Assembly: GCA_023144005.1 (NCBI GenBank)
Contig: JAGLGN010000006.1
Location: 62,001 to 126,000, forward strand
Source of the DNA: a bacterium
Lineage (GTDB): Bacteria; AUK180
Direction of reading: 5' to 3'
Length of the DNA: 64,000 bases
Positions within the stretch are counted from its first letter, which is position 1. Every line of letters begins with the position of its first letter. Shown here one piece after another: positions 1 to 64,000 of the stretch. The translations under genes and the position numbers were made by a program. Under the pieces are notes generated by a model. That model was not told the DNA's origin. It ran no database searches and saw only the letters and a program-made list of their open reading frames with translations.

Positions 1-298
1 CGCCGCCCAGGCCCCCGCAAACGGGTATGTTCTTTTTTAAAGATATTTCGATGCCGGATATTTCGGGCATGGATCCGCTGAGATCTTCCCATATCCTTTC
101 CAGAAGATTCTTACCTTTTAGATCTTTCGCATACGGGCCGGAGACCTTCAAGTCAAAACCGGATGGGCTCTTTTTGAAAGTAAGTTCATCCGAAAGTTCG
201 ATCAGGCAGAAAAGAGACTCTATCGGGTGAAAATTTTGAGAAGCTTTACCCACTGCGAGGTACATATTGACCTTTGCATGGGCCTTTTGGAAATTCAT
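1..298 (-). CDS. ispE: IspE, 4-diphosphocytidyl-2-C-methyl-D-erythritol kinase (N-terminal part)
   Basis: Read on the minus strand, an ATG at 298 opens a frame that stays open to the window edge (99 codons). The start shows AKVNMYL at residues 8-14, the family's AKxNL-type opening, and the frame ends in IPVCGGLGG, the glycine-rich ATP loop of GHMP kinases. IspE phosphorylates CDP-methylerythritol in the non-mevalonate isoprenoid pathway in the cytosol. The ATG overlaps the murA stop as ATGA (295-298), so it is the last visible gene of the rpmE-prfA-prmC-murA operon and is probably translationally coupled. About two thirds of the protein lies outside the window. The loop reads CGGLGG where GAGLGGGS is usual; the remainder is cut off. 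Confidence 0.88.
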   Translation of the reverse strand, partial: MNFQKAHAKVNMYLAVGKASQNFHPIESLFCLIELSDELTFKKSPSGFDLKVSGPYAKDLKGKNLLERIWEDLSGSMPEISGIEISLKKNIPVCGGLGG

Positions 299-1551
299 AT
301 CTTTTCCCTGAATATCTTTGCGCCTACGCTACTTAATTTCTTCTCCAGATTTTCATAGCCCCTGTCAATATGATAGATTCGGCGAATAACCGTCTCTCCC
401 TTCGCTGCCAATGCGGCGAGAACAAGGGAGGCTCCTGCTCGAATATCCGATGCCATGATCGGGGCGGCTTGAAGCGTTTTCACGCCATTGATAATTATAC
501 TTTCGCCTTCTTTATGGATGTCGGCGCCCATTCTTTCCAATTCGGGAACCCACATGAAGCGATTCTCAAATATGGTCTCGTGAATATGCGAGGTTCCCTT
601 ATTTAAGGTCAGTAATACTCCAAGCAGTGGCTGAAGGTCGGTTGGAAATCCGGGATACGGCAATGTTCTCACATCGATATTCCCTTTCATTTTTCCAGCT
701 TTAAAGGTGTAAATGCCTTCTTCTTCATCCAGACGTACATGATGCCCCATATCCTCAAGTTTCTCTCGAAAGGAGGAAATAATATCGGAATGCTGCCATT
801 TTAATTTGATCTCACCACCGGTGATCAGCGCCGCGGCGCCTAATGTCCCGAGCTCGATACGGTCCGGCATAACAGAATATTCAATAGGGCTGAGAGTTTC
901 TACGCCTTCTATCTCAATGTATTCTTCTTTTCTCATGATCTTCGCGCCGGAACGATTAAGGAACTCAACAAGGTCCCAGATCTCGGGCTCTTTGGCGAAG
1001 TTCTTCATCTTCGTAATACCTTTCGCCAGAACCGCTGCCATAATAAGATTGCATGTGGCGCCTACGGAAGGGAAGGCCAAATTTATCTCTGAACCCTTCA
1101 GGTGTTTTGCCTTTCCGACGATATCACCGCCATTTACCTCGATCGAGGCGCCTAATTTCTCAAAGCCCTTGAGGTGTATGTCGATAGGGCGTACACCCAG
1201 GGAACAACCGCCGGGAAAAGAGACTCGCGTATGTCCCTTGGTAGCCAAAAGCGGCCCCATAACATATATTGAGGCACGCATCGTTTTCACTAATTCATAA
1301 GGGGCCTGGTCACTTCTGAGATCAGTAGGATCAATGGTGAGCCGATTATTTTCAAATGTTGTTTCGGCACCTAGAATATTCAGAAGCTTGATCATTGTCC
1401 TTATATCAGCGAGTTCGGGGATATTTGTAAGTGTGACCTTTTCTTTGAAGAGAAGGGAAGCGGCGATTATCGGCAAGGCGGCATTCTTTGAGCCGCTGAC
1501 CGTTAATTGACCGAATAACGGCTGTCCGCCGATGATGCGAAATGAATCCAT
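295..1551 (-). CDS. murA: MurA, UDP-N-acetylglucosamine 1-carboxyvinyltransferase
   Basis: This 418-residue protein has the usual MurA length. It transfers enolpyruvate from PEP to UDP-GlcNAc, the first committed step of peptidoglycan synthesis, in the cytosol. Visible marks are SKNAALPIIAASLL near residues 21-34 and the active-site loop PGGCSLGVRPID, with the catalytic cysteine at residue 116; Cys there means the fosfomycin-sensitive form. The start codon shares one base with the prmC stop (TGATG at 1549-1553) and the stop overlaps the ispE start by four bases, so the gene sits in a coupled operon. Sequence and length leave little room for the related EPSP synthase. Confidence 0.97.
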   Translation of the reverse strand: MDSFRIIGGQPLFGQLTVSGSKNAALPIIAASLLFKEKVTLTNIPELADIRTMIKLLNILGAETTFENNRLTIDPTDLRSDQAPYELVKTMRASIYVMGPLLATKGHTRVSFPGGCSLGVRPIDIHLKGFEKLGASIEVNGGDIVGKAKHLKGSEINLAFPSVGATCNLIMAAVLAKGITKMKNFAKEPEIWDLVEFLNRSGAKIMRKEEYIEIEGVETLSPIEYSVMPDRIELGTLGAAALITGGEIKLKWQHSDIISSFREKLEDMGHHVRLDEEEGIYTFKAGKMKGNIDVRTLPYPGFPTDLQPLLGVLLTLNKGTSHIHETIFENRFMWVPELERMGADIHKEGESIIINGVKTLQAAPIMASDIRAGASLVLAALAAKGETVIRRIYHIDRGYENLEKKLSSVGAKIFREKI

Positions 1552-2423
1552 CAGCCCCTTTTCTCCGCTATCAGGAATCTGGGAACACCGTTCAGATCTT
1601 CAGCGAATTCTATTGAGAAATACCTTGAGGCGAATGCCTCGACATCTCTTTTCTGATCGTCTCCGATCTCAACGATGAGGACTCCGTTATACTTCAAGAG
1701 GCCATTTGCGACAAGGATGATCTTCTTTATAAATTCGAGACCGTCTGCGCCGGCGGCCAATGCGTAATGCGGTTCGTATTGGCTGATTTCGGGCATGAGT
1801 TTTTCCACTTGCTCATCCGGAATATATGGGGGATTGGAAACTATTACATCAACATAACCGTCTATCGTCGTTTTCAATTCTTCATAGTCATCGTGAATAG
1901 AGCGGTTCATAAATTTTATTTTTCCCTTGACGCCGTTCTCTTCCGCATTGCGCTTAGCGACTTCGAGGCTCTTCTCATTATTGTCCATTGCGAACACTTC
2001 CACAATATTTGAATTCTTGGCGATAGAGACCGCTATATTGCCGCTACCGGTGCCGATATCAAGTACCGAGAGCATTCTTTCGAAACGATTGTTGATATGC
2101 TCCAAAGCAAGCTCTACCAATGTTTCCGTTTCCGGACGGGGGATCAATACGGATTCATTCACCATGAATTCCAAACCGTAAAAAGCAGCGGTTCCCAGGA
2201 TATACTGCATGGGTTTGCGGCGCATCCTTTCCTTGATCAATGATTTGTACTGATCTATCTTTTCCTGCGCGATAAAGCCGCTCAGGTCGATGTAGAGCTG
2301 TATCCTTGTCTTATTCACAACATGACAGAGCAGCATCTCCGCTTCCAGCTTACCCTTTTCAATACCGGCTTCCTTCAGGGCGGCATCGCCATACTTGATC
2401 AATTCTAAGATCTTATTATCCAT
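1551..2423 (-). CDS. prmC: PrmC, release factor glutamine methyltransferase
   Basis: The 290-residue protein is an SAM-dependent methyltransferase. It has the PrmC-specific PRPETE block at residues 95-100, the SAM-binding LDIGTGSGNI at 121-130 and the catalytic NPPY at 197-200, which holds the substrate glutamine amide. PrmC N5-methylates the glutamine of the GGQ motif in release factors. Its substrate RF1 (prfA) lies directly upstream and overlaps it by eight bases, the classic prfA-prmC pairing. No strong Shine-Dalgarno precedes the ATG, so translation probably depends on ribosomes finishing prfA. Confidence 0.96.
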   Translation of the reverse strand: MDNKILELIKYGDAALKEAGIEKGKLEAEMLLCHVVNKTRIQLYIDLSGFIAQEKIDQYKSLIKERMRRKPMQYILGTAAFYGLEFMVNESVLIPRPETETLVELALEHINNRFERMLSVLDIGTGSGNIAVSIAKNSNIVEVFAMDNNEKSLEVAKRNAEENGVKGKIKFMNRSIHDDYEELKTTIDGYVDVIVSNPPYIPDEQVEKLMPEISQYEPHYALAAGADGLEFIKKIILVANGLLKYNGVLIVEIGDDQKRDVEAFASRYFSIEFAEDLNGVPRFLIAEKRG

Positions 2424-3498
2424 TTTTCACCATTTTTTCCAATTTCTTCAAATTATCCTCAAATCTAAGCGCAGCTATCATATCTTCGATGTATCCGCCA
2501 AGGAACATATCCAATTTATACAGGGTCAGCTTGATCCTGTGATCGGTGATCCGGTTCTGCGGAAAATTGTATGTCCTTATCTTTTCGGAACGGTCTCCCG
2601 ACCCGATCATAGACCTTCTCAAGGAATCCCGCTCTGCCGCCAATTTCCTTTGTTCCTCTTCATAGAGTTTTGTACGAAGAATGATCATGGCCTTGGCCTT
2701 GTTCTGTATCTGGGATTTCTCATCCTGACAGGTCACCACGATTCCGGAAGGTACATGGGTTACACGCACCGCGGAATCAGTTGTATTGACACTCTGTCCC
2801 CCCGGGCCTGAGGATCTGAAAACATCTATTTTCAGGTCTTCATTATTGATCTTAACATCCACATCCTTGGCTTCCGGTAAAACGGCGACAGTCACCGCAG
2901 ATGTATGCAGGCGGCCCTGAGATTCGGTAGCGGGTACGCGCTGTACTCTGTGGACACCGCTCTCATATTTCAAAAAGGAGAATGTGTTCTTTCCGCTGAT
3001 CTTGACCACGGCATCCTTAATGCCGCCCATTCCGGTATCACTGAAGCTCAATACCTCTGTTTTCCATTTATTCATCTCGGCGAATTTGGTATACATGCGA
3101 AGAAGTTCCGCGGCGAATAATGCCGCTTCATCGCCGCCGGTGCCGGCTCGGATCTCCATGATCGCATTCCTCGAATCTTCTGCTATCGGGGGTACTATTT
3201 TGAGGATCAGCACTTGATGGAGTGCGATTTTCTTGCTTTCGAGCTCGGGAAGCTCCTCTTTTAAAAGAGCAACCATTTCGGGATCTTCATTCTTGGAGAT
3301 CGCATCCTCATATTCCGAGATCCTGCCCACAACGGTAGAATATTTCTCAAAAACCTCAGCAACTTCCTTCATGCGAGTGTATTTCTTGGTTAATTCCACA
3401 TACTCGCTTGAATCAGAGAACTCTTCAGGGTGTGAAACCCTTTTTTCGATCTCTTTAAATTCCTCTAAGAGTATGGAAATTACATTTTCCAAACTCAT
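2416..3498 (-). CDS. prfA: Peptide chain release factor 1 (RF1)
   Basis: RF1 reads UAA and UAG and triggers peptidyl-tRNA hydrolysis. The codon-reading tripeptide PAT (about residues 189-191) separates it from RF2, which has SPF, and the catalytic GGQ is at about 233-235. The first ~100 residues form the helical domain 1. I chose the ATG at 3498 over the TTG at 3504, which would add only two residues (M-H) and lie directly against the rpmE stop. Neither start has a convincing Shine-Dalgarno, so coupling to rpmE is likely. The gene overlaps prmC by eight bases at its 3' end. No in-frame UGA or frameshift is seen. Confidence 0.96.
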   Translation of the reverse strand: MSLENVISILLEEFKEIEKRVSHPEEFSDSSEYVELTKKYTRMKEVAEVFEKYSTVVGRISEYEDAISKNEDPEMVALLKEELPELESKKIALHQVLILKIVPPIAEDSRNAIMEIRAGTGGDEAALFAAELLRMYTKFAEMNKWKTEVLSFSDTGMGGIKDAVVKISGKNTFSFLKYESGVHRVQRVPATESQGRLHTSAVTVAVLPEAKDVDVKINNEDLKIDVFRSSGPGGQSVNTTDSAVRVTHVPSGIVVTCQDEKSQIQNKAKAMIILRTKLYEEEQRKLAAERDSLRRSMIGSGDRSEKIRTYNFPQNRITDHRIKLTLYKLDMFLGGYIEDMIAALRFEDNLKKLEKMVKNG

Positions 3499-3504
3499 AT
3501 GCAA

Positions 3505-3705
3505 TTATTTGAGATTGTATTTCTTCTTGAATTTTTCCAAAGTTCCTTGAGTGTCAACAAATCTTTGCTGACCCGTAAAGAAGGGGTGACATGCCGAACA
3601 TATTTCAACTTTCAGCTCCTTCTTGGTTGACCTGGTTACAAAAGTACTTCCACAGGCACAACTCACGTTACACTCAACATATTTTGGATGGATGTCTTTT
3701 TTCAT
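3505..3705 (-). CDS. rpmE: 50S ribosomal protein L31, zinc-binding form
   Basis: The 66-residue protein starts MKKDIHP, as bacterial L31 does. It keeps the four zinc-ligand cysteines at 16, 18, 36 and 39 (a CxC and a CxxC), so it is the zinc-containing (C+) type rather than the zinc-free paralogue. L31 bridges the large and small subunits at the central protuberance. It is the first gene of the rpmE-prfA-prmC-murA-ispE operon. A GGAGG site lies seven bases from the ATG, and a TATAAT (plus-strand 3717-3722) lies upstream without a clear -35 at normal spacing. Confidence 0.97.
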
Positions 3706-3939
3706 AATATCCTCCGATTATATAATATCAATCAAAGTGGCATTGTATCAAAATCTGACAATAAAATCAAATGCAAAGTGTGCCTTCAAGCGCATTTTGC
3801 ATTTGAAGTGTGAAGTGTGGTGTGTGAAGTGTAAGTAGTGAAAAGAAATAAATGCCTTTTGAATATTCAAGTAAAATATGCTACGCTCAATGCAGAGGGC
3901 CGCAGCGCACCATTAGTAAGGTGCGGGGAGTATTGCGAT
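3706..3939. other. Divergent intergenic gap with low-complexity repeat and small hairpin
   Basis: This gap separates rpmE (-) from the membrane-protein gene (+). Near rpmE it holds GGAGG and a TATAAT. At about 3797-3840 there is a short tandem-like GTGAAGTGTG tract, whose complement recurs at 5743-5770 and near both ~400-bp repeats. TTGAATATTCAA at 3859-3870 is a perfect 12-bp palindrome. A 6-bp hairpin (CGCACC/GGTGCG, 3906-3925) abuts the GGGGAG ribosome-binding site of the gene at 3940. An in-frame GTG at 3838 could extend that gene, but the segment reads as noncoding. Confidence 0.5.
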
Positions 3940-4590
3940 ATGTATGAATTTCTTTTAATCATCTTTGAGCTCGTGGAAAAATTGGGGCCGTCAATCTGTA
4001 TAATTGCGTGGATCACCGTTTCATTGAGTTCCGTACTTATGATACTGCCTATTCGAAAAAAAATGACCAAAAGGATATTTCTGCTTGCTTCTATCATCGG
4101 CGGGATCTCTTTGGTAGCGCATCTTGGCGATTATTTCATTACCCTGCATATCACTCCGGATCTTGCGGATGAAGCGAATCCTCTCTGGAAGATCGTGCTG
4201 GAGACCTACGGCTTGACCCTTGCCAAATGGTACGGTTTGACCGGAAAGATCTTTCTATCAATACTCAGCTTTGAATTCTTTGCTTTCTACCTTATTTCAC
4301 TCAAGAAACTCTTTCCAGAGGGAGGTCTGCGGTTCTGGGGGTTTTTAAAAAAATACGGGACAACTGCCCGCAAAAAGATAAATTTTGGCTTCATCTTTAA
4401 TATATTTTCATTTCTCTTTGCTATGCTGGGGCCGTTTTACATTTATGTGGCATATATGAACTCCATCCTATATACCTCGCTATACGACAAGCTCATCCCG
4501 ATCCCCATCGCAATGATCCTTTATATTATTATAATGATATTTCTGTATTTTCTTAATGGCTTTTCGAGTTATGCGAAGCGTCATTCTTGA
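3940..4590 (+). CDS. Small multi-spanning membrane protein of unknown function
   Basis: A 216-residue protein with about five or six hydrophobic spans (for example ICIIAWITVSLSSVLMILPI and IPIAMILYIIIMIFLYFL). A charged ADEANPLWK stretch follows the second or third span; a D/E-x-NPL motif in this setting recalls the DUF5658 group, but the match is weak and I assign no function. I chose the ATG at 3940 because GGGGAG lies nine bases upstream; a longer frame from GTG 3838 adds 34 residues with no membrane or signal character. Its 3' end overlaps the convergent M20 peptidase gene by 38 bases. Codon use looks ordinary. Confidence 0.65.
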   Translation: MYEFLLIIFELVEKLGPSICIIAWITVSLSSVLMILPIRKKMTKRIFLLASIIGGISLVAHLGDYFITLHITPDLADEANPLWKIVLETYGLTLAKWYGLTGKIFLSILSFEFFAFYLISLKKLFPEGGLRFWGFLKKYGTTARKKINFGFIFNIFSFLFAMLGPFYIYVAYMNSILYTSLYDKLIPIPIAMILYIIIMIFLYFLNGFSSYAKRHS

Positions 4591-5554
4591 GAATTCGCAA
4601 ATACAGTTCCCGAGCGGCTTCCAGCTCGGAAAGAAGGACAAATTCATCCGGCTGATGGGCATTTTCAATGCTTCCCGGCCCCAAAACCACGCCATTTTTA
4701 AAAATAGAAAGTTCGGTGCCGTAGGATACCGTCTTGCCGGCACCAAGAAAGGAAAGGGTTTCCGGAAGGTCACACGCTACTGCCGGCAAAACGAAATGCT
4801 CCCCGATGACCGCATTGTATACTGACAGAAGCCGCGAAAATATATCTTTATAATCGGTATCGTCATCGGGATCTCTTCTTAGCGTTAATACGAATTCTGT
4901 CTCCGCCGGAATTATATTATCCGCCTCGCCGCCCTTTATTATACATATACTGAATGTCGTGTTTTTTTCCGCCTTGATATCCTCTAAAGCGACTATCAGA
5001 CGCGCGGCTTTACTTATCGAATTGTCACCTTTCCATGGATATCCACTGTGAGCGGCAATACCCTTGACCAGAAATGTGAATTTCTCAACTCCGAAATGCG
5101 CGGTGACCGGCCTCAGAGAAGTAGGCTCACCCACTATCATGAACGGCAGAGGGGATAATTGTTTTTTGGCTTCAATAGCGCCCCTGAAATCCACTTCTTC
5201 TCCGACGGTAAATAAGAGGCCGAAATCGGTGAAATCCTTGTCAATAGCATCAGAAGCGGCACAGATCATAGCGGCGGCAGAGCCCTTTGTATCACAGCAG
5301 CCGCGGCCGAATAATTTCTCCCCTCGATCGCTAAAAGGAATGTGCGGGGGGACGGTATCCAGATGCGCGTTCAGAATAATCTTGGGATCACCCTTTACCG
5401 CATAAACACAGAACCCCTTCTCATCCACAGCGACTTTTCTCGTATCCATCCCGATTTTTGAAAGCATCTCAAAGACCACGGCGCATATCTCATTTTCATT
5501 ATTTGAGATCGACGGCACATTTACAAGCTTCTTCAATATTTCTTTTGTTTCCAT
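4553..5554 (-). CDS. M20-family zinc peptidase/deacylase (ArgE/DapE/CPG2-like)
   Basis: The 333-residue protein has the full M20 metal-ligand pattern: HLDTVP (H64, D66), RGCCDTKG (D88, the bridging ligand), GEE (E119 base, E120 ligand), VGEPTS (E143) and a late AHQPDEF histidine. M20 enzymes remove acyl groups or cleave dipeptide-like amide bonds; relatives act in arginine, lysine and diaminopimelate synthesis. At 333 residues it is shorter than DapE/ArgE (about 375) and nearer the LysK/ArgE-DapE group, so the substrate is open. It is transcribed alone, divergently from the cyclase gene. It has no Shine-Dalgarno: TACAAT ends five bases before the ATG, suggesting a leaderless mRNA. Confidence 0.85.
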   Translation of the reverse strand: METKEILKKLVNVPSISNNENEICAVVFEMLSKIGMDTRKVAVDEKGFCVYAVKGDPKIILNAHLDTVPPHIPFSDRGEKLFGRGCCDTKGSAAAMICAASDAIDKDFTDFGLLFTVGEEVDFRGAIEAKKQLSPLPFMIVGEPTSLRPVTAHFGVEKFTFLVKGIAAHSGYPWKGDNSISKAARLIVALEDIKAEKNTTFSICIIKGGEADNIIPAETEFVLTLRRDPDDDTDYKDIFSRLLSVYNAVIGEHFVLPAVACDLPETLSFLGAGKTVSYGTELSIFKNGVVLGPGSIENAHQPDEFVLLSELEAARELYLRILKNDASHNSKSH

Positions 5555-5559
5555 GGGAA

Positions 5560-5588
5560 ATTGTATAATATTTTTACTGTGTGTTCAA
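5560..5588 (-). promoter_or_regulatory. Predicted leaderless promoter of the M20 peptidase gene
   Basis: On the minus strand TTGAAC (5583-5588), a 17-base spacer and TACAAT (5560-5565) make a sigma70-type promoter. The -10 ends five bases before the ATG at 5554, so transcription should begin at or within a base or two of the start codon. No purine-rich ribosome-binding site is present. The same geometry recurs at perR and the cyclase gene. Confidence 0.6.
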
Positions 5589-5771
5589 GCGGGTGGTTCG
5601 CAATTTACGCTTCGACAGCGGACAATGAATAGTCTGAGATTAGGGAAATTGTCAATTGTCCATTGTTAATTATACTTATTCTCCTCCGCACCAACCTCCA
5701 ACCTCCAGCCTCTATTTTGCTCCCCTCGTACTCTTTTTATCACTTTACACTTCACACCTCACACTTCACAC
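5589..5771. repeat. Noncoding gap with dispersed short repeats
   Basis: This divergent gap holds no credible gene. It carries AATTGTCAATTGTCCATTG, related to the inverted repeat inside the two ~400-bp repeats, then a pyrimidine-rich AACCTCCAGCCTCTA that recurs near 34455, then a CACTTCACAC-type tract matching the complement of the one near 3800. Such mosaics look like dispersed intergenic repeat debris rather than regulatory sequence. Short open frames here (5656-5892 and 5663-5872) have no coding character. Confidence 0.5.
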
Positions 5772-5790
5772 GGTTGGCGTTACGCCAACC
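5772..5790. promoter_or_regulatory. 19-bp perfect palindrome next to the cyclase promoter
   Basis: GGTTGGCGTTACGCCAACC is fully self-complementary about a central T and ends four bases before the -35 hexamer at 5795. Its position suits an activator or repressor site for the cyclase gene. It could equally be one more dispersed repeat, since the adjoining DNA is repeat debris. Confidence 0.4.
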
Positions 5791-5794
5791 TCCC

Positions 5795-5823
5795 TTGACC
5801 GCTATCCTAATTCGGTATATAAT
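5795..5823 (+). promoter_or_regulatory. Strong leaderless promoter of the cyclase gene
   Basis: TTGACC (5795-5800), a 17-base spacer and TATAAT (5818-5823) are close to consensus. The -10 ends five bases before the ATG at 5829, so the transcript should start at the start codon. No Shine-Dalgarno is present between them. Confidence 0.75.
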
Positions 5824-5828
5824 AAACC

Positions 5829-8800
5829 ATGGCAAAAGACAGCTACAAGGCCTTCCTGCCATTTGCAGGTGAGGCGCCGAAAACTAATCTAATCAAAAAA
5901 AGAGGGGCTTTGCTCTTTTCTGATGTTTCCGGATTTACAAAGATGAGCGAAGCGCTTGGGTCCCATGGAAAAGCGGGCACGGAAGCATTGATCGGAATTC
6001 TTGATATGTATTTCGGAAGAATGCTCGATATTATCAAAGAAAACAACGGTTATGTTATTTATTTCGCAGGTGACGGCATGCTCATCTCCTTCATGGATAA
6101 GACGGCTGGCAAAAAATGTTCCTCTGAAATGATGAAAGCGATGGGGGATTTTGATAATATTCCGACACCGTTCGGCGCATTTTCTCTATCGATGAAGACA
6201 ACGGGAGTTATCGGAAGCTGGAATGAGATCATTGTAGGAAATGAGAATGCGGCAAATATCTTCATTGCGGGAGATGCCGTAAAGATGATAGCCGAGATGG
6301 AGGACAGCGCCTCTTCGGGAGAGGAGCTCTGGCAGACATTAAAGGACAAAAAAGACAATAGCAATGATTTTACATACAATTATTCACTCCCGGTCAAGGC
6401 CTATGTGCCTAATGATATACTCAAGATCGCCGAGAAGGGGCAATTCGGAGAACATCGGGCGGTAAGTGTAATATTTTTAAAGGTAAGCGGCATTGATCCC
6501 GCCTCTCCCGACATTCCGCTTTTACAGCAGGTTGTTTCCGAGATCGGAAATATTGTTGAACGATTTGGCGGAGCATTGCAGCTTATTGATAATATTTCTC
6601 CCGGATCTTTCAAAGTACTCATCACTTTCGGTGCTCCATTTTCCCGGCCGAATGATCTAATAAATTCTCTTACCGCAGGAAAGATGATAGTGAAGCAATT
6701 ATCATACTATTCTCAGATCACAGTGAAATGCGGCATCAATCAGGGTTACGCCTTTGCCGGTATAATCGGGAACAGGGACAGGAAAACATATACCTTGCTC
6801 GGTGATGCCGTAAATACCGCTGCACGGCTTGCGCAGTCCGCTGAAAAAGGCGGAGTTTATGTTTCGCGGGATGTAAAACGGCTGACAGAAGAATATTTTT
6901 CATATCGAGAGATCGAGCCTATTCGGGTTAAGGGCAAATCTGAATTACTGAAACGCTTTGAGCCTCTTGGAAAGCGGGATTTCAAAAAATATTCAACTCC
7001 ATATATTGAGCGGAAAGAATATGAAAATATGATAAATGATTTCCTTTCGGACCTCTCCAATTATGTTCTATATGTTATTGGAGAGGGAGGTATGGGTAAA
7101 ACCCGGACCATACATGAGGTGCTCAAGAAGCAGGAGCTTGAGGTTTTCCGATATGAGGCCTCCAATGATCCCGGACGGGGAGATCTGCTCAAGCAGCTGC
7201 TTCTCGATATTACCGGTATGGCGGATCAGCAGGACCCCCAGCAGAAAGTGGAGAGCTTGGCTTCGTTTATATCTTTGCAGAGCGCGGAAGAGGCGGAGAG
7301 GATGTCCGACCTGCTCCCGATACTTTATTATTATCTTCTTGGACGGCCGCTTTCAGGAACGGTCTTTGAGTTTCTTGAGCCAAAGGCCATCAGAGATAAC
7401 TTCATTCAAGCAGCACAGCTCATCTTAAGAAATCAAAGATCGGTGCAGGCGGTGTGGGCGGATAATGCTCATATCCTGAATGAGGATCTGCTGCAAGAAA
7501 TACTTGATCTCTTGCGCCTTGTCAATTCTTTCGACGGGGTACCCATCAAGATGATGCTTTCATCAAGAATAATCTCCGATCAGATCCCTGACGGCAATAA
7601 TAAGGTAATATTCCGCCCGATGAGAGATGCGAAGGCACAAGAGATGGCGCATGCGGTTCTGGGAAATGATGTTCACAAAACGATCGTTGACGGAATTATG
7701 AAAAAAACGGACGGCAATCCGTTTTTCATGGAACAGACCCTTTCATATTTGAGAGAAAAGGGTTTTATTGAGCTGAAAGAGGATATTTGGACACCGGCGG
7801 AAAATTATACCGAGGATCTTTTTCCTGAAAATATTTTTTCGATAGTGATGTCCCGTCTCGATGCATTGGAAGAACGGATCAAAGGAACTCTTATCATCGC
7901 GAGTGTTATGGGCATCCGTTTTTCTGGTGAGCTTCTTTCAAGGATAGATGACAAAAGCGTATTTGACTCTCTCTCTGAAGGGGAAAAGAACGGCATTATC
8001 CATTTGGAAGAAGTCATTGAGATGGAGTATATCTTTGAGCATGCCGTCTTTCGAGATGTTATTTACGACTCTATTCTGCGGGAAAAAAGAAAGAAAATGC
8101 ACCGCACAATCGCAAAAAAGATGGAAACACTGTCACGGAATAAAAAGGCGGATTCATCAGTGCTTGCCTATCACTTCATTAATGCGGAATATTGGAAGAA
8201 GGCATATAAATATTGCGTATCCGCAGGAAAGGCGGCGGGCGAGCAGTTTTTGAACCAGGAGGCAATCAGGCATTTTAATCAAGCACTCGAAGCATGTGAT
8301 CATGGGAAGATCACTCTGGTGGAGGGACAAAGATCGAGCTTGTTTCTTGAGCTCGCTCAGCTGTATTTGAATATTTCCGATTACGAAAATGCGTTGAAAT
8401 ACTTCAAGCTCATCGAAAAGACAGCGCCTTCAAATTCCATCAATAAAATAGATGCACAGATATCTTCTGCTTCCGTTTTCGGGCTCAGGGGTGAATTTTC
8501 CAGACAGCGCGATATGCTGGAAGCAGTATTAAAGAGTATTCCTGATAAGATACGGGGAGCGGCGATCGCAAAGGCAAAGATCCACTCTCAAATGGCGAAT
8601 CTTCTGAGAATACTGGGTGACATCCCAAGGGGGCTTGAGGAAGGGAAAAAAGCTGTGAAGCTTTTAAAGGGAAGAAGCTCTAAAAAATGCAAACTCCTTC
8701 TTTCCGCATCATACAAAGCACTTGGTTCGGTATATATCTCCAAGGGTAATATCCAGGCGGCCTTTGAGGCATTTACACAAGCATACAGAATCGGCGTATT

Positions 8801-9911
8801 GGCGCAAGACCTCAAGGGTCAATGTTATTCCCTCAACAATATCGGAGCAGTACTGAAATTCCAAGGGGAATTAAATAAATCCGAACGGGTATTCCAAAAA
8901 TCCATGAAGATCGCCCGCGCGATCGGAGATCGCAGGATGTGGGCTACGATCCATTCAAATCTCGGTGCTGTTTACAATGGCATGGAGCGATTCGATGACG
9001 CCTTGGTCAATTTCAATAAATGTGTTGATATCTCTAATGAGATCGGGAATCTAAAGGGGCTTCAGGCAGCGTATATGAACATGGGTATCTCTTACAATTT
9101 CATGAAGGTTCAGAATCGGGCGGAAGAATCCTATACAAAAAGTATCGAGATATCAGAGGCTTTGAATTATCCCGCCGGGGTCGCAAAGGGGAATATCAAT
9201 CTGGGGCTTCTTTATAAGAATATGAATGAGCTTGGCAAAGCCAGAAAGGCATTGTCCGAGGCCTTGGAGATCTGTGAAAAGGTATCGGATGAAAGAAGCA
9301 AGGGGATCGCCCTGAATAATCTGGGTCTTATCTATCTGAAGGAATGTGATCATACGAATGCGGAAAAATGTTTTTTCAGATATCTGGAGAATGCGGAAAA
9401 AGTAAGTGATAAAAACGGGATCTGTGTCGCGCATGAAGATCTGGGAGAGCTATACCTCGATACAGAAGATCTTGAAAAAGCCATCTTCAACCTTAAGGCA
9501 GCGGAAGAACTCTCAAGGCAGAACGGCCCGAGAAGAAGGCTTGCAAAAACACTTTTCCGGCTTGGGTATCTTCTAAATGATGAGCAAAGATTTCAAGAAG
9601 GCGTAAAAATACTGGATGAAACAAAAGCCCCGGATACTGAGCTGGAATATCTGCGTTTCCTGGGGGCATTTCAATTTAAGCACGGCAAAACAACTGAGGG
9701 GATCAGGACATTGCGCAAAGGGATCAAAACAGCAGATAAATTTCCCGAGCACATCGAACTGAAGATCTGTCTGCTCTTTGAACTTACACGGAATCTTAAG
9801 AAAAGCGGAGATCACAATAAAGAATTTATCGCTGCCAAAAAGCAATTGATCAGCGAATCAAAGAAGGCCGGCCTTGATGCCGCCGCATCTTATTACAAGG
9901 ATTTTCTATAA
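5829..9911 (+). CDS. Soluble-adenylyl-cyclase-like protein: two cyclase domains, NTPase, TPR array
   Basis: A 1360-residue cytosolic protein with no signal or membrane span. Cyclase domain 1 (about 20-200) has both metal aspartates, D32 (FSDVSGF) and D82 (FAGDG), but a degenerate second half. Cyclase domain 2 (about 205-375) lacks the metal aspartates yet keeps T322, N329 and R333 in YTLLGDAVNTAARL. That split matches animal sAC (ADCY10), where C1 binds metal and C2 supplies the transition-state Asn/Arg and the Thr near adenine. The usual base-selecting Lys in domain 1 (four residues before D82) is Tyr78, so ATP specificity is uncertain. An ATPase domain follows (Walker A GEGGMGKT, 418-425), then about ten TPRs (roughly 860-1330). 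It probably makes a cyclic nucleotide in response to a ligand of the NTPase/TPR part. It stands alone with a leaderless promoter. Confidence 0.85.
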   Translation: MAKDSYKAFLPFAGEAPKTNLIKKRGALLFSDVSGFTKMSEALGSHGKAGTEALIGILDMYFGRMLDIIKENNGYVIYFAGDGMLISFMDKTAGKKCSSEMMKAMGDFDNIPTPFGAFSLSMKTTGVIGSWNEIIVGNENAANIFIAGDAVKMIAEMEDSASSGEELWQTLKDKKDNSNDFTYNYSLPVKAYVPNDILKIAEKGQFGEHRAVSVIFLKVSGIDPASPDIPLLQQVVSEIGNIVERFGGALQLIDNISPGSFKVLITFGAPFSRPNDLINSLTAGKMIVKQLSYYSQITVKCGINQGYAFAGIIGNRDRKTYTLLGDAVNTAARLAQSAEKGGVYVSRDVKRLTEEYFSYREIEPIRVKGKSELLKRFEPLGKRDFKKYSTPYIERKEYENMINDFLSDLSNYVLYVIGEGGMGKTRTIHEVLKKQELEVFRYEASNDPGRGDLLKQLLLDITGMADQQDPQQKVESLASFISLQSAEEAERMSDLLPILYYYLLGRPLSGTVFEFLEPKAIRDNFIQAAQLILRNQRSVQAVWADNAHILNEDLLQEILDLLRLVNSFDGVPIKMMLSSRIISDQIPDGNNKVIFRPMRDAKAQEMAHAVLGNDVHKTIVDGIMKKTDGNPFFMEQTLSYLREKGFIELKEDIWTPAENYTEDLFPENIFSIVMSRLDALEERIKGTLIIASVMGIRFSGELLSRIDDKSVFDSLSEGEKNGIIHLEEVIEMEYIFEHAVFRDVIYDSILREKRKKMHRTIAKKMETLSRNKKADSSVLAYHFINAEYWKKAYKYCVSAGKAAGEQFLNQEAIRHFNQALEACDHGKITLVEGQRSSLFLELAQLYLNISDYENALKYFKLIEKTAPSNSINKIDAQISSASVFGLRGEFSRQRDMLEAVLKSIPDKIRGAAIAKAKIHSQMANLLRILGDIPRGLEEGKKAVKLLKGRSSKKCKLLLSASYKALGSVYISKGNIQAAFEAFTQAYRIGVLAQDLKGQCYSLNNIGAVLKFQGELNKSERVFQKSMKIARAIGDRRMWATIHSNLGAVYNGMERFDDALVNFNKCVDISNEIGNLKGLQAAYMNMGISYNFMKVQNRAEESYTKSIEISEALNYPAGVAKGNINLGLLYKNMNELGKARKALSEALEICEKVSDERSKGIALNNLGLIYLKECDHTNAEKCFFRYLENAEKVSDKNGICVAHEDLGELYLDTEDLEKAIFNLKAAEELSRQNGPRRRLAKTLFRLGYLLNDEQRFQEGVKILDETKAPDTELEYLRFLGAFQFKHGKTTEGIRTLRKGIKTADKFPEHIELKICLLFELTRNLKKSGDHNKEFIAAKKQLISESKKAGLDAAASYYKDFL

Positions 9912-10079
9912 GATAGGGCACACTATCCCTTGGCCCGCGAAGGCGGCAAGGTCCCTTCAAAATCAGGGATCCTTTTATTCAAAAGTCTCCTTTCAGAATA
10001 GGAGATCGGAGGTTTAATCCTTCAGCCTATTTTATCGTTTCCTTTCCGGGGAGAGCCGATGCTCTCCCCGGAAAAAACA
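9912..10079. terminator. 14-bp perfect hairpin between convergent genes
   Basis: Between the cyclase gene and the FG-GAP gene, arms at 10043-10056 and 10061-10074 pair perfectly around a 4-base loop. The hairpin begins six bases after the FG-GAP stop on the minus strand. Neither strand has a U-run after it (the A/T run lies on the wrong side), so intrinsic termination is uncertain; it may instead protect mRNA 3' ends. The rest of the gap shows nothing further. Confidence 0.5.
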
Positions 10080-13000
10080 TCATGAGATTTCAATCAACAG
10101 CTGATCCAGCAATATCCTGATTTCATGGATATCCGTTGATTCTACCTGCCTGACATTATTTATTGCCTTCAGACATTCCAGTATCGCTTTTTCCCTGTCT
10201 TCCGCTGTCGGGATCTTTTCAAGACACTTGATCGCATTGAAAATGAATTTCATTTCCTTTTCATCAGCATCAAGCTCATTCAGCATTTCAATAATATCCG
10301 AGTTCAAGGTTTCAGGATCATATGATACCGACTCGGTGAACGCGAAGGGCTCCTCTTCCCACCAAATGCCGTTCGCCAGATAGGAGACCTCTGTAGTAAA
10401 TATAAACTCATCACCTGTATCGGGCAGTCTCGCAAAGACATAATACTTTCTGGTTTCCCCGGCAGTGATCAGCTCATTCCAATCGACGATATTCGATTCA
10501 ATCTCACCGACAGGTATTACTTCTATTATCTCAGTTCCTTCCGGAAGTATCTCACTGATCTTCGTCTGAAGGTCGAAGACATTGGATTTCACGCTTATCC
10601 TGACCGTATTGTATCCACCGGAGATTACACTTTCTTCTTCCGGCTTGACGTAGTCAATTGCGGCGGCAAGGATATCTCCAGCATCTTCAAGAGAGCTGAA
10701 TATATCAAAGGCAAAGTATACCGTCTTTCCTTCTCCATAATTATTCCCGATGATGACGGGTGACGGCAGATGCGGCGATACTGTCACATAGCCGCTCTCA
10801 AAGGACCCAAGGGATTCCACTGTATAGGTCGTCCCTGTAGTTGTCAATACTCCTTCTTCGGTGATCGGTGAATTAACAAGATTAATGGTCAGGTTATATC
10901 CATCATAGACACCGCTGTAACGGATCCCGAGAACTTCAGGAACTACTCCTTCTCCCAGGAAATGATAATAATGAGAGGTGATAAGGCCCTTTCCCGAATA
11001 GACATGTTCTCTCAATTCTTCCGAGGTATGCCCTTCGAGATTTTCCGCATTCCCGAGAATAATATATTCGTTATATGAACCGGACCTCATACCGGAAACA
11101 AATTCACCGCTTGACTCTACAATGTCATATGTAATGATCCCTCCCAGATTATCAAAGTATTCAGATAATTGTTCATGCTGGTCTTCAGAAACATTGCTGA
11201 AATTTTCCCATATAAGGATACTTGGAATAACTGAAATATCCGCACTGATATCAAAAGCCTCCACAAGCTCAAACTGCAATGAGTTGATTGATTCAACATT
11301 TCCGGTATTATCAATACTTCTATATTCAATGGTATGCAGACCATAACCAAATGAGGCCAGATTCATAGATTCTGTATAATGGCGCCACTCGTCATCGTCA
11401 AACCGGTATTGCGTATACTGAACTCCGCTCAATGCATCATCAGCATGAAGTATGATCATACTTCCTTTTATAACCTCATTCAAACTGCTTATCGGATTAA
11501 CTTCTATCCGAGTCTGTGCAGAAGTGAGGTCAATTGTGAATGAGGTGAAGTGCTCGTCTGAGTATTCCCCTCCAAGATCTCGAGCATACAGATAAACCTC
11601 ATATACCCCATCGTCTGTAACGGGTTCATTATCGAGGTCTTTTCCATTCCAGGTAAAAGTAATTGGAACCTCGTTTGGAGCATTTGCCTCACTCCAATAA
11701 ATCTCATCTCCATCTCGATTGAAAATACCCAAATGAACAATCGATTCCTCTGACACCGAAACACTCACTGCCAGGCTATCATTTACGCCGTCTCCATTTG
11801 GACTTAAATATTCCGGGGCAATTGAAATTGAAAGGATTTCCGGCGGACCGGGCTCATTGTGATGATAGCAAAGTGCATAATATGAAAGATGGAGCATCTC
11901 GATTGTAATCTGATTGCTGTCGTAATCCCTTGTAGTGAGAAGTTCGTCCGGCTGTGCTATAACCCATTCCGAATTCTCTTCATCGTAAGTGTAAGCCTGA
12001 TAATTCGCTTCATCATACCCGAGAATAGTCAAATCATCGTAATTAAAGGCTATCTCTATATTATCTTTGAAATAATTGATCCCCGATCTTGAACTGATCT
12101 CGTATACATCTCCTATCACCATCCCAGATATTTCCGAGTACTCAGGCACTGAAGAAACATTGTCAACACTTGTTATCTCAATGTACTCCATTCCCTGGTA
12201 TAGGTCGTCACTCTCAATCTCAACTTCAACAAGACCATCACTACTTACAATATCTCCCGGGGCATTGTAGTATTCCGGATCACATGGATCTTCCCAAATC
12301 ATATATCGAATCTTAATATCTGTTATATCGTTGGCTTCGTCATAATCAGAATACACGAGGTGGCCCTGGTCACTCCACTCATAAAAAGACTTAGCACCAT
12401 TATTTTCTCTTTTAGTCTTGAATTCAAATAACATTCCCTGATCCATTCCCGTATAATCCATGTAGAAGATTGCCTTCCGAATATAATCATTTGCCGGATC
12501 GTCATCCAATGTTCGAATGAAGCTGATCTTATCACCATTTCCAGTCCATTGTATAGAATTTTCATCTATACTGTTGTCAGTAAAATATGTTAATTGAACA
12601 GGTGGATGAAAATTATCTGTATTGTAGGGCTGAATATATCCTTCATAAGGAATATTCCTTTTAATTAACCAAATGTTCCAAAAACCTCCTGCACTAGACA
12701 AATATATAATTTTAGATCCATCAGGAGAGAATTCTGGATTTTTCTCCATTGCAGAATCATTTGTAAGCCATATTCGTCTTTCAATGAAGTCTTCATCATG
12801 GACAAAGACGAGATCTTTCCTTCCACGAGTTTCAGGATCATACCCACTTACTTCGAAAAATGAAGCTACCACTGCTTCTTCATATTGTTCTCCAGGAGCA
12901 ATGCTACTCGTAGTATAAGAGAAACAAGATACCCAAATAGGAGGATCATACTCATCAAGAAATAATTTAAAATCAATTACTTTCGCTGGGTAAATCTGAG

Positions 13001-16000
13001 GAAAATCGTCAATAATCAAGGATTTCTGGTACAATTCACCGGTAATCCACACAGGTAGTCTAAAGTATCTATTCGCTATAGTATAGGACAATTTTCTCGA
13101 ATTATTCGCTGATTTCAAGTGACTTATTATATCAATATGATTTCCATCATAATACGTTTCTTCTCCACCAGAATGATGCACAGACTTCAGCTCATTTCTT
13201 TCTAATGCGCCCCAGTCAGTAAATGTTGACTCAATAAACGCAATACGAGGGATCCTGTATTTATCAACGAACCAAGTGGGTATATTTATAACTTCTTCCG
13301 AACTATATAAATTCCCCTTCTCCGATGTACTGATATCATGTCTAGTAAGTTCACTGCGGTTGTCAATATAGAAAAGATATTTGGAATCAGTCGGTTCCCA
13401 GATTGGTTCTGTTGAATGATTGCCAGGTAGATTGTTTGTAATATTCTGCGGGTCACTCATGTGAGAAAGTTCCGTTTGAATCATATCTATCGTTACATTG
13501 GTTGTTGAATCCGTAAACCAATGAAGATTGTCATCTACCCAGACTTGAACTTGATATTCTGCATCACCTAAAAGATTTCCATCTGCATCTGTCCCATCCC
13601 AGGATATCACATATTCTCCATTATTCTCTACCGGAAATAAGACTTTTACAAGATTTGTATTTACAATCGGACCATTATATATTGCAATAACACATTCATA
13701 ATACAATCCAGAACCATCATCATGTGCTGCAATCCTAAATTCTACATTATCGTTGCACTCATCGTTATTTGGACTGAATATACTTGGACTTACATCAATC
13801 GAGTCAATGATAGGAGGTTGATCGTCAAGAAATATTTGTTGATGATGAACTTCCTCTGAATTTCCCACATTATCCTGGCTATAATATTCAATTGAATTTA
13901 AACCCGGAAGCATAAGTGTGTCATGAATTCTAAAGGGCGCGGTATAGATCTGCCAAGAGGAGTCGTTGATTCTAAAATATGTATTTTCTACTCCTGTCGC
14001 AAGCTCGCCTTCATCCCTTGCGGTTAAAGAGATCTGGGAATAATTCACAACATATGATATTTCTTGTGTTTCGTAAACACTATACCTCAATGATATATCA
14101 GTAACTGGTGGCAATATATCTTGTTTTCCTTCTATCACCGCAACAGAAATCCCGCCTGCTTTACATTGGTCATAAGCATAGAATCTTCCTTCCAGTTCAT
14201 CTTTTTGGAAAATCTTAATCCGATTGGCTGCAAGTGAACCGGCACCAGGTGAAGTTACGATCTCGTCATACCCGTCAAGGTCTATGTCACCGCAATCGTG
14301 AATACAGCCATTGGTATTAGGAGCAAGATATGCATTGAAATTGTAAATAGGGACCGGATAAGCAGAATCCATATTAAGAATATCATATACTCGGATATTT
14401 GAATCATTGCCCTGCACCTCGCCTTTCGAGCAAACAATCTCTTCATAGTTTTTACCACTGATATTTCCACAACTCAGATATACTCCTGAGGTTACAATAT
14501 CTCCAAATGCAAAGAAAGATTTTTCAGGAGAAGGATAATCTTCGTTGATATTCTCATAGCTAAATATGTTAATTCGTGAATCATTGCTCGCGCCCGGTCC
14601 CTTTCCTACGATTATTTCATCTACTCCATCATCATCAACATCTCCACAGGAAACATTGGCTCCATGTTTTATATCATTTGAAAACGCAAAAAAGGATTTT
14701 GTTTCAGTAGCGTTATAACTAGAGTCTGTTTTCTCAATCTTGAATATTTTGACTTTGGCATAATAGTTCAAATGATGGCCCTTTCCCGCAATGATCTCAT
14801 CCACTCCATCGCCGTCAATATCACCGGCAGCAATCGCGCAACCATAATTATTTACTCCAAATGCACAAAAACTGATCAGTTTTTCCATTGTATAAAACGA
14901 GTAAATATCAATATAGCTGTCGTTGCCATCTTTTGATATTTTTGAAACAATGATCTCTTCCACGCCGTTTCCATCAATATCTCCAGTAGTGACATTCACT
15001 CCTTTTGTTGGAAATTCACTAACACCGAAAGTCTCGGGAAAGCCGTCTTTGGTAAATGATTTTATCATATCTCCTGATCTTGAAGCAGTTATAATATCGG
15101 TATTTTGCACCGGCAATTCAATATCGATATATGTATCGTATGCTGATTCCGGCTTAGCCGGTTCAATATTGCATGAAGAATCTTTGGAAATACTCTTGAA
15201 GTAAATCCTATCGGTGTTTTTTGAAAATTGGGTCCAGGGGAAATTCGAACTTGTGCTATGGGTATATTCAGTCCCACATGCGTCAATATTCCAGATTTCC
15301 CAAGAACCGTCGTTAATTTTGTAATTAATGTTAAATCCCAAAGGATCGCCCGAATTATCCGCGCCACTCCATGAAACTGGGGTAAAAAGTTTCTTGTCAG
15401 TAATCGGTGAGGCCAAACTTACCACTGTAGAAAATGGGGGGGTTACATCTGGTTCGACCGGATTGTCTTTTCTCCCGTAAACGTACACAATATTGCTGAA
15501 TTCACCACTCCAAAAGGAGTATTTTTTTGATACGGTAATTTTAAGTCTGTTCTCATTCTCTATTATCTCGAAACTGGCTTCGGTATTGCTGTTTTCTTCG
15601 TATTCAACACCGTCATAATCATAGATAGGGAATTCCGGATCACCATCTATGTAGAATACTTTTTCAGAATCAAAGGCTGATAACTGTACTGCAATCAGTT
15701 CATTTCTGTTCCCGCCGTACGAATACTCAAATGGGTTTATAGAGGGTCCCATGTTTTCACCGTCCTCGACTGTAACACTAAAATTGATCGCCTCAGGATC
15801 AAAAGGACTCCACATATCCTGAGAATTTATCCAGTAGATAAATGTTCTTACTGTACAGCCCGCGATTCCGCAACCGTAGTTTTTGAAGGACCCCGGTACA
15901 ACTTCCGCCCAGCCATAGTCATTAATATAAGAATCGAATTCAAGACCGTTACTGCTTGCTGAAATTTCCGGCTGCGAAGAATGAGTGTACGGAAAAGTAA

Positions 16001-18425
16001 CATCCATCCTGATCTCACGGCGATTCGCATGATAAAGGCCGAAAACATCATAAGCGAAAAGTATTGTCTCATCCGCATATTGTTCATATGTGTATGTGGT
16101 TGTTTCAATATTAAAATTGATTCTTCTTACAGTGCTATTGCCTGCTTTGTCAATTGCGTAAATATCTAAGACATGATGCCCTTCTGAAGCGATCTGTTCC
16201 CCTTCATTGTAAGGATTTCCGTCTAAAGTTATATACGAAATGTCACTGTTAATGTTTTGATCGATCATGAATATTTGTGGGAGGATTATTGTATTCTGAA
16301 ATATGTCTCCATCTTTAACACCGTAAACATCTATCAAAGGTGCAGTTTTATCGATAATTATTTTACTCTCGAATCTTGTAGTATTACCTGCAATATCGCT
16401 GGCATATACATTCAGATTGTAAATACCTTCATTATCAAGTTCAATGCTGTTTTCAGAAGGAATCCCATCAAGAAGTATCTCCGATTCTACCAGATGATCT
16501 TCTATAATATCAATATTTAAAGCAACATTTGTATTAAAATATCGTTTGCTGCCCGATGAAATGGAGCTGGCGCTATTTATTTCCGAAACTAATATTTGTG
16601 GAAATGTTTTATCAACATTTATCAGTATCTCATCTTCGGTGACATTGTCCGCACCATCGGTAACAACTAATTTGAGTTTGTATTCTCCGCCACTTGTTAA
16701 AGTGGTCGTGTCCCAGACAACAAGTAAAGAATCGGTAACTGAAATATTTTGCTGCTTATTAATAATTGTGGTGTACTCCGTAGAATCCTTTTTCGCATAT
16801 GATATTTCATAACTACGGATATGATCATCTGTCGCTGTACCCTTGATGTTACATGATGCGCCAACCCATTGATCTGCAACCGGATATGTGATCTCCGCTA
16901 TAGGAGGAACTCTATCAAGAAGAACATTTACAATGTGTCGTTTAAATAAACCGTCACCATCCATACCTTTCAAAATAAATCGATATCCGCCATCAGTTTC
17001 TAAAGCAGGATCCCAATTGTAGACAACCTCTGAAGAAACGGATTGATCGGAAACATATATATCCCCACTCATATTGAAAACGGGATCATCCAGTGGCAGC
17101 AGAGTTCTCTCGCCTGTAGTTAAGTTCTTCTTCATCAGGATCCAGTAAATATCGGATGAAGAAATCGGAGAAATAGAGGCGGTTACATCAATAAGCTGAC
17201 TACTGGCAATCCCCGTCCCGTCAGTAGGATATTCCAATACTGCTTGGGGTACGCTCCCTGTTTCTTCAAGTTCAATATGAGCAAACTGTCCCCATATCTC
17301 AGTATAGAATTCACCGTCAATATTTGAAAAAATACTTATCTCACTTCCTCTGGCACATGTTAGAATGTCCTCAGTTTCTTCTCCTCTGAAATATCCCGTA
17401 TTTGGGATAAGAAAATCTGAACTTCTTTGCTGGAATACTTCAATGACCGTTCCTGTGAAATCAATTATTGTAGAATGTCCTCCCAAACCGGTGATGAGAA
17501 TTTCTGGGTTTCCCGTATTGTCATAATTAAAAATACGAATTCCCATAACTGTGGTAGGTATAGTGAATAGGGTCCTATTGAATGATATCGCTCCATCATA
17601 CGTAAGAATATCGACATTACCATTGACATCGCCTAATAGAATATCCGCAATTCCGTCACCATCAAGATCTCCAGCAGCAGGAGGACAGACCAGAATATTT
17701 CCGCTATCGAAAGTGATCCAACCGGCAGTATAATTCCATACAGCAACACTACCGTCTCCACAATTTGCGAATATTTCAGAGATACCGTCCTCGTCAATAT
17801 CCTTGAGGGTAAGATATGTATATTCTCCTGAAGTGACAGTATGGGTTTCGATTTCTACCCATGAAGTTCCATCGTGATCATCCCACACATACACATTGCC
17901 ATCTGAAGTCCCTGCAACAAAATCAAGATCTCCATCGCCGTCCATATCGGACGCAATTGGCGTATCACTGATAGGTACATTAATGTCTCTTGGCCAGCCG
18001 GCCACATCGCTGCCACTTGAATGGAATGCGTGCATCTTGATATTGCCTACAGAATCCTTTGAACAGACAAGTATCTCAGAAGCCCTGTCATTATCAAGAT
18101 CGACGAGAATCGGAGAAGTATAGAAGACTCTTCCGGTCAGGGCTTTCGGCCAGCCCGTAACAACCTTTCGATACCGATTCCAGACGGTGAGCCGTCCGTC
18201 ATCTGAAACAGTCGCGATCTCACGGCCTGTCGCCAGAAAGATTCCTTCTATTCCGTCAATATCTCCGAGTGCAGAAGAATCGAGTGAGACAGATGGAATC
18301 AGAATAAAGGCAATGACAAGTGATAATAAACCAAATATCTTTGAATCCAATTTTATTTTATTGTACATATTCAACCCCTTATTATTCCTCCTTTTCTGAG
18401 AAAATATATTGATCTTACTCTTCAT
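10080..18425 (-). CDS. Giant secreted FG-GAP/Ig-like/PD40 repeat protein
   Basis: A ~2781-residue exported protein. A basic N-terminus precedes a hydrophobic span (GLLSLVIAFILIPSVSL). Rough order: FG-GAP/VCBS repeats with DxDxDG calcium-type loops (62-315); Ig-like modules; a second FG-GAP block (1135-1395) with several DIDGDGVDEI loops; an FlgD-like Ig module with SPNND (1545-1640); PD40/TolB-like WSPDG repeats (1655-2020); another FlgD-like module with SPNGDGVND (2205-2295); a Rossmann-like segment (2390-2580); and a C-terminal Ig-like stalk. It is most likely an adhesin or surface scaffold. I chose ATG 18425, with GGAGG five bases upstream; 18437 and 18368 are alternatives. It overlaps the ankyrin gene by 11 bases, so it is the third gene of the RHS operon. 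Local GC swings strongly (17 of 60 bases at 13081-13140 against 34 of 60 at 10321-10380), suggesting mosaic origin. Confidence 0.8.
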   Translation of the reverse strand: MKSKINIFSQKRRNNKGLNMYNKIKLDSKIFGLLSLVIAFILIPSVSLDSSALGDIDGIEGIFLATGREIATVSDDGRLTVWNRYRKVVTGWPKALTGRVFYTSPILVDLDNDRASEILVCSKDSVGNIKMHAFHSSGSDVAGWPRDINVPISDTPIASDMDGDGDLDFVAGTSDGNVYVWDDHDGTSWVEIETHTVTSGEYTYLTLKDIDEDGISEIFANCGDGSVAVWNYTAGWITFDSGNILVCPPAAGDLDGDGIADILLGDVNGNVDILTYDGAISFNRTLFTIPTTVMGIRIFNYDNTGNPEILITGLGGHSTIIDFTGTVIEVFQQRSSDFLIPNTGYFRGEETEDILTCARGSEISIFSNIDGEFYTEIWGQFAHIELEETGSVPQAVLEYPTDGTGIASSQLIDVTASISPISSSDIYWILMKKNLTTGERTLLPLDDPVFNMSGDIYVSDQSVSSEVVYNWDPALETDGGYRFILKGMDGDGLFKRHIVNVLLDRVPPIAEITYPVADQWVGASCNIKGTATDDHIRSYEISYAKKDSTEYTTIINKQQNISVTDSLLVVWDTTTLTSGGEYKLKLVVTDGADNVTEDEILINVDKTFPQILVSEINSASSISSGSKRYFNTNVALNIDIIEDHLVESEILLDGIPSENSIELDNEGIYNLNVYASDIAGNTTRFESKIIIDKTAPLIDVYGVKDGDIFQNTIILPQIFMIDQNINSDISYITLDGNPYNEGEQIASEGHHVLDIYAIDKAGNSTVRRINFNIETTTYTYEQYADETILFAYDVFGLYHANRREIRMDVTFPYTHSSQPEISASSNGLEFDSYINDYGWAEVVPGSFKNYGCGIAGCTVRTFIYWINSQDMWSPFDPEAINFSVTVEDGENMGPSINPFEYSYGGNRNELIAVQLSAFDSEKVFYIDGDPEFPIYDYDGVEYEENSNTEASFEIIENENRLKITVSKKYSFWSGEFSNIVYVYGRKDNPVEPDVTPPFSTVVSLASPITDKKLFTPVSWSGADNSGDPLGFNINYKINDGSWEIWNIDACGTEYTHSTSSNFPWTQFSKNTDRIYFKSISKDSSCNIEPAKPESAYDTYIDIELPVQNTDIITASRSGDMIKSFTKDGFPETFGVSEFPTKGVNVTTGDIDGNGVEEIIVSKISKDGNDSYIDIYSFYTMEKLISFCAFGVNNYGCAIAAGDIDGDGVDEIIAGKGHHLNYYAKVKIFKIEKTDSSYNATETKSFFAFSNDIKHGANVSCGDVDDDGVDEIIVGKGPGASNDSRINIFSYENINEDYPSPEKSFFAFGDIVTSGVYLSCGNISGKNYEEIVCSKGEVQGNDSNIRVYDILNMDSAYPVPIYNFNAYLAPNTNGCIHDCGDIDLDGYDEIVTSPGAGSLAANRIKIFQKDELEGRFYAYDQCKAGGISVAVIEGKQDILPPVTDISLRYSVYETQEISYVVNYSQISLTARDEGELATGVENTYFRINDSSWQIYTAPFRIHDTLMLPGLNSIEYYSQDNVGNSEEVHHQQIFLDDQPPIIDSIDVSPSIFSPNNDECNDNVEFRIAAHDDGSGLYYECVIAIYNGPIVNTNLVKVLFPVENNGEYVISWDGTDADGNLLGDAEYQVQVWVDDNLHWFTDSTTNVTIDMIQTELSHMSDPQNITNNLPGNHSTEPIWEPTDSKYLFYIDNRSELTRHDISTSEKGNLYSSEEVINIPTWFVDKYRIPRIAFIESTFTDWGALERNELKSVHHSGGEETYYDGNHIDIISHLKSANNSRKLSYTIANRYFRLPVWITGELYQKSLIIDDFPQIYPAKVIDFKLFLDEYDPPIWVSCFSYTTSSIAPGEQYEEAVVASFFEVSGYDPETRGRKDLVFVHDEDFIERRIWLTNDSAMEKNPEFSPDGSKIIYLSSAGGFWNIWLIKRNIPYEGYIQPYNTDNFHPPVQLTYFTDNSIDENSIQWTGNGDKISFIRTLDDDPANDYIRKAIFYMDYTGMDQGMLFEFKTKRENNGAKSFYEWSDQGHLVYSDYDEANDITDIKIRYMIWEDPCDPEYYNAPGDIVSSDGLVEVEIESDDLYQGMEYIEITSVDNVSSVPEYSEISGMVIGDVYEISSRSGINYFKDNIEIAFNYDDLTILGYDEANYQAYTYDEENSEWVIAQPDELLTTRDYDSNQITIEMLHLSYYALCYHHNEPGPPEILSISIAPEYLSPNGDGVNDSLAVSVSVSEESIVHLGIFNRDGDEIYWSEANAPNEVPITFTWNGKDLDNEPVTDDGVYEVYLYARDLGGEYSDEHFTSFTIDLTSAQTRIEVNPISSLNEVIKGSMIILHADDALSGVQYTQYRFDDDEWRHYTESMNLASFGYGLHTIEYRSIDNTGNVESINSLQFELVEAFDISADISVIPSILIWENFSNVSEDQHEQLSEYFDNLGGIITYDIVESSGEFVSGMRSGSYNEYIILGNAENLEGHTSEELREHVYSGKGLITSHYYHFLGEGVVPEVLGIRYSGVYDGYNLTINLVNSPITEEGVLTTTGTTYTVESLGSFESGYVTVSPHLPSPVIIGNNYGEGKTVYFAFDIFSSLEDAGDILAAAIDYVKPEEESVISGGYNTVRISVKSNVFDLQTKISEILPEGTEIIEVIPVGEIESNIVDWNELITAGETRKYYVFARLPDTGDEFIFTTEVSYLANGIWWEEEPFAFTESVSYDPETLNSDIIEMLNELDADEKEMKFIFNAIKCLEKIPTAEDREKAILECLKAINNVRQVESTDIHEIRILLDQLLIEIS

Positions 18426-19371
18426 GCTTTCCTCCATACTTTTTAAGTAGTTTGATTATCTTGTCAAATTCATTCTGTCGCCTTATATCGCCTTCAAGAT
18501 CCGTTCGCTCTGCAATAGCAATATCCAATGGTGTTTGACCTTTTTCATCTTTTATATTCGGATCAGCACCCCTTTTTAAGAGAATTTCACATGCCTCGTA
18601 GTGTCTTCTAAATACTGAATTAAAAAGAGGGGTCCAAGTTGTCTCAGGAAATCCTCCGGAAATTTTAGCGCCGCTGTCCAATAAAAGTGTAATTGCAGTT
18701 AATTGATTCCTTTGAGCAGCCCCGTTCAGTGGTGTCATTCCGTGTTGATCGTTGATTTCCGTATCCGCTCCTTTTTCAAGCAGTAATTTTACAATTTCAT
18801 TATATCCCTGTGAAGAAGCTTTGTGTAGCGCAGTGCTTTTTGTGAATATTGCTTTATTTACATCTTCAGTTTCAATAAATTTCTTCACTGCATCTATATC
18901 ATTTCTGAATACGGCATAATACAATTCATCTGTTTCGATAACTTCATTTTTAATAGTATCTACAATAAATACCGATTGCCTTATTAGGGATTGACCAATG
19001 TATAATCGGTATATACCTTTTTCCTGGGTCTTTTCCATATGACACCAGTCTTTAGGGTTATTTGACGTCCCAAATGCCCAGGCACCGGCGTCAGCATCGA
19101 AAAAATGGATCTCTAATTTCTTCTTTTTACCGTTCTGTTCGATATACAGATATGATCTGATATGTGCAAAAAGCATTTTCATTCCAAGTGTAGGACCGGA
19201 ATCTATTGTGATTATTTCCAAATAATAATGCACTGGCCCTTCCTCGGTCTGAAATGTTTGTTTTTCATTTACCCATCTTCCTCTACATCCTGAAGAAGAA
19301 ATCAGAATGATCAAAACAATACTTGGCAATATTACATCTTTCAGCAGCCAATCCCTACTACCAATCTTCAT
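18415..19371 (-). CDS. Ankyrin-repeat lipoprotein, candidate immunity protein
   Basis: A 318-residue protein. A lysine-containing start and a hydrophobic span run into ISSSGC, a plausible though atypical lipobox, so it is probably a membrane lipoprotein facing the periplasm. Residues ~30-150 form an unrecognised beta-rich domain. Residues ~155-310 hold four to five ankyrin repeats (for example TALHKASSQGYNEIVKLLL and TPLDIAIAE). I chose ATG 19371 because it follows the RHS stop by one base (TAG-T-ATG) and gives a clean signal peptide; a longer frame to 19533 would lie inside the RHS gene and lose it. A small ankyrin lipoprotein directly after a toxin-tipped RHS gene fits an immunity protein; that role is inferred. 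Composition is AT-rich like the RHS gene. Confidence 0.8.
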   Translation of the reverse strand: MKIGSRDWLLKDVILPSIVLIILISSSGCRGRWVNEKQTFQTEEGPVHYYLEIITIDSGPTLGMKMLFAHIRSYLYIEQNGKKKKLEIHFFDADAGAWAFGTSNNPKDWCHMEKTQEKGIYRLYIGQSLIRQSVFIVDTIKNEVIETDELYYAVFRNDIDAVKKFIETEDVNKAIFTKSTALHKASSQGYNEIVKLLLEKGADTEINDQHGMTPLNGAAQRNQLTAITLLLDSGAKISGGFPETTWTPLFNSVFRRHYEACEILLKRGADPNIKDEKGQTPLDIAIAERTDLEGDIRRQNEFDKIIKLLKKYGGKHEE

Positions 19372-19372
19372 A

Positions 19373-22300
19373 CTATTTTCCGGTCCTTTTTTTAAGCATC
19401 TGGTCCCAAACATGTTTCGAAAGCATATTCGAATGATGGCTTTCGCCAAATAATAATGCTTTGGTAGCAACTTCAATATCTTTTGCCTTATCATCTGTTC
19501 TTCCCGTAAAGAAAAATGAAAAAGCCACAGCATTCATGTAGCAGTTAGTGCCTAGAAATTCTGTAAGTATTGGCCCGCCGACTAATTGAACTCGATCTTT
19601 GTTGGAATAGACATTGTAGTAGTTGACAACATTACTCATATCCATTTCGTAATCGACCCTTTGCGGGGTTGCGAAGGTAATAATAGTTTGTACTTCTTGT
19701 GAAAATGAGGGGGAGGCTTCCTTTACAATATTCCCTCCGTGGCTATGCGCAATTATATGTATTTTTTCATTTCCAATTATTGTATAGTTATCAATATATT
19801 CAAGCAAGGCCTTAGCGCCTGCGGTTCTTGCCTCTGGAGTATTAGCTTCAGAAAGTGATGCGGGCCAATAAATTGGATGAACTGGATTGCCTTCGTCCCC
19901 AAGCGATCTCTGAATATAATTCATATACTCTTCATCCGGAGTCCAAGATTCATCACCAGACCCCGTACCCTTCACGGTAATTACCACATATCCGGCATAA
20001 TCAATATTGGATAATGGATTATTACTTCCGTAAATATATCTGTTTAAAGATTGAGGATTGGCGGAGCTTCCAATGAGTTTATCCTTTGAAATAAATCTGC
20101 CTAATTCCGAAAAGTAATACCTTGCTCCGAAATTGTCGAGGCCCGTTTCAATGTCCCTTTCCTTTCCTGTAAATAAATGAGCCTCTTCTTCTCCTTGAGA
20201 TAGGATCATATTTCCGAACGGATCCAATGTATTTTCAGTAACTATCTCCCCAAGCTCATCGGTAATGATTATATTATTGCCTATATAATCCTGATGATAA
20301 TATGCTATGCTTCCAGTACTATTTTCTGCCAATGTAATTCTATTTCCTGCGTATACAAAAGTATTTTGTCTTGCACCGGTTTTATCGTATTCTTCGATTA
20401 CATTTCCTCCAATATCATAGATATAGATCGTTGTATTGCCAGGAGTTGTCTTAATTATTCTCCTTCCTTCGCCATCATAAGCAAATGATATTGAATATTC
20501 AATAATCCCGGGTTGATTCAAATCAGGCTCTCCCGGATTTTGGAAATCCACTCGTGTTAGCAAATTATCATAGTTATAACTAAATATTTTTTTCTTGACT
20601 TGACCACTTAGATTAGAGACCGTTTCCGAAATAATATTTCCATTGTTGTCATATACATAATTATGCGTACTTCCATTGCTACCTGAGTCAACGGTCATTG
20701 TGCTCAACTGATCTGAATTTCCCGTGTAATTGTAGCCAATATCTTCATAACTGGATTGCTGAGACACTCTATTTCCAGTAGAATCATAAGCGTAGCTTGC
20801 ATCATTGGCGTCAGGATAATCCACCGATGTAAGCCTGATCAGTGGATCATAAGTATAATTAGTGGTACTCCCGTTAATTTTAGCCCTAGAAATAATACTA
20901 CCGTTCTTATCATAGTTAAAATCGTCTTTATACATTAGTTGATTAATTCCTTTAAATATTTGATGAGAATCAATCAATCCTCGAGCGTTGTAAGTAAATT
21001 TCGTTGTTGAAATTGTTCCGTAATTAGAAGTTAATTCCTTTTGTGTAACATTCCCGAGGTTGTTATATTCATACCCAGCTATATCTTTATTATCGTACTT
21101 GATTGTATCCACCCATCCATGATCGTTCCTCTCATATAATACTTTCTTTCCCGATGGATAAGTTATTTCCTTTAATTCACCAGTCTCATAATATATATAT
21201 GTTGAAATATACTCTGCATCGTTAATAGTATCCTTTTTCTGGACAAATCTCCCCATAGAATCATAGACATATTCTGTGCTACTCTCTATCTCTAGTGGGG
21301 ATTCCGGCAAACTATAATATGATATTTTCTCCGTTAAATCATTATCAAAATACTTAAAGGTTTTTTTCGTGTCATCTGGGTATTTTCTTTCTATTATCCG
21401 ATTGAAGTCATCATAATCGAGATAAATTTTGTTATCATTCATGTCTTGTGTATACTCTACGAGGCTAGATGATATATACGAGGTATGCTTAATCAGGCCT
21501 TCGCTGCATCCATCGTATCTATCGTATATATCATAATTTATATCTGTAATGAATCCTCGAGCATTAGTAATCCGTGCTATATCATTAAACATTCCATTGT
21601 ATTCGTACGTTGTGACTCCATTTGTACCTGGTTCATCACAACGGATTATTCTTCCAATCTTATCCATAGTGAAAATCGTCTGATTACCTTCCGGATCCTT
21701 AACAATCTTTTTCATATTGCCATCATCATATGTAATTGAAGAATTTGTCCCATCAGGATAATTAATCTGAATCAATCGATATTGTTTATCATATACATAC
21801 TCTGTTGTCTTTTTCTCAGCATCAGTAATTGTCTTGATCTTTCCACCAGGATGATATGAGTATGTCGTTGATAACCCAGCTTCGTCAATTTTGATGAGTC
21901 TTTTAATAGAATTATAATAATAGGTTGTGACTCGACCTGCGTCATCAACGGTTACTATATTATTAATATCATCCAACGTATATGAAATATTTGTTTTGTC
22001 CGGCCTTGTTTCATTCAACACTCTCCCAAGATTATCATAGTTGAATTCACTATAATTCCCAAGATTATCAAATTCTAGCTTGATTAGACCATTGGGATAA
22101 TACTCATACTTATTAAAAAGTTCACCATTCCTACGTACTTCCGTAAGATTTCCTTCAGCACTGTACGAAAGAGAATGTACAAGATCTTCATTCAACTCAA
22201 ATTTCTCGGTCACAAGACCCTTGCTATTGTATGAAAATCTTGTGTCGGAAATTTGTGCAAGATATCGTCTCTCTATATTTCCCCTAATATTTCCCTCATC

Positions 22301-23824
22301 ATAGTATTCTGTATTTATTTCGATATTATTTCCATTCAATGTTTCACTTTGTCTAGTTTGCAGGCCGATTATGTACAGCCCTGTTGGGGTCTCCGAATTG
22401 AACTCATCTATATTTAAATAAGTATAAGTGTAAATATATGACAACGGATTTGTATATAAAGTTATATTACCGTAAGCATCATATTCATATGATTCAAGAT
22501 AATCAATTTCTTGATCATCTTCTGGAGACTTTCGAGTTCTTGTTGCTTGTTCAAGATTTAGTTTCTCTTTATCAACCCAATCCTGATGAGGAGGTCCATC
22601 AATAACCCAGTCATTTACAGTAACAACACCGGGTTGCTCACTTCTCACCATTTTGAATGTATAAATAAATTCTCCAGCAGCTTCAGTGTTATTAATATAG
22701 AATTTTTCAAACCAAAATTTGCTCAAATATCCGTTTGGGTCGGTTACTTCCGTATAATGAAGGTATATTCTACCCCAATAAGGATCTGCACATGCTTCAC
22801 CTTCATCATATGTATTTTTCACTAGATCAAATCTATATGTAGATACTTCATCTGAATTTTCTGCACTTTTTAGAGTTTTTGTAAGCTGCAATCCTTGAAG
22901 AAATTCAGAAGTACAAATACTGCCGTTCAATTTTTCCTCGTTTTCAATTGTATCAAATGACAGGTAGTCATATTTAACAATAGCACCAGATGAATATGTA
23001 ATTTCCGTAAGCTTCCATTGGAAATCATTGTAAATATCTGTATCATAGAGCTCATAGGAGTACTTTGTTTCCCGGCCATTTGGATTAACGACTTTTGTTA
23101 ATAACGAATTATCGTCATATTCATATGAAAAAGATATTTCCACCTCTTCATGATTCTTATATTTAATTCTACTGATCAAACCCTTATCGGCATCGAAATA
23201 TTCAAATGTGTAGTCATATCTCCCCGCTGAATCAAATACCGATACTATCTGAAATGGTGGCAAGGGACTTCTAATTAATCGAATATTATTATCATTCTTG
23301 TCCAGAATCTTTATTGGAAGTCCATGAAAATTGAAGGTAATCTTCGTCCCATTTGGTTTAGCTAATACCCATGTATTAGTTGTATCTTCATATATCAGTT
23401 TATCGCGGACTCCTGGCTCCAATGGGATTCCCTCATCTGACGGGTGTCCCGTCATGAAATAGGTTTGTCGAGAACCATCTCCATAGATTACTATGGCTTT
23501 ATTACTTGCGCTGGGATAATCTGTTTCAATACGATTAATTCCATTTACACTGAACGACCATTCGCAATTCTGATATCGCAAATTGCTATTATATGTTCTA
23601 GTAATAATTAATGGGATTCCAACTCCAGGTGCTGAAACATCTGTGTGTCGAATAATAATATTACCGTTAAACAGATTAATATCCTCTTCCGTACGATCGC
23701 TGGCAAATGCCTGCAATGGAGAATAACCAAGTCCATTTACACCCGGTTCAGTCGGCTCTGCAACTGAATAGCAATTAAGCCCGATTATTAGAAGTAATAA
23801 TACAATTGAAAATTTAGTTTTCAT
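19373..23824 (-). CDS. RHS/YD-repeat protein with lipase-like C-terminal tip
   Basis: A 1483-residue protein with a Sec signal peptide (MKTKFSIVLLLLIIGLNCYSVA) and an RHS shell of many YD repeats (about 380-1200). A typical RHS core follows (GKERDIETGLDNFGARYY, then GRFISKDK and NRYIYGSNNPL) before a variable tip from about residue 1279. The ~205-residue tip has AHSHGG, the nucleophile elbow of alpha/beta hydrolases (S1361), with D1410 and H1463/H1464 placed to complete a triad, so it is probably a lipase or esterase. RHS shells enclose and deliver toxic C-termini; a lipase tip would attack membranes. It has its own promoter and GGGAGAGAGGA site and is followed by the ankyrin lipoprotein one base later. 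AT-rich composition suggests horizontal acquisition. Confidence 0.88.
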   Translation of the reverse strand: MKTKFSIVLLLLIIGLNCYSVAEPTEPGVNGLGYSPLQAFASDRTEEDINLFNGNIIIRHTDVSAPGVGIPLIITRTYNSNLRYQNCEWSFSVNGINRIETDYPSASNKAIVIYGDGSRQTYFMTGHPSDEGIPLEPGVRDKLIYEDTTNTWVLAKPNGTKITFNFHGLPIKILDKNDNNIRLIRSPLPPFQIVSVFDSAGRYDYTFEYFDADKGLISRIKYKNHEEVEISFSYEYDDNSLLTKVVNPNGRETKYSYELYDTDIYNDFQWKLTEITYSSGAIVKYDYLSFDTIENEEKLNGSICTSEFLQGLQLTKTLKSAENSDEVSTYRFDLVKNTYDEGEACADPYWGRIYLHYTEVTDPNGYLSKFWFEKFYINNTEAAGEFIYTFKMVRSEQPGVVTVNDWVIDGPPHQDWVDKEKLNLEQATRTRKSPEDDQEIDYLESYEYDAYGNITLYTNPLSYIYTYTYLNIDEFNSETPTGLYIIGLQTRQSETLNGNNIEINTEYYDEGNIRGNIERRYLAQISDTRFSYNSKGLVTEKFELNEDLVHSLSYSAEGNLTEVRRNGELFNKYEYYPNGLIKLEFDNLGNYSEFNYDNLGRVLNETRPDKTNISYTLDDINNIVTVDDAGRVTTYYYNSIKRLIKIDEAGLSTTYSYHPGGKIKTITDAEKKTTEYVYDKQYRLIQINYPDGTNSSITYDDGNMKKIVKDPEGNQTIFTMDKIGRIIRCDEPGTNGVTTYEYNGMFNDIARITNARGFITDINYDIYDRYDGCSEGLIKHTSYISSSLVEYTQDMNDNKIYLDYDDFNRIIERKYPDDTKKTFKYFDNDLTEKISYYSLPESPLEIESSTEYVYDSMGRFVQKKDTINDAEYISTYIYYETGELKEITYPSGKKVLYERNDHGWVDTIKYDNKDIAGYEYNNLGNVTQKELTSNYGTISTTKFTYNARGLIDSHQIFKGINQLMYKDDFNYDKNGSIISRAKINGSTTNYTYDPLIRLTSVDYPDANDASYAYDSTGNRVSQQSSYEDIGYNYTGNSDQLSTMTVDSGSNGSTHNYVYDNNGNIISETVSNLSGQVKKKIFSYNYDNLLTRVDFQNPGEPDLNQPGIIEYSISFAYDGEGRRIIKTTPGNTTIYIYDIGGNVIEEYDKTGARQNTFVYAGNRITLAENSTGSIAYYHQDYIGNNIIITDELGEIVTENTLDPFGNMILSQGEEEAHLFTGKERDIETGLDNFGARYYFSELGRFISKDKLIGSSANPQSLNRYIYGSNNPLSNIDYAGYVVITVKGTGSGDESWTPDEEYMNYIQRSLGDEGNPVHPIYWPASLSEANTPEARTAGAKALLEYIDNYTIIGNEKIHIIAHSHGGNIVKEASPSFSQEVQTIITFATPQRVDYEMDMSNVVNYYNVYSNKDRVQLVGGPILTEFLGTNCYMNAVAFSFFFTGRTDDKAKDIEVATKALLFGESHHSNMLSKHVWDQMLKKRTGK

Positions 23825-23855
23825 TCCTCTCTCCCAATTTATCTACATATGCTAT

Positions 23856-23885
23856 ATTATACACTTAATCGTTATTTAAAATCAA
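23856..23885 (-). promoter_or_regulatory. Promoter of the RHS operon
   Basis: On the minus strand TTGATT (23880-23885), an 18-base spacer and TATAAT (23856-23861) lie about 30 bases before the ATG at 23824, which has GGGAGAGAGGA just upstream. This is an ordinary leadered promoter, unlike the leaderless class elsewhere in the window. Confidence 0.6.
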
Positions 23886-23983
23886 TAGAATCTCGTCTCT
23901 TTTTGGAAATTCTCAAGTTAATCAGAATCATGCAGAAACCCGTTACTCTTTTGATGTAAAATTGATTGAAAACAATAATTTCA

Positions 23984-24003
23984 GGGAGGGTCGAAACCCT
24001 CCC
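23984..24003 (-). terminator. 8-bp hairpin after the lamin-tail/PLD gene
   Basis: GGGAGGGT and ACCCTCCC pair perfectly around CGAA, starting ten bases after the stop codon at 24014 on the minus strand. The following minus-strand bases (TGAAATTATTGTTTTC) are only moderately T-rich, so it is a possible but not textbook terminator. It separates this gene from the RHS operon promoter. Confidence 0.55.
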
Positions 24004-24013
24004 CGTTTATACA

Positions 24014-27000
24014 TTATCTGATGATAGCGAATTTATAGTAATCCGATCCGGCTTCCGTCTCTATGACCAGTATATAAACACCCGATGCGAGCCTGTTGTC
24101 GTCATCATTGGTGGTATCCCAGTCGATCGTAGGATTGCCGGGATCTGAAATATCGACATCCGCGGTTTCAAATTCTCTGACCTTCTCTCCCGCGACATTG
24201 TAAATAGCCATGGTATCAAAGAGCGCAGGAATGTGATCGAAGAATATCTGCTCTGTAGTCACGGCAGGATTAGGATAGATCCTGACATCTTCAAAGACAA
24301 ATGCCTTGCTCTCAACATAGCCGTACAAGCCGTATGTGGAGAAGTGATTCGTCTGAATGGTCAATGTATTCGCGTCAACATCCACTTCACCGCCGATGAG
24401 CTCCCATTGTGCGGGAGACAGCGTCGAATTGTAATACCAGACCTTGAGATTGCCTTCGTACACAGTGCTACCGTCAACATAGCCGTCCTGATCCGCATCC
24501 GCATATGCGATGACCATCGTAACGGGCTCGTCAAATGTAATTCCGGCGTCATCCGCGTAGAACTCTCTGACCTCACCGGTCTCGACCATCTTGTCATCTG
24601 TTACCGCAGGGACAAAATCAGGAGGTGATACCGAAAGTGAAGTATTGTCCTGAAGCGCATCCGCGGGAACATGTACCTGAGTAAAGGAATTGTCAAAGAG
24701 GATACCTCCTGACGGGCCTACCTCGACCTGTGTCTCAATGGGCAAGATCGAAAGCGTGTATGTGTCCCCTACCTTTGTAATATAGGTTATCTTATCACCG
24801 CCGGCGGGTGCCCAGCTCATGAACGCTTCATTGAAGGAATTGTTCCCGATGATCTGAGGAATAAAATTAACATCGGCATCATCGGTAGCCAGCACAGGAT
24901 CATCCCAATTTGTCATATAGGTATTGAAATTGACACCTGTTAACGAATCGGTAACTGCTGTACCGGATGAAACATCATTGAATATAGCATTGTCAAATAG
25001 GTCGTTCTCATCCTGCACATAGGAAATTATACCGCCATTCTCATTGTTTCCAAGTGACCAGGAAGGTGACCATTTGGGAAGAGTATTATATGCGGCGGAA
25101 GCATTCCCCGGAGCATGAGTGACAAGTGTCATTCTAGCATCTCCAAGCACGGTAACCATATTGGACGGGCTGCCCGTTGCTTCACCGATTGCGGTATTAA
25201 TGATCTCTTCCACATCGTTAAGAATGTATATCTGAGTAGAATCATCTGTCCTGGATTCGTAAACGAAAGCCACTTTCAGCTCGTCCGCGTCCGGATAACC
25301 GGCCGCCGGTCCCCACCACCATTTCGGCTGGAGACATCTCGATGCTGTGGCAGAATATTCGTCGGAAAGATGCGTCAGTTTGATAACAGATAGATCCTGA
25401 TTATCCGCATCGATCGGGAGCGCGCCAAGATCTATCGCATAAAGGTCGCCACCGATGGTGACCACCAGACGATCTGTCGAGTCCGGCTGCTGCGCGGCGG
25501 GACAATAATCAGGGTCATACCATCCATGCCATGTATCCGTTGTCAATTCAACTGGAGAGCCGGTGCCATCGTCAAGTCGCCTGAAAAGCCGGGAATGGTC
25601 TTCTGCGCTGTTATATGTCGCATAGTAAATATAACCGTCCGTGCCCCATGCGATCTGGCTGAAGTATAATACATCCTCAAGATTTGTGGTCAATTGCACA
25701 GGGGAATTCGATGTATTGGAAACATCAAGCGTGTACACATTACAGACACCGTTTGAATCAGAAACATAAGCCACTTCTGTGCCGTCAGGTGACCACACAG
25801 GGAAGAGATCGTATCTTCCGCCTGTAACCGTGGTCGCATCGAAGTTATTAACCTCATTCACGGCGATATTGATCCCGGATTCATAAGGAACCATAAATTT
25901 AGCGGTGAACGGAGCGACTATTGTAGTTCCAACTCCAAGGCCGTCCAGTATCGTTTCAGATACCGCTATCGTATATGTTTCACCGGGAATGAGATCCAGT
26001 CCCGGAATAACGCGGAGCACTCTGTTGTCGGTAAGGGCATAGAAAGAATCAACGCCGGGATGAGGAGCACCGCTGTCCTTTGTCAGGGAGTATGCGGTCG
26101 TATCGCCCAGGGTATAACTGTCGAATGGGGCTGTGAATTCAACATTGATCTCTTTATATTTATCAGATGCTGTGGTATGTACCGAATACGCTTTTTTCAC
26201 CGTAAGCGGCGGATATATCGAGACATCTATCGTATGCACAGCGGATCCACTCAAAATAGAAGGATCATCAACAACCGTTACTCTGAGAGTTCTCGGTACC
26301 TGTCCGGTCGTCGGCTCATAGTCGATCAATCTTACCGTGCCGTCGCTGCCCACAAGGGCGCCGGTAACGGATACATCGTTGCCGCCGTCCACATTCGTGG
26401 CGCCGGTAAGCGTTGTTGTGTCAATATCTTCAGAGTTATCCGCTACAAAATCATCGATCGTAAGTGTAATATCCAAAGTGGCATTGGGATCACCCTCAGG
26501 CGCTTGATTGCCGTATTCATCGACAAGCCGTATGGTGAAGGTCGCGGAATCTCCTACCAGTATACCATTGGAGAACGGGCCTTCAACCTCAATATGATCT
26601 CCCGCAAGAGCAACAAGGTTTACCTCGGGTGAATCATCGTATGGATAGACAATGTCGCTTCCGGAGAATTTTGTTCCGAATGGGAAATCGTTACCGGATG
26701 CCTTCGTACCCACCGTAATGTCATTTCCCGTTCCATATGTCAGGACCATTGTTTCATTCTGTGACATCGAAACGATCGGAATACTGATATGATTCCCCGA
26801 AATAGAGAATGACCCTATTACCGCGTCTTCGCTGGCAGAAATCGATATAAATGAGGTATCGGGTGCTGTCCAGCCGTCCGCAACGGGGAGAATATTGATA
26901 GATACAACGCCATCTGAAACAGGGCATTGAGGTACAAATCTGAATTGCCATTTCGTGCCGGAATCCAGTATATCATGAGAAGATGTTAAGGTATATGCAA

Positions 27001-30000
27001 AACCGGCGATCGTATCGCTGACCTGCATAATTCCCGTACCGTCATAATCCAGAACATTGGCGGCACCCGGAGAAAGAGTAGTGGTCCTCGCCCAATCATA
27101 TAGATTATCAGAATCCGAGGCAAGTGATATTCTTACCAAAGAATCAGAGTAATTGTATAAAGAACTGTTGGAACAGTCTGATTCCTGCGGAGAAGCACCT
27201 TCGATCAGCCATTGGCCTTCAACTACAAGAGTCGGAACATCCCCCGGGATATCCGTACCGACACCGTCATCATTTGCCCAGACCGCACAATCATAATAAA
27301 CCGCTCCGTTCATCAAAGCCGCTTGGTCATCCGTATCGGTCAAGGGCGTATCATCGACATAAAGGTCAACAAATCCGTTGCCGTTCGTATCTCCGGTACC
27401 GTCTGTCTCATCCGGTTCTCCTACGATCCAGTGGACTACAACATAGTCGCCCGTATGAACGGTAACAGCTGAACCAGCAAAAGAGGTATCCGTACCATCC
27501 ATGTCCGTGATCAAAAAGGAAGAAATGTCGATACCGGCACCGCCGACATCTTTTATGTATAATTCAACCCAGTCATGAGTTCCCCAATAATCGGAACTTG
27601 TAGAGCTGGATTCAAAATTCACTTCTGAGATCAATATTATTCCGTCAAGAACCGTAACGACGGGATTATTGGCAACTTCATAAGGGAATTCGCCGACTAC
27701 CTTTGAACCTGAATAGTATATGTATCCGCCGAGAGCAGCTGGAGAAGTAACGCTTACGAATTCAAGCGCCGAAGTAGCGCCGGGCTCAAGGTAATCACCT
27801 GTAAATCCATCGACCCAGATTGCAGTACCGCCGCCGGCCGCCGCACCGTAAGTGCCGACAGTATGCAAACCGCCATCGGTTCCAAGAAGGTTTATCGTCC
27901 AGCCGTTGGGATCGCCGAAGGCCGCAGGGACAACTGTATAATACATCTCGATCGGCTCTGTTGCGGTCACAAATTCCAGCGTAAAGTCATAAGAAGTACT
28001 TGGCCGGACCTTATTCGGGGTCACGAACATCTTTCCGCTTGGTACAGGAGTTGTATTGGGCATACCCGGGGTCGGGCTGCCGTTGGCAATAACACTCCAA
28101 TCAACTTTATCGTTTGTGTCTGTGGAATCACCGTCTCTGGCAATACTTCCGTTCGTACCGTCATTATTGATGCATACTGCGTCATTCTCGCGGTCATCAG
28201 CGGACACGGAACCGACAATACAAGAGCCGGGGGCATAATCATACCACTCGCCGTTTTCCTGAGCGGCGTCAAAGAATGTCGTGGTTGCGGACCAATTCCC
28301 GGGGCAGCTCGTCCAGTCAGCCCAGGCGACAAAGTCAAGGATGTGATCGCCGGAATCTTTTAATGTCAGATACGAATCACCGCTGCTGAGAGCGAGCCCA
28401 TTATCATAGATACGGGCAACATTGTCAACGACCTGTGCTTCCGAATCATTTGAACCGGTCGTCCCTTCGATGAGAAGGTACTGACCTGTTTTTATTATCA
28501 CACTCGGAAGTGTAACCTCCGCACCGTTCTCCTCATAAATTATATATCCGTCCAGATCAATACCGTTACCACCATTTGTATCGTCAAGGCAGTAGATTTC
28601 GATCCAGTCCCATTCCAATTTAATGCCTCTGAAATAATTAATACTGGTCGTGGAACCGTAATAGCAGACCTCATTTATTACAAGAAGCGGAAGGTTGGCA
28701 TTTCCTGAGCCGGGAGTAGGCGAGCCCTCTATCAGCCAGTCCTCTATCTGATTATTGTCAAAACCATCGGACTTCCTGGCAAATGAATATAATTCTTTCG
28801 CAACAGGGTCCAAAAGATCTGAATTAAGGAAATCTGTTGTTTCGACAGTACCCAATACAGCATAGTCCTCCCATTGATTATTGTCGATAAGGATCGTGAA
28901 ATCTGTCGTTTCGCCGGTTCTGAATGAGGCATCACCATGCTCCGCCCATCCGACCGCGTCAACAAATCTGTCCAGATTATCCTTTAGTACCACCTGCTCA
29001 TCTGTCGCTATCATCTGACCGTTTTCAGCGCCGTTCACATAAATGTCCCATTTCGTATCACCTTTGCCTGTACCATCCGTCTCGTCTGTTGAACTTAAGG
29101 GCGTTTCCCATGTAACAAGAAGCAGATCGCCGTCCGCAAGTGTGATATCCGGCAGCACCTTGATCTTATCATTCGGAGTATCGCTGTCGCTGAATCTTGT
29201 AAGATACCAGTTCTGTACATTTATTGGTCCGCCGGAAGCGCAATATATCTCTATCCAATCCTCTGTATTATCGCCTCTGAAGAAAACTTCATTAATAACA
29301 ACAACACCCGCCCTAATATTTATAGCCGGCGTGGGTGAGACCTCGGAAAGCTCTGGTGCATTTGGATTTGAATCCCAGTCAACCTTTGTAGTAAAGGCGG
29401 TGGGGCCGGCTGATGACGGTGAAGTGAAATTTGTGAATACGAAATCCACAGATTCAGTACCGCCGGTACCGCCGGATATGATCTCCTCTGTCGAGGGACA
29501 TATGAGTTTTACCCAGGTACCGCCCGTTTCGGCAGTAAATGTGACATCGGTAACAAGATTGTAATAATGACCGTCATTTCTTTTTACGATGGTATTCGCC
29601 GAAGACGGCGCGGGAGACCATGTATCCGGAAACCATACACTCACCTTGGTCATATTATCACCGGAGGTGCCGTTATGTGTTACGGTCAATGTAATTGTTT
29701 TCACTTCATTGGTCGAACATGTAAGCGGGACTATATCAGCATCCGCCGGAGTAATATTCGCCGAAGGGCCATAACGCGCTCTGAATTCCTGATAGAATTC
29801 ATTCGCTACATTGGCGTCATGTATAATGATCGTATTCTCATCATTGTCGCCGGTAACATCGGTAGCGTTTGTCCAGTTAGTCGAACCCGTAATGACCACA
29901 GGGTCCGAGCGCACGCTGTCACAGTCGATTATCATATATTTATGGTGAAGAAGGCCGGGGACACTGTCTTTTTTGACATCCATACCGTCAGCGACCATAT

Positions 30001-32653
30001 CGCTGTATTTAGAATATGAACTGCCGGCCTGGAAAGAATCGAAAACACCTTCAACCTGAACACCGGAAAGCCATCTGTTCTTTATAGCTGAGTAGATATT
30101 GGCGTTCGTGAATGTGAATACGCAGAAATATATCGAGCTGTGAGCATTATTGATGGCGGTGATCATCTTCTGATGAATATCGTCATTCGGCGCCATATAG
30201 ATCTCAACATTATTATCGGAACGGCCGAATTGAACCTTCTTACCACCGCCGACCGTAAATTCATGATATCTTGTGCCTATTCCCGAATATGTTTTACCGC
30301 CGCCTGAACGGCCGGCCCAGAACTCATTCATCTCCTGAGTATAAAGGGTCGCTACATCATAATCCTGGAAATAAATGACATTCTGCGCGTCATTCGTCGT
30401 TCCCGACGCATTTATATTCCAAGAACCGGTCATTATGAGATTCTTTACGGGAGATGTCGCATGATCATAATCAAGTACGATAAATTTATTATGTGAAAGT
30501 CCGGTATCGCCTGAGCCGTCATCGGCGTCATTTCGAACCGCTGCACCGCCGTATGCGGATTCAAGGTCCGAGTGGAAATCATTTTCACTGTCCCAATAAT
30601 ATTTTTCTGTCCACCAGCGGAAATTTGCAAAACTGCCGTCAACGAGTTCGGTTTCAAGGGATTGAATTCCGGCAGTATAGAATGCGCCGTCCACATAATC
30701 CAGAGCACTGCCGATCCTGTTTTCCAATTGATTATCAAGTGAAGTGCCCAGACTCATGCCGAGCGTGGTGGCCTGTAATTGCGTTGTTGCGGCATAGGTC
30801 TGATCCACCGAATCATTAAAATACACTGTGTACCATTTGGTATTTGTCATATTGACCGTTATGGGAGAAGTAGTGTCAAGCTCACCCGGTGTGGAGGGAT
30901 CTGATGCGGATGATTTTATTATAAATCCGTTATCCGAAGTGCTTGATGATGCCTCCATACCCTTGAATCTGAATTGAAGATATGAAGGGTTGGCAAGCGG
31001 AGAATTACTATTATAAGCGTAATAATCGTATGTGATCTCCTGTCCGGAAACAGTAAAATATGCAATATCTTCCGAAAGAGAAGTAACACCGTCCAGAAGG
31101 ACATCAACATTGTCCGTGGTAGGAGGCGACCAATTGCTCGGAACCGTTATGCTCACCTTGTAGATATCATAGGTCGCGCCGGGAGTATAATTTATATAAA
31201 CATAACTTCCGATACCACCCGCGAATATTGGGTCATTGTCCTGATAATTGAGGGCGGCGGTTCCGCTTCCGTCACCTGCTCCGGGAGTATAAACATTGAC
31301 GGTCGGGGATGTCCCGATCTCTGTCAGCGTCCCGCCGGAGCCCTTTGATTTAGTCGTAAAAGTATATAGAGCATCTGTGGAGGATGTTGCTCCGCTACCT
31401 GAACCGGAAGTGTCTCCGTATTTTAATGTAAAGGTCTCGGCAGCCTCAAGATTCGTACAATCCACCAGAAGCGTCCATGGGCCGGTGCCGGATATTCCGT
31501 TGAGGGAACAGGTAGCCCCCGCTCCGGAAGTAACGGTAACATAGCCGTCATTGTTTGAATTGGTGGAGGGAGTTGTCCAGGTTGCCGGAACTGTTATCTC
31601 CACTTGGCCTCCTGAAAGATCGGCCTGGGCGGTGAAAAGGAAGGAGAACTCCGTAAGAACTCCATTTTCGGCTGAAGTAGGATCGACGGGACATGTTCCG
31701 GAACCGTCCGTACTGACTGTTGTAAAGGTAAATACATAGCTCGGACCTTCACCACCGTCGGCATCGCCGTCGAGGCCATTGCCGGATGTATCCTGCGCGC
31801 CGCTTGTTATGGTTACCGTATAAAGCTGGCCCTGGGCGAAGGTGTCATGAACCACTGTCATCTGAGAGTCCGCGGCATTCCATGAAAATACCTTGCCGGT
31901 TACATCAGGAACTATTGAGAATGCTGACTCAGCCGTAGAGGTATTCATTGCCTCGTCAAAAACGATTATGATATCCTGGCCGAGTGATACGGATGTCGCA
32001 CCCGAATTCGGGGTAGTATCTATTACCTGGGGTGGGACCGTCTCGCCGCCGCCGCATGTACTGTTCATACAGGAATTGGCTTGTCCGGGAGTACCGTTGA
32101 TCGAAGGCTCACCGTTTTTCGTGACTCCATCATTTGTAGCCCAATTTGAACTAACTGTACCATCTGAACATGGGTCTATTCTTTCCATGGTATAGAATCC
32201 TGCTGCTACACCAGCAAACCAGGTACCGCTATTATCATCGGCAGTATCGATCACATTGCCACCACCATTCTGGGCATCATAAAGAATTATCTCATCTCCG
32301 CCTACATTCAATCCGATCGTGGCATCCCATATCTCTTCGGTGGCGCCAGAAGTAAAAACATTAACATCATTGGCGTAAACAAGATAACCGCCCGCTGGAA
32401 TAACTGTAGTGCTTTCACCATCGGCTACAGAAAAATTAAGAGTAACTCCCGTATCTGCACCGTAAATAGACCAGTTGGCGATATCTATATCACTTCCTGT
32501 TGTATTGTAGAATTCTATCCACTCATCTGATGTACTTGCGGAGGTTCCCATCCAGGAAATTTCATTGATTACAACATCGCCGGCAGAGGCTGCGAAAAGC
32601 AAAGAAGATGCGAGAAGCATCATAAAAACAATTGTCAAAAAGCGTTTATACAT
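24014..32653 (-). CDS. Giant secreted lamin-tail/phospholipase-D-like protein
   Basis: A 2879-residue protein with a Sec signal peptide (residues 1-24). In order: lamin-tail domain 1 (~26-190); a Big_5-type module (~205-315); beta-sandwich modules; a phospholipase D-like region (~605-960) with two full HKD motifs (H721/K723/D728 and H903/K905/D910); three more lamin-tail domains, each opening with a V/I-x-INE or ISE motif; Ig-like modules; PD40/TolB-like propeller repeats with WSPDG; a ZU5-like block; and a C-terminal FlgD/type-IX-like module (IYPNP to SGVYILV). Two HKDs in one chain can form a complete active site, so nuclease or phospholipase activity outside the cell is likely. GGAG precedes the ATG by six bases. 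It appears monocistronic. Confidence 0.85.
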   Translation of the reverse strand: MYKRFLTIVFMMLLASSLLFAASAGDVVINEISWMGTSASTSDEWIEFYNTTGSDIDIANWSIYGADTGVTLNFSVADGESTTVIPAGGYLVYANDVNVFTSGATEEIWDATIGLNVGGDEIILYDAQNGGGNVIDTADDNSGTWFAGVAAGFYTMERIDPCSDGTVSSNWATNDGVTKNGEPSINGTPGQANSCMNSTCGGGETVPPQVIDTTPNSGATSVSLGQDIIIVFDEAMNTSTAESAFSIVPDVTGKVFSWNAADSQMTVVHDTFAQGQLYTVTITSGAQDTSGNGLDGDADGGEGPSYVFTFTTVSTDGSGTCPVDPTSAENGVLTEFSFLFTAQADLSGGQVEITVPATWTTPSTNSNNDGYVTVTSGAGATCSLNGISGTGPWTLLVDCTNLEAAETFTLKYGDTSGSGSGATSSTDALYTFTTKSKGSGGTLTEIGTSPTVNVYTPGAGDGSGTAALNYQDNDPIFAGGIGSYVYINYTPGATYDIYKVSITVPSNWSPPTTDNVDVLLDGVTSLSEDIAYFTVSGQEITYDYYAYNSNSPLANPSYLQFRFKGMEASSSTSDNGFIIKSSASDPSTPGELDTTSPITVNMTNTKWYTVYFNDSVDQTYAATTQLQATTLGMSLGTSLDNQLENRIGSALDYVDGAFYTAGIQSLETELVDGSFANFRWWTEKYYWDSENDFHSDLESAYGGAAVRNDADDGSGDTGLSHNKFIVLDYDHATSPVKNLIMTGSWNINASGTTNDAQNVIYFQDYDVATLYTQEMNEFWAGRSGGGKTYSGIGTRYHEFTVGGGKKVQFGRSDNNVEIYMAPNDDIHQKMITAINNAHSSIYFCVFTFTNANIYSAIKNRWLSGVQVEGVFDSFQAGSSYSKYSDMVADGMDVKKDSVPGLLHHKYMIIDCDSVRSDPVVITGSTNWTNATDVTGDNDENTIIIHDANVANEFYQEFRARYGPSANITPADADIVPLTCSTNEVKTITLTVTHNGTSGDNMTKVSVWFPDTWSPAPSSANTIVKRNDGHYYNLVTDVTFTAETGGTWVKLICPSTEEIISGGTGGTESVDFVFTNFTSPSSAGPTAFTTKVDWDSNPNAPELSEVSPTPAINIRAGVVVINEVFFRGDNTEDWIEIYCASGGPINVQNWYLTRFSDSDTPNDKIKVLPDITLADGDLLLVTWETPLSSTDETDGTGKGDTKWDIYVNGAENGQMIATDEQVVLKDNLDRFVDAVGWAEHGDASFRTGETTDFTILIDNNQWEDYAVLGTVETTDFLNSDLLDPVAKELYSFARKSDGFDNNQIEDWLIEGSPTPGSGNANLPLLVINEVCYYGSTTSINYFRGIKLEWDWIEIYCLDDTNGGNGIDLDGYIIYEENGAEVTLPSVIIKTGQYLLIEGTTGSNDSEAQVVDNVARIYDNGLALSSGDSYLTLKDSGDHILDFVAWADWTSCPGNWSATTTFFDAAQENGEWYDYAPGSCIVGSVSADDRENDAVCINNDGTNGSIARDGDSTDTNDKVDWSVIANGSPTPGMPNTTPVPSGKMFVTPNKVRPSTSYDFTLEFVTATEPIEMYYTVVPAAFGDPNGWTINLLGTDGGLHTVGTYGAAAGGGTAIWVDGFTGDYLEPGATSALEFVSVTSPAALGGYIYYSGSKVVGEFPYEVANNPVVTVLDGIILISEVNFESSSTSSDYWGTHDWVELYIKDVGGAGIDISSFLITDMDGTDTSFAGSAVTVHTGDYVVVHWIVGEPDETDGTGDTNGNGFVDLYVDDTPLTDTDDQAALMNGAVYYDCAVWANDDGVGTDIPGDVPTLVVEGQWLIEGASPQESDCSNSSLYNYSDSLVRISLASDSDNLYDWARTTTLSPGAANVLDYDGTGIMQVSDTIAGFAYTLTSSHDILDSGTKWQFRFVPQCPVSDGVVSINILPVADGWTAPDTSFISISASEDAVIGSFSISGNHISIPIVSMSQNETMVLTYGTGNDITVGTKASGNDFPFGTKFSGSDIVYPYDDSPEVNLVALAGDHIEVEGPFSNGILVGDSATFTIRLVDEYGNQAPEGDPNATLDITLTIDDFVADNSEDIDTTTLTGATNVDGGNDVSVTGALVGSDGTVRLIDYEPTTGQVPRTLRVTVVDDPSILSGSAVHTIDVSIYPPLTVKKAYSVHTTASDKYKEINVEFTAPFDSYTLGDTTAYSLTKDSGAPHPGVDSFYALTDNRVLRVIPGLDLIPGETYTIAVSETILDGLGVGTTIVAPFTAKFMVPYESGINIAVNEVNNFDATTVTGGRYDLFPVWSPDGTEVAYVSDSNGVCNVYTLDVSNTSNSPVQLTTNLEDVLYFSQIAWGTDGYIYYATYNSAEDHSRLFRRLDDGTGSPVELTTDTWHGWYDPDYCPAAQQPDSTDRLVVTIGGDLYAIDLGALPIDADNQDLSVIKLTHLSDEYSATASRCLQPKWWWGPAAGYPDADELKVAFVYESRTDDSTQIYILNDVEEIINTAIGEATGSPSNMVTVLGDARMTLVTHAPGNASAAYNTLPKWSPSWSLGNNENGGIISYVQDENDLFDNAIFNDVSSGTAVTDSLTGVNFNTYMTNWDDPVLATDDADVNFIPQIIGNNSFNEAFMSWAPAGGDKITYITKVGDTYTLSILPIETQVEVGPSGGILFDNSFTQVHVPADALQDNTSLSVSPPDFVPAVTDDKMVETGEVREFYADDAGITFDEPVTMVIAYADADQDGYVDGSTVYEGNLKVWYYNSTLSPAQWELIGGEVDVDANTLTIQTNHFSTYGLYGYVESKAFVFEDVRIYPNPAVTTEQIFFDHIPALFDTMAIYNVAGEKVREFETADVDISDPGNPTIDWDTTNDDDNRLASGVYILVIETEAGSDYYKFAIIR

Positions 32654-32883
32654 AAAGAACTCCTATTATATATATATTTATGGAATATAATAAGCCTTAA
32701 TTAAGTGCAATTTCTGTACCATACGATATGTAGTTTTCCATCCCCCGATATACTTGCTATCTCGTAGTTTTATGGTATTTACAATTTCCATTTTCTGGAA
32801 TCCATTTCATTTTTCTGGTATTTTCAGAAATCCTTGCTATTTCTTGTTATGTTCGCCCTTTTTCCTTATTTCAATAATATCTA
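32654..32883. other. AT-rich divergent gap
   Basis: This gap lies between the lamin-tail gene (-) and perR (+). Near 32660-32700 it holds GGAG and AT-rich promoter-like sequence for the minus gene (TTGCAC and TATTCC 17 bases apart). The middle carries a repeated TTTTCTGGAATC-like and TTTTCAGAAATC-like motif without clear symmetry. No gene is seen. Confidence 0.4.
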
Positions 32884-32912
32884 TTGACTTTTTCTTGGCT
32901 TTTTGCTATAGT
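32884..32912 (+). promoter_or_regulatory. Leaderless promoter of the perR operon
   Basis: TTGACT (32884-32889), a 17-base spacer and TATAGT (32907-32912) end five bases before the perR ATG at 32918, so the mRNA should start at the start codon. No Shine-Dalgarno is present. No clear PerR box (TTATAATnATTATAA-like) overlaps it, so autoregulation is not evident. Confidence 0.7.
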
Positions 32913-32917
32913 ATCAC

Positions 32918-33340
32918 ATGAAACAGAGCACCAGTTTCGACGACTTCATTTCAAAGGTGAAGGACAAGAAAATAATGATCACTTCGCTGAGATACGCCAT
33001 GCTCTCGTTTCTTTATAATTCAAGCAGTCATCCAACCGTAAATGCGATTTTCAATGACATTAAAAGCAAGATGCCGAATACTACACTTGCCGCAATATAT
33101 AAGAACTTGAGCCTTTTTGAAAGGGAGGGCTTTGTATTGGAATTCGCCCTGCTTGGCGAAAAACATTATGATCTGATGACAGAGTCTCATGATCATTTCC
33201 TCTGTGTATCCTGCAAGAAGATTATTGATCTGCCAACCTCGCCAGATACCCCTGTGGATGAAAGGTTCGGTGTGATCAATTATTCGACAGCATTCCATGT
33301 CGGCATCTGCAAGGAATGCCAAAATAAGGAGAAAATATGA
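32918..33340 (+). CDS. perR: PerR-type Fur-family peroxide-sensing repressor
   Basis: A 140-residue Fur-family protein: winged helix (residues ~18-80) and metal-binding dimerisation domain. Structural zinc ligands are C96, C99, C131 and C134. The regulatory-metal set H38, D85, H91, H93 and D104 is complete; an Asp at the D104 position is the PerR signature for iron-dependent peroxide sensing, so PerR fits better than Fur. Metal-catalysed oxidation of the histidines would release it from DNA. The stop overlaps the rubrerythrin start as ATGA, making rubrerythrin its obvious target and partner. The start follows a leaderless promoter. Confidence 0.88.
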   Translation: MKQSTSFDDFISKVKDKKIMITSLRYAMLSFLYNSSSHPTVNAIFNDIKSKMPNTTLAAIYKNLSLFEREGFVLEFALLGEKHYDLMTESHDHFLCVSCKKIIDLPTSPDTPVDERFGVINYSTAFHVGICKECQNKEKI

Positions 33341-33846
33341 GAGACATGACCAAAGAAGCCCTTCAACAGGCATTTTCCGGAGAATCTCAGGCACAACTTA
33401 AGTATCTGATCTATGCTGAGAAAGCGGAGGCGGAAGGCAAGATCAATATCGCTAGATTGTTTCGCGCAGTCGCCCATGCGGAATATGTCCACGCGAAGAA
33501 TCACTTCAAGGCATTAGAGAAACTTCACACTACCGCGGAAAATCTGGATGATGCCCGGGGAGGCGAGGAGTTCGAGGTGGAAGAGATGTATCCCGCATAC
33601 GACGCCATTGCCACATTGCAGGACGAAAAGAAAGCAAAGACGGCTATTTACTATGCTTTGGAAGCGGAAAAGATACACCGGAACATGTACGAGGAAGCAA
33701 AGGATCTCGTTATCGCCGGAAAGGATATGGACGGCAAGAGGATTTACATCTGCCCCATATGCGGCTTCACCCATATCGGCGAGGACGATCTTCCCGGAAA
33801 TTGCCCGGTATGCAATGTTCCCAATGAGAAGTTCAGGATATTCTAG
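33337..33846 (+). CDS. rbr: Rubrerythrin
   Basis: The 169-residue protein has a four-helix ferritin-like domain with diiron ligands in FSGESQAQLKY, AHAEYVHAKNH and ALEAEKIHRN, followed by a C-terminal rubredoxin domain with two cysteine pairs (CPICG and CPVC). Rubrerythrin reduces hydrogen peroxide to water in the cytosol of anaerobes, taking electrons through the rubredoxin site. It is translationally coupled to perR (ATGA). A 13-base-loop inverted repeat overlaps its stop codon and precedes the small winged-helix gene. Confidence 0.96.
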   Translation: MRDMTKEALQQAFSGESQAQLKYLIYAEKAEAEGKINIARLFRAVAHAEYVHAKNHFKALEKLHTTAENLDDARGGEEFEVEEMYPAYDAIATLQDEKKAKTAIYYALEAEKIHRNMYEEAKDLVIAGKDMDGKRIYICPICGFTHIGEDDLPGNCPVCNVPNEKFRIF

Positions 33847-33872
33847 TGTACTGTTCCATAAATTGTACACTA
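33844..33872 (+). promoter_or_regulatory. Inverted repeat across the rubrerythrin stop
   Basis: TAGTGTAC (33844-33851) and GTACACTA (33865-33872) pair perfectly with a 13-base loop. The first arm contains the rubrerythrin stop codon, and the second ends just before the AGGAGAG ribosome-binding site of the next gene. It could be a protein-binding site or an RNA hairpin that adjusts downstream translation. Confidence 0.5.
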
Positions 33873-33883
33873 TAGGAGAGATT

Positions 33884-34057
33884 ATGGAACTGAAGGATAA
33901 GATATTAAAATTGTTCAAGAGCTCAAAGCCCTTGAAAAGCGCACAGATCGCAGAAGAACTGAAGATCGATAAAAAGGAAGTGGATAAGATAATCAAAGAG
34001 CTTAAGAAAGAAGATAAGATCTATTCCCCCGAACGATGCAAATATACAAGCAAATAA
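33884..34057 (+). CDS. Mini winged-helix DNA-binding protein
   Basis: A 57-residue protein, MELKDKILKLF onward, with the pattern helix, 'KPLKSAQIAEELKIDKKEVDKIIK' region (residues ~16-39) and a short wing (KIYSPERCKY). This is a minimal MarR/DprA-type winged helix-turn-helix. The AGGAGAG site sits a few bases before the ATG. As the third gene of the perR-rbr unit, before a strong terminator, it is probably a small regulator or DNA-binding partner in the oxidative-stress response; its target is unknown. It lies inside a longer frame overlapping rbr, but only this part has a ribosome-binding site and protein-like composition. Confidence 0.7.
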   Translation: MELKDKILKLFKSSKPLKSAQIAEELKIDKKEVDKIIKELKKEDKIYSPERCKYTSK

Positions 34058-34134
34058 AGTAGCATCGGCATTGTTGCCGTATTTATGAATCATATCACTA
34101 GTATCTCTTCGGAGGTACGCTGCTCTTTTAAACC

Positions 34135-34168
34135 TGGGAGGGGAGAACCTCCCCCTCCCACCTTTTTT
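34135..34168 (+). terminator. Rho-independent terminator of the perR-rbr operon
   Basis: GGGAGGGG pairs with CCCCTCCC to form a GC-only stem with a short loop, followed by ACC and six T residues (34163-34168). This is a textbook intrinsic terminator on the plus strand, about 80 bases after the small winged-helix gene. Confidence 0.85.
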
Positions 34169-34216
34169 CCGCGTGACGCGTCACGTCTGACGCGTAGCGC
34201 TAAATGTGGAGAAAGA

Positions 34217-34381
34217 AACAGCTGTGAAGGCTGTTGTCGTGTGATTCTAACGGGGCAAAGAGTTTACACGCTCCGCTTCCTGTCAACTCTTTGCTTGGAA
34301 CTTTTACATCGGGACAGACGAACGCCTTTGGCGTACGACATGTCCCATATCTACCTACGCTCCGGCGTTCTATGTTTTTTT
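34217..34381 (+). ncRNA. Candidate structured RNA: four stem-loops ending in a T-run
   Basis: Four stems follow one another. They are AACAGC/GCTGTT (34217-34235); GCAAAGAGTT/AACTCTTTGC, ten pairs (34255-34294); GGGACA/TGTCCC enclosing ACGCC/GGCGT (34311-34346); and ACGC/GCGT (34357-34368) followed by seven T (34375-34381). The order suits a ~165-base RNA read on the plus strand with its own terminator. There is no open frame with coding character. A clear promoter was not found; just upstream (34170-34200) is a CG-rich tract with repeated TGACGCGT. It may instead be the remains of a mobile or repeat element. Confidence 0.4.
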
Positions 34382-34589
34382 GCCGATAATTTAATGATAA
34401 ATACGAAATATTGTTTTTCCGGTTACGGGTGTATTTCTTGCTCCCATTCCCCAACTAACCTCCAGCCTCTAACCTCTATTCTTACCTGCCGCAAAAAGCG
34501 GCTAGGCAAAAAAGTGTTCTAATTCATAAATAAGATGACAATGGAATTCTTAGATTTGAGTTAATTCCCACGATAAATGCAGTCTGAAG

Positions 34590-34990
34590 CGTGAGGTGTA
34601 AAGTGGGAACCAAGATGAAATAAAACTGGATCCCACGGTCGCAGCTCCCTCTGGATGACATTCTCCTCTTCTTCATTTCCTTCCCTCATCCGCTCATCGG
34701 GAGCCCGGCAGCGTCGGGCGACCAACCCAAAAGAGTTTTGAACCGTCTAAGTGACATTGACATTTTTAACGGCATGAATGAATGGCGGCGAAGCCGAAAA
34801 TATCCAAGTGTCTGAGTGAGCTAAAGCTAACGAGTTTTGGGATTTTAATGAGTGATGGCCGTGGTGAGTATCGTTGCAAAAAATGACATGAGAGCAAAGA
34901 CGGATCAAAACTCCATTAAACAATATTTATTCAATTGTCAATTTTACATTGACAATTCAATGATAATATTCCCTTCGGGCTGAAGCGTTT
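34590..34990. repeat. Dispersed ~400-bp intergenic repeat, copy A
   Basis: This segment matches 50191-50606 in the same orientation over its full length, with about nine in ten positions identical by eye. It includes a GCCCGGC/GTCGGGC hairpin, a long conserved core, and AATTGTCAA/TTGACAATT (34933-34957). It ends directly at the permease stop codon (34991). No coding frame is conserved between the copies. It could be a non-autonomous element or an RNA; on the minus strand it would form the permease 3' UTR. Confidence 0.85.
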
Positions 34991-36331
34991 TTATCCGAAG
35001 ATCAGCGCCAACACCGAGAATCCCGTGATCACATACAGCATCGGGCTGATCTCTTTATATTTTCCCAAGAGCAACTTTATCAATGTATAGGACAAGAACC
35101 CCCATACTATTCCCTGCGTAATGGAGAAGGTCAATGGAATAAGAAGCAGTGATAAAAAAGCCGGTATACCCTCTTCAAGTTTTTTAAAATTGATCTTGCC
35201 GATACCCTGAATCATGTAAACACCGATTATCACCATAACGGGCGCGGTAGCAAAAGCAGGTACGGCTCTGATGATATTTGAGAAGAATAAAAGCGGGAGA
35301 AAGAGCAGGCCGATAACTATAGCGGTCAGGCCCGTGCGGCCGCCTTCTTCAACACCGGCGGCGGATTCAACATATGTTGTGCCCGAGCTCGAACCGACAA
35401 TGCCGGAAAGTGTTGTCGAAACAGCATCTACCAGAAGCGCTTTGCCCACATTCTTCGGCTGTCCATCCTTATCCACCATGCCGGAGACCTCTGAAATCCC
35501 GACAAAAGTCGATATTGAATCGAACATATCTGTAAATAAAAAAGTAAATATAGGGGCTAACATTCCAATTGTCAATGCGCCTTTTAAATCCATCTGCATG
35601 AACACGGACGTAAAATCAGGCATGCTGAGAATGCTTCCGCTCATTTCCACTAATTTCGCGCCACCGAACAATCTTCCCATCGGGATCGCGATGATGGTGG
35701 TGATCGCCATGCCGATCAAGAGCCCTCCCTTTACTTTTTTGATAGTTAGGATAGAGATAAGCAATAATCCCGCTAAAAAGAAATATACTTGAGGTGTAAA
35801 TGCCCCGCGTGAAACACAGGTAAATTGATTCGGTACGATAAATCCCGCATTGTTCAAGCCGATGAAGGTAATAAAAAGGCCGATGCCTGCGGCGATAGAT
35901 CTTCTCAAGGTCAAAGGTATAGCCGCTACTATGGCACGGCGGACCTTGAACAAAGACAGTAGAATGAAGACAATTCCCGATAGAAATACAGCCCCGAGAG
36001 CGGTCTGCCACGGAATTCCCTGTATCTTCACCAATGTGATCGCAAAGAAAGCATTGAGTCCCATACCGGGGGCAAGTCCGTATGGCAGATTGGCATATAG
36101 TCCCATTAATATAGATGACAGCACACAAACGAGGATCGTAGCGGTAACAACGCCGCTAAAGGGCATCCCCGTGCCATCTGAAAGCATGGCGGGATTTACC
36201 ACTACAATATAGCTCATAGTGAGAAAAGTCGTGAGGCCTGCAAGGATCTCCTTTGAAAAACTGGAATTGAATTTATCCAGATTCTTCAGGCTCCAGAAGA
36301 AGCCCTTTGCTTGATAATTGATGTCATTCAT
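34991..36331 (-). CDS. Purine permease, NCS2 family (AzgA-like)
   Basis: A 446-residue protein with about 12-14 membrane spans. The N-terminal LDKFNSSFSKEILAGLTTFLTMSYIVVVNP and the GLAPGMGLNAFF block (near residue 90) are characteristic of the AzgA subgroup of NCS2, proton-driven importers of adenine, guanine or hypoxanthine; uracil/xanthine members look different at these sites. The exact base is not certain. AAGGAG lies eight bases before the ATG. It is ten bases downstream of tex in the same direction, and its stop abuts repeat copy A. Confidence 0.9.
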   Translation of the reverse strand: MNDINYQAKGFFWSLKNLDKFNSSFSKEILAGLTTFLTMSYIVVVNPAMLSDGTGMPFSGVVTATILVCVLSSILMGLYANLPYGLAPGMGLNAFFAITLVKIQGIPWQTALGAVFLSGIVFILLSLFKVRRAIVAAIPLTLRRSIAAGIGLFITFIGLNNAGFIVPNQFTCVSRGAFTPQVYFFLAGLLLISILTIKKVKGGLLIGMAITTIIAIPMGRLFGGAKLVEMSGSILSMPDFTSVFMQMDLKGALTIGMLAPIFTFLFTDMFDSISTFVGISEVSGMVDKDGQPKNVGKALLVDAVSTTLSGIVGSSSGTTYVESAAGVEEGGRTGLTAIVIGLLFLPLLFFSNIIRAVPAFATAPVMVIIGVYMIQGIGKINFKKLEEGIPAFLSLLLIPLTFSITQGIVWGFLSYTLIKLLLGKYKEISPMLYVITGFSVLALIFG

Positions 36332-36340
36332 AAATACTCC

Positions 36341-38383
36341 TTATAATATTTCGCCTGTGATACCTTTAGTGTTCTTTGAAATGATCTTAATATCAACGAT
36401 CTGCCCTACCTGATATCTTCCTTCACTATAAGCGGCAGCTCCGGGAATGAAAACATCTGAATGTGCGCCCGAATCGGTAAATACTCCGAATGAGGTAATA
36501 TTTTTTATACGCGCATTGATCTTTTTTCCCGGCAGAAGCTCTTTTTCGTTTTTTATTGCGGGAACAAATGCGATATATGCCCCGGTGACCCGGGGATCCC
36601 TGCCTGCATTTTTCAATTCCTCAAGGATGAAGGCACCCGTATCGAATTCTTCCGGGGATAGAAAATCCTTGAGTATATTAACCTCGACCTCGGCTAATCC
36701 CTCCGGGAGCGATCTTTCAGATATCTTGAAATGCCCCAATATCTTCTTCAGAACAGGCAATTGTTCCTTGATTATCGCCGTTGAATCGATAATATCATCC
36801 GCTTCAAATACCCGCAAAAATCCCTCGGCCTGTTCAAAGCTTTTCTCTCCGAATCCCTTCACCTTCATAACATCCCGCCTGGTCTTAAAACTGCCCTCGG
36901 TTTCTCTCTTTATAATAATATTCGACGCGATACGCGGTGAGATCCCGGAGATAAATGACAGGAGTTTTTCAGATGCGAAATTAAGATCGGCACCAACTTT
37001 ATTTACCGTAAAATATACTGTTTCTGACAGTTTCTCGCTCAGGAGCTTCTTATTAATATCATGCTGATACTCACCCACTCCCAAGGATTCGGGGGTAACC
37101 TTTACCAATTCGTTCAGAGGGTCTTGAAATCGGCGGCCGATAGAGATGGCCCCTCTGTATATAAGGTCAAGATCGGGAAATTCTTCTCTTGCTTCCTTTG
37201 AAGCCGAATAGATAGAAGCGCCATCCTCGGAGATGAGAAATACTTTCTTGTCAGTTTCCGCCAATATCCGGTACAACTCCTGCGAGCCAGTGCCGTTGCC
37301 GACCGCGATCACAAGTCCGGAAAATTGTTTTTGAAATCTCTCCACCACCAGCAGAGCATTACCATCGTTTGTTTTGCCGAATTCTACCAATGCACCCGTA
37401 TCAGATAAGAGTACCCATTTATGTCCCGTCCGAATACCCGGGTCAAAAGCAAGTGTCCCGACTTTGCCATAGGGCTGTGTGAAGAGGAGCTCAGACAGAT
37501 TCCTGCGGTAAACTCCGATCGAGAATTCATCTGCTTTCTGCTTCAGATATTCTTTGGCTTCCGTTAAGAACTGTTTTATCAAGTGATCAGTAAATGCCTT
37601 GTGTGAAGCGGCGATGGTAAGCTCTGTCTCCCTGGGGAATAATCTGCGGTTGATATATCTCTGTGAGAATTCCTCATTCAGAGATAATTTAAGATTAAGA
37701 ATGCCTTCCTTTTCACCGCGTAAAATAGCATGTATCTGATGCGGATAGATCTTTTTTACATGTCTGGAGAATTCAAAATACCGATCGTATTTATATCCGG
37801 CCTCCTTTTTGCCTCTTTTCACTGATACGATGAGGAAACCATAGCGGAATGTCTGATCTCTGAAATACTTTCTGACAGCGGTATCCAGGAATATCTTTTC
37901 CGCAAGTACGGCAATGATACCCTTTTTGAACTCAGCTTCACCCGCGATCTCTTTAAGCCCGGTCGCCCTTGAAAATTCCGGGATAACACCCTTTTGAGCC
38001 ATATCCGCATAAGGCCCTATGCCTTTTGCGAGGTATCTCTTTGCCAGAGATGTTCTTTCAGGGCGATACTGTTCATAGAAATCTTCCAGCTCCTTCTGAG
38101 TGCTGATACCGTTAACACGCGAAGCCATCCGGGTATCCAGAAGCTCAAGCTCCTCCAATCTTCTTTTTACCGTTACTTTGCGGGCTTCGAGGTCCGAGTA
38201 ATATTTTAATTTATCATAGACAAGTGAAATGCCGACCTCGTCCAGTCCCCCGGTGCTTTCTTTCCTATACCGCGCAATGAACGGAATGGTAGCTCCCGTT
38301 TCAATTAGCTTTCTTATATTTCTTACCGCATCTTCCGATGCAGAGGTTTGCTGCGCTATGATATTTGTGGGATCGATCATCAT
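36341..38383 (-). CDS. tex: Tex-family RNA-binding transcription accessory protein
   Basis: A 680-residue Tex protein: N-terminal helical region (IPFIARYRKESTGGLDE, ~35-50), YqgF-like RNase H fold (TLAFDPGIRTGHKW, ~310), helix-hairpin-helix segments (~470-540) and a C-terminal S1 domain (IKNITSFGVFTDSG, ~625-680). Tex binds nucleic acids and affects transcription and RNA turnover. It is shorter than the E. coli protein (~770 residues), lacking the tail after S1. The ATG at 38383 overlaps the preceding stop as ATGA; the next codon is also ATG. Confidence 0.93.
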   Translation of the reverse strand: MMIDPTNIIAQQTSASEDAVRNIRKLIETGATIPFIARYRKESTGGLDEVGISLVYDKLKYYSDLEARKVTVKRRLEELELLDTRMASRVNGISTQKELEDFYEQYRPERTSLAKRYLAKGIGPYADMAQKGVIPEFSRATGLKEIAGEAEFKKGIIAVLAEKIFLDTAVRKYFRDQTFRYGFLIVSVKRGKKEAGYKYDRYFEFSRHVKKIYPHQIHAILRGEKEGILNLKLSLNEEFSQRYINRRLFPRETELTIAASHKAFTDHLIKQFLTEAKEYLKQKADEFSIGVYRRNLSELLFTQPYGKVGTLAFDPGIRTGHKWVLLSDTGALVEFGKTNDGNALLVVERFQKQFSGLVIAVGNGTGSQELYRILAETDKKVFLISEDGASIYSASKEAREEFPDLDLIYRGAISIGRRFQDPLNELVKVTPESLGVGEYQHDINKKLLSEKLSETVYFTVNKVGADLNFASEKLLSFISGISPRIASNIIIKRETEGSFKTRRDVMKVKGFGEKSFEQAEGFLRVFEADDIIDSTAIIKEQLPVLKKILGHFKISERSLPEGLAEVEVNILKDFLSPEEFDTGAFILEELKNAGRDPRVTGAYIAFVPAIKNEKELLPGKKINARIKNITSFGVFTDSGAHSDVFIPGAAAYSEGRYQVGQIVDIKIISKNTKGITGEIL

Positions 38384-38943
38384 CTGAGGTCCCGTGTATC
38401 TCCTTGAATTCCCAGAAAGAAATCCTTTTTATTGTGATCATAATAGAGGAATCTCAATTCACCGTCCTGCTCCATCACGGGACCGGAAATAAGCAGATTC
38501 CTTGAAAAAGAGTTATCCACTCTGAAGGGAGTAAAATCATACCATGATATCGGCACGGTCGAAATATGTCCCGAATCTTTCAATTCATCCCAAGTTGAGG
38601 GAAAGCGCTTATAGGAATAGATGTATTTTTCCACCTTTACCGCGGTCCGGTACAATACCTTCTTATCACGGTTGATAATCGCTTTATTATTTAAAAAGAA
38701 TCGGAATGGAACCGGGAAAAAATACAGGATCAGCAAGAGAAGAACAAAATATTTTTTCATACGCAGCAGAATGATCAGCGTTATCGGAAGCAGAATAAAA
38801 TAATTTACTATTACAATAAGCCGTAAGACGGAAAAATCCACTAGCGACCTTATCATGTTCAGAAGTATCGCATTGAATGTAAATATGGCCAAAGCAGATA
38901 TGTAATTACCGCTTTTTGAGTTCAGCCACTGTAATACCCGCAT
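38380..38943 (-). CDS. Membrane protein with pseudopilin-like C-terminal segment
   Basis: A 187-residue protein with three hydrophobic spans in the first ~95 residues (for example YISALAIFTFNAILLNMI) and a soluble tail. The tail's order, a YKRFPSTWDELKDSG block, then ISWYDFTPF and a final beta hairpin ending FLGIQGD, resembles the C-terminal half of GspG-type major pseudopilins, but there is no prepilin cleavage site, so the resemblance may be superficial. I chose ATG 38943, nine bases after GGAG, rather than 38961. It overlaps mutS2 by 38 bases and tex by four, so the three are coupled. Function unknown. Confidence 0.65.
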   Translation of the reverse strand: MRVLQWLNSKSGNYISALAIFTFNAILLNMIRSLVDFSVLRLIVIVNYFILLPITLIILLRMKKYFVLLLLILYFFPVPFRFFLNNKAIINRDKKVLYRTAVKVEKYIYSYKRFPSTWDELKDSGHISTVPISWYDFTPFRVDNSFSRNLLISGPVMEQDGELRFLYYDHNKKDFFLGIQGDTRDLR

Positions 38944-41212
38944 TATGCTGTTCTCCTTCATAACTATCGTTATAATTATCTACCAGAGGATGAGTTGACA
39001 GATACGCCCTTATCCCTTCCTTTAATTTACCGGTACCTTTTCCGTGCAGTATATAAACATTCGCAAAGCCCGCTACATACGCTTCATTCAGCACCGCTTC
39101 GACATCGGGAAGTGCTTCCTCCACCCGCATGCCTCGAATATCGATCTTATCCCTTGTTTTGATATTGGTCACGGCAAACGGTTCGGTTTTTTCCTCATTA
39201 CCGCCTTCTGTCAACGAGACGATCATTGACCTTTCTACCTCAAGAACAAGATCACCCACCATCAGCTTCGCCAAGTCGCCGGCTGTTTCTATTATCTCAT
39301 AATAATCTGAGGAATTGGCTATCCTGGCTAAATTGCCCTTTGCGAAAAGGTCCGTCGGAACATCCCCCTTCTTCTCACCCGGGTCCAGTGCCTGAAGCTG
39401 CTCTTCTTTATTGATGAATATCTTTTCAAAAAGGACTTTTTTCTCTTTTTTCAAGGGCGCTATTTCCTTTTTCAATTCCTCATAATCCCTTTTCAATTCT
39501 TCGAATTTCCCAAGAAATTCATTTTTATAATTCTTTTCCACATCAGAAAGTCTCTTTTTGAGTTCTCTGTCACGCCCTTCCAATTGTGTTGCTTTCTCGT
39601 TGAGATCATTCTCCATCGTGATATTCTCTTTGATCAGACGGTCAAGCTCGCCTTTGCTCTCCAGATAATTCGTATATTCATTACCCAAAAATCCCTTGAC
39701 CTTTAGCAAGAATTCGGGGGATAATTTGAGGCGGGCACCGATCTCCAGGGCATAGCTCTCTCCCGACAGTCCGTATTTTACCAAATATGTAGGTGCCATT
39801 TTTCCCACATCAAAGATCATTGAGGCCAGCATCGTCTCCTTCTTGGAAGAAATATATTCCTTCACTACACCGGAATGCGTCGTTAAAAGAGAATCGCCCG
39901 CTTTCTCAAGAAGAAAATCGACCAGTGACATGGCAAAACAATCCGCCATTCTGGGTTCTGTACCTGTACCGGGTTCATCGAATATGGCAAGATCTCCTTT
40001 ATCAAATGTATTCAGCGCATCACGCAGCTTGATCAAGTGAGCAGAGAAGGTGGACAGTGAATCCGATATATTCTGCCTATCCCCGATATCAATAAAGATC
40101 CTGGGGTAATACGGGATCGCGGACCCCCAGTCACTTGGAAGAGGAAGCCCCATTTTTCTCAAAAGGGCGCATATCGCCACTGTTTTCAATGTGATGGTCT
40201 TGCCCCCTGTATTCGGCCCGGAGATCAGAAGCATTTTAAAATCCTTCATATCCAGATCGAAGTCCACCGGTTCATGGCCTGTATTCTCCTCGTATCTCCA
40301 CTGCAGTACGGGGTGACGGGCACCTATCAATTTCATCTTGTCGGATGATGAGGGAATAGAAAATTTATATGCCTTCAAGAATTTGGCGGAGGCGATAAAA
40401 TACTCCGCTCTTTTATGCAAGGCGCAATTGTTCAGAAATATTTCCCTGTCATCATTGATCAGAGAGGTCAATTCGGTTAAAAGCCGTATCTCCTCACGGC
40501 GAAGCTCCTCATATGTCTCGGTAAGGCTGTTGTTAGCATAAACGATCTCCATCGGTTCAATATAGGTGGTCTGGCCGGTAGAGGAAATGGAATGAATGAT
40601 GCCGGGCACCTTATTCTTGAAATTAGACCTGATCGGAAGAACAAAACGGCCGTCCTTCAGGGTAAAAAAGTCCTCCTGAAGATACTTCTGCTTTCTGTAT
40701 TTTCTCAGCAGATCATCGATCTTTCGCCTCATCGAGGCCTGAAGAGAATCACGCTTCTTGTGAAGATCACTTAACAACGAGCTGGCATTTCTTTTGATGC
40801 TGCCCTCAAGGTCGATAATACGGGAGACGGCATTGAGAAATTTCCTGTTGACCACAATGGGAAATTCATTCTCGAGGCCCGCCTGTTTCACAAATGCTAA
40901 AAGGATGGAACTTTTTGCCTCCACATTGTATATGTGAATGATCTTTTCCAGATCAAGATGATAGCCCTTGATATCAATATTTGAGAAATACTCCTCATAT
41001 TCAGCGGGAATATACAGATCCGGCAGATCGGGGATATCGATGAACTTGCCTATGATGCGGTAACTTGTATCGGATGCCGGTTCTGAAAGAAAGTCAGCGT
41101 TTTTGATCTGAGCGGCTACATCGGGACTTGTGGTAAAACCCGAAAGGCGAGTAAGATATGCCCCTAATTCCACTTCATTAAAATAATCAGCGGCCATTGC
41201 AGCTCTTTCCAT
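38906..41212 (-). CDS. mutS2: MutS2, ATPase with Smr endonuclease domain
   Basis: A 768-residue MutS2: MutS-type core, ABC ATPase with Walker A SGPNTGGKT (~335) and DEPGTGTEP Walker B, a long coiled coil (~510-620) and a C-terminal Smr domain (DIRGMRVEEALPDVE, then ILHGKGTGKLKEGI). MutS2 proteins act on recombination intermediates or collided ribosomes rather than mismatches. I chose ATG 41212, one base after the preceding stop (TAA-T-ATG), over a TTG at 41227 inside that gene. Length is usual for the family. Confidence 0.95.
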   Translation of the reverse strand: MERAAMAADYFNEVELGAYLTRLSGFTTSPDVAAQIKNADFLSEPASDTSYRIIGKFIDIPDLPDLYIPAEYEEYFSNIDIKGYHLDLEKIIHIYNVEAKSSILLAFVKQAGLENEFPIVVNRKFLNAVSRIIDLEGSIKRNASSLLSDLHKKRDSLQASMRRKIDDLLRKYRKQKYLQEDFFTLKDGRFVLPIRSNFKNKVPGIIHSISSTGQTTYIEPMEIVYANNSLTETYEELRREEIRLLTELTSLINDDREIFLNNCALHKRAEYFIASAKFLKAYKFSIPSSSDKMKLIGARHPVLQWRYEENTGHEPVDFDLDMKDFKMLLISGPNTGGKTITLKTVAICALLRKMGLPLPSDWGSAIPYYPRIFIDIGDRQNISDSLSTFSAHLIKLRDALNTFDKGDLAIFDEPGTGTEPRMADCFAMSLVDFLLEKAGDSLLTTHSGVVKEYISSKKETMLASMIFDVGKMAPTYLVKYGLSGESYALEIGARLKLSPEFLLKVKGFLGNEYTNYLESKGELDRLIKENITMENDLNEKATQLEGRDRELKKRLSDVEKNYKNEFLGKFEELKRDYEELKKEIAPLKKEKKVLFEKIFINKEEQLQALDPGEKKGDVPTDLFAKGNLARIANSSDYYEIIETAGDLAKLMVGDLVLEVERSMIVSLTEGGNEEKTEPFAVTNIKTRDKIDIRGMRVEEALPDVEAVLNEAYVAGFANVYILHGKGTGKLKEGIRAYLSTHPLVDNYNDSYEGEQHNAGITVAELKKR

Positions 41213-41213
41213 A

Positions 41214-41975
41214 TTATTTACTGTCAATAAATTCCAATTTACCCTTTATGATATCCGGCTTATACCCGGCATCAAATAAGACCTGAAAATAGGGCCGGGC
41301 GGTTTTATACTTCTTACGGCTATAATAGAGGTCAGCCATCATAAATAGGCCATCGTTTCGGAACTCCTTGATCTCTGAGGCTTTCTCATAATATTTGATC
41401 GCATCCTTCCAATGATCTCTTAATGTGGCAAGGTTGCCGAGCATCAGATAGATCTGCCCTTTTTCGGGGGAAGTAAAATTGAAGCGCTTCAGATAATCCC
41501 GGAATTCCTTTTCCGCATCGGAGTACAGCTTCGCCTCCAGATAGCAGGTATAAATAGAATCCATGATCTTGATCAGGTCGTATTCCACCTCGGAATACCG
41601 GAAAAGCATCCTATATTCGTAGATGGCACGCTCATAATTCTTGAACTCTTCCCTGTAAATATCAGCAATATACCTTTGAGCCCTATAAGAATATTCACCC
41701 TTCTCTCTGGAGAGGGCAGTGACTTTTGTAAATTCGATAACCGCAAGTTCGTATCTCTTAAGGTCCACATAATAGATGCTTCCGATATTGAATTGTGCCG
41801 GAATAGCATGCTTGGACCTGCGGCTCTTGAATACTATGGTCTGAAACTTTGAGATGGCGGCTTCAAATTTCTGTTTCTTCCATAATTTATATCCCTCGAT
41901 ATACGCGGCACGGTCAGAGGCACATGAGGACAGAAAAAGCACAATAAGGAGAAGGGGTATTGCTTTATTCTTCAT
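41214..41975 (-). CDS. TPR outer-membrane lipoprotein (BamD/YfiO-like)
   Basis: A 253-residue protein with a lipoprotein signal ([11 protein letters not shown], cysteine at 18, Ser at +2 suiting outer-membrane sorting) and five or so tetratricopeptide repeats, for example [13 protein letters not shown] and KYYEKASEI. Size and repeat placement resemble BamD/ComL, the essential lipoprotein partner of BamA, but general TPR lipoproteins look alike and no other Bam gene is nearby. It overlaps the gyrA 3' end by 11 bases and is followed one base later by mutS2, so it is expressed with DNA-topology genes. Confidence 0.75.
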
Positions 41976-44400
41976 CCCCCAGATCCTCTTCCGAATAGCT
42001 TTTCTCTATGGAAACGATGCCGTCCTTGGCGGAAACATCCATTACCTTCACGCCTTGCGTATTCCTGCCAATATGGCGGAGCTCCGACATCAGCACCTTG
42101 ATCAGTATGCCTTCTTTGGAGATCAGTGTGATCTCGTCATCATCCGAAACCTGTTTGACACCCACGACATATCCGCTGCGTTCGGTAACCTTGATATTTA
42201 TAATACCCTTGCCTGCACGCGCCTGGGTCCTGTACTCGGAAACATCCGTACGCTTGCCGATACCTTTTTCTGTGATGGTAAATATAGAATAATCGCTTTG
42301 AAGTATCTCTGATGTTACCACGAAATCTCCCAGAGAAAGATTTATTCCCCTGACCCCGCGGGTGTTCCTGCCCATAGGCCTCACATCTTTTTCTCCGAAT
42401 GTTATTGACTTTCCTCCCTTTGTCGCAAGGAAAACATTATCTTTGCCCGATGTCAGGCCGGCAAATATCAGGTCATCGTCATCATCCAGATTAATGGCAA
42501 TGATACCGGTGGAACGCGGATTTGAGAATAGTGAGAGATTGGTCTTCTTGACCGTTCCCAATCTCGTCGCCATAAATACATTCCTCTGATCATCGAACTC
42601 ATCCACGACAACTATGGAACGGATCTTCTCTTGCTGTGTCAAAGGAAGAAGATTTACGATCGCCCTTCCCTTGGCCTGCTTCGAGCCCTCTGGGATCTGA
42701 TACCCCTTCATCCAGTAACACTTTCCCGCTGATGTGAATATGAGCAAATATGAGTGCGTACTTGCCTGATACATCTGCTCAACGAAATCGTCATCCTTTG
42801 TCTTGATACCGCGCGATCCTTTTCCGCCTCTATGCTGTGTCCGAATAAGATTCGAGGCCATGCGCTTCACATAGCCGCTATGGCTCAATAGAATAACAAT
42901 GTCTTCTCTTGGTATCAGGTCTTCAGCGGAGATGTCTTCTTCATCATCTATGATCAAAGTCCTTCTTTCGTCATTAAAGGTTTCACGAAGGTCAAGCAAT
43001 TCCTTTTTAAGTATTCTCTCGATCTCTCTCGGATTTGCCAGAATGCTTTCATAATTTTCTATTTCCGTATATTTTTGTTTTAATTCATTCTCTATTTTAT
43101 TTCTCTCCAGTCCCGTAAGCTGATGAAGCCTCATGTCGAGGATGGCCTGAGCCTGAAGTGTAGTCAATTTGAATTTCGATTTCAGCTCTTCTCTTGCCTC
43201 TTCTGTGCTGGCGGATTTTCTGATGATCGCGATTATCAGGTCAATATTGTCAAGAGCTATCTTCAGGCCCTCAAGTATGTGAGCCCTTCTTTTGGATTTA
43301 CTCAGGAGGTATTCCGTCCTTCTTCTTACAACACCCTTACGATGAACAATATGGCAATCCAGCACCTGCGGCAATGTGAAGACCACCGGTTTGCCTTTAT
43401 CTATGGCAAGCATAATCGCGCCGAATGTTATCTTCATCTGAGTGTGTTTAAAGAGTTGATTAAGAACAACCCGGGGAATGGAATCTTTCTTCAATTCTAT
43501 GACTACCCTGATGCCTTTTTTATTGGATTCATCACGGATATCATGTATCCCTTCAATGGTGCCTTTATCCGCCAGAGCTGCAATAGCTCCGATCATATTG
43601 GCCTTATTCACCTGATACGGGATCTCTGAAACTATAATGACGGAACGGCCGGTCTTATCTTCTTCGATATTCGCCTTGGCCTGGAGTTTGATCTTTCCGC
43701 GGCCGGTCTTATACATATCCAGCAATCCCTGTCTGCCCATGAGAAAAGCACTTGTGGGAAAATCCGGGCCTTTGATAAATGCCATCAGATCTTCCGCCGT
43801 GGCCTCTGTATTGTCGATCTTGTGGATCAGAGCATCGATCACCTCTCCCAGATTGTGCGGGGGAACATTTGTCGCCATGCCGACCGCGATACCGGAAGAG
43901 CCGTTTACCAGAAGATTGGGGAGTAATGAAGGGAGGACAACGGGCTCCTGAGTGGTTTCATCGAAGGTAGGTGCGAAATCAACCGTGTCCTTATCGATAT
44001 CCTCAAGCATCGTCATCGCTATTTTCTGCAATTTGACCTCGGTATAACGATATGCGGCTGCCGGATCACCGTCGATCGAACCGAAATTACCCTGCCCGTG
44101 AACCATCGGATAACGCAATGAGAAGTCCTGCGCAAGGCGGACGATCGTATCATACACCGCCTGATCGCCGTGGGGGTGGTACTTTTTGATGACCTCACCG
44201 ACCACACCGGCGGATTTGATGAATCGTTTATTTGGAAGAATACCTTCCTTGAGCATAGCATAAAGGATACGCCTGTGAACCGGCTTCAAACCGTCTCGGA
44301 TATCCGGAAGGGCTCTGCCTATGATAACACTCATGGCATAATCTATATATGAGGCTTCAACCTCTGTTTTGATATTTACATTTCTAATATTTTCAACCAT
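41965..44400 (-). CDS. gyrA: DNA gyrase subunit A
   Basis: The 811-residue protein has the winged-helix/tower core with catalytic Tyr119 in AAAYRYTE, and a C-terminal six-bladed pinwheel with the GyrA box QHRGGKG, marking gyrase rather than topoisomerase IV. In [10 protein letters not shown] the residue equivalent to E. coli Ser83, the main quinolone-contact site, is Gln80. The tail is acidic (EEDLGDEE). GyrA cuts and rejoins DNA in the A2B2 enzyme that adds negative supercoils. It lies 12 bases after gyrB with GGAG before the ATG. Confidence 0.97.
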
Positions 44401-44411
44401 TTTCAGCTCCG

Positions 44412-47190
<2,779 letters not shown>

Positions 47191-47194
<4 letters not shown>

Positions 47195-48321
47195 TCTATG
47201 GGACGGATCGGCATGATGATAGTGAAATATTCGTTACTGTCCAGCGGTTTCGTAAGTACCGGCGCGCGCTGATCGATAAAGTTAAATTCTATCTTTTCCT
47301 CATCAAGATTCATAAGAACTTCCTTCAAGTAATTGATATTGAAAATGATCTTTATGGATTCCTTGTTATCTTCGAGCTCTACCGCCTGCTGCGCCTCGCC
47401 GACCTCCGTAAGGTCGGTATTGACCATCAGTACATCTTTCTCAAAACTCAGATTAACATTATAACTCTTCTTCTCGGCAAGCACGGAAACGAATCGGATG
47501 GCCTTCAATACGGCAATCCTGTCCAATACGATCGTCTTCATTGAGGATGTATCTGGGATTATTGACTCATAATCGGGATATGTGCCGACGATCAATTTAC
47601 CCACGATCTCTGTATTCTCGTAATTGAACGCTATCTTGCCGTCGCCTTCAGGGAGGACCACAGAAACAGGGACATCGGTCTGAGGAAGTGAACTCACAAG
47701 GAAACTCAGTAATTTTTCCGGAACGATAAGCTTCAGGTTCTGCGCCGGAGGTTTCTGAAATTCAACCTTACTCTTATTTACTACAAGACGATGGGTATCC
47801 GTGGACACCATATTAAAGAGGCTATCATCTGTGGAGATCTCCCATAATGCCCCCATGAGAACCATATTTGAGGTATCTCTTGAAACGGCATATGCGGTCT
47901 TTCTGATATTTTCTTTAAGAAGTTGGGCGGATATTATAAAAGAGTCCTTTTCTTCGAATTTCGGGAAAACCGGATATTCGTCCTCCGAAAGGCAGGCAAA
48001 TGTTACCTTTTTAAGGCCGGCATTAACCTTTAAACTCTCAGAACCCGTTTGTTCGACCTCAAGCTCCTCTTCATCAAAATCCTTCAATGCGGCATTAAGG
48101 AATTTCCCGGGTATACCGATCGCGCCTTCCTCGACAACATCCGCTTCTACTCTTTTTTTCAGATTTATCTCGTAATCAGTGGCCTGCAGAATCAAGCCGT
48201 CGCTCTTAGATGCTTTGATCAAAATGAATGAAATCGCCCTGTATGTGGTAGCCGGAACTATGATGGTATTCAGCTCCGCGACCGCGTTCCTCAAATCATC
48301 TGTTTTCACCTTGAATTTCAT
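47191..48321 (-). CDS. dnaN: DNA polymerase III beta sliding clamp
   Basis: A 376-residue three-domain clamp. It has typical segments such as MKFKVKTDDLRNAV, TDTHRLVVNKS and a C-terminal YFTIIMPIRPIE that fits the M-P-x-R end of the family. The clamp holds polymerase on DNA. GGAGG lies six bases before the ATG, and a good promoter precedes it. dnaA and recF, the usual neighbours, are not in the window: upstream is only a small membrane-protein gene. Confidence 0.97.
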
Positions 48322-48340
48322 ATATTCCTCCGTATCTTAT

Positions 48341-48369
48341 ATTATACCAAATCTGTCGTGTTTTTCCAA
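48341..48369 (-). promoter_or_regulatory. Promoter of the dnaN-dciA-gyrB-gyrA operon
   Basis: On the minus strand TTGGAA (48364-48369), a 17-base spacer and TATAAT (48341-48346) sit about 20 bases before the dnaN start, with GGAGG between. The short gap to 48441 shows no DnaA-box cluster. Confidence 0.7.
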
Positions 48370-48440
48370 ATTATCTGAGCATATTTTATATCCAATATAT
48401 CATGAGTTAAGCAGTGGTTTTTATTTTTTTTCTACTTGCT

Positions 48441-48827
48441 CTATTTTTCCCTTTCTTTTCTGCCTAAAACGGGGAGAAATGGCAAGTATAGCGAACCAAG
48501 GATGAGTGCATTGAAAACCACCCACAGGGACTCCGGAGAACGGCCGGATGCGGCTGTAATAATACATATAATAGGGAGCAATAAGAGGATGATGCTATTA
48601 ATCGCAATTAAACCGAGAAAATAGCTTATCAGAGGGACGGCAAAAAGTGCCAGAAGGAAAAGAAAAAATTGACCGCCTGAAATGATCAGAAGGATGAAAA
48701 AAAGGCCGCTGAGTATTATCAGAAACGGCAGAGTTCTGGCCTTCCTCTCGGTAATTATGCACGCCATAGTAGAATATGGGATGATCAACAGCCAATGGCC
48801 GAGCAATCTCTGCTTGAATTTCTCCAT
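48441..48827 (-). CDS. Small hydrophobic membrane protein of unknown function
   Basis: A 128-residue protein, MEKFKQRLLGHWLL onward, with about four membrane spans (for example FLIILSGLFFILLIISGGQFFLFLL, shown in part) and a lysine-rich end (GRKEREK). I know of no matching family. I chose the ATG at 48827 because upstream residues of the longer frame (to 48974) fall in repeat-derived DNA with no protein character. TACAAT ends five bases before this ATG and no Shine-Dalgarno is present, the same leaderless geometry seen at other genes here. It precedes dnaN by 120 bases. Confidence 0.55.
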   Translation of the reverse strand: MEKFKQRLLGHWLLIIPYSTMACIITERKARTLPFLIILSGLFFILLIISGGQFFLFLLALFAVPLISYFLGLIAINSIILLLLPIICIITAASGRSPESLWVVFNALILGSLYLPFLPVLGRKEREK

Positions 48828-48832
48828 GGGAT

Positions 48833-48861
48833 ATTGTAGCATTTCAGGCAACATAATAAAA
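48833..48861 (-). promoter_or_regulatory. Possible leaderless promoter of the small membrane gene
   Basis: TACAAT (48833-48838) ends five bases before the ATG at 48827. The -35 position, 17 bases upstream (48856-48861), reads TTTTAT and is weak. It is listed because its -10 geometry equals that of the M20 peptidase promoter. Confidence 0.4.
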
Positions 48862-49145
48862 GCGAGGCATGAATGCTTCGCAGTGACCCAGTGGCCCAGT
48901 GGAACATGGAAATGGGTGATAGGATGATAAGGTGATAGGTTTGTAGGTATGAGAAGTATGGATCCTTCGCACAAGGCTCAGGATGACAGAGGACACGGCA
49001 TGCAGCGTTCCTACACCAATCTATTTTCTTTTGTTCCCTTCCCCACTGTTCACTATTCACTTCGCTGTAGGCCTCGCACTACGGCGAGCCCTAAGGGGCA
49101 GGTATTGCACCTGCCCCTATTTATATGAAAACGGGTGATTGGGGG
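48862..49145. repeat. Noncoding gap with REP-like junk repeats and a 10-bp hairpin
   Basis: No gene is supported. Near 48960-48990 is GGATCCTTCGCACAAGG followed by CTCAGGATGAC, the type of palindromic repeat that produces spurious CHPE-type frames in many genomes. Near 49045-49065 a TTCACTATTCAC tract occurs. At 49094-49118 AGGGGCAGGT and ACCTGCCCCT pair perfectly with a 5-base loop, just downstream of lpxC on the minus strand but without a T-run, so its role as a terminator is doubtful. Confidence 0.55.
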
Positions 49146-50018
49146 TTATTTGTCGAAATGGGGAACATATCCGTATGACGGCCTTCCGATGGACATCTCG
49201 GATACGGGTTCCTGATAAGCGGTTATATGTCTGGCAGCTCTCACATCCAGGGTGTGGCCGCCTTTATACACCACCATCTTGCCTATAAAGGGCTTACCGA
49301 TAAGGTATATGTCGCCTATAAGGTCTAAAACCTTGTGTTTGAGCCATTCATTCTCGATCCTGAGCTCGCCGTTCACAATGCCGTTGTCATCCAGAACGAT
49401 GGCATTATCGAAACTGCCGCCCTTGATAAGGCCTTTGCTCTTCAATTCGTTCACGACGCTCAAGAAAGTAAAGGTTCTGGAGAATCCGATCACCGACCTG
49501 AATGTATCGGGAGTAATGGTAAAACTTTCCGTTATCTTGTCAAGAAGCGGATGATTGAATGAGATCGTATATTTAACTTCAAATCTGTCCGAAGGCAGAA
49601 AGAGTATGTATTTGTCGCCCATACTTACCTGTACCGGCTCTTTAACCTTAAAATACTCGCGCTCACTATCGATCGGGACTGTCCCGACAGATTCGATCAT
49701 CTCAAAGAATACACGGGAGCTTCCGTCGAATACGGGAATCTCGGGGCCATCAACCTCAATATACAGACTGTCTACGCCCATTGCGTGTAGCGCGGCGAGC
49801 AGATGCTCGACGGTAGAGATGCTGGCATTACCGGAAGACAATGTAACGGCAAAGTTAGTTGAGGAAACATTCGAAAAATGTGCATCAATGGGAGTGCTGT
49901 TTCTTAGAAATGTGATCTTCCCGTGATCGGAAGGAATGAACCGCAATCCTGTCTTTCTGCCGGAGTGCAGGCCGATGCCGTTTAAGGAAAATTCTTTTCT
50001 AAGAGTTCTCTTTTTCAC
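49146..50018 (-). CDS. lpxC: LpxC, UDP-3-O-acyl-N-acetylglucosamine deacetylase
   Basis: A 290-residue zinc amidase, the committed step of lipid A synthesis. Zinc ligands H72 (STVEHLLAAL), H228 and D232 (HKVLDLIGD) are present, with catalytic base E71 and the C-terminal histidine H255 (KGGHTLD). Its presence shows an LPS-type outer membrane. The start is GTG at 50018; there is no Shine-Dalgarno, and TATAAA ends five bases upstream, so a leaderless mRNA is likely. It appears monocistronic. Confidence 0.96.
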   Translation of the reverse strand: MKKRTLRKEFSLNGIGLHSGRKTGLRFIPSDHGKITFLRNSTPIDAHFSNVSSTNFAVTLSSGNASISTVEHLLAALHAMGVDSLYIEVDGPEIPVFDGSSRVFFEMIESVGTVPIDSEREYFKVKEPVQVSMGDKYILFLPSDRFEVKYTISFNHPLLDKITESFTITPDTFRSVIGFSRTFTFLSVVNELKSKGLIKGGSFDNAIVLDDNGIVNGELRIENEWLKHKVLDLIGDIYLIGKPFIGKMVVYKGGHTLDVRAARHITAYQEPVSEMSIGRPSYGYVPHFDK

Positions 50019-50023
50019 GCCAC

Positions 50024-50052
50024 TTTATATTACAAGCGGCGTGCCATGTGAT
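50024..50052 (-). promoter_or_regulatory. Predicted leaderless promoter of lpxC
   Basis: On the minus strand ATCACA (50047-50052), a 17-base spacer and TATAAA (50024-50029) end five bases before the GTG start. The -35 matches four of six consensus bases. No ribosome-binding site lies between. Confidence 0.5.
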
Positions 50053-50190
50053 AATATCTTGATATATTGGGCAAACCTGATTGTCTTTGGGAATATTATC
50101 CGGTAAATAGTACCTGCTCGGGGTTAGCGCGAGGTAAAATTCACCCCAGAATACTGGGTGTGATGGGAAGAGGGGAGCACAAGTATTCAC
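50053..50190. other. Intergenic segment upstream of lpxC
   Basis: No gene is seen. A CACCCCAG/CTGGGTG hairpin with one bulge lies near 50142-50160, and GGGGT/ACCCC arms flank a GCGAGG segment at about 50117-50147. These may be weak regulatory folds or repeat debris leading into repeat copy B. Confidence 0.3.
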
Positions 50191-50606
50191 GTGTGAAGTG
50201 TGAAGTTTAAAGTGGGAACCAGGATGAAATAAAACTGGATCCCACGGTCGCCAACTCCCTCTGGATGACACTTTCCACTTCTCTATTTTCCTTCCCGCAG
50301 CCGCTCAACGGGAGCCCGGCAGCGCCGGGCGACCAACCCAAAAGAGTTTTGAACCATTTAAGCGACATTGACATTTTTAACGGCAAGAATGAATGGTGGC
50401 GAAGCCGAAAAATATCCAATTGTCTGAGTGAGCGAAAGCTAACGAGTTTTGGGATTTTAATGAGTGATAGCCGTGGTGGGTGTCGTTGCAAAAAATGACA
50501 TGAGAGCAAAGATGGGTCAAAACTCCATAAAATAATCTTTATTCAATTGTCAATTTTACATTGACAATTCAAAGATGAGATTCCCTTCGGGCTGAAGCTC
50601 TTTTTC
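50191..50606. repeat. Dispersed ~400-bp intergenic repeat, copy B
   Basis: This copy matches 34590-34990 in the same orientation. The stem at the GCCCGGC motif is perfect here (GCCCGGC/GCCGGGC) and a G-U wobble in copy A when read on the plus strand, a small hint of an RNA read in that direction. The AATTGTCAA/TTGACAATT inverted repeat is identical. It ends 24 bases before the antiporter stop, again directly downstream of a minus-strand transporter gene. Short frames within are not conserved. Confidence 0.85.
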
Positions 50607-50629
50607 CGTCTTTATAAATCAGAACACTT

Positions 50630-51637
50630 TTAATGGCCAAATATCAATTTGATCGAGAAGACATATCCTCCGATCGCTATTACGGCAAAGGATATTTTCA
50701 GCCACTTTGGCAGTCTTTCCTGCATTACGAAGAGTATGCTCGATATGAATAGAGCGGAAAGCACTACTCTGTTGCCAAATCCCAGAGTCGCGATCAGCGG
50801 GGTCTTGAATGTAAAAATGTCACCTATCACGAAGATGATCACATTGAAGAGATTGGATCCGAGGATATTCCCGTAAGCCAGGTCAATGGAGCGGTATTTG
50901 AAGATCGAATGGAATGTAACGGCGACCTCGGGAAGCGAAGTTGAGATCGCGAGGAATAAGGCGCCGACGAATGACGAGCCCATTATAAACGGTTTACCGT
51001 TAAACGAAAATTCAAATCTTGCGATAAAATCCGAGGTCTTTCCCAGTATGATCCCCAAGCATATTATTAGCATCGCGAGGCCTACAAAGATCCATATTAT
51101 CTTTTTCTTATTGAGGTGCTTGTATTTATCCGGCAATTCAAAATCGCTCTGGCCGCCGGACTCCAATCTGCCGTAAAGTTTGAATACCAGCGGAAGAAGC
51201 AGAATAAAGAGTATCGTCGGGATAGAAAGCCCTCCCAGGCTTCTGAAGGGAGTGAAGTAAAGTACCACAAGAAGCAAAGGAACGGTTGAATACAGCAGTA
51301 TCGTACCATTATGTTCCTTTGAAGGCCTGGAGATCTTCTTTTTAATTATGATTATATAGACAAGAATGCTCCAGAGGATAGTAATATTGAAGAAATTACT
51401 CCCGAAAACATCCGCTACCATCAATTCCGGGTTATGAGCGATAAAGATCGCGGAAAATCCTGAGGAAAGCTCGGGAAGGCTTGTAATGGTCGCGATCAGG
51501 ACCGTGCCGATAAAGGCCTCTCCGAGATTACTGACCTTGGAAAGAGCCTTGGCGTAAAAGGTCAGCCTGTCACCGATAAGGAACACGCCGACAAATGCCG
51601 AAAGAAAGAACGCGATGTTAATTATTAATAGTAACAT
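50630..51637 (-). CDS. Calcium/sodium:cation antiporter (YrbG/CaCA family)
   Basis: A 335-residue inner-membrane protein with about ten spans. Its two alpha-repeats carry the family signatures (TSLPELSSG with GSNFFNI in the first half, STSLPEVAVTF with GSNLFNV in the second), which bind the cations in opposite topologies. It exchanges Ca2+ (or another cation) for Na+ or H+. I chose ATG 51637, preceded by GGAGAAAGG, over a TTG at 51649. It overlaps mreD by 20 bases, so it is the last gene of the mre operon, an unusual place; the repeat follows it. Confidence 0.92.
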   Translation of the reverse strand: MLLLIINIAFFLSAFVGVFLIGDRLTFYAKALSKVSNLGEAFIGTVLIATITSLPELSSGFSAIFIAHNPELMVADVFGSNFFNITILWSILVYIIIIKKKISRPSKEHNGTILLYSTVPLLLVVLYFTPFRSLGGLSIPTILFILLLPLVFKLYGRLESGGQSDFELPDKYKHLNKKKIIWIFVGLAMLIICLGIILGKTSDFIARFEFSFNGKPFIMGSSFVGALFLAISTSLPEVAVTFHSIFKYRSIDLAYGNILGSNLFNVIIFVIGDIFTFKTPLIATLGFGNRVVLSALFISSILFVMQERLPKWLKISFAVIAIGGYVFSIKLIFGH

Positions 51638-52076
51638 ACCTTTCTCCAAAAACCAGTATCAAGCCGTTCAAGATGATATTGACCGCAAAAGCCGGCAGAG
51701 CGGAAAAAAAAGTCCCGCCGTAGATCATGAAAATATACAGGCCCTTGACCACCACGATGCCGGCGATCAAAAAAAGCATCACGGCACGTTTGAAATGAGG
51801 GTTATATCCCGAAATATACCCGAAAAGAAGGAATGTGAAATAGATCAGCAGGCAGTAGAATATCGGAAATACAATATCAAATGAAAAAATTCCGGTGATC
51901 GCTACGAACAATGACAACCCAAGAATAAAGCGCAGATTGTTCTTCTCCTTGATGCGTATCATATATATCAGCAACGGAATGAAGTCCAGGAGAAAAAAAG
52001 AGTTCTTCCCGGAAAATATTATCAGTCCGTTGAAGATCAGGAGCAGGTATAATACAAATTTATTCATCGACATCAT
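51618..52076 (-). CDS. mreD: MreD, rod-shape membrane protein
   Basis: A ~152-residue protein with five or six membrane spans and few charged loops. MreD is weakly conserved, so the call rests on size, topology and position directly after mreC. It belongs to the elongasome that guides side-wall peptidoglycan synthesis. Starts at 52076, 52073 and 52067 are all possible; no Shine-Dalgarno separates them, and the gene overlaps the mreC end by up to 17 bases. Confidence 0.8.
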   Translation of the reverse strand: MMSMNKFVLYLLLIFNGLIIFSGKNSFFLLDFIPLLIYMIRIKEKNNLRFILGLSLFVAITGIFSFDIVFPIFYCLLIYFTFLLFGYISGYNPHFKRAVMLFLIAGIVVVKGLYIFMIYGGTFFSALPAFAVNIILNGLILVFGERYVTINN

Positions 52077-52899
52077 CACTATATTTACGGAATACAGACA
52101 CCGATTTCAGCGCATAGATATCCTCTGCGGGTTCTATCAAATATGAATATCTGTTTATCCGTCTTTGGGAGAGCTTTTTAATGCGACCGAGAATAAAGCC
52201 GGAACCGAATGTATCGGAAATGCCGTATGTGAGAACGGTCATTCCCTTGGATACCTTATCTTCCACCTTTATGTTCATCGGAGACAGAAACTCAAATATC
52301 ATTCCCTCTTTTCTTCTTTCACATAATCCGATCAGCGCATATTCTTCATTATTGTCTTTTAAAAACAGCGCCGCGTCAACAATAACTCCCTCATTAAATA
52401 TCCATTCGACTATAGAGCTGGAGTAGCCCGCTCTTTGGACACGCCCCAGAAGGAAGCCGTGAAAAGTAATATAGTCACCGTTTTTAATAAGGTCCTTTTT
52501 TCCTCCGTTGAGCACAAAATAGGTATTCCCGAAGGAGGAATATTTGGTGATTATATTGAATGTACCGATATAATAGGAGTCGCGCCTCTCGATATATTTG
52601 ATCTCTTTGGAAAGTTCTTTGAAAAGGCGCAGACGCTCCATCAATTCCTCGTTCTTCACCTGAAGGCGTGCATTGAGTTCCCTTAATCCGAGGTTTTCTG
52701 TTTCCAGAAGCGACCTTTCCTTCCTTTTTAAGAATATTCTCTCCGTATTCATGCATATCCTGGAGGTGGCCCTGATAAAGGGCTTTGAAACAACAAAGAA
52801 AAGATATGATACCGAGGATGTATTATAGAAGAAGAAATAAAAAAGCAAGACGATCAGTACTGCTGAATATTTAAGAATCCACGCAGAACGCTTCCTCAT
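52060..52899 (-). CDS. mreC: MreC, rod-shape periplasmic scaffold
   Basis: A 279-residue protein: one N-terminal span (YSAVLIVLLFYFFFYNTSS), a coiled coil (~45-95), then the double beta-barrel (VLNGGKKDLIKNGDYI and KGMTVLTYGISDTFGSGFILG). MreC links cytoplasmic MreB to the periplasmic penicillin-binding proteins. It shares one base with the mreB stop (TAATG), so the two are strongly coupled. Confidence 0.93.
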   Translation of the reverse strand: MRKRSAWILKYSAVLIVLLFYFFFYNTSSVSYLFFVVSKPFIRATSRICMNTERIFLKRKERSLLETENLGLRELNARLQVKNEELMERLRLFKELSKEIKYIERRDSYYIGTFNIITKYSSFGNTYFVLNGGKKDLIKNGDYITFHGFLLGRVQRAGYSSSIVEWIFNEGVIVDAALFLKDNNEEYALIGLCERRKEGMIFEFLSPMNIKVEDKVSKGMTVLTYGISDTFGSGFILGRIKKLSQRRINRYSYLIEPAEDIYALKSVSVFRKYSDDVDE

Positions 52900-53900
52900 T
52901 ATTTATCTAATGTCTCAAGAACCTTTCCGGTACCCTTCACCACGCAGGTAAGCGGATCATCGGCGATTCTCACTTTCAAGCCGGTCTCCTGGAATATTTT
53001 CACATCCAATCCGTGCAGGAGAGCGCCGCCACCGGCGAGCATGATCCCGTCTTCCGCGATATCCGATGAGAGTTCGGGAGGTGTTTTTTCCAGAGTGATC
53101 TTTATAACATTAATAATATTGTTTACCGGTGGTATCAACGCTTGACGGATCTCCTCTGAGGTTATCGAGATATTTCTCGGCAGGCCGGAAACTATCTCGC
53201 GGCCGCTTATGTCCATCGTGAGCTCTTCTTCCAATGCCGCGGCGGAACCGACAGTGATCTTGATGTTCTCTGATGTCCGTTCACCGATGAGCAAATTATG
53301 TTCACTCCTTATAAATTCAGCAATGTGCTGATCCATCTTGTCTCCCGCGTATCTGATTGAGTTGGCGATAACAATGCCGCCCAAAGAAAGAATCGCGACT
53401 TCGGTGGTACCTCCGCCGATATCGACGATCATACATCCGCGCGGTTCATTCACGGCAAGTCCGGCTCCTATTGCGGCGGCCCGTGGCTCTTCTATCAAAT
53501 AGACCTTTCTTGCACCCGCGGAAAGCGTCGCATCCTCAACCGCTTTTTTCTCTACCATAGTAATTCCGTATGGGATAGAGATCACTATACGGGGAGCAAC
53601 AAAGCTGTGTTTATTGTGAACCTTACGGATGAAGTATTTTATCATCTCCTCTGTCTCTTCAAAATAGGCGATAACACCATCCTTCAACGGCCTTAATGCC
53701 TTGATCTCTCCGGGAGTTTTCCCCAACATCATCTTCGCTTCCGCGCCGAAGGCCAGCGGAGATCTATCCTGGCGAGTCGCTACCACAGAGGGTTCGGAAC
53801 AAACTATCCCCTTGCCCTTCACATAGATAAGAATATTCGCCGTCCCCAGATCGATACCGATATCGAGGGAAAACAGGCTTTTCAAAAAATTCAGGAACAT
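52899..53900 (-). CDS. mreB: MreB, bacterial actin
   Basis: A 333-residue actin-fold ATPase with phosphate-1 loop GIDLGTANILIYVKG (~15-29), phosphate-2 MIVDIGGGTTEVA (~158-170) and the adenosine loop LAGGGALLHGLD (~290). It forms membrane-bound filaments that orient cell-wall synthesis. AAGGAG lies before the ATG. It follows the TPR gene by one base and heads mreBCD; mreBCD lacks the common pbpA/rodA followers in this window. Confidence 0.97.
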   Translation of the reverse strand: MFLNFLKSLFSLDIGIDLGTANILIYVKGKGIVCSEPSVVATRQDRSPLAFGAEAKMMLGKTPGEIKALRPLKDGVIAYFEETEEMIKYFIRKVHNKHSFVAPRIVISIPYGITMVEKKAVEDATLSAGARKVYLIEEPRAAAIGAGLAVNEPRGCMIVDIGGGTTEVAILSLGGIVIANSIRYAGDKMDQHIAEFIRSEHNLLIGERTSENIKITVGSAAALEEELTMDISGREIVSGLPRNISITSEEIRQALIPPVNNIINVIKITLEKTPPELSSDIAEDGIMLAGGGALLHGLDVKIFQETGLKVRIADDPLTCVVKGTGKVLETLDK

Positions 53901-53901
53901 A

Positions 53902-54879
53902 TCATTCTCCTTTTCTTAATTTTTCTCTAAATCGGATCCCGTCAGGAAATTTGGGATCCATTTTCAATGTAAAATTGATCGCATCGATCGCTTCTTTATT
54001 CATGCCCAAATTGTAATATGTCTTGGACAACCAGTAATTCACCAGGGTGGAATTCCAATCCTTTTTGGCTTTCTTGTAAAATGAAAGCGCGGTGGAGTAT
54101 TGTTTCTCCCTGAAGAATGTATAAGCATAGTAATATAGGCACCTGCCCCTGTCGGCTCCGGACATCTCCTCCCAACAGCCGCCAAGAAGATTTTGCGCGG
54201 ATTCCCACATCTCAGCATCTTTCGCAGTCTTTCCCAGAGAGAATCTTTTATCCGCGGCGGAGGCGTCATAATTCTTTAATTCGGAGTAGAGGTCCGGCAC
54301 ATACATTTCCAGCCGTTTCAGAAAAAATGACGGATCAAGCCCGTTGGACAGTGTCAGGACCACACCTTTTTTCACATAAATGGTCCTGATATCACGGATC
54401 TTATCTCCGGAAGCGTGATTCAATTTCTCCAGTGTCACCACTTGCGTGTCCAAACGCCGGACCAGCACCTTCAATGTGTCTGAATACATTTTCAAAAAGT
54501 ATTTCCGCTCACATCCTTTCTTCAGGCCGCGTTCTATATATACAATAGCATCGAATTGCTGATGATGCACCAGGGACTCAATTATCTTTCTCAAGTATTC
54601 ACAGCGGATATCCTCTTCGTGCAAAAGAGCGAAGGATTGCTTATAATACCTGACGGCCTCATCAAATTTTTCTGTATTATAATAGTATTCCGCTAACTTA
54701 AGGGATCTGATCGGGTTTGTCGGATCATTCGCCACTCCTTTTTTCAATCTCATCTCATCAGGAGAGCCGACCATTTTGAAATACAGGAAGATCAGAAAAA
54801 AAAGCAGTAATATATACCCTACTCCTAATTTCAAACTCAATTTAAGCGGTTTTTTCCTTCTCTCTACCCGTATTACCAT
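53902..54879 (-). CDS. Membrane-anchored TPR protein upstream of mreB
   Basis: A 325-residue protein with a basic N-terminus and one span (LGVGYILLLFFLIFLYFKM, ~18-36), so most of it faces the periplasm. TPR-like pairs occur at ~58-95 and ~225-320 (KLAEYYYNTEKFDEAVRYYKQ at the first, ending KMDPKFP at the last). It is one base upstream of mreB and may work with the elongasome; no named family is recognised. The start lies in a T-run without a nearby ribosome-binding site. Confidence 0.7.
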   Translation of the reverse strand: MVIRVERRKKPLKLSLKLGVGYILLLFFLIFLYFKMVGSPDEMRLKKGVANDPTNPIRSLKLAEYYYNTEKFDEAVRYYKQSFALLHEEDIRCEYLRKIIESLVHHQQFDAIVYIERGLKKGCERKYFLKMYSDTLKVLVRRLDTQVVTLEKLNHASGDKIRDIRTIYVKKGVVLTLSNGLDPSFFLKRLEMYVPDLYSELKNYDASAADKRFSLGKTAKDAEMWESAQNLLGGCWEEMSGADRGRCLYYYAYTFFREKQYSTALSFYKKAKKDWNSTLVNYWLSKTYYNLGMNKEAIDAINFTLKMDPKFPDGIRFREKLRKGE

Positions 54880-54888
54880 AAAAAAATG

Positions 54889-54916
54889 TTGAATATTTCC
54901 TTAAAAAATATATAAT
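54889..54916 (+). promoter_or_regulatory. Promoter of the ppiD-like/tyrS/glnA operon
   Basis: TTGAAT (54889-54894), a 16-base spacer and TATAAT (54911-54916) lie ~60 bases before the start; a second TATAAT is at 54923-54928. GGAGG (54968-54972) provides the ribosome-binding site. The 99-base divergent gap (54880-54978) must also serve the TPR-mre operon. Confidence 0.55.
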
Positions 54917-54978
54917 TTAGATTATAATACTTTTTCTATGTTATTTCAAATCATTTTGGAGTATTTTGGAGGTTGATG

Positions 54979-56757
54979 ATGGTAATGCGTTTTTTCAGGA
55001 AAAATTTCTCGGTTATTATATGGGCTGTGGTTGTAATATTCATTGGCGGATTTGTCATATTGAGCTCAATGAGCCGGACAGAAACACAGCGTAATATAGC
55101 ATTCAAGGTAGGCAAACAGCAATACACTACTATAGCTTTCAGAGAGAGGCTGGATCAGACCAGAAGAATGCTTCTCAATGAGAACAGGGAATTCAACGAA
55201 GCTGACCTGAAGAAGGATATTCTGAATTCATTTGTGAATGAGGCCGTGATGACAAAGTTCGGTGTTGACATGAAGATCGTCGTTACCGGGGAAGATGTAC
55301 AGAATTATATTCAGGCACAGCAAAGCTTTCAGGTGAATGGAAGTTTCTCCTATGACAGATATGAGGACTTACTCCAAAGAAACGGAATAAGCATGTCCAT
55401 GTACGAATCGCAGGTTAAACTCAGTCTTCTTGTCCAGCAATTGAGCGCCATGATCAACAATACCAATCTGATCTCACCTCTTTATATGAACGAGGTGGGC
55501 AGGATGCCGAGTCTTGACTTTGAAGTAAAGTATACAACCGTTCCCCTGAAAGAAATAACGGAAAAGATCAGTATAAGCGACGAGGGGATCAATAAATACT
55601 ATTCCGAGAAGATGACGGATTTTTTTATCGAGCCCGAGGTAAAGATCGGATGGGCGGAGATGTCCATCGAGGTCAGCCAAGAGGACGAAGACAGCCTCAT
55701 CTCACAGCTCGAAGGGATCAAAAAGCAGATCACCGGCAACACAATAACATTTGAGACAGCGGCGAAAGCATATTCTCAAGGCCCCTCGGCTTCAAAGGGA
55801 GGAGACCTGGGATGGTTCGACAATGATACCATGGTGGATGCCTTCAATAAGGTTGCGTTCAAATTAAAAAAAGGTCAGATCTCCAAACCATTTCAAACGA
55901 AATTCGGATTCCATATAGTTCAGAAAATGGACGAGAAAGTGGAAAACGGAAAGATCATGGTCCAGGCGCGGCATATACTCTTAAAATTGCAGGTATCGGA
56001 CGAACAGAAGGATGTTGTATATAATCGGGCATTGACCGCATATTCCGAGATGTCCCAAGGTGCCAAGATCGGAGACCTTTTCAAGACCGTCAACCGTACA
56101 GGACTTTTATCCAAGGAAACATTACCTTTCAAGCAGATGGAAGAAGTGTTCGAATTCGGAGAAGAGGACACCGCGGGCTATCCCTTCTTCTTGAGCGCGG
56201 ATGAAGAGACCGGCAAAAAGGGACGCTATGTGGTCTATCAGGTCATAGAAAAGAAAAAAGGATTTTATAAGCCCGTTGCCGAGGTGAGCGATCAGATCAG
56301 ACAGATACTCGAAAGAGAAAAAGTCCTTGAATACGCCAAGACCAATGCGGGATCCTTGATGGAAGAAAAGCAGGATAGCATAGAAAGTGCTTTCTTCTCC
56401 GCTTCCGACGGCATCTTTACTGATATTTTCGGTAAACTCGAAGCAGAAGACAAAGATTATGTGAAATACTCTGAATTCACACAGGACACCAAGCTCCTGA
56501 TCTCCAAACTGATAAAGGGAGAGTATACTTCCGCCATGCTCGGAGATGATGTATTCCTCTTCCAGCTGGAAAAAATGGCATTGCCGATGATAGCGACCGA
56601 TTTCAACCCGGACGCTAATATCTTTTTTGAAAGATTTTTCGTTCAGACAATGTTCGGAGAGTTCATCAGATATCTTAAGGAAAGGTATCATGTAGAGATC
56701 TTCTACGACAGGATCGGAGTAAAAGAAGAAGACAAAGAAAAGAAGACGGGCGTCTGA
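54979..56757 (+). CDS. Membrane-anchored parvulin-type peptidyl-prolyl isomerase (PpiD/SurA-like)
   Basis: A ~592-residue protein: N-terminal span (FSVIIWAVVVIFIGGFVIL), a SurA/PpiD-type helical chaperone region (~40-180), a parvulin domain (~225-330, AYSQGPSASKGGDLGWF and FQTKFGFHIVQ), then a second, degenerate parvulin-like stretch (QARHILLK, ~335-440) and a C-terminal helical part. PpiD-type proteins help fold outer-membrane and secreted proteins. Of the ATG codons at 54976, 54979 and 54985 I chose 54979, six bases from GGAGG; a TTG at 54973 is less likely. Its stop overlaps the tyrS start (TGATG). Confidence 0.85.
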   Translation: MVMRFFRKNFSVIIWAVVVIFIGGFVILSSMSRTETQRNIAFKVGKQQYTTIAFRERLDQTRRMLLNENREFNEADLKKDILNSFVNEAVMTKFGVDMKIVVTGEDVQNYIQAQQSFQVNGSFSYDRYEDLLQRNGISMSMYESQVKLSLLVQQLSAMINNTNLISPLYMNEVGRMPSLDFEVKYTTVPLKEITEKISISDEGINKYYSEKMTDFFIEPEVKIGWAEMSIEVSQEDEDSLISQLEGIKKQITGNTITFETAAKAYSQGPSASKGGDLGWFDNDTMVDAFNKVAFKLKKGQISKPFQTKFGFHIVQKMDEKVENGKIMVQARHILLKLQVSDEQKDVVYNRALTAYSEMSQGAKIGDLFKTVNRTGLLSKETLPFKQMEEVFEFGEEDTAGYPFFLSADEETGKKGRYVVYQVIEKKKGFYKPVAEVSDQIRQILEREKVLEYAKTNAGSLMEEKQDSIESAFFSASDGIFTDIFGKLEAEDKDYVKYSEFTQDTKLLISKLIKGEYTSAMLGDDVFLFQLEKMALPMIATDFNPDANIFFERFFVQTMFGEFIRYLKERYHVEIFYDRIGVKEEDKEKKTGV

Positions 56758-57962
56758 TGACCGACTGGAAAATCCAGACAGAACTTCTCTGCAGAAATAC
56801 AGTTAAGATCATTCCTGAAGGCGACCTGCTTGAAAAACTCAAGGCCGCAGACAAAGAAAGTAAACCATTGGTTGTTAAGCTGGGAGCGGATCCCTCCGCC
56901 CCGGATATACATTTCGGCCATCTGGTGGTCTTAAAGAAACTTGCCGAGTTTCAGAAATTCGGACACAAGGTGACATTCATCATCGGCGATTTCACTGGAA
57001 TGATCGGAGACCCCACAGGCAAGAACGAGACCAGAAAACGACTCACCCGGGAAATGGTGAAAAAGAATGCGGAAACATATGCGAAGCAGGTCTTCAAGGT
57101 ATTGGACCCCGATTTGACGGAGATCCGTTTTAATTCAAGTTGGTTTGAGAAGATTGACATATACGACTTCCTGGAGATCACATCGAAATACACCATTGCA
57201 AGGATGCTGGAAAGAAACGATTTCTCCAAAAGATTTCAGTCAAATCAGCCGATCTCCATATTGGAATTCCTCTACCCATTGGTGCAGGGATATGACTCTG
57301 TCGCCATCAAGGCCGATATAGAGCTGGGCGGTACTGATCAGGAATTCAATCTAATAGTGGGAAGAACTATTCAGGAGCGATACGGAATGGAGCCGCAGAC
57401 CGCCATGATCATGCCCATAATAGAAGGATTGGACGGCAAGCAGAAGATGTCCAAATCATTAAACAATTATATCGGCATAAATGACGAACCCAATGATATG
57501 TTCGGCAAGATCATGTCAATCCCTGATTCCATATTACCTAAGTACATCACCCTTTTATCCAATATGTCTCCCGAAGATAAAAAAAGCGCCGTTGACTCAT
57601 TGAACGATACCGGAGTAAATCCACGAGATGTGAAAATGCGATTCGGCGTGGAAATGGTATCCTGGCTCCACTCTGCCGAAGAGGGGGAAAAGGCGAAGAA
57701 AGATTTCATAACTCGTTTCGTGAAAAAGGATATTCCGGATGATCTGGAAGAAACAGTAATACAGGCGGGGAAGGTAATAGATATTGTAAAAGAACTTCTA
57801 CCGAACCTCTCTAAAGGGGATATTAAGCGACTGATAAAACAGAACGGGATCGAGTGGAATGATGTCAAGGTTGACCGCACAGACCTTGAGGTATCCTCAG
57901 CGGGGATACTGAAAGTGGGTAAGCGTAATATTTTCAAGATAAAGATAAAGGAGCAGCAATGA
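56757..57962 (+). CDS. tyrS: Tyrosyl-tRNA synthetase
   Basis: A 401-residue class I synthetase: HIGH-type motif HFGH (~residue 44) after GADPSAPDI, KMSKS intact in GKQKMSKSLNN (~226), and a C-terminal S4 RNA-binding domain (~340-401). The HFGH form and length fit the TyrZ-like/second bacterial TyrRS group. It charges tRNA-Tyr. It overlaps ppiD-like by one base and glnA by four (ATGA). Confidence 0.96.
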   Translation: MTDWKIQTELLCRNTVKIIPEGDLLEKLKAADKESKPLVVKLGADPSAPDIHFGHLVVLKKLAEFQKFGHKVTFIIGDFTGMIGDPTGKNETRKRLTREMVKKNAETYAKQVFKVLDPDLTEIRFNSSWFEKIDIYDFLEITSKYTIARMLERNDFSKRFQSNQPISILEFLYPLVQGYDSVAIKADIELGGTDQEFNLIVGRTIQERYGMEPQTAMIMPIIEGLDGKQKMSKSLNNYIGINDEPNDMFGKIMSIPDSILPKYITLLSNMSPEDKKSAVDSLNDTGVNPRDVKMRFGVEMVSWLHSAEEGEKAKKDFITRFVKKDIPDDLEETVIQAGKVIDIVKELLPNLSKGDIKRLIKQNGIEWNDVKVDRTDLEVSSAGILKVGKRNIFKIKIKEQQ

Positions 57963-59350
57963 ACGATTTCAGGCAAAAATTCGAACATTACCGTAAATTG
58001 ATCAAACAGGAAGAGATCAGTCTTATCGATATCAAGATCGTGAACTTTGTAGGGCTTCTGAAACATTTCACATACCCCGCAAGAGCGTTCACTGAAAGAC
58101 TTTTTGATGAGGGTATCGGCGTAGACGGATCTTCGATAGGCGGTTATGCTACCGTTGAAAGCAGCGATCTTATTGCGGTGCCTGATATTGATACGGGATT
58201 CATTGATCCGTTCTTTCCTGAAAAAACTCTCTCTTTCCTTTCCTGGATAAATTACGCGTCAAGGGACGATGAATTCCCCCTTTGCCCGAGAGCGACGGCG
58301 AAAAGAGCGGTTCAGGCGCTAAGAGATCTCAAGATCGCGGATGAGGCATACTGGATCCCTGAATTGGAATTCTTCCTTCTGGACGGATATTCTTTCAGCC
58401 TTAACCCCATGTCTACAAATGTCGAGTTCCTCTCCGACGAAGCGACCACCACGGATAATTATTCCTACAAGCTTAACCCGAAATGGGGATACGGATCAGT
58501 GCCGCCTTATGATAAGGGGATAGAATTCCGCACTGAATTTACACGCATGGCCGAAGAGATCGGGATCAATATAAAGGTCGGGCATCATGAATGCGCGGTT
58601 CCAGGACAGCATGAGTTCGAATTAGACCTCACTCCCTTGTTGGAAGCGGGTGACCATATTATCCTTTCAAAATATATCATCAAGAATCTTGCCGCCTCAT
58701 TTAATAAGGTAGCTACATTCATGCCCAAGCCGATGTACGGTGTCGCCGGAAGCGGAATGCACTTCCATCAGATGCTCTCAAAGAAGGGAAAGAACATCTT
58801 CAACGGCAAGGGATTCGCCGATCTGTCGGATACCGCATTGCAATATATCGGGGGGGTTTTGAAACACGCCAGAGCGCTCACCGGTATTACGAATCCTTCT
58901 ACCAATTCCTTTAAAAGACTTATTCCGGGTTACGAAGCTCCTACGGCTATCTGCTATTCTAATTCCAATAGAACGGCGGCGGTCAGGATACCGGGCTATA
59001 TAAAAGATCCGCAGAAGCGGCGTTTTGAATACAGGCCGCCGGATGCCATGGGTAATCCTTATTTTACGCTCGCGGCACTTGTGGCGGCCGGTATTGACGG
59101 TATAAAAAATAAAAGGAATCCCGGAAAACCCGCAGTCGGAAATATCGAGAAAAAGGCAAAATACAAAAAAGTACCGGCATCGCTTTATGAAGCGCTTCAT
59201 TATCTCGAAAAAGGGCACAAATTCCTGCTTCAGGACGGCATATTCAAAAAAGAAATGATCAAACATTGGGTTAAGGTAAAGAGGCAAGAGGCCTTTGAGG
59301 TAAATATACATCCCAATCCCAAAGAGATCGAGCTTTACTTCAACTTTTAA
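57959..59350 (+). CDS. glnA: Glutamine synthetase, type I
   Basis: A 463-residue GSI with the ammonia/glutamate and metal motifs intact: VDGSSIGG (~57), PELEFF (~138), GHHECAVPGQHEFEL (~222), GSGMHFHQ (~273), NSFKRLIPGYEAPT (~320) and EYRPPDAMGNPYF (~365). It makes glutamine from glutamate, ammonia and ATP. The loop that holds the adenylylated Tyr397 of E. coli (NLYDLPPEE) is replaced by a lysine-rich NIEKKAKYKK (~395-404), and the feedback Arg of Bacillus-type enzymes reads Thr, so neither classic control seems present. It follows tyrS, an unusual neighbour. Its 3' end overlaps the convergent GT4 gene by 11 bases. Confidence 0.95.
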   Translation: MNDFRQKFEHYRKLIKQEEISLIDIKIVNFVGLLKHFTYPARAFTERLFDEGIGVDGSSIGGYATVESSDLIAVPDIDTGFIDPFFPEKTLSFLSWINYASRDDEFPLCPRATAKRAVQALRDLKIADEAYWIPELEFFLLDGYSFSLNPMSTNVEFLSDEATTTDNYSYKLNPKWGYGSVPPYDKGIEFRTEFTRMAEEIGINIKVGHHECAVPGQHEFELDLTPLLEAGDHIILSKYIIKNLAASFNKVATFMPKPMYGVAGSGMHFHQMLSKKGKNIFNGKGFADLSDTALQYIGGVLKHARALTGITNPSTNSFKRLIPGYEAPTAICYSNSNRTAAVRIPGYIKDPQKRRFEYRPPDAMGNPYFTLAALVAAGIDGIKNKRNPGKPAVGNIEKKAKYKKVPASLYEALHYLEKGHKFLLQDGIFKKEMIKHWVKVKRQEAFEVNIHPNPKEIELYFNF

Positions 59351-60395
59351 GAAGAGGATCTGAAAAAAGGTCTTTCACTCGAGAAGTAAAACTTCCAAAA
59401 GAAAGGTTTTGACGGCAATATTCTGATATTTCCGGAAGTATTTCCGCTCTTCTTGAGTGAGTGTTCAGTATCGCATGCGCCAATGCGCTGCTATCCTGCG
59501 GTTCAATAATGTCACCGAAATCCACCTGCGCTCCTATTTCCGGAATTATTCCCACGGCCGTTGCGGCAACGGGAACACCGTAAGAGATGCACTCCAATAG
59601 AGCACGGGAATACACTTCTGAGCCGCGGGAAGCTATGATGCCGATATCGGCCCATTTGTAAAATTCAGAAGTATCCTGCACGAATCCAAAGAACTCACAT
59701 TCCTCGGAGATGCCGAGCGATGTACAGAAAGCCCTTAATTGCCGCAAGGATATTTCCGCCTCATTTCCGATGAAGCGTGCGGTAAAAGCTAAATCCTGCT
59801 TTTTTATTACAGATAAGGCATTAAGAAGGTCTTCGTGGCCCTTAACGGGAGAAGTTCTGGCAACATGAAGGATCTTCAGTCCTTCACCGGCGGCGGGTGA
59901 GCCTTCTGAATAACAGGCGGAGACACTACCGGAAAGTATCTTCATGCCCGGGTATGAGCCGGTGCTCTTTTCAAAGCGGTCTTTTTCCAATTCTGATGGG
60001 AAAACTATCATGTCCGTGCCGGCAAATAACTTCTTGGCGGCAAAATTGGTATTCTGACGGCGGGCATCCATTCTTATTCTTATTAATTTCTGCTCTTTTG
60101 ACTTCTTCCTCAGGGCAAGCTCCTGATCGCGCCCCCAATAGGTAACTATTATCTGAGCATCAGAAAGGGGGAGTTTTTTCAGAAAGAGGGGAAAGTATTG
60201 AATGTCCTTATCGGGAAGGATCGGGTCGAATTTAAAACCCGACGCGGACAGACGATCATTTATAGGATTGTTCTTTCCCGTGATCACCCGCTGCTCAAAT
60301 CCCAAAGAATCAAGAGCGCGCATCAAATCCCAGGCATAATGCGAAACCGCATTCCACCATCGGATATTATGCAGATGTATTATTTTCGTCTTCAT
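59340..60395 (-). CDS. Glycosyltransferase family 4 (GT-B)
   Basis: A ~351-residue GT-B enzyme with an N-terminal acceptor domain (IIHLHNIRWWNAVSHYAW) and a C-terminal nucleotide-sugar domain (LHVARTSPVKGHEDLL, then the EX7E-type SEVYSRALLECISYGVPV, ~280). It probably adds a sugar to LPS or a surface glycan. I chose ATG 60395; the frame to 60416 runs further into the GT2 gene. It overlaps GT2 by 29 bases. Confidence 0.85.
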   Translation of the reverse strand: MKTKIIHLHNIRWWNAVSHYAWDLMRALDSLGFEQRVITGKNNPINDRLSASGFKFDPILPDKDIQYFPLFLKKLPLSDAQIIVTYWGRDQELALRKKSKEQKLIRIRMDARRQNTNFAAKKLFAGTDMIVFPSELEKDRFEKSTGSYPGMKILSGSVSACYSEGSPAAGEGLKILHVARTSPVKGHEDLLNALSVIKKQDLAFTARFIGNEAEISLRQLRAFCTSLGISEECEFFGFVQDTSEFYKWADIGIIASRGSEVYSRALLECISYGVPVAATAVGIIPEIGAQVDFGDIIEPQDSSALAHAILNTHSRRAEILPEISEYCRQNLSFGSFTSRVKDLFSDPLLKS

Positions 60396-61149
60396 TTTCC
60401 ACAATACACTTGACATAGTGCTGATAATTCATAGCCGCGTTCAAGACCTTGAATTTAAACGCCCAGATCCCGGCGGCGCCATTGAGAAATTCACCTTTAA
60501 AAAGAAAGTATATAATAAAATACGCCATGGGCTTAAGTATCATGTATTTCACAAATGGCTGGAATCGTTTGCTACCCCGTTTTTCATACACCTTACGGCC
60601 GATGAATTCCGCCTTGATCTTAAGTTTATCCCGGTAAAACTCCTTGGAAATGGCTGTATAATGGAGAAACGGGGTTTTCATTTTTCCTATGATCCCGTCA
60701 ATGGCAAGCCGTTCATGTATATCCTCGCAGGGGAAGTGAGCATGGCCTTTTTTAAAAAATCTTAATTGATAATCGGGATAATGCCCTCCCCATTTAAGCC
60801 ATTTGCCAAAGAAGATATTCTTTCGGGGAATGAGGTATGCGTCGGCGGCGCTTTCTTTGACGGCTGCCTTGAATTCATCCGCCAGAGCAGAGGGGATCTC
60901 TTCATCGGGATCAAGGTAAAGTATCCAGTCACCGCTGCATTTCTCTATTCCTTTCTGCTTGTTGATATTTATATTGGGATTGTTCTCTACAATAAATATC
61001 TTCGCGGTATATTCGGCGGAGATCTTGACCGAATCATCCGTTGATCCGGTATCCACAATGATTATCTCATCCGCCCATTTGACGGACTCCAGGCAGGCTC
61101 TAAGGAAACGGGCTTCATTATGGACAACGATCGAAACTGATATTTTCAT
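60367..61149 (-). CDS. Glycosyltransferase family 2, LPS-core type (WaaE/KdtX-like)
   Basis: A 260-residue GT-A enzyme: ISVSIVVHNEARFL at the start, metal-binding LDPDEEI (~90), then a KMKTPFLHY-like block and a C-terminal hydrophobic segment (YMILKPMAYFIIYFLF, ~205-225) that would anchor it to the inner membrane. Layout matches the WaaE/KdtX lipooligosaccharide-core group; the exact sugar is unknown. Start overlaps ssnA by four bases (ATGA). Confidence 0.87.
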   Translation of the reverse strand: MKISVSIVVHNEARFLRACLESVKWADEIIIVDTGSTDDSVKISAEYTAKIFIVENNPNININKQKGIEKCSGDWILYLDPDEEIPSALADEFKAAVKESAADAYLIPRKNIFFGKWLKWGGHYPDYQLRFFKKGHAHFPCEDIHERLAIDGIIGKMKTPFLHYTAISKEFYRDKLKIKAEFIGRKVYEKRGSKRFQPFVKYMILKPMAYFIIYFLFKGEFLNGAAGIWAFKFKVLNAAMNYQHYVKCIVENEDENNTSA

Positions 61150-62459
61150 TTAAGGCGGGACCAAAGCTTACCTGCGATCTCAGTTGATCTCGCAATGACC
61201 TCTTTGATATCAAGGTCCAATTGCAGCTCAAAATCTTTCATGAGGAATTTGCCCATGGAAACGGTATGCCTTACTCGGGAGTTGATCATACCGAAAAGAA
61301 GATGCCCCACGGCATTATCAGCATTGATCATCGTAGGCGGTTCATAATCAAAGAACGCCAGATCGGCGTCGGCGCCAGGCCGTATTGCCCCGATATCCCT
61401 GCCGAAAATAGATGATGCCATATAAGAATTATTCACAAGAGCGCTGAATGCTTCCATCCAGCCGGCGGAAGGAAGTGACCGCTTTATATGAGAAAGGTAG
61501 TATCCTAATTGATATTCTTTTAATGGGAGATTGTGCATTCCATCGGTGCCGAATCCGGTAATAACTCCTGCTTCCATGGCTCCTATCAGATCTAATATAC
61601 CCACGGCATTATTGAGATTTGAAGACGGATTATGGACAAGGAAACAACCGTGTTCTTTCAGGAGTTCCCATTCGCTCTTATCCGTCCACACACCGTGTAT
61701 CATCAAGCTGTTCTTTCTGAGAAGCCCGAATTTTTCCAAACGGTGAGTTACACTTTTATACCCGAATTCCCGGACATAATCCTGATCCGATTTATCCTCG
61801 GCAAGGTGACAGTGAAGGGGCATATCTTCATCAATGGCGTCCGCGATTTCCTGAAGGTCTTCGTCGGACAAGGTCATATTGGCGTGAAGGCCGAGCATGC
61901 CTCGGACGGTACGGTCCTCCCGATGCTTATTAAAAAAATCTATATTTTCATCAAGCTCCTCTTTGAAAACTTCCTCGCCGTTGCGGTTGGTTATCTCAAA
62001 ACAGAGCGTACCCTTGACCCCCACGCTCTTCAGTATAGAGGAGATATCTTCGAGACTGCCACCTATATAACCGCCGGAGACATGATGGTCAAATATAGTT
62101 GTTGTTCCGCCTTTGATGCCCTCGATAAGCGGAAATATCACCGAATAATAGAGCTCTTCGCGAGTTAATTCCCGATCCAATTTCCACCAGAAATTTTCCA
62201 GTACCTCTACAAAATTCCTGGAGGGTGCGCCGGGAAGAGAGAGCCCCCTGCCCAGAGTTGAATAGAAGTGCATATGAGCATTGACCTGACCCGGCAACAG
62301 AACCGTCCCGCCCATATCATATTCGTCCACGTCGGTGATATTCAATTCGCTTCCGATCTGAACGATCCTGTCGTCCTCAATAAGTATTTGCGCTTTATTT
62401 AAGAACGGATTCTTCTCATCAAAGGTAATGCCGGTGACATCGGTCAATAAATATTTCAT
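61146..62459 (-). CDS. ssnA: SsnA-like aminohydrolase
   Basis: A 437-residue amidohydrolase-superfamily enzyme: NAHMH (H62, H64), metal ligand in LHCHLAED (~218), HGV (~255) and GTDGM (~305). The segment NFWWKLDRELTREELYYS and IFDHHVSGGYIGGS resemble SsnA, a putative aminohydrolase linked with selenium-dependent molybdenum hydroxylases; a related chlorohydrolase/deaminase is the alternative. No selenium or molybdenum gene is in view. It overlaps ybeY by four bases, so its operon position is with envelope and RNA genes. Confidence 0.78.
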   Translation of the reverse strand: MKYLLTDVTGITFDEKNPFLNKAQILIEDDRIVQIGSELNITDVDEYDMGGTVLLPGQVNAHMHFYSTLGRGLSLPGAPSRNFVEVLENFWWKLDRELTREELYYSVIFPLIEGIKGGTTTIFDHHVSGGYIGGSLEDISSILKSVGVKGTLCFEITNRNGEEVFKEELDENIDFFNKHREDRTVRGMLGLHANMTLSDEDLQEIADAIDEDMPLHCHLAEDKSDQDYVREFGYKSVTHRLEKFGLLRKNSLMIHGVWTDKSEWELLKEHGCFLVHNPSSNLNNAVGILDLIGAMEAGVITGFGTDGMHNLPLKEYQLGYYLSHIKRSLPSAGWMEAFSALVNNSYMASSIFGRDIGAIRPGADADLAFFDYEPPTMINADNAVGHLLFGMINSRVRHTVSMGKFLMKDFELQLDLDIKEVIARSTEIAGKLWSRLK

Positions 62460-62935
62460 TTTTTCCTCTGTTTTTTCATTACATACGAGAAGATATTCTC
62501 CTTCACCTCATCCATGCGCGAAGCTTTCTCATCATTCTCATGAGAAAATCCTATGATGTGCAGGATCGCGTGAGCTATAAAGTTAAGAAGCGAAAGTTTT
62601 TTATCTTCAAAACTGCCCGAAGAATCTCTCAGCAGTTCATCCCAATTTATCACGATCTCCCCGACAACGGTTGACGCGGGATCATCCATATATGAAAAGG
62701 AGAGTTCATTGGTCGGCAGAGCGTTGTTTCTGTACCTTTTATTCAGCTGTATCATTTTTTTATCGTCGCATATGAGCACGGATACGGATGCCTTTATCCC
62801 GAAATTCCGCATCTTTATATATCCCCGGCGGAAAAGATGGTCAAAAGAAAGCTGGACAACATCTCTTATGAAGGGGTGGTAAGGTGTCTTTATCTTGATA
62901 TTCTGATAAGAGATCTCAGTTTTTATTATCCTCAT
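62456..62935 (-). CDS. ybeY: YbeY, endoribonuclease for 16S rRNA maturation
   Basis: A 159-residue UPF0054 protein with the zinc motif HxxxHxxxxxH (H122, H126, H132 in AHAILHIIGFSH) and the preceding LNKRYRN and LSFSYM blocks. It matures 16S rRNA and helps ribosome quality control. The pgpH-ybeY order is the common bacterial one. It overlaps pgpH by 20 bases. Confidence 0.93.
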   Translation of the reverse strand: MRIIKTEISYQNIKIKTPYHPFIRDVVQLSFDHLFRRGYIKMRNFGIKASVSVLICDDKKMIQLNKRYRNNALPTNELSFSYMDDPASTVVGEIVINWDELLRDSSGSFEDKKLSLLNFIAHAILHIIGFSHENDEKASRMDEVKENIFSYVMKKQRKK

Positions 62936-64000
62936 CGTATTCTATCCTTTTATGGTACATCGTTTGAATGGTCTTGATAAAACTACTGGCCACGCGGTTC
63001 AATTCCTGCAGGCTTATCGGGCAATCCGCCAACTGCTCCTCATCAATGAGCGCTTCATACAGGGTCTCCATCACCATTTTCTTAATTGTGGAATACTTAT
63101 AATTGGTCAGTACCCTTGATTTCGCTTCGACGCGGTCGGCGAGCATCACAATGGCGGATTCTTTAAATGTGGGTTTATTGCCATGATACATAAATTCACT
63201 TTCATCCAATTCCTTGATCTCCCCTTTCTTCAGTTGAAGCTTGGCCTTATTATAGAAATACTTCATGAAGGAAGTCCCATGGTGCTCCAGGATGATCTTT
63301 CTTACGGGCTTGGGAAGCATATAATCTAATGACAGCTGATATCCGGATATCACATGCTGTCTGATATATTTAACGCTCATAATGGGGCTTAATTTATCGT
63401 GAGGGTTCTTTTTAGTGAACTGATTTTCTATGAAGTAGCCCGGGTTCTTTATCTTGCCTATGTCATGGAACATCGCTCCTACCTTTGCAGTTATCGGGTC
63501 AGCCCCGATCTCAACCGCCGCAGCTTCGCTCATATTCGCCACACCAAGAGAGTGCTGATATGTTCCCGGAGCGATAAGCGTGAGATTCTTGAGCGCCGGA
63601 TGCTCACCGCTTATCAATTCAATCAGCTGAAAGCGTGTGGGGATATCCAGTATGGATTCAAAGAACGGCATGATCGAGATGAGAAGTATATATGAAAAGA
63701 GATTACCCACCATAACGGCAGCTATATTACTCATGATTATCCCGGCATTGAAGCCCTTCAATAATCCGATCGATACCGGCACCAGCATCGATACTATTCC
63801 TATGAGAAGGAAATCATAGAAAAGAGTGCTTCTTTTATTGATATTCCGGGTAATGTAAACGGTGAAAAGGGAGTTCACGAACCCATACAGCAATATGTCA
63901 AGGTTGTAGCCGAAGAAGAACGCTGTAATAATTGAGATTATAAGGGAAGAGAAAATAGCGAATTCGACATCAATAAAGAGGATCACAATGATGGTGAAGA
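62916..64000 (-). CDS. PgpH-type 7TM HD-domain phosphodiesterase (C-terminal part)
   Basis: The frame is open to the right edge; a GTG at 63986 is only an internal codon. Membrane spans (residues 1-110 of the visible part) lead into an HD domain: GTYQHSLGVANMSEAA, MFHDIGKIKNPGYF, ILEHHGTSFMKYFY and MLADRVEAKSR. This is the intracellular half of the YqfF/PgpH family, which in Listeria and others hydrolyses c-di-AMP. The N-terminal periplasmic 7TMR-HDED part lies outside the window. Pairing with ybeY supports the call. Confidence 0.87.
   Translation of the reverse strand, partial: FTIIVILFIDVEFAIFSSLIISIITAFFFGYNLDILLYGFVNSLFTVYITRNINKRSTLFYDFLLIGIVSMLVPVSIGLLKGFNAGIIMSNIAAVMVGNLFSYILLISIMPFFESILDIPTRFQLIELISGEHPALKNLTLIAPGTYQHSLGVANMSEAAAVEIGADPITAKVGAMFHDIGKIKNPGYFIENQFTKKNPHDKLSPIMSVKYIRQHVISGYQLSLDYMLPKPVRKIILEHHGTSFMKYFYNKAKLQLKKGEIKELDESEFMYHGNKPTFKESAIVMLADRVEAKSRVLTNYKYSTIKKMVMETLYEALIDEEQLADCPISLQELNRVASSFIKTIQTMYHKRIEYDEDNKN

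Follow-up and report, generated by a model that had tools for sequence, protein, structure and literature searches.

Soluble adenylyl cyclase-like enzymes of bacteria have been known since the work of Kobayashi, Buck and Levin (2004) on Chloroflexus (cited in PMC3085406, PMC11006738 and PMC3918592), and the reviews that cite this work refer to the Chloroflexus cyclases as bacterial homologues of the animal enzyme ADCY10 and as bicarbonate-activated. In human ADCY10, bicarbonate is bound by Lys95 and Arg176 (PMC12867704, Table 1; PMC12250328), adenine is contacted by Thr405 (PMC12250328), the base is recognised through water by Lys334 of the C2 domain (PMC12867704, Table 1), and Lys144 is the pyrophosphate receptor (PMC12867704). 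Two non-mammalian soluble cyclases lack one of the bicarbonate residues, and their authors report control by pH, not by bicarbonate (PMC12867704). The C-terminal part of ADCY10 is predicted to contain a STAND domain with a P-loop (PMC12802110). The protein described here, encoded in a 64,000-nucleotide stretch of bacterial DNA (the window), is a well-preserved ADCY10-like tandem cyclase. As far as the citing reviews describe the Chloroflexus enzymes, it resembles them in being a bacterial ADCY10 homologue and is set apart from them by the absence of the bicarbonate switch Arg. Since bacterial enzymes of this type have been reported since 2004, the kind is already known, and it is the expansion of the family that is of interest.

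The gene occupies a single open frame of 1360 codons on the forward strand (5829-9911), as do all its features given below, and its 1360-residue product contains two class III cyclase domains, after which come a STAND NTPase and TPRs. It is a real gene. Comparison with its orthologue in a sister genome (93% identity over residues 1-757) gives a dN/dS of 0.14 overall; the ratio is 0.07 for C1, 0.06 for C2, 0.15 for the NTPase and 0.18 for the TPRs. The gene is thus maintained by purifying selection, most strongly in the two cyclase domains, where the ratio is lowest. A promoter-like element, TTGACC-17-TATAAT (5795-5823), matches the consensus at 11 of 12 positions; the sister genome shares this element and not the sequence lying further upstream. 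The ATG starts 6 nt past the -10 element, and the mRNA may therefore be leaderless. The gene lies outside any same-strand gene run, its upstream neighbour being divergent and its downstream neighbour convergent. A short direct repeat, CACTTTACACTTCA/CACCTCACACTTCA, is also present upstream of the promoter-like element, at 5741-5768.

The C1 domain (residues 22-166; 5892-6326) is recognised weakly by Pfam (E = 0.024) and is aligned to ADCY10 C1 by the family profile. An alignment-defined linker (residues 167-205; 6327-6443) leads to the C2 domain (residues 206-380; 6444-6968), which matches Guanylate_cyc (PF00211; E = 2.5e-15) over residues 294-373. C1 carries the predicted metal ligands D32 (5922-5924) and D82 (6072-6074), corresponding to human D47 and D99, as well as K123 (6195-6197), which corresponds to the pyrophosphate receptor K144 and is Lys or Arg in 33 of 38 tandem proteins. 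The positions equivalent to the Asn and Arg of C2 are occupied in C1 by K152 and E156. Conversely, C2 has a Lys at the first metal-Asp position and a residue other than Asp at the second, and retains T322 (6792-6794), corresponding to the adenine contact T405 (Thr in 33 and Ser in 5 of the 38 proteins), N329 (6813-6815; human N412) and R333 (6825-6827; human R416, which contacts the alpha-phosphate). D32, D82, N329 and R333 are all among the 20 of 384 positions that are invariant in the 38 tandem proteins, a set that includes the window protein and comes from several genomes and genera, with some close relatives among its rows. The naive chance that all four half-site residues would be invariant is 5e-6, a figure that ignores motif clustering and the presence of close relatives. 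Judging from the aligned sequences, the half-site conservation pattern is clearly under selection. The tandem has the cyclase homology domains, metal Asp pair and transition-state Asn and Arg of class III nucleotidyl cyclases and, in addition, the marks of ADCY10/sAC-like enzymes, namely a C1-C2 tandem with its half-sites split in the ADCY10 orientation and a P-loop STAND NTPase after C2. An AlphaFold model of C1-C2 computed from two sequences has unusable confidence (pLDDT 33). Support for the shared site therefore comes from homology to the ADCY10 structures, by analogy with which D32/D82 and N329/R333 would meet in space as one site.

Human ADCY10 was the best match of the window protein alone among solved structures, over both domains (E = 2e-17). 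A profile of 36 relatives aligned to ADCY10 residues 36-469 in one continuous C1-linker-C2 alignment (E = 1.1e-63), the next-best structure being CyaB (6e-35). The human enzyme (4clf, 4oya) shares the metal aspartates in C1, the Thr, Asn and Arg in C2 and the STAND P-loop that comes next, and differs at Lys95, Arg176 and Lys334 (Tyr78, Ala155 and Leu252 in the window protein) and in the FDKG loop of C2; this comparison covers C1-C2 and the P-loop domain, and the predicted haem-binding and autoinhibitory regions of ADCY10 lie outside it. The phylogeny of the paired domains, which an earlier sequence-only reading of the locus had called for, was built from 34 domains each of C1 and C2 plus nine single domains, after removal of the active-site columns, the ADCY10 rows being the segments aligned in the structure search and not the full-length sequence. 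ADCY10 C1 falls in the bacterial C1 clade (support 98/86) and ADCY10 C2 in the bacterial C2 clade (97/87), and the same grouping is recovered with all columns. One shared tandem ancestor is favoured because the domains group in this way, C1 with C1 and C2 with C2. The alternative that ADCY10 and the bacterial tandems are separate fusions of single domains, with a convergent division of labour, is quite unlikely: the grouping that speaks against it is supported with and without the active-site columns, and forcing ADCY10 C1 and C2 together makes the tree 29.7 log units worse, although the AU test does not reject it at 0.05 (p = 0.08) and the domains are short and the branches long. A single origin of ADCY10 and the bacterial tandems is therefore the favoured reading of these trees. 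The sequence-only reading had proposed a bacterial enzyme of the soluble adenylyl cyclase type with complementary half-sites, in which domain 1 keeps D32 and D82 and has lost the Asn/Arg side, and domain 2 has lost the metal Asp and keeps T322, N329 and R333, as in the division of labour of ADCY10; profile, residue alignment and invariance, and C1/C2 clades bear it out. Its further proposal of an NTPase and then TPRs after the cyclase pair agrees with the Pfam architecture.

The STAND-type P-loop NTPase (residues 385-760; 6981-8108) is matched by AAA_22 (residues 412-575) and AAA_16; among the 36 relatives scanned, AAA_16 matches all and AAA_22 matches 21. Its Walker A motif, GEGGMGKT (residues 418-425; 7080-7103), conforms to a GxxGxGK pattern that is invariant in 36 relatives. 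In the Walker B motif, D545-N546 (7461-7466), the second acid is replaced by Asn, as also in two relatives (L052 and L066), while most relatives have [DE]D; NTP hydrolysis may therefore be slow or absent, and the NTPase may bind nucleotide and not hydrolyse it. No solved structure was matched when the NTPase region alone was used as query. The TPR region (8109-9908), with many Pfam matches from about residue 800 on, is of the GPSM2/kinesin-light-chain type (TPR_12, E = 3e-38), and its best solved relatives are GPSM2/LGN. The repeats of GPSM2/LGN and kinesin light chain bind peptides or proteins. By analogy with other STAND proteins, the STAND-TPR part would sense an input.

Taken as a whole, the protein is probably a cytosolic ADCY10-like class III cyclase with one shared C1-C2 site under the control of its STAND/TPR half. 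C1 would give the metal aspartates D32 and D82, and C2 would give Thr322, Asn329 and Arg333, so that the intramolecular pair would form one catalytic site for the conversion of an NTP, with ATP the most likely substrate and cAMP the most likely product; the STAND NTPase and TPRs would detect a ligand, either protein or peptide, and in turn switch the cyclase. For the window protein itself, the shared site, the activity, the product and this control are all inferred by homology. Leu252 in place of Lys334, the changed FDKG loop, the Walker B Asn and the AU p value of 0.08 count against the proposal. The loss of the base Lys, the poor recognition of C1 by Pfam and the degenerate Walker B might also suggest a pseudoenzyme, in which the cyclase pair, though catalytically inactive, would bind nucleotide and act as a regulator of the NTPase/TPR part. 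We regard this as very unlikely, as none of the four metal and transition-state residues varies among the 38 tandem proteins, which span several genera, and the two cyclase domains have the lowest dN/dS of the protein.

Y78 (6060-6062) aligns with human K95 of the bicarbonate site, where only 3 of the 38 tandem proteins have Lys, and A155 (6291-6293) with R176, the bicarbonate switch (PMC12250328), where none of the 38 has Arg. The Lys95 and Arg176 of bicarbonate-regulated mammalian-type enzymes are thus replaced by Tyr and Ala. Because Arg176 corresponds to Ala155, Arg is found in 0 of 38 and Lys95 is rare, a mammalian-type bicarbonate switch is not expected in the family and is predicted to be absent from the window protein. 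The mammalian base-recognition pair is half kept, Thr405 being present as Thr322 and Lys334 being replaced by L252 (6582-6584), and the human FDKG loop of C2 is altered. The sequence-only reading had placed Tyr78 at the base-selecting Lys. In our alignment, Tyr78 corresponds to the bicarbonate Lys95 and the base Lys334 to Leu252; the mix-up arises because C1 and C2 are pseudo-symmetric, so that an alignment of C1 to C2 places all four residues, Y78 and L252 as well as human K95 and K334, in the same column. The doubt about a cAMP product that had been built on Tyr78 loses that argument and survives through Leu252.

At the Lys334 position the 38 tandem proteins have Lys (21), Leu (8) or other residues (9), and a tree from which these columns were excluded requires at least five state changes, the Asn and Arg remaining constant throughout. 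In the subfamily of the window protein (nine tree rows, support 100/100), the Lys is absent from eight of nine members. It is conceivable from this variation, beside a constant Asn/Arg, that the subfamily uses the same shared-site chemistry for a product such as cGMP, a cyclic pyrimidine or a mixture, its base recognition having been remodelled around Leu252 and the altered C2 loop; Pycsar cyclases, which belong to class III, do handle other bases, with a different set of residues (PMC11224242). We hold this to be unlikely, given that the adenine contact Thr322 is retained, that the window protein does not carry a Glu of the guanine type at the Lys334 position, that Lys334 of the human enzyme reaches the base only through water, and that a Leptospira relative likewise has Leu there. 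Leu252 is weak evidence for a product other than cAMP, because Thr322 is kept and loss of Lys334 recurs in the family. ATP as substrate and cAMP as product remain the most likely assignment, with moderate doubt.

Relatives outside the lineage include a plasmid-encoded cyclase of Leptospira borgpetersenii (WP_002741124) and a protein of Microvirga lotononidis. Both are C1-C2 tandems with the same complementary half-sites and are only about 25-27% identical to the window protein; at the Lys334 position, the former has Leu as in the window protein and the latter Arg. No relatives were found among viral contigs when these were searched with the alignment of the subfamily. The genome of the window (2.67 Mb) contains 27 cyclase-domain matches, and seven genomes of the phylum contain 11 to 29 each. 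Thirteen intact tandem proteins with complete half-sites are encoded in this genome. The 12 further copies (L052 to L062) have invariant half-sites and, as far as read, a like domain order, and they show variation at the positions equivalent to Lys95, Arg176 and Lys334; seven of them retain Lys334, mostly together with a DKG loop. There are about a dozen sAC-like tandem enzymes per genome in the lineage, and this number of paralogs is less expected than the kind of enzyme. The TPRs of each of the about 13 paralogs would probably link it to a separate input. A more far-reaching idea, which we find unlikely, is that the paralogs keep the split site but have diversified in base recognition, so that subfamilies would make different cyclic nucleotides in response to different STAND/TPR inputs and without bicarbonate control. 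An anti-phage role as a Pycsar-type cyclase is highly improbable: weak PADLOC matches to PycC (best E = 1e-12) lie mainly over the generic C2 motif, the architecture is ADCY10-like, and about 13 paralogs are present. The PycC identity was rejected, the matches being weak and generic and no effector being found among the neighbouring genes scanned. The NCBIfam model TOMM_kin_cyc was also discarded, as its 108.6 bits are far below the cut-off of 705.75 bits.

Five cNMP-binding proteins or domains are encoded in the window genome. The canonical RSAT motif of the phosphate-binding cassette is present in two of them (L095 and L097), and in two others (L064 and L098) the Arg is replaced by His. At L064:3580-7651 (G000:C35:233k-237k), the gene for a cyclase-STAND-TPR protein with a single cyclase domain overlaps one that encodes a CRP-like cNMP-binding protein; in the latter, His-Thr stands in place of the cassette Arg-Ser. 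In five of seven genomes of the phylum, a cNMP-binding match lies on the same strand as a cyclase match and ~3.3 to 3.7 kb downstream of it. These genes support a signalling role for cyclic nucleotides in this lineage; they do not identify the receptor of the window cyclase, and the genes neighbouring it included neither a receptor nor a phosphodiesterase gene, which also counts against the proposed function. That the family has expanded in a genome of 2.67 Mb suggests that this uncultured lineage relies heavily on signalling by cyclic nucleotides. Moreover, the findings support the view that the asymmetric pairing of C1 and C2 in animal soluble adenylyl cyclase arose in bacteria. Natural sAC-like enzymes without the bicarbonate switch, and partly without the base Lys, would be useful for probing these residues, and the family offers a handle on whether bicarbonate control is ancestral.

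Other features of the window were recorded. Two giant open reading frames lie at 10080-18437 (2785 aa) and 24014-32653 (2879 aa), the first of which has FG-GAP and Ig-like repeats and a match to CHU_C, a type IX secretion signal. An RHS-repeat protein (19373-23824, minus strand) overlaps by ~160 nt, in a different frame, an ankyrin-repeat frame (18415-19533, minus strand) that lies downstream of it, which may represent an RHS protein with its partner or a frame break. Finally, gyrA, gyrB, a DciA-like gene and dnaN are clustered at 41965-48321, in an arrangement like that found near a replication origin.

What the first reader, a model, noticed from the sequence alone, without database searches (positions are those of the whole stretch)
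18415..23824. RHS protein with lipase tip and an adjoining ankyrin lipoprotein: candidate effector-immunity pair
Seen: the RHS core (GRFISKDK, NRYIYGSNNPL) ends near residue 1278, and the ~205-residue tip has AHSHGG (S1361) with D1410 and H1463/1464 able to form an alpha/beta-hydrolase triad. One base after its stop starts an ankyrin-repeat protein with a lipoprotein signal. Known: RHS shells carry toxic C-termini, and immunity to membrane-active lipases must sit at the periplasmic side, where a lipoprotein would be. Inference: a contact or secreted lipase toxin and its immunity protein. The RHS part has a plain Sec signal and no visible VgrG/PAAR partner, so the delivery route would be new.
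Basis: partly seen in the sequence, partly recalled or inferred. Interest (0 to 1): 0.75.

Follow-up and report, generated by a model that had tools for sequence, protein, structure and literature searches.

The report
Exported RHS lipase toxin with immunity lipoprotein
An uncultured bacterium carries a large exported shell protein tipped with a lipid-cutting enzyme, next to a membrane-anchored protein that probably protects it from that enzyme; the pair belongs to a large interchangeable toxin arsenal whose protective partners almost all look envelope-located.

Summary
In detail: RHS protein 23824-19373 (-), 1483 aa; ankyrin lipoprotein 19371-18415 (-), starting one base after its stop. The effector-immunity reading is well supported.

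Homology to RHS relatives stops at about residue 1278. The tip models as a minimal alpha/beta-hydrolase (VIA Z 14.5 to a rumen lipase, 14.3 to B. subtilis LipA). A homologue (BLASTP E 4e-20; S1361, D1410, H1464 conserved) ends a DUF637 haemagglutinin (CdiA-type) in an alphaproteobacterial MAG, so this lipase sits on two kinds of polymorphic-toxin carrier.

The window genome and a same-genus relative hold RHS loci with orphan tip cassettes and tip swapping: shells 83-85% identical, then unrelated tips at the core boundary; one tip-partner pair is shared between species at 93%/90%. 46 of 47 tip partners start with a membrane or lipoprotein segment; the exception is a mis-chosen ORF.

No T6SS sheath gene was found; SprA and T9SS sorting domains were, one in the upstream neighbour. 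Toxicity, immunity and delivery are inferred.

The parts
19373..23824 (-). RHS polymorphic toxin, 1483 aa: Sec signal (about 1-22), DUF6531 (48-122), YD/RHS repeats, Rhs_assc_core (1201-1278), C-terminal tip (1279-1483)
19376..19990 (-). C-terminal tip, 205 aa: minimal alpha/beta-hydrolase, proposed triad S1361, D1410, H1464
   Evidence: Pfam Abhydrolase_1 E 6e-4 (below curated cut-off); homologue on a CdiA-type protein, BLASTP E 4e-20, triad residues conserved; AlphaFold2 model with 14-row alignment, pLDDT 59, pTM 0.60, VIA Z 14.5
18415..19371 (-). putative immunity lipoprotein, 318 aa: signal and lipobox-like ISSSGC (about 1-29), unassigned domain (about 30-145), ankyrin repeats (about 150-290)
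   Evidence: starts 1 nt after the RHS stop
10080..18425 (-). 2781-aa surface protein (FG-GAP, FlgD_ig, OmpL47-type domains, CHU_C); ATG preceded by GGAGG lies inside the end of the ankyrin gene, so probably co-transcribed; its C-terminal region recurs in large genes directly upstream of RHS genes elsewhere
24014..32653 (-). upstream 2879-aa surface protein (lamin-tail domains, two PLD-like domains) with C-terminal T9SS type A sorting domain TIGR04183 (31.8 bits, cut-off 23)
23856..23885 (-). promoter-like site TTGATT-18-TATAAT in the 189-nt gap before the RHS gene (pattern match only)
23982..24005 (-). terminator-like hairpin after the upstream gene (pattern match only)

Best explanation
This is a full-length member of a polymorphic RHS toxin family. 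The protein is exported through Sec and is thought to fold into an RHS shell enclosing the C-terminal 205-aa tip. The tip is a minimal serine lipase/esterase of the alpha/beta-hydrolase fold that would attack lipids of a competitor's envelope on delivery. The adjoining ankyrin lipoprotein, translated right after it, is anchored on the periplasmic side and binds the tip, protecting the producer and its kin. Shown by sequence: anatomy, tip boundary, clade-wide tip swapping, a tip homologue on a CdiA-type carrier with conserved triad residues, and near-universal envelope signals on tip partners. Inferred: shell folding, lipid substrate, toxicity, immunity, and how the protein crosses the outer membrane and reaches a target.
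For: Tip boundary near 1278 seen against many relatives. Same-genus shells C28/C86 and C8/C86 are 83% and 85% identical up to the core end, with no detectable similarity between those tips. The G000 C13 tip and partner recur in G001 as an orphan cassette (93% and 90%). Tip and partner homology co-occur: 11 pairs share both, of 22 tip-homologous and 25 partner-homologous among 1081 (Fisher 5e-14, rows not independent). 46 of 47 partners start with a hydrophobic segment vs 21 of 54 other ORFs (Fisher 3e-11). Tip homologue at the end of a DUF637 haemagglutinin. Fold: Foldseek top hits are cutinases and lipases, VIA Z 14.5/14.3 over 157/152 residues. [quoted passage not shown]
Against: No second copy of this tip-ankyrin pair was found, so the pairing rests on adjacency and analogy. 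The CdiA-type homologue is followed by a different, multi-TM protein. Ankyrin repeats are generic binders. The tip is below Pfam's curated cut-offs (20.1 vs 25.8 bits). The model is only moderately confident and the loop holding H1463/H1464 is below pLDDT 50; its alignment included lipases, which biases the N-terminal half. The RHS protein has no recognised T9SS signal, so its route past the outer membrane is unknown.
Confidence: 0.77

Rival explanations
1. The tip is a toxin, but the ankyrin lipoprotein is a chaperone or activator rather than (or as well as) an immunity protein, as cytosolic Tli is for E. cloacae Tle.
For: Tli has both roles (PMC11470151); the ankyrin gene is translated right after the tip.
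Against: Partners across the clade nearly all carry membrane or lipoprotein signals and are mostly mutually unrelated, which fits immunity better than a shared folding role.
Confidence: 0.12
2. The RHS protein is a surface or secreted nutritional lipase and the ankyrin gene an unrelated neighbour.
For: The organism makes many giant surface proteins; lipases are common exoenzymes; the downstream surface protein shares the apparent operon.
Against: RHS context with swapping tips and orphan cassettes, a CdiA-type homologue, and an adjacent partner gene at every tip examined.
Confidence: 0.06
3. A variant of the best explanation: the tip acts on a non-lipid ester, thioester or amide in the envelope (lipoprotein acyl chain, peptidoglycan or LPS ester) rather than on bulk phospholipid.
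For: Weak matches also to PGAP1, cutinase and palmitoyl-thioesterase families; cutinase and thioesterase structures among the matches.
Against: Best structural matches are minimal lipases; a lipase with an ankyrin-lipoprotein partner has a precedent as a phospholipase.
Confidence: 0.25

Closest known systems
Tle6 (Tle) - Tli of Enterobacter cloacae, a T6SS phospholipase and its ankyrin-repeat lipoprotein immunity protein (PMC11470151)
   Same: alpha/beta-hydrolase lipase effector with an adjacent ankyrin-repeat lipoprotein
   Different: Tle6 is delivered by T6SS; here the tip sits on a Sec-signal RHS protein in a genome where VipB was not found. The lipases were not compared directly. The ankyrin protein has an extra N-terminal domain of about 115 aa.
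WapA (Streptococcus suis, Bacillus subtilis): Sec-exported RHS toxins (PMC12704120)
   Same: Sec signal, RHS shell, polymorphic C-terminus with immunity gene; truncated duplications beside the full-length gene in S. suis
   Different: WapA is Gram-positive with a cell-wall-binding N-terminus. The window protein goes straight from signal to DUF6531, and tip partners here look envelope-located.
CdiA-type polymorphic toxins
   Same: A C-terminal lipase homologous to the window tip occurs on a DUF637 haemagglutinin (L129), followed by a small multi-TM gene
   Different: Different carrier; the downstream protein is not ankyrin.
TANFOR polymorphic toxins of Bacteroidetes (PMC7073777)
   Same: Sec-signal polymorphic toxins encoded beside T9SS substrates in T9SS-bearing genomes; T9SS export only hypothesised
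   Different: TANFOR N-terminus rather than an RHS shell
Tox-ABhydrolase-1 and Imm-ank of Zhang et al. 2012 (PMC3482391)
   Same: alpha/beta-hydrolase toxin domains and ankyrin immunity proteins of polymorphic toxins
   Different: Imm-ank is listed there with Tox-AHH; Tox-ABhydrolase-1 is mainly T6SS-linked. Not compared by sequence here.

Membership tests
RHS polymorphic toxin | RHS/YD repeats and RHS-associated core | tested here: met
   TIGR03696 61.6 bits (cut-off 32.5), RHS_repeat E 1.2e-36
RHS polymorphic toxin | abrupt boundary between conserved shell and variable C-terminal tip | tested here: met
   homology stops near 1278; same-genus shells 83-85% identical then unrelated tips
RHS polymorphic toxin | orphan tip cassettes beside the full-length gene | tested here: inconclusive
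   met at other loci of G000 and G001; the window contig held a single RHS match
RHS polymorphic toxin | toxicity of the tip relieved by the downstream gene | not testable with these tools
   needs an experiment
T6SS Rhs effector | T6SS sheath gene in the genome | tested here: not met
   VipB PF05943 absent; control rang in E. coli; genome 96% complete
T6SS Rhs effector | N-terminal PAAR/VgrG module | tested here: not met
   Pfam scan of the whole protein shows none; a Sec-like signal instead
WapA-type Sec-exported RHS toxin | Sec signal on an RHS protein | tested here: inconclusive
   N-terminal sequence by inspection fits; no signal predictor was available
WapA-type Sec-exported RHS toxin | cell-wall-binding N-terminal domain | tested here: not met
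   no LysM or wall-binding family in the Pfam scan
alpha/beta-hydrolase (lipase/cutinase-like) | fold and nucleophile elbow | tested here: met
   model Z 14.5 to 6nkc, 14.3 to B. subtilis LipA; HSHGG conserved; curated Pfam score not reached
alpha/beta-hydrolase (lipase/cutinase-like) | Ser-Asp-His triad | tested here: inconclusive
   all three residues conserved in one distant homologue; geometry not measurable because the His loop is below pLDDT 50
Tle6-Tli | lipase effector encoded with an ankyrin-repeat lipoprotein | tested here: met
   layout met; this is resemblance of layout, not shown homology
Tle6-Tli | homology to the Tle6 lipase | not tested
   no direct comparison was made
Tle6-Tli | delivery by a T6SS | tested here: not met
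   VipB absent
T9SS cargo | C-terminal sorting domain | tested here: not met
   the RHS protein ends in the lipase tip; no sorting domain found
TANFOR polymorphic toxin | N-terminal TANFOR domain | tested here: inconclusive
   NCBIfam scan lists none, but it was not checked that the library holds the model

The most novel reading that the evidence does not exclude
This lineage runs an RHS system dedicated to envelope-acting toxins: Sec export followed by an outer-membrane route tied to the T9SS and its giant surface proteins, with delivery no further than the target's envelope, so that immunity is always membrane-anchored or periplasmic. The tips, none of which reaches a Pfam family at E 1e-3 except the lipase, would be a reservoir of new envelope toxin-immunity pairs.
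Probability: 0.3. Interest if true: 0.75.

Novelty: new variant of a known kind. Interest (0 to 1): 0.5.

Why it matters
It places a swapping RHS toxin-immunity repertoire in a deeply branching, sparsely sampled lineage that lacks a detectable T6SS sheath, and shows one lipase toxin domain on both RHS and CdiA-type carriers. The near-universal envelope location of the partners makes a testable prediction about where these toxins act, and 46 of 47 tips matched no Pfam family.

Tried and rejected
Tip in relatives: of 145 genomes, only the window's own and one generic hydrolase at E 0.004; of 386 genomes, only generic hydrolases at E 0.004 or worse. Single-sequence genome scan: 29 pattern matches, none confirmed. 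Plasmids and phages: no match for the tip, its CdiA-type homologue (plasmids only) or the ankyrin protein's N-terminal domain (plasmids only). Viral contigs: none confirmed. Hits in long ORFs of other genomes (L108, L118) were checked for RHS and are not RHS. The single-sequence model of the tip was poor (pLDDT 39). G001 C39 was tested as a syntenic locus and rejected: its flanks match the window only through the C-terminal region of the 2781-aa protein and weakly another surface protein. GldL search: nothing rang anywhere, uninformative. Tle6 homology was not tested by sequence; Tle6 does not appear among the 50 structural matches shown. Rfam found nothing in the window.

Full report
Observation. 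The RHS gene (19373-23824, -) and the ankyrin gene (18415-19371, -) are as described. The ORF finder's longer ankyrin ORF (18415-19533) overlaps the RHS gene; the ATG at 19371, one base after the RHS stop, gives the lipoprotein start. The next gene's ATG at 18425, preceded by GGAGG, lies inside the end of the ankyrin gene, so the three genes are probably one transcription unit. A promoter-like site and a terminator-like hairpin lie in the 189-nt gap upstream, as pattern matches only.

Anatomy. Signal-like N-terminus, DUF6531, RHS repeats and Rhs_assc_core ending at 1278. Matches of relatives that reach the core end stop mostly at 1271-1298, with outliers at 1316 and 1330. The tip therefore starts at about 1279. 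The core ends of the clade carry a D..G motif just before the tip, which by analogy with other RHS proteins may mark autocleavage; this was not tested.

Tip. Pfam hits are weak (Abhydrolase_1 E 5.7e-4, below cut-off) and PDB sequence hits are lipases at E 0.011 or worse. A genome scan with a three-row alignment found L129, an alphaproteobacterial MAG contig, where the homologue is the end of an 809-aa open frame carrying DUF637. BLASTP gives E 4e-20 and 30% identity over nearly the whole tip; S1361, D1410 and H1464 fall on identical residues. The model with a 14-row alignment has pLDDT 59 and pTM 0.60. Foldseek's best matches are cutinases and lipases, and VIA gives Z 14.5 to a rumen lipase over 157 residues (rmsd 3.0) and 14.3 to B. 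subtilis LipA over 152 (rmsd 2.8). The alignment included lipases, so the first half of the model is not independent evidence, and the His loop is not resolved.

Clade context. The closest relatives are one same-genus, three same-family and two same-class genomes; the rest are only same-domain. G000 holds RHS loci on C13, C16, C28 and C35, and G001 has 27 Rhs_assc_core matches, many in arrays. I read the loci on G000 C13, C16 and C28 and on contigs of G001, G004, G005 and G006 and extracted 46 tips with downstream partners, plus the window pair. Shells: C28 vs C86 83% over 1-1770 of 1878 and C8 vs C86 85% over 1-1788 of 1918; both alignments stop at the core end and those tips show no BLAST similarity to each other. 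C28 vs C8 (80%) aligns nearly end to end and is not a swap example. C13 vs G001 C145 is 91% over 1-1545, where the contig ends. The C13 tip and its lipoprotein recur in G001 C159 as an orphan cassette at 93% and 90%.

Partners. With a hydropathy rule, 46 of 47 partners have a hydrophobic segment in their first 75 residues against 21 of 54 other ORFs. The exception, L078_7125, was paired with the wrong ORF: the ORF at 6287-7204 overlaps the end of the tip gene and carries nearly the same MINEGVLLVxNKF segment as the partner of the 93%-identical C16 tip. The control ORFs may include non-genes and the rows are related, so the P values are indicative only. No other partner resembles the ankyrin protein. 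None of the 46 other tips matched Pfam at E 1e-3; five have HExxH against a shuffled mean of 0.33, so some are probably metallopeptidases.

Delivery. VipB was not found (the control rang in E. coli). SprA was found at 211 bits (cut-off 200) along with 18 Por_Secre_tail matches, and the gene directly upstream of the RHS gene ends in a T9SS type A sorting domain. Large genes directly upstream of RHS genes on C13, C16 and C28, and near that of G001 C39, share a C-terminal region with the window's 2781-aa protein. This links RHS genes to surface proteins; it does not show T9SS export of the RHS protein, which has no recognised sorting domain.

Mechanism. The tip of a protein exported unfolded through Sec could fold in the producer's own periplasm, so a periplasmic lipoprotein is where protection would be needed; the same holds for a neighbour hit from outside. 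The envelope location of nearly all partners suggests that these tips act in or on the envelope, unlike the cytoplasmic nucleases of B. subtilis WapA (own knowledge and PMC12704120). These steps are inference.

Comparison. Sec-exported RHS toxins (WapA, PMC12704120), Sec/RHS polymorphic toxins and Imm-ank (PMC3482391), lipase plus ankyrin-lipoprotein immunity (Tle6-Tli, PMC11470151) and Sec-signal polymorphic toxins beside T9SS substrates (TANFOR, PMC7073777) are all known. Not seen described in what I read are the combination, the sharing of this lipase between RHS and CdiA-type carriers, and the consistently envelope-type partners.

Verdict. A real effector-immunity candidate, best described as a new variant of a known kind. 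Function, pairing and delivery await experiment.

Noticed in passing
24014-32653 (-): 2879-aa surface protein with lamin-tail domains, two PLD-like domains (HKD-type motifs) and a T9SS type A sorting domain.
   Followed up: partly
10080-18425 (-): The C-terminal region of this 2781-aa protein recurs in large genes directly upstream of RHS genes on C13, C16, C28 (L047-L049), near that of G001 C39, and as a 119-aa remnant downstream of the RHS-partner pair at G001 C39 (L079 4029-4388, 76% over 85 aa).
   Followed up: partly
L047 4019-4732, L073 13879-14589, L074 5882-6481, L081 7247-7906: Four tips share an HExYE motif (HEVYE/HEIYE), two of them 93% identical and the others not detectably related; possibly metallo-enzymes.
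   Followed up: no
L048 5766-6356, L076 321-917, L078 7128-7718 and 9421-9999: A tip family starting DVYxxxW; three of the four have a GHxxIxV...NCA frame reminiscent of permuted NlpC/P60-type enzymes, followed by multi-TM partners.
   Followed up: no
L071 10609-11214 and 15993-16619, L072 16503-16889, L082 2215-2613: Glycine-rich tips with partial mutual similarity, possibly membrane-active.
   Followed up: no
5829-9911 (+): 1360-aa protein with guanylate-cyclase-like, AAA and TPR domains next to the RHS operon.
   Followed up: no
19991-23824: The RHS shell is AT-rich (34.7% GC) against 43.5% for the window; the tip is 40.2%.
   Followed up: partly
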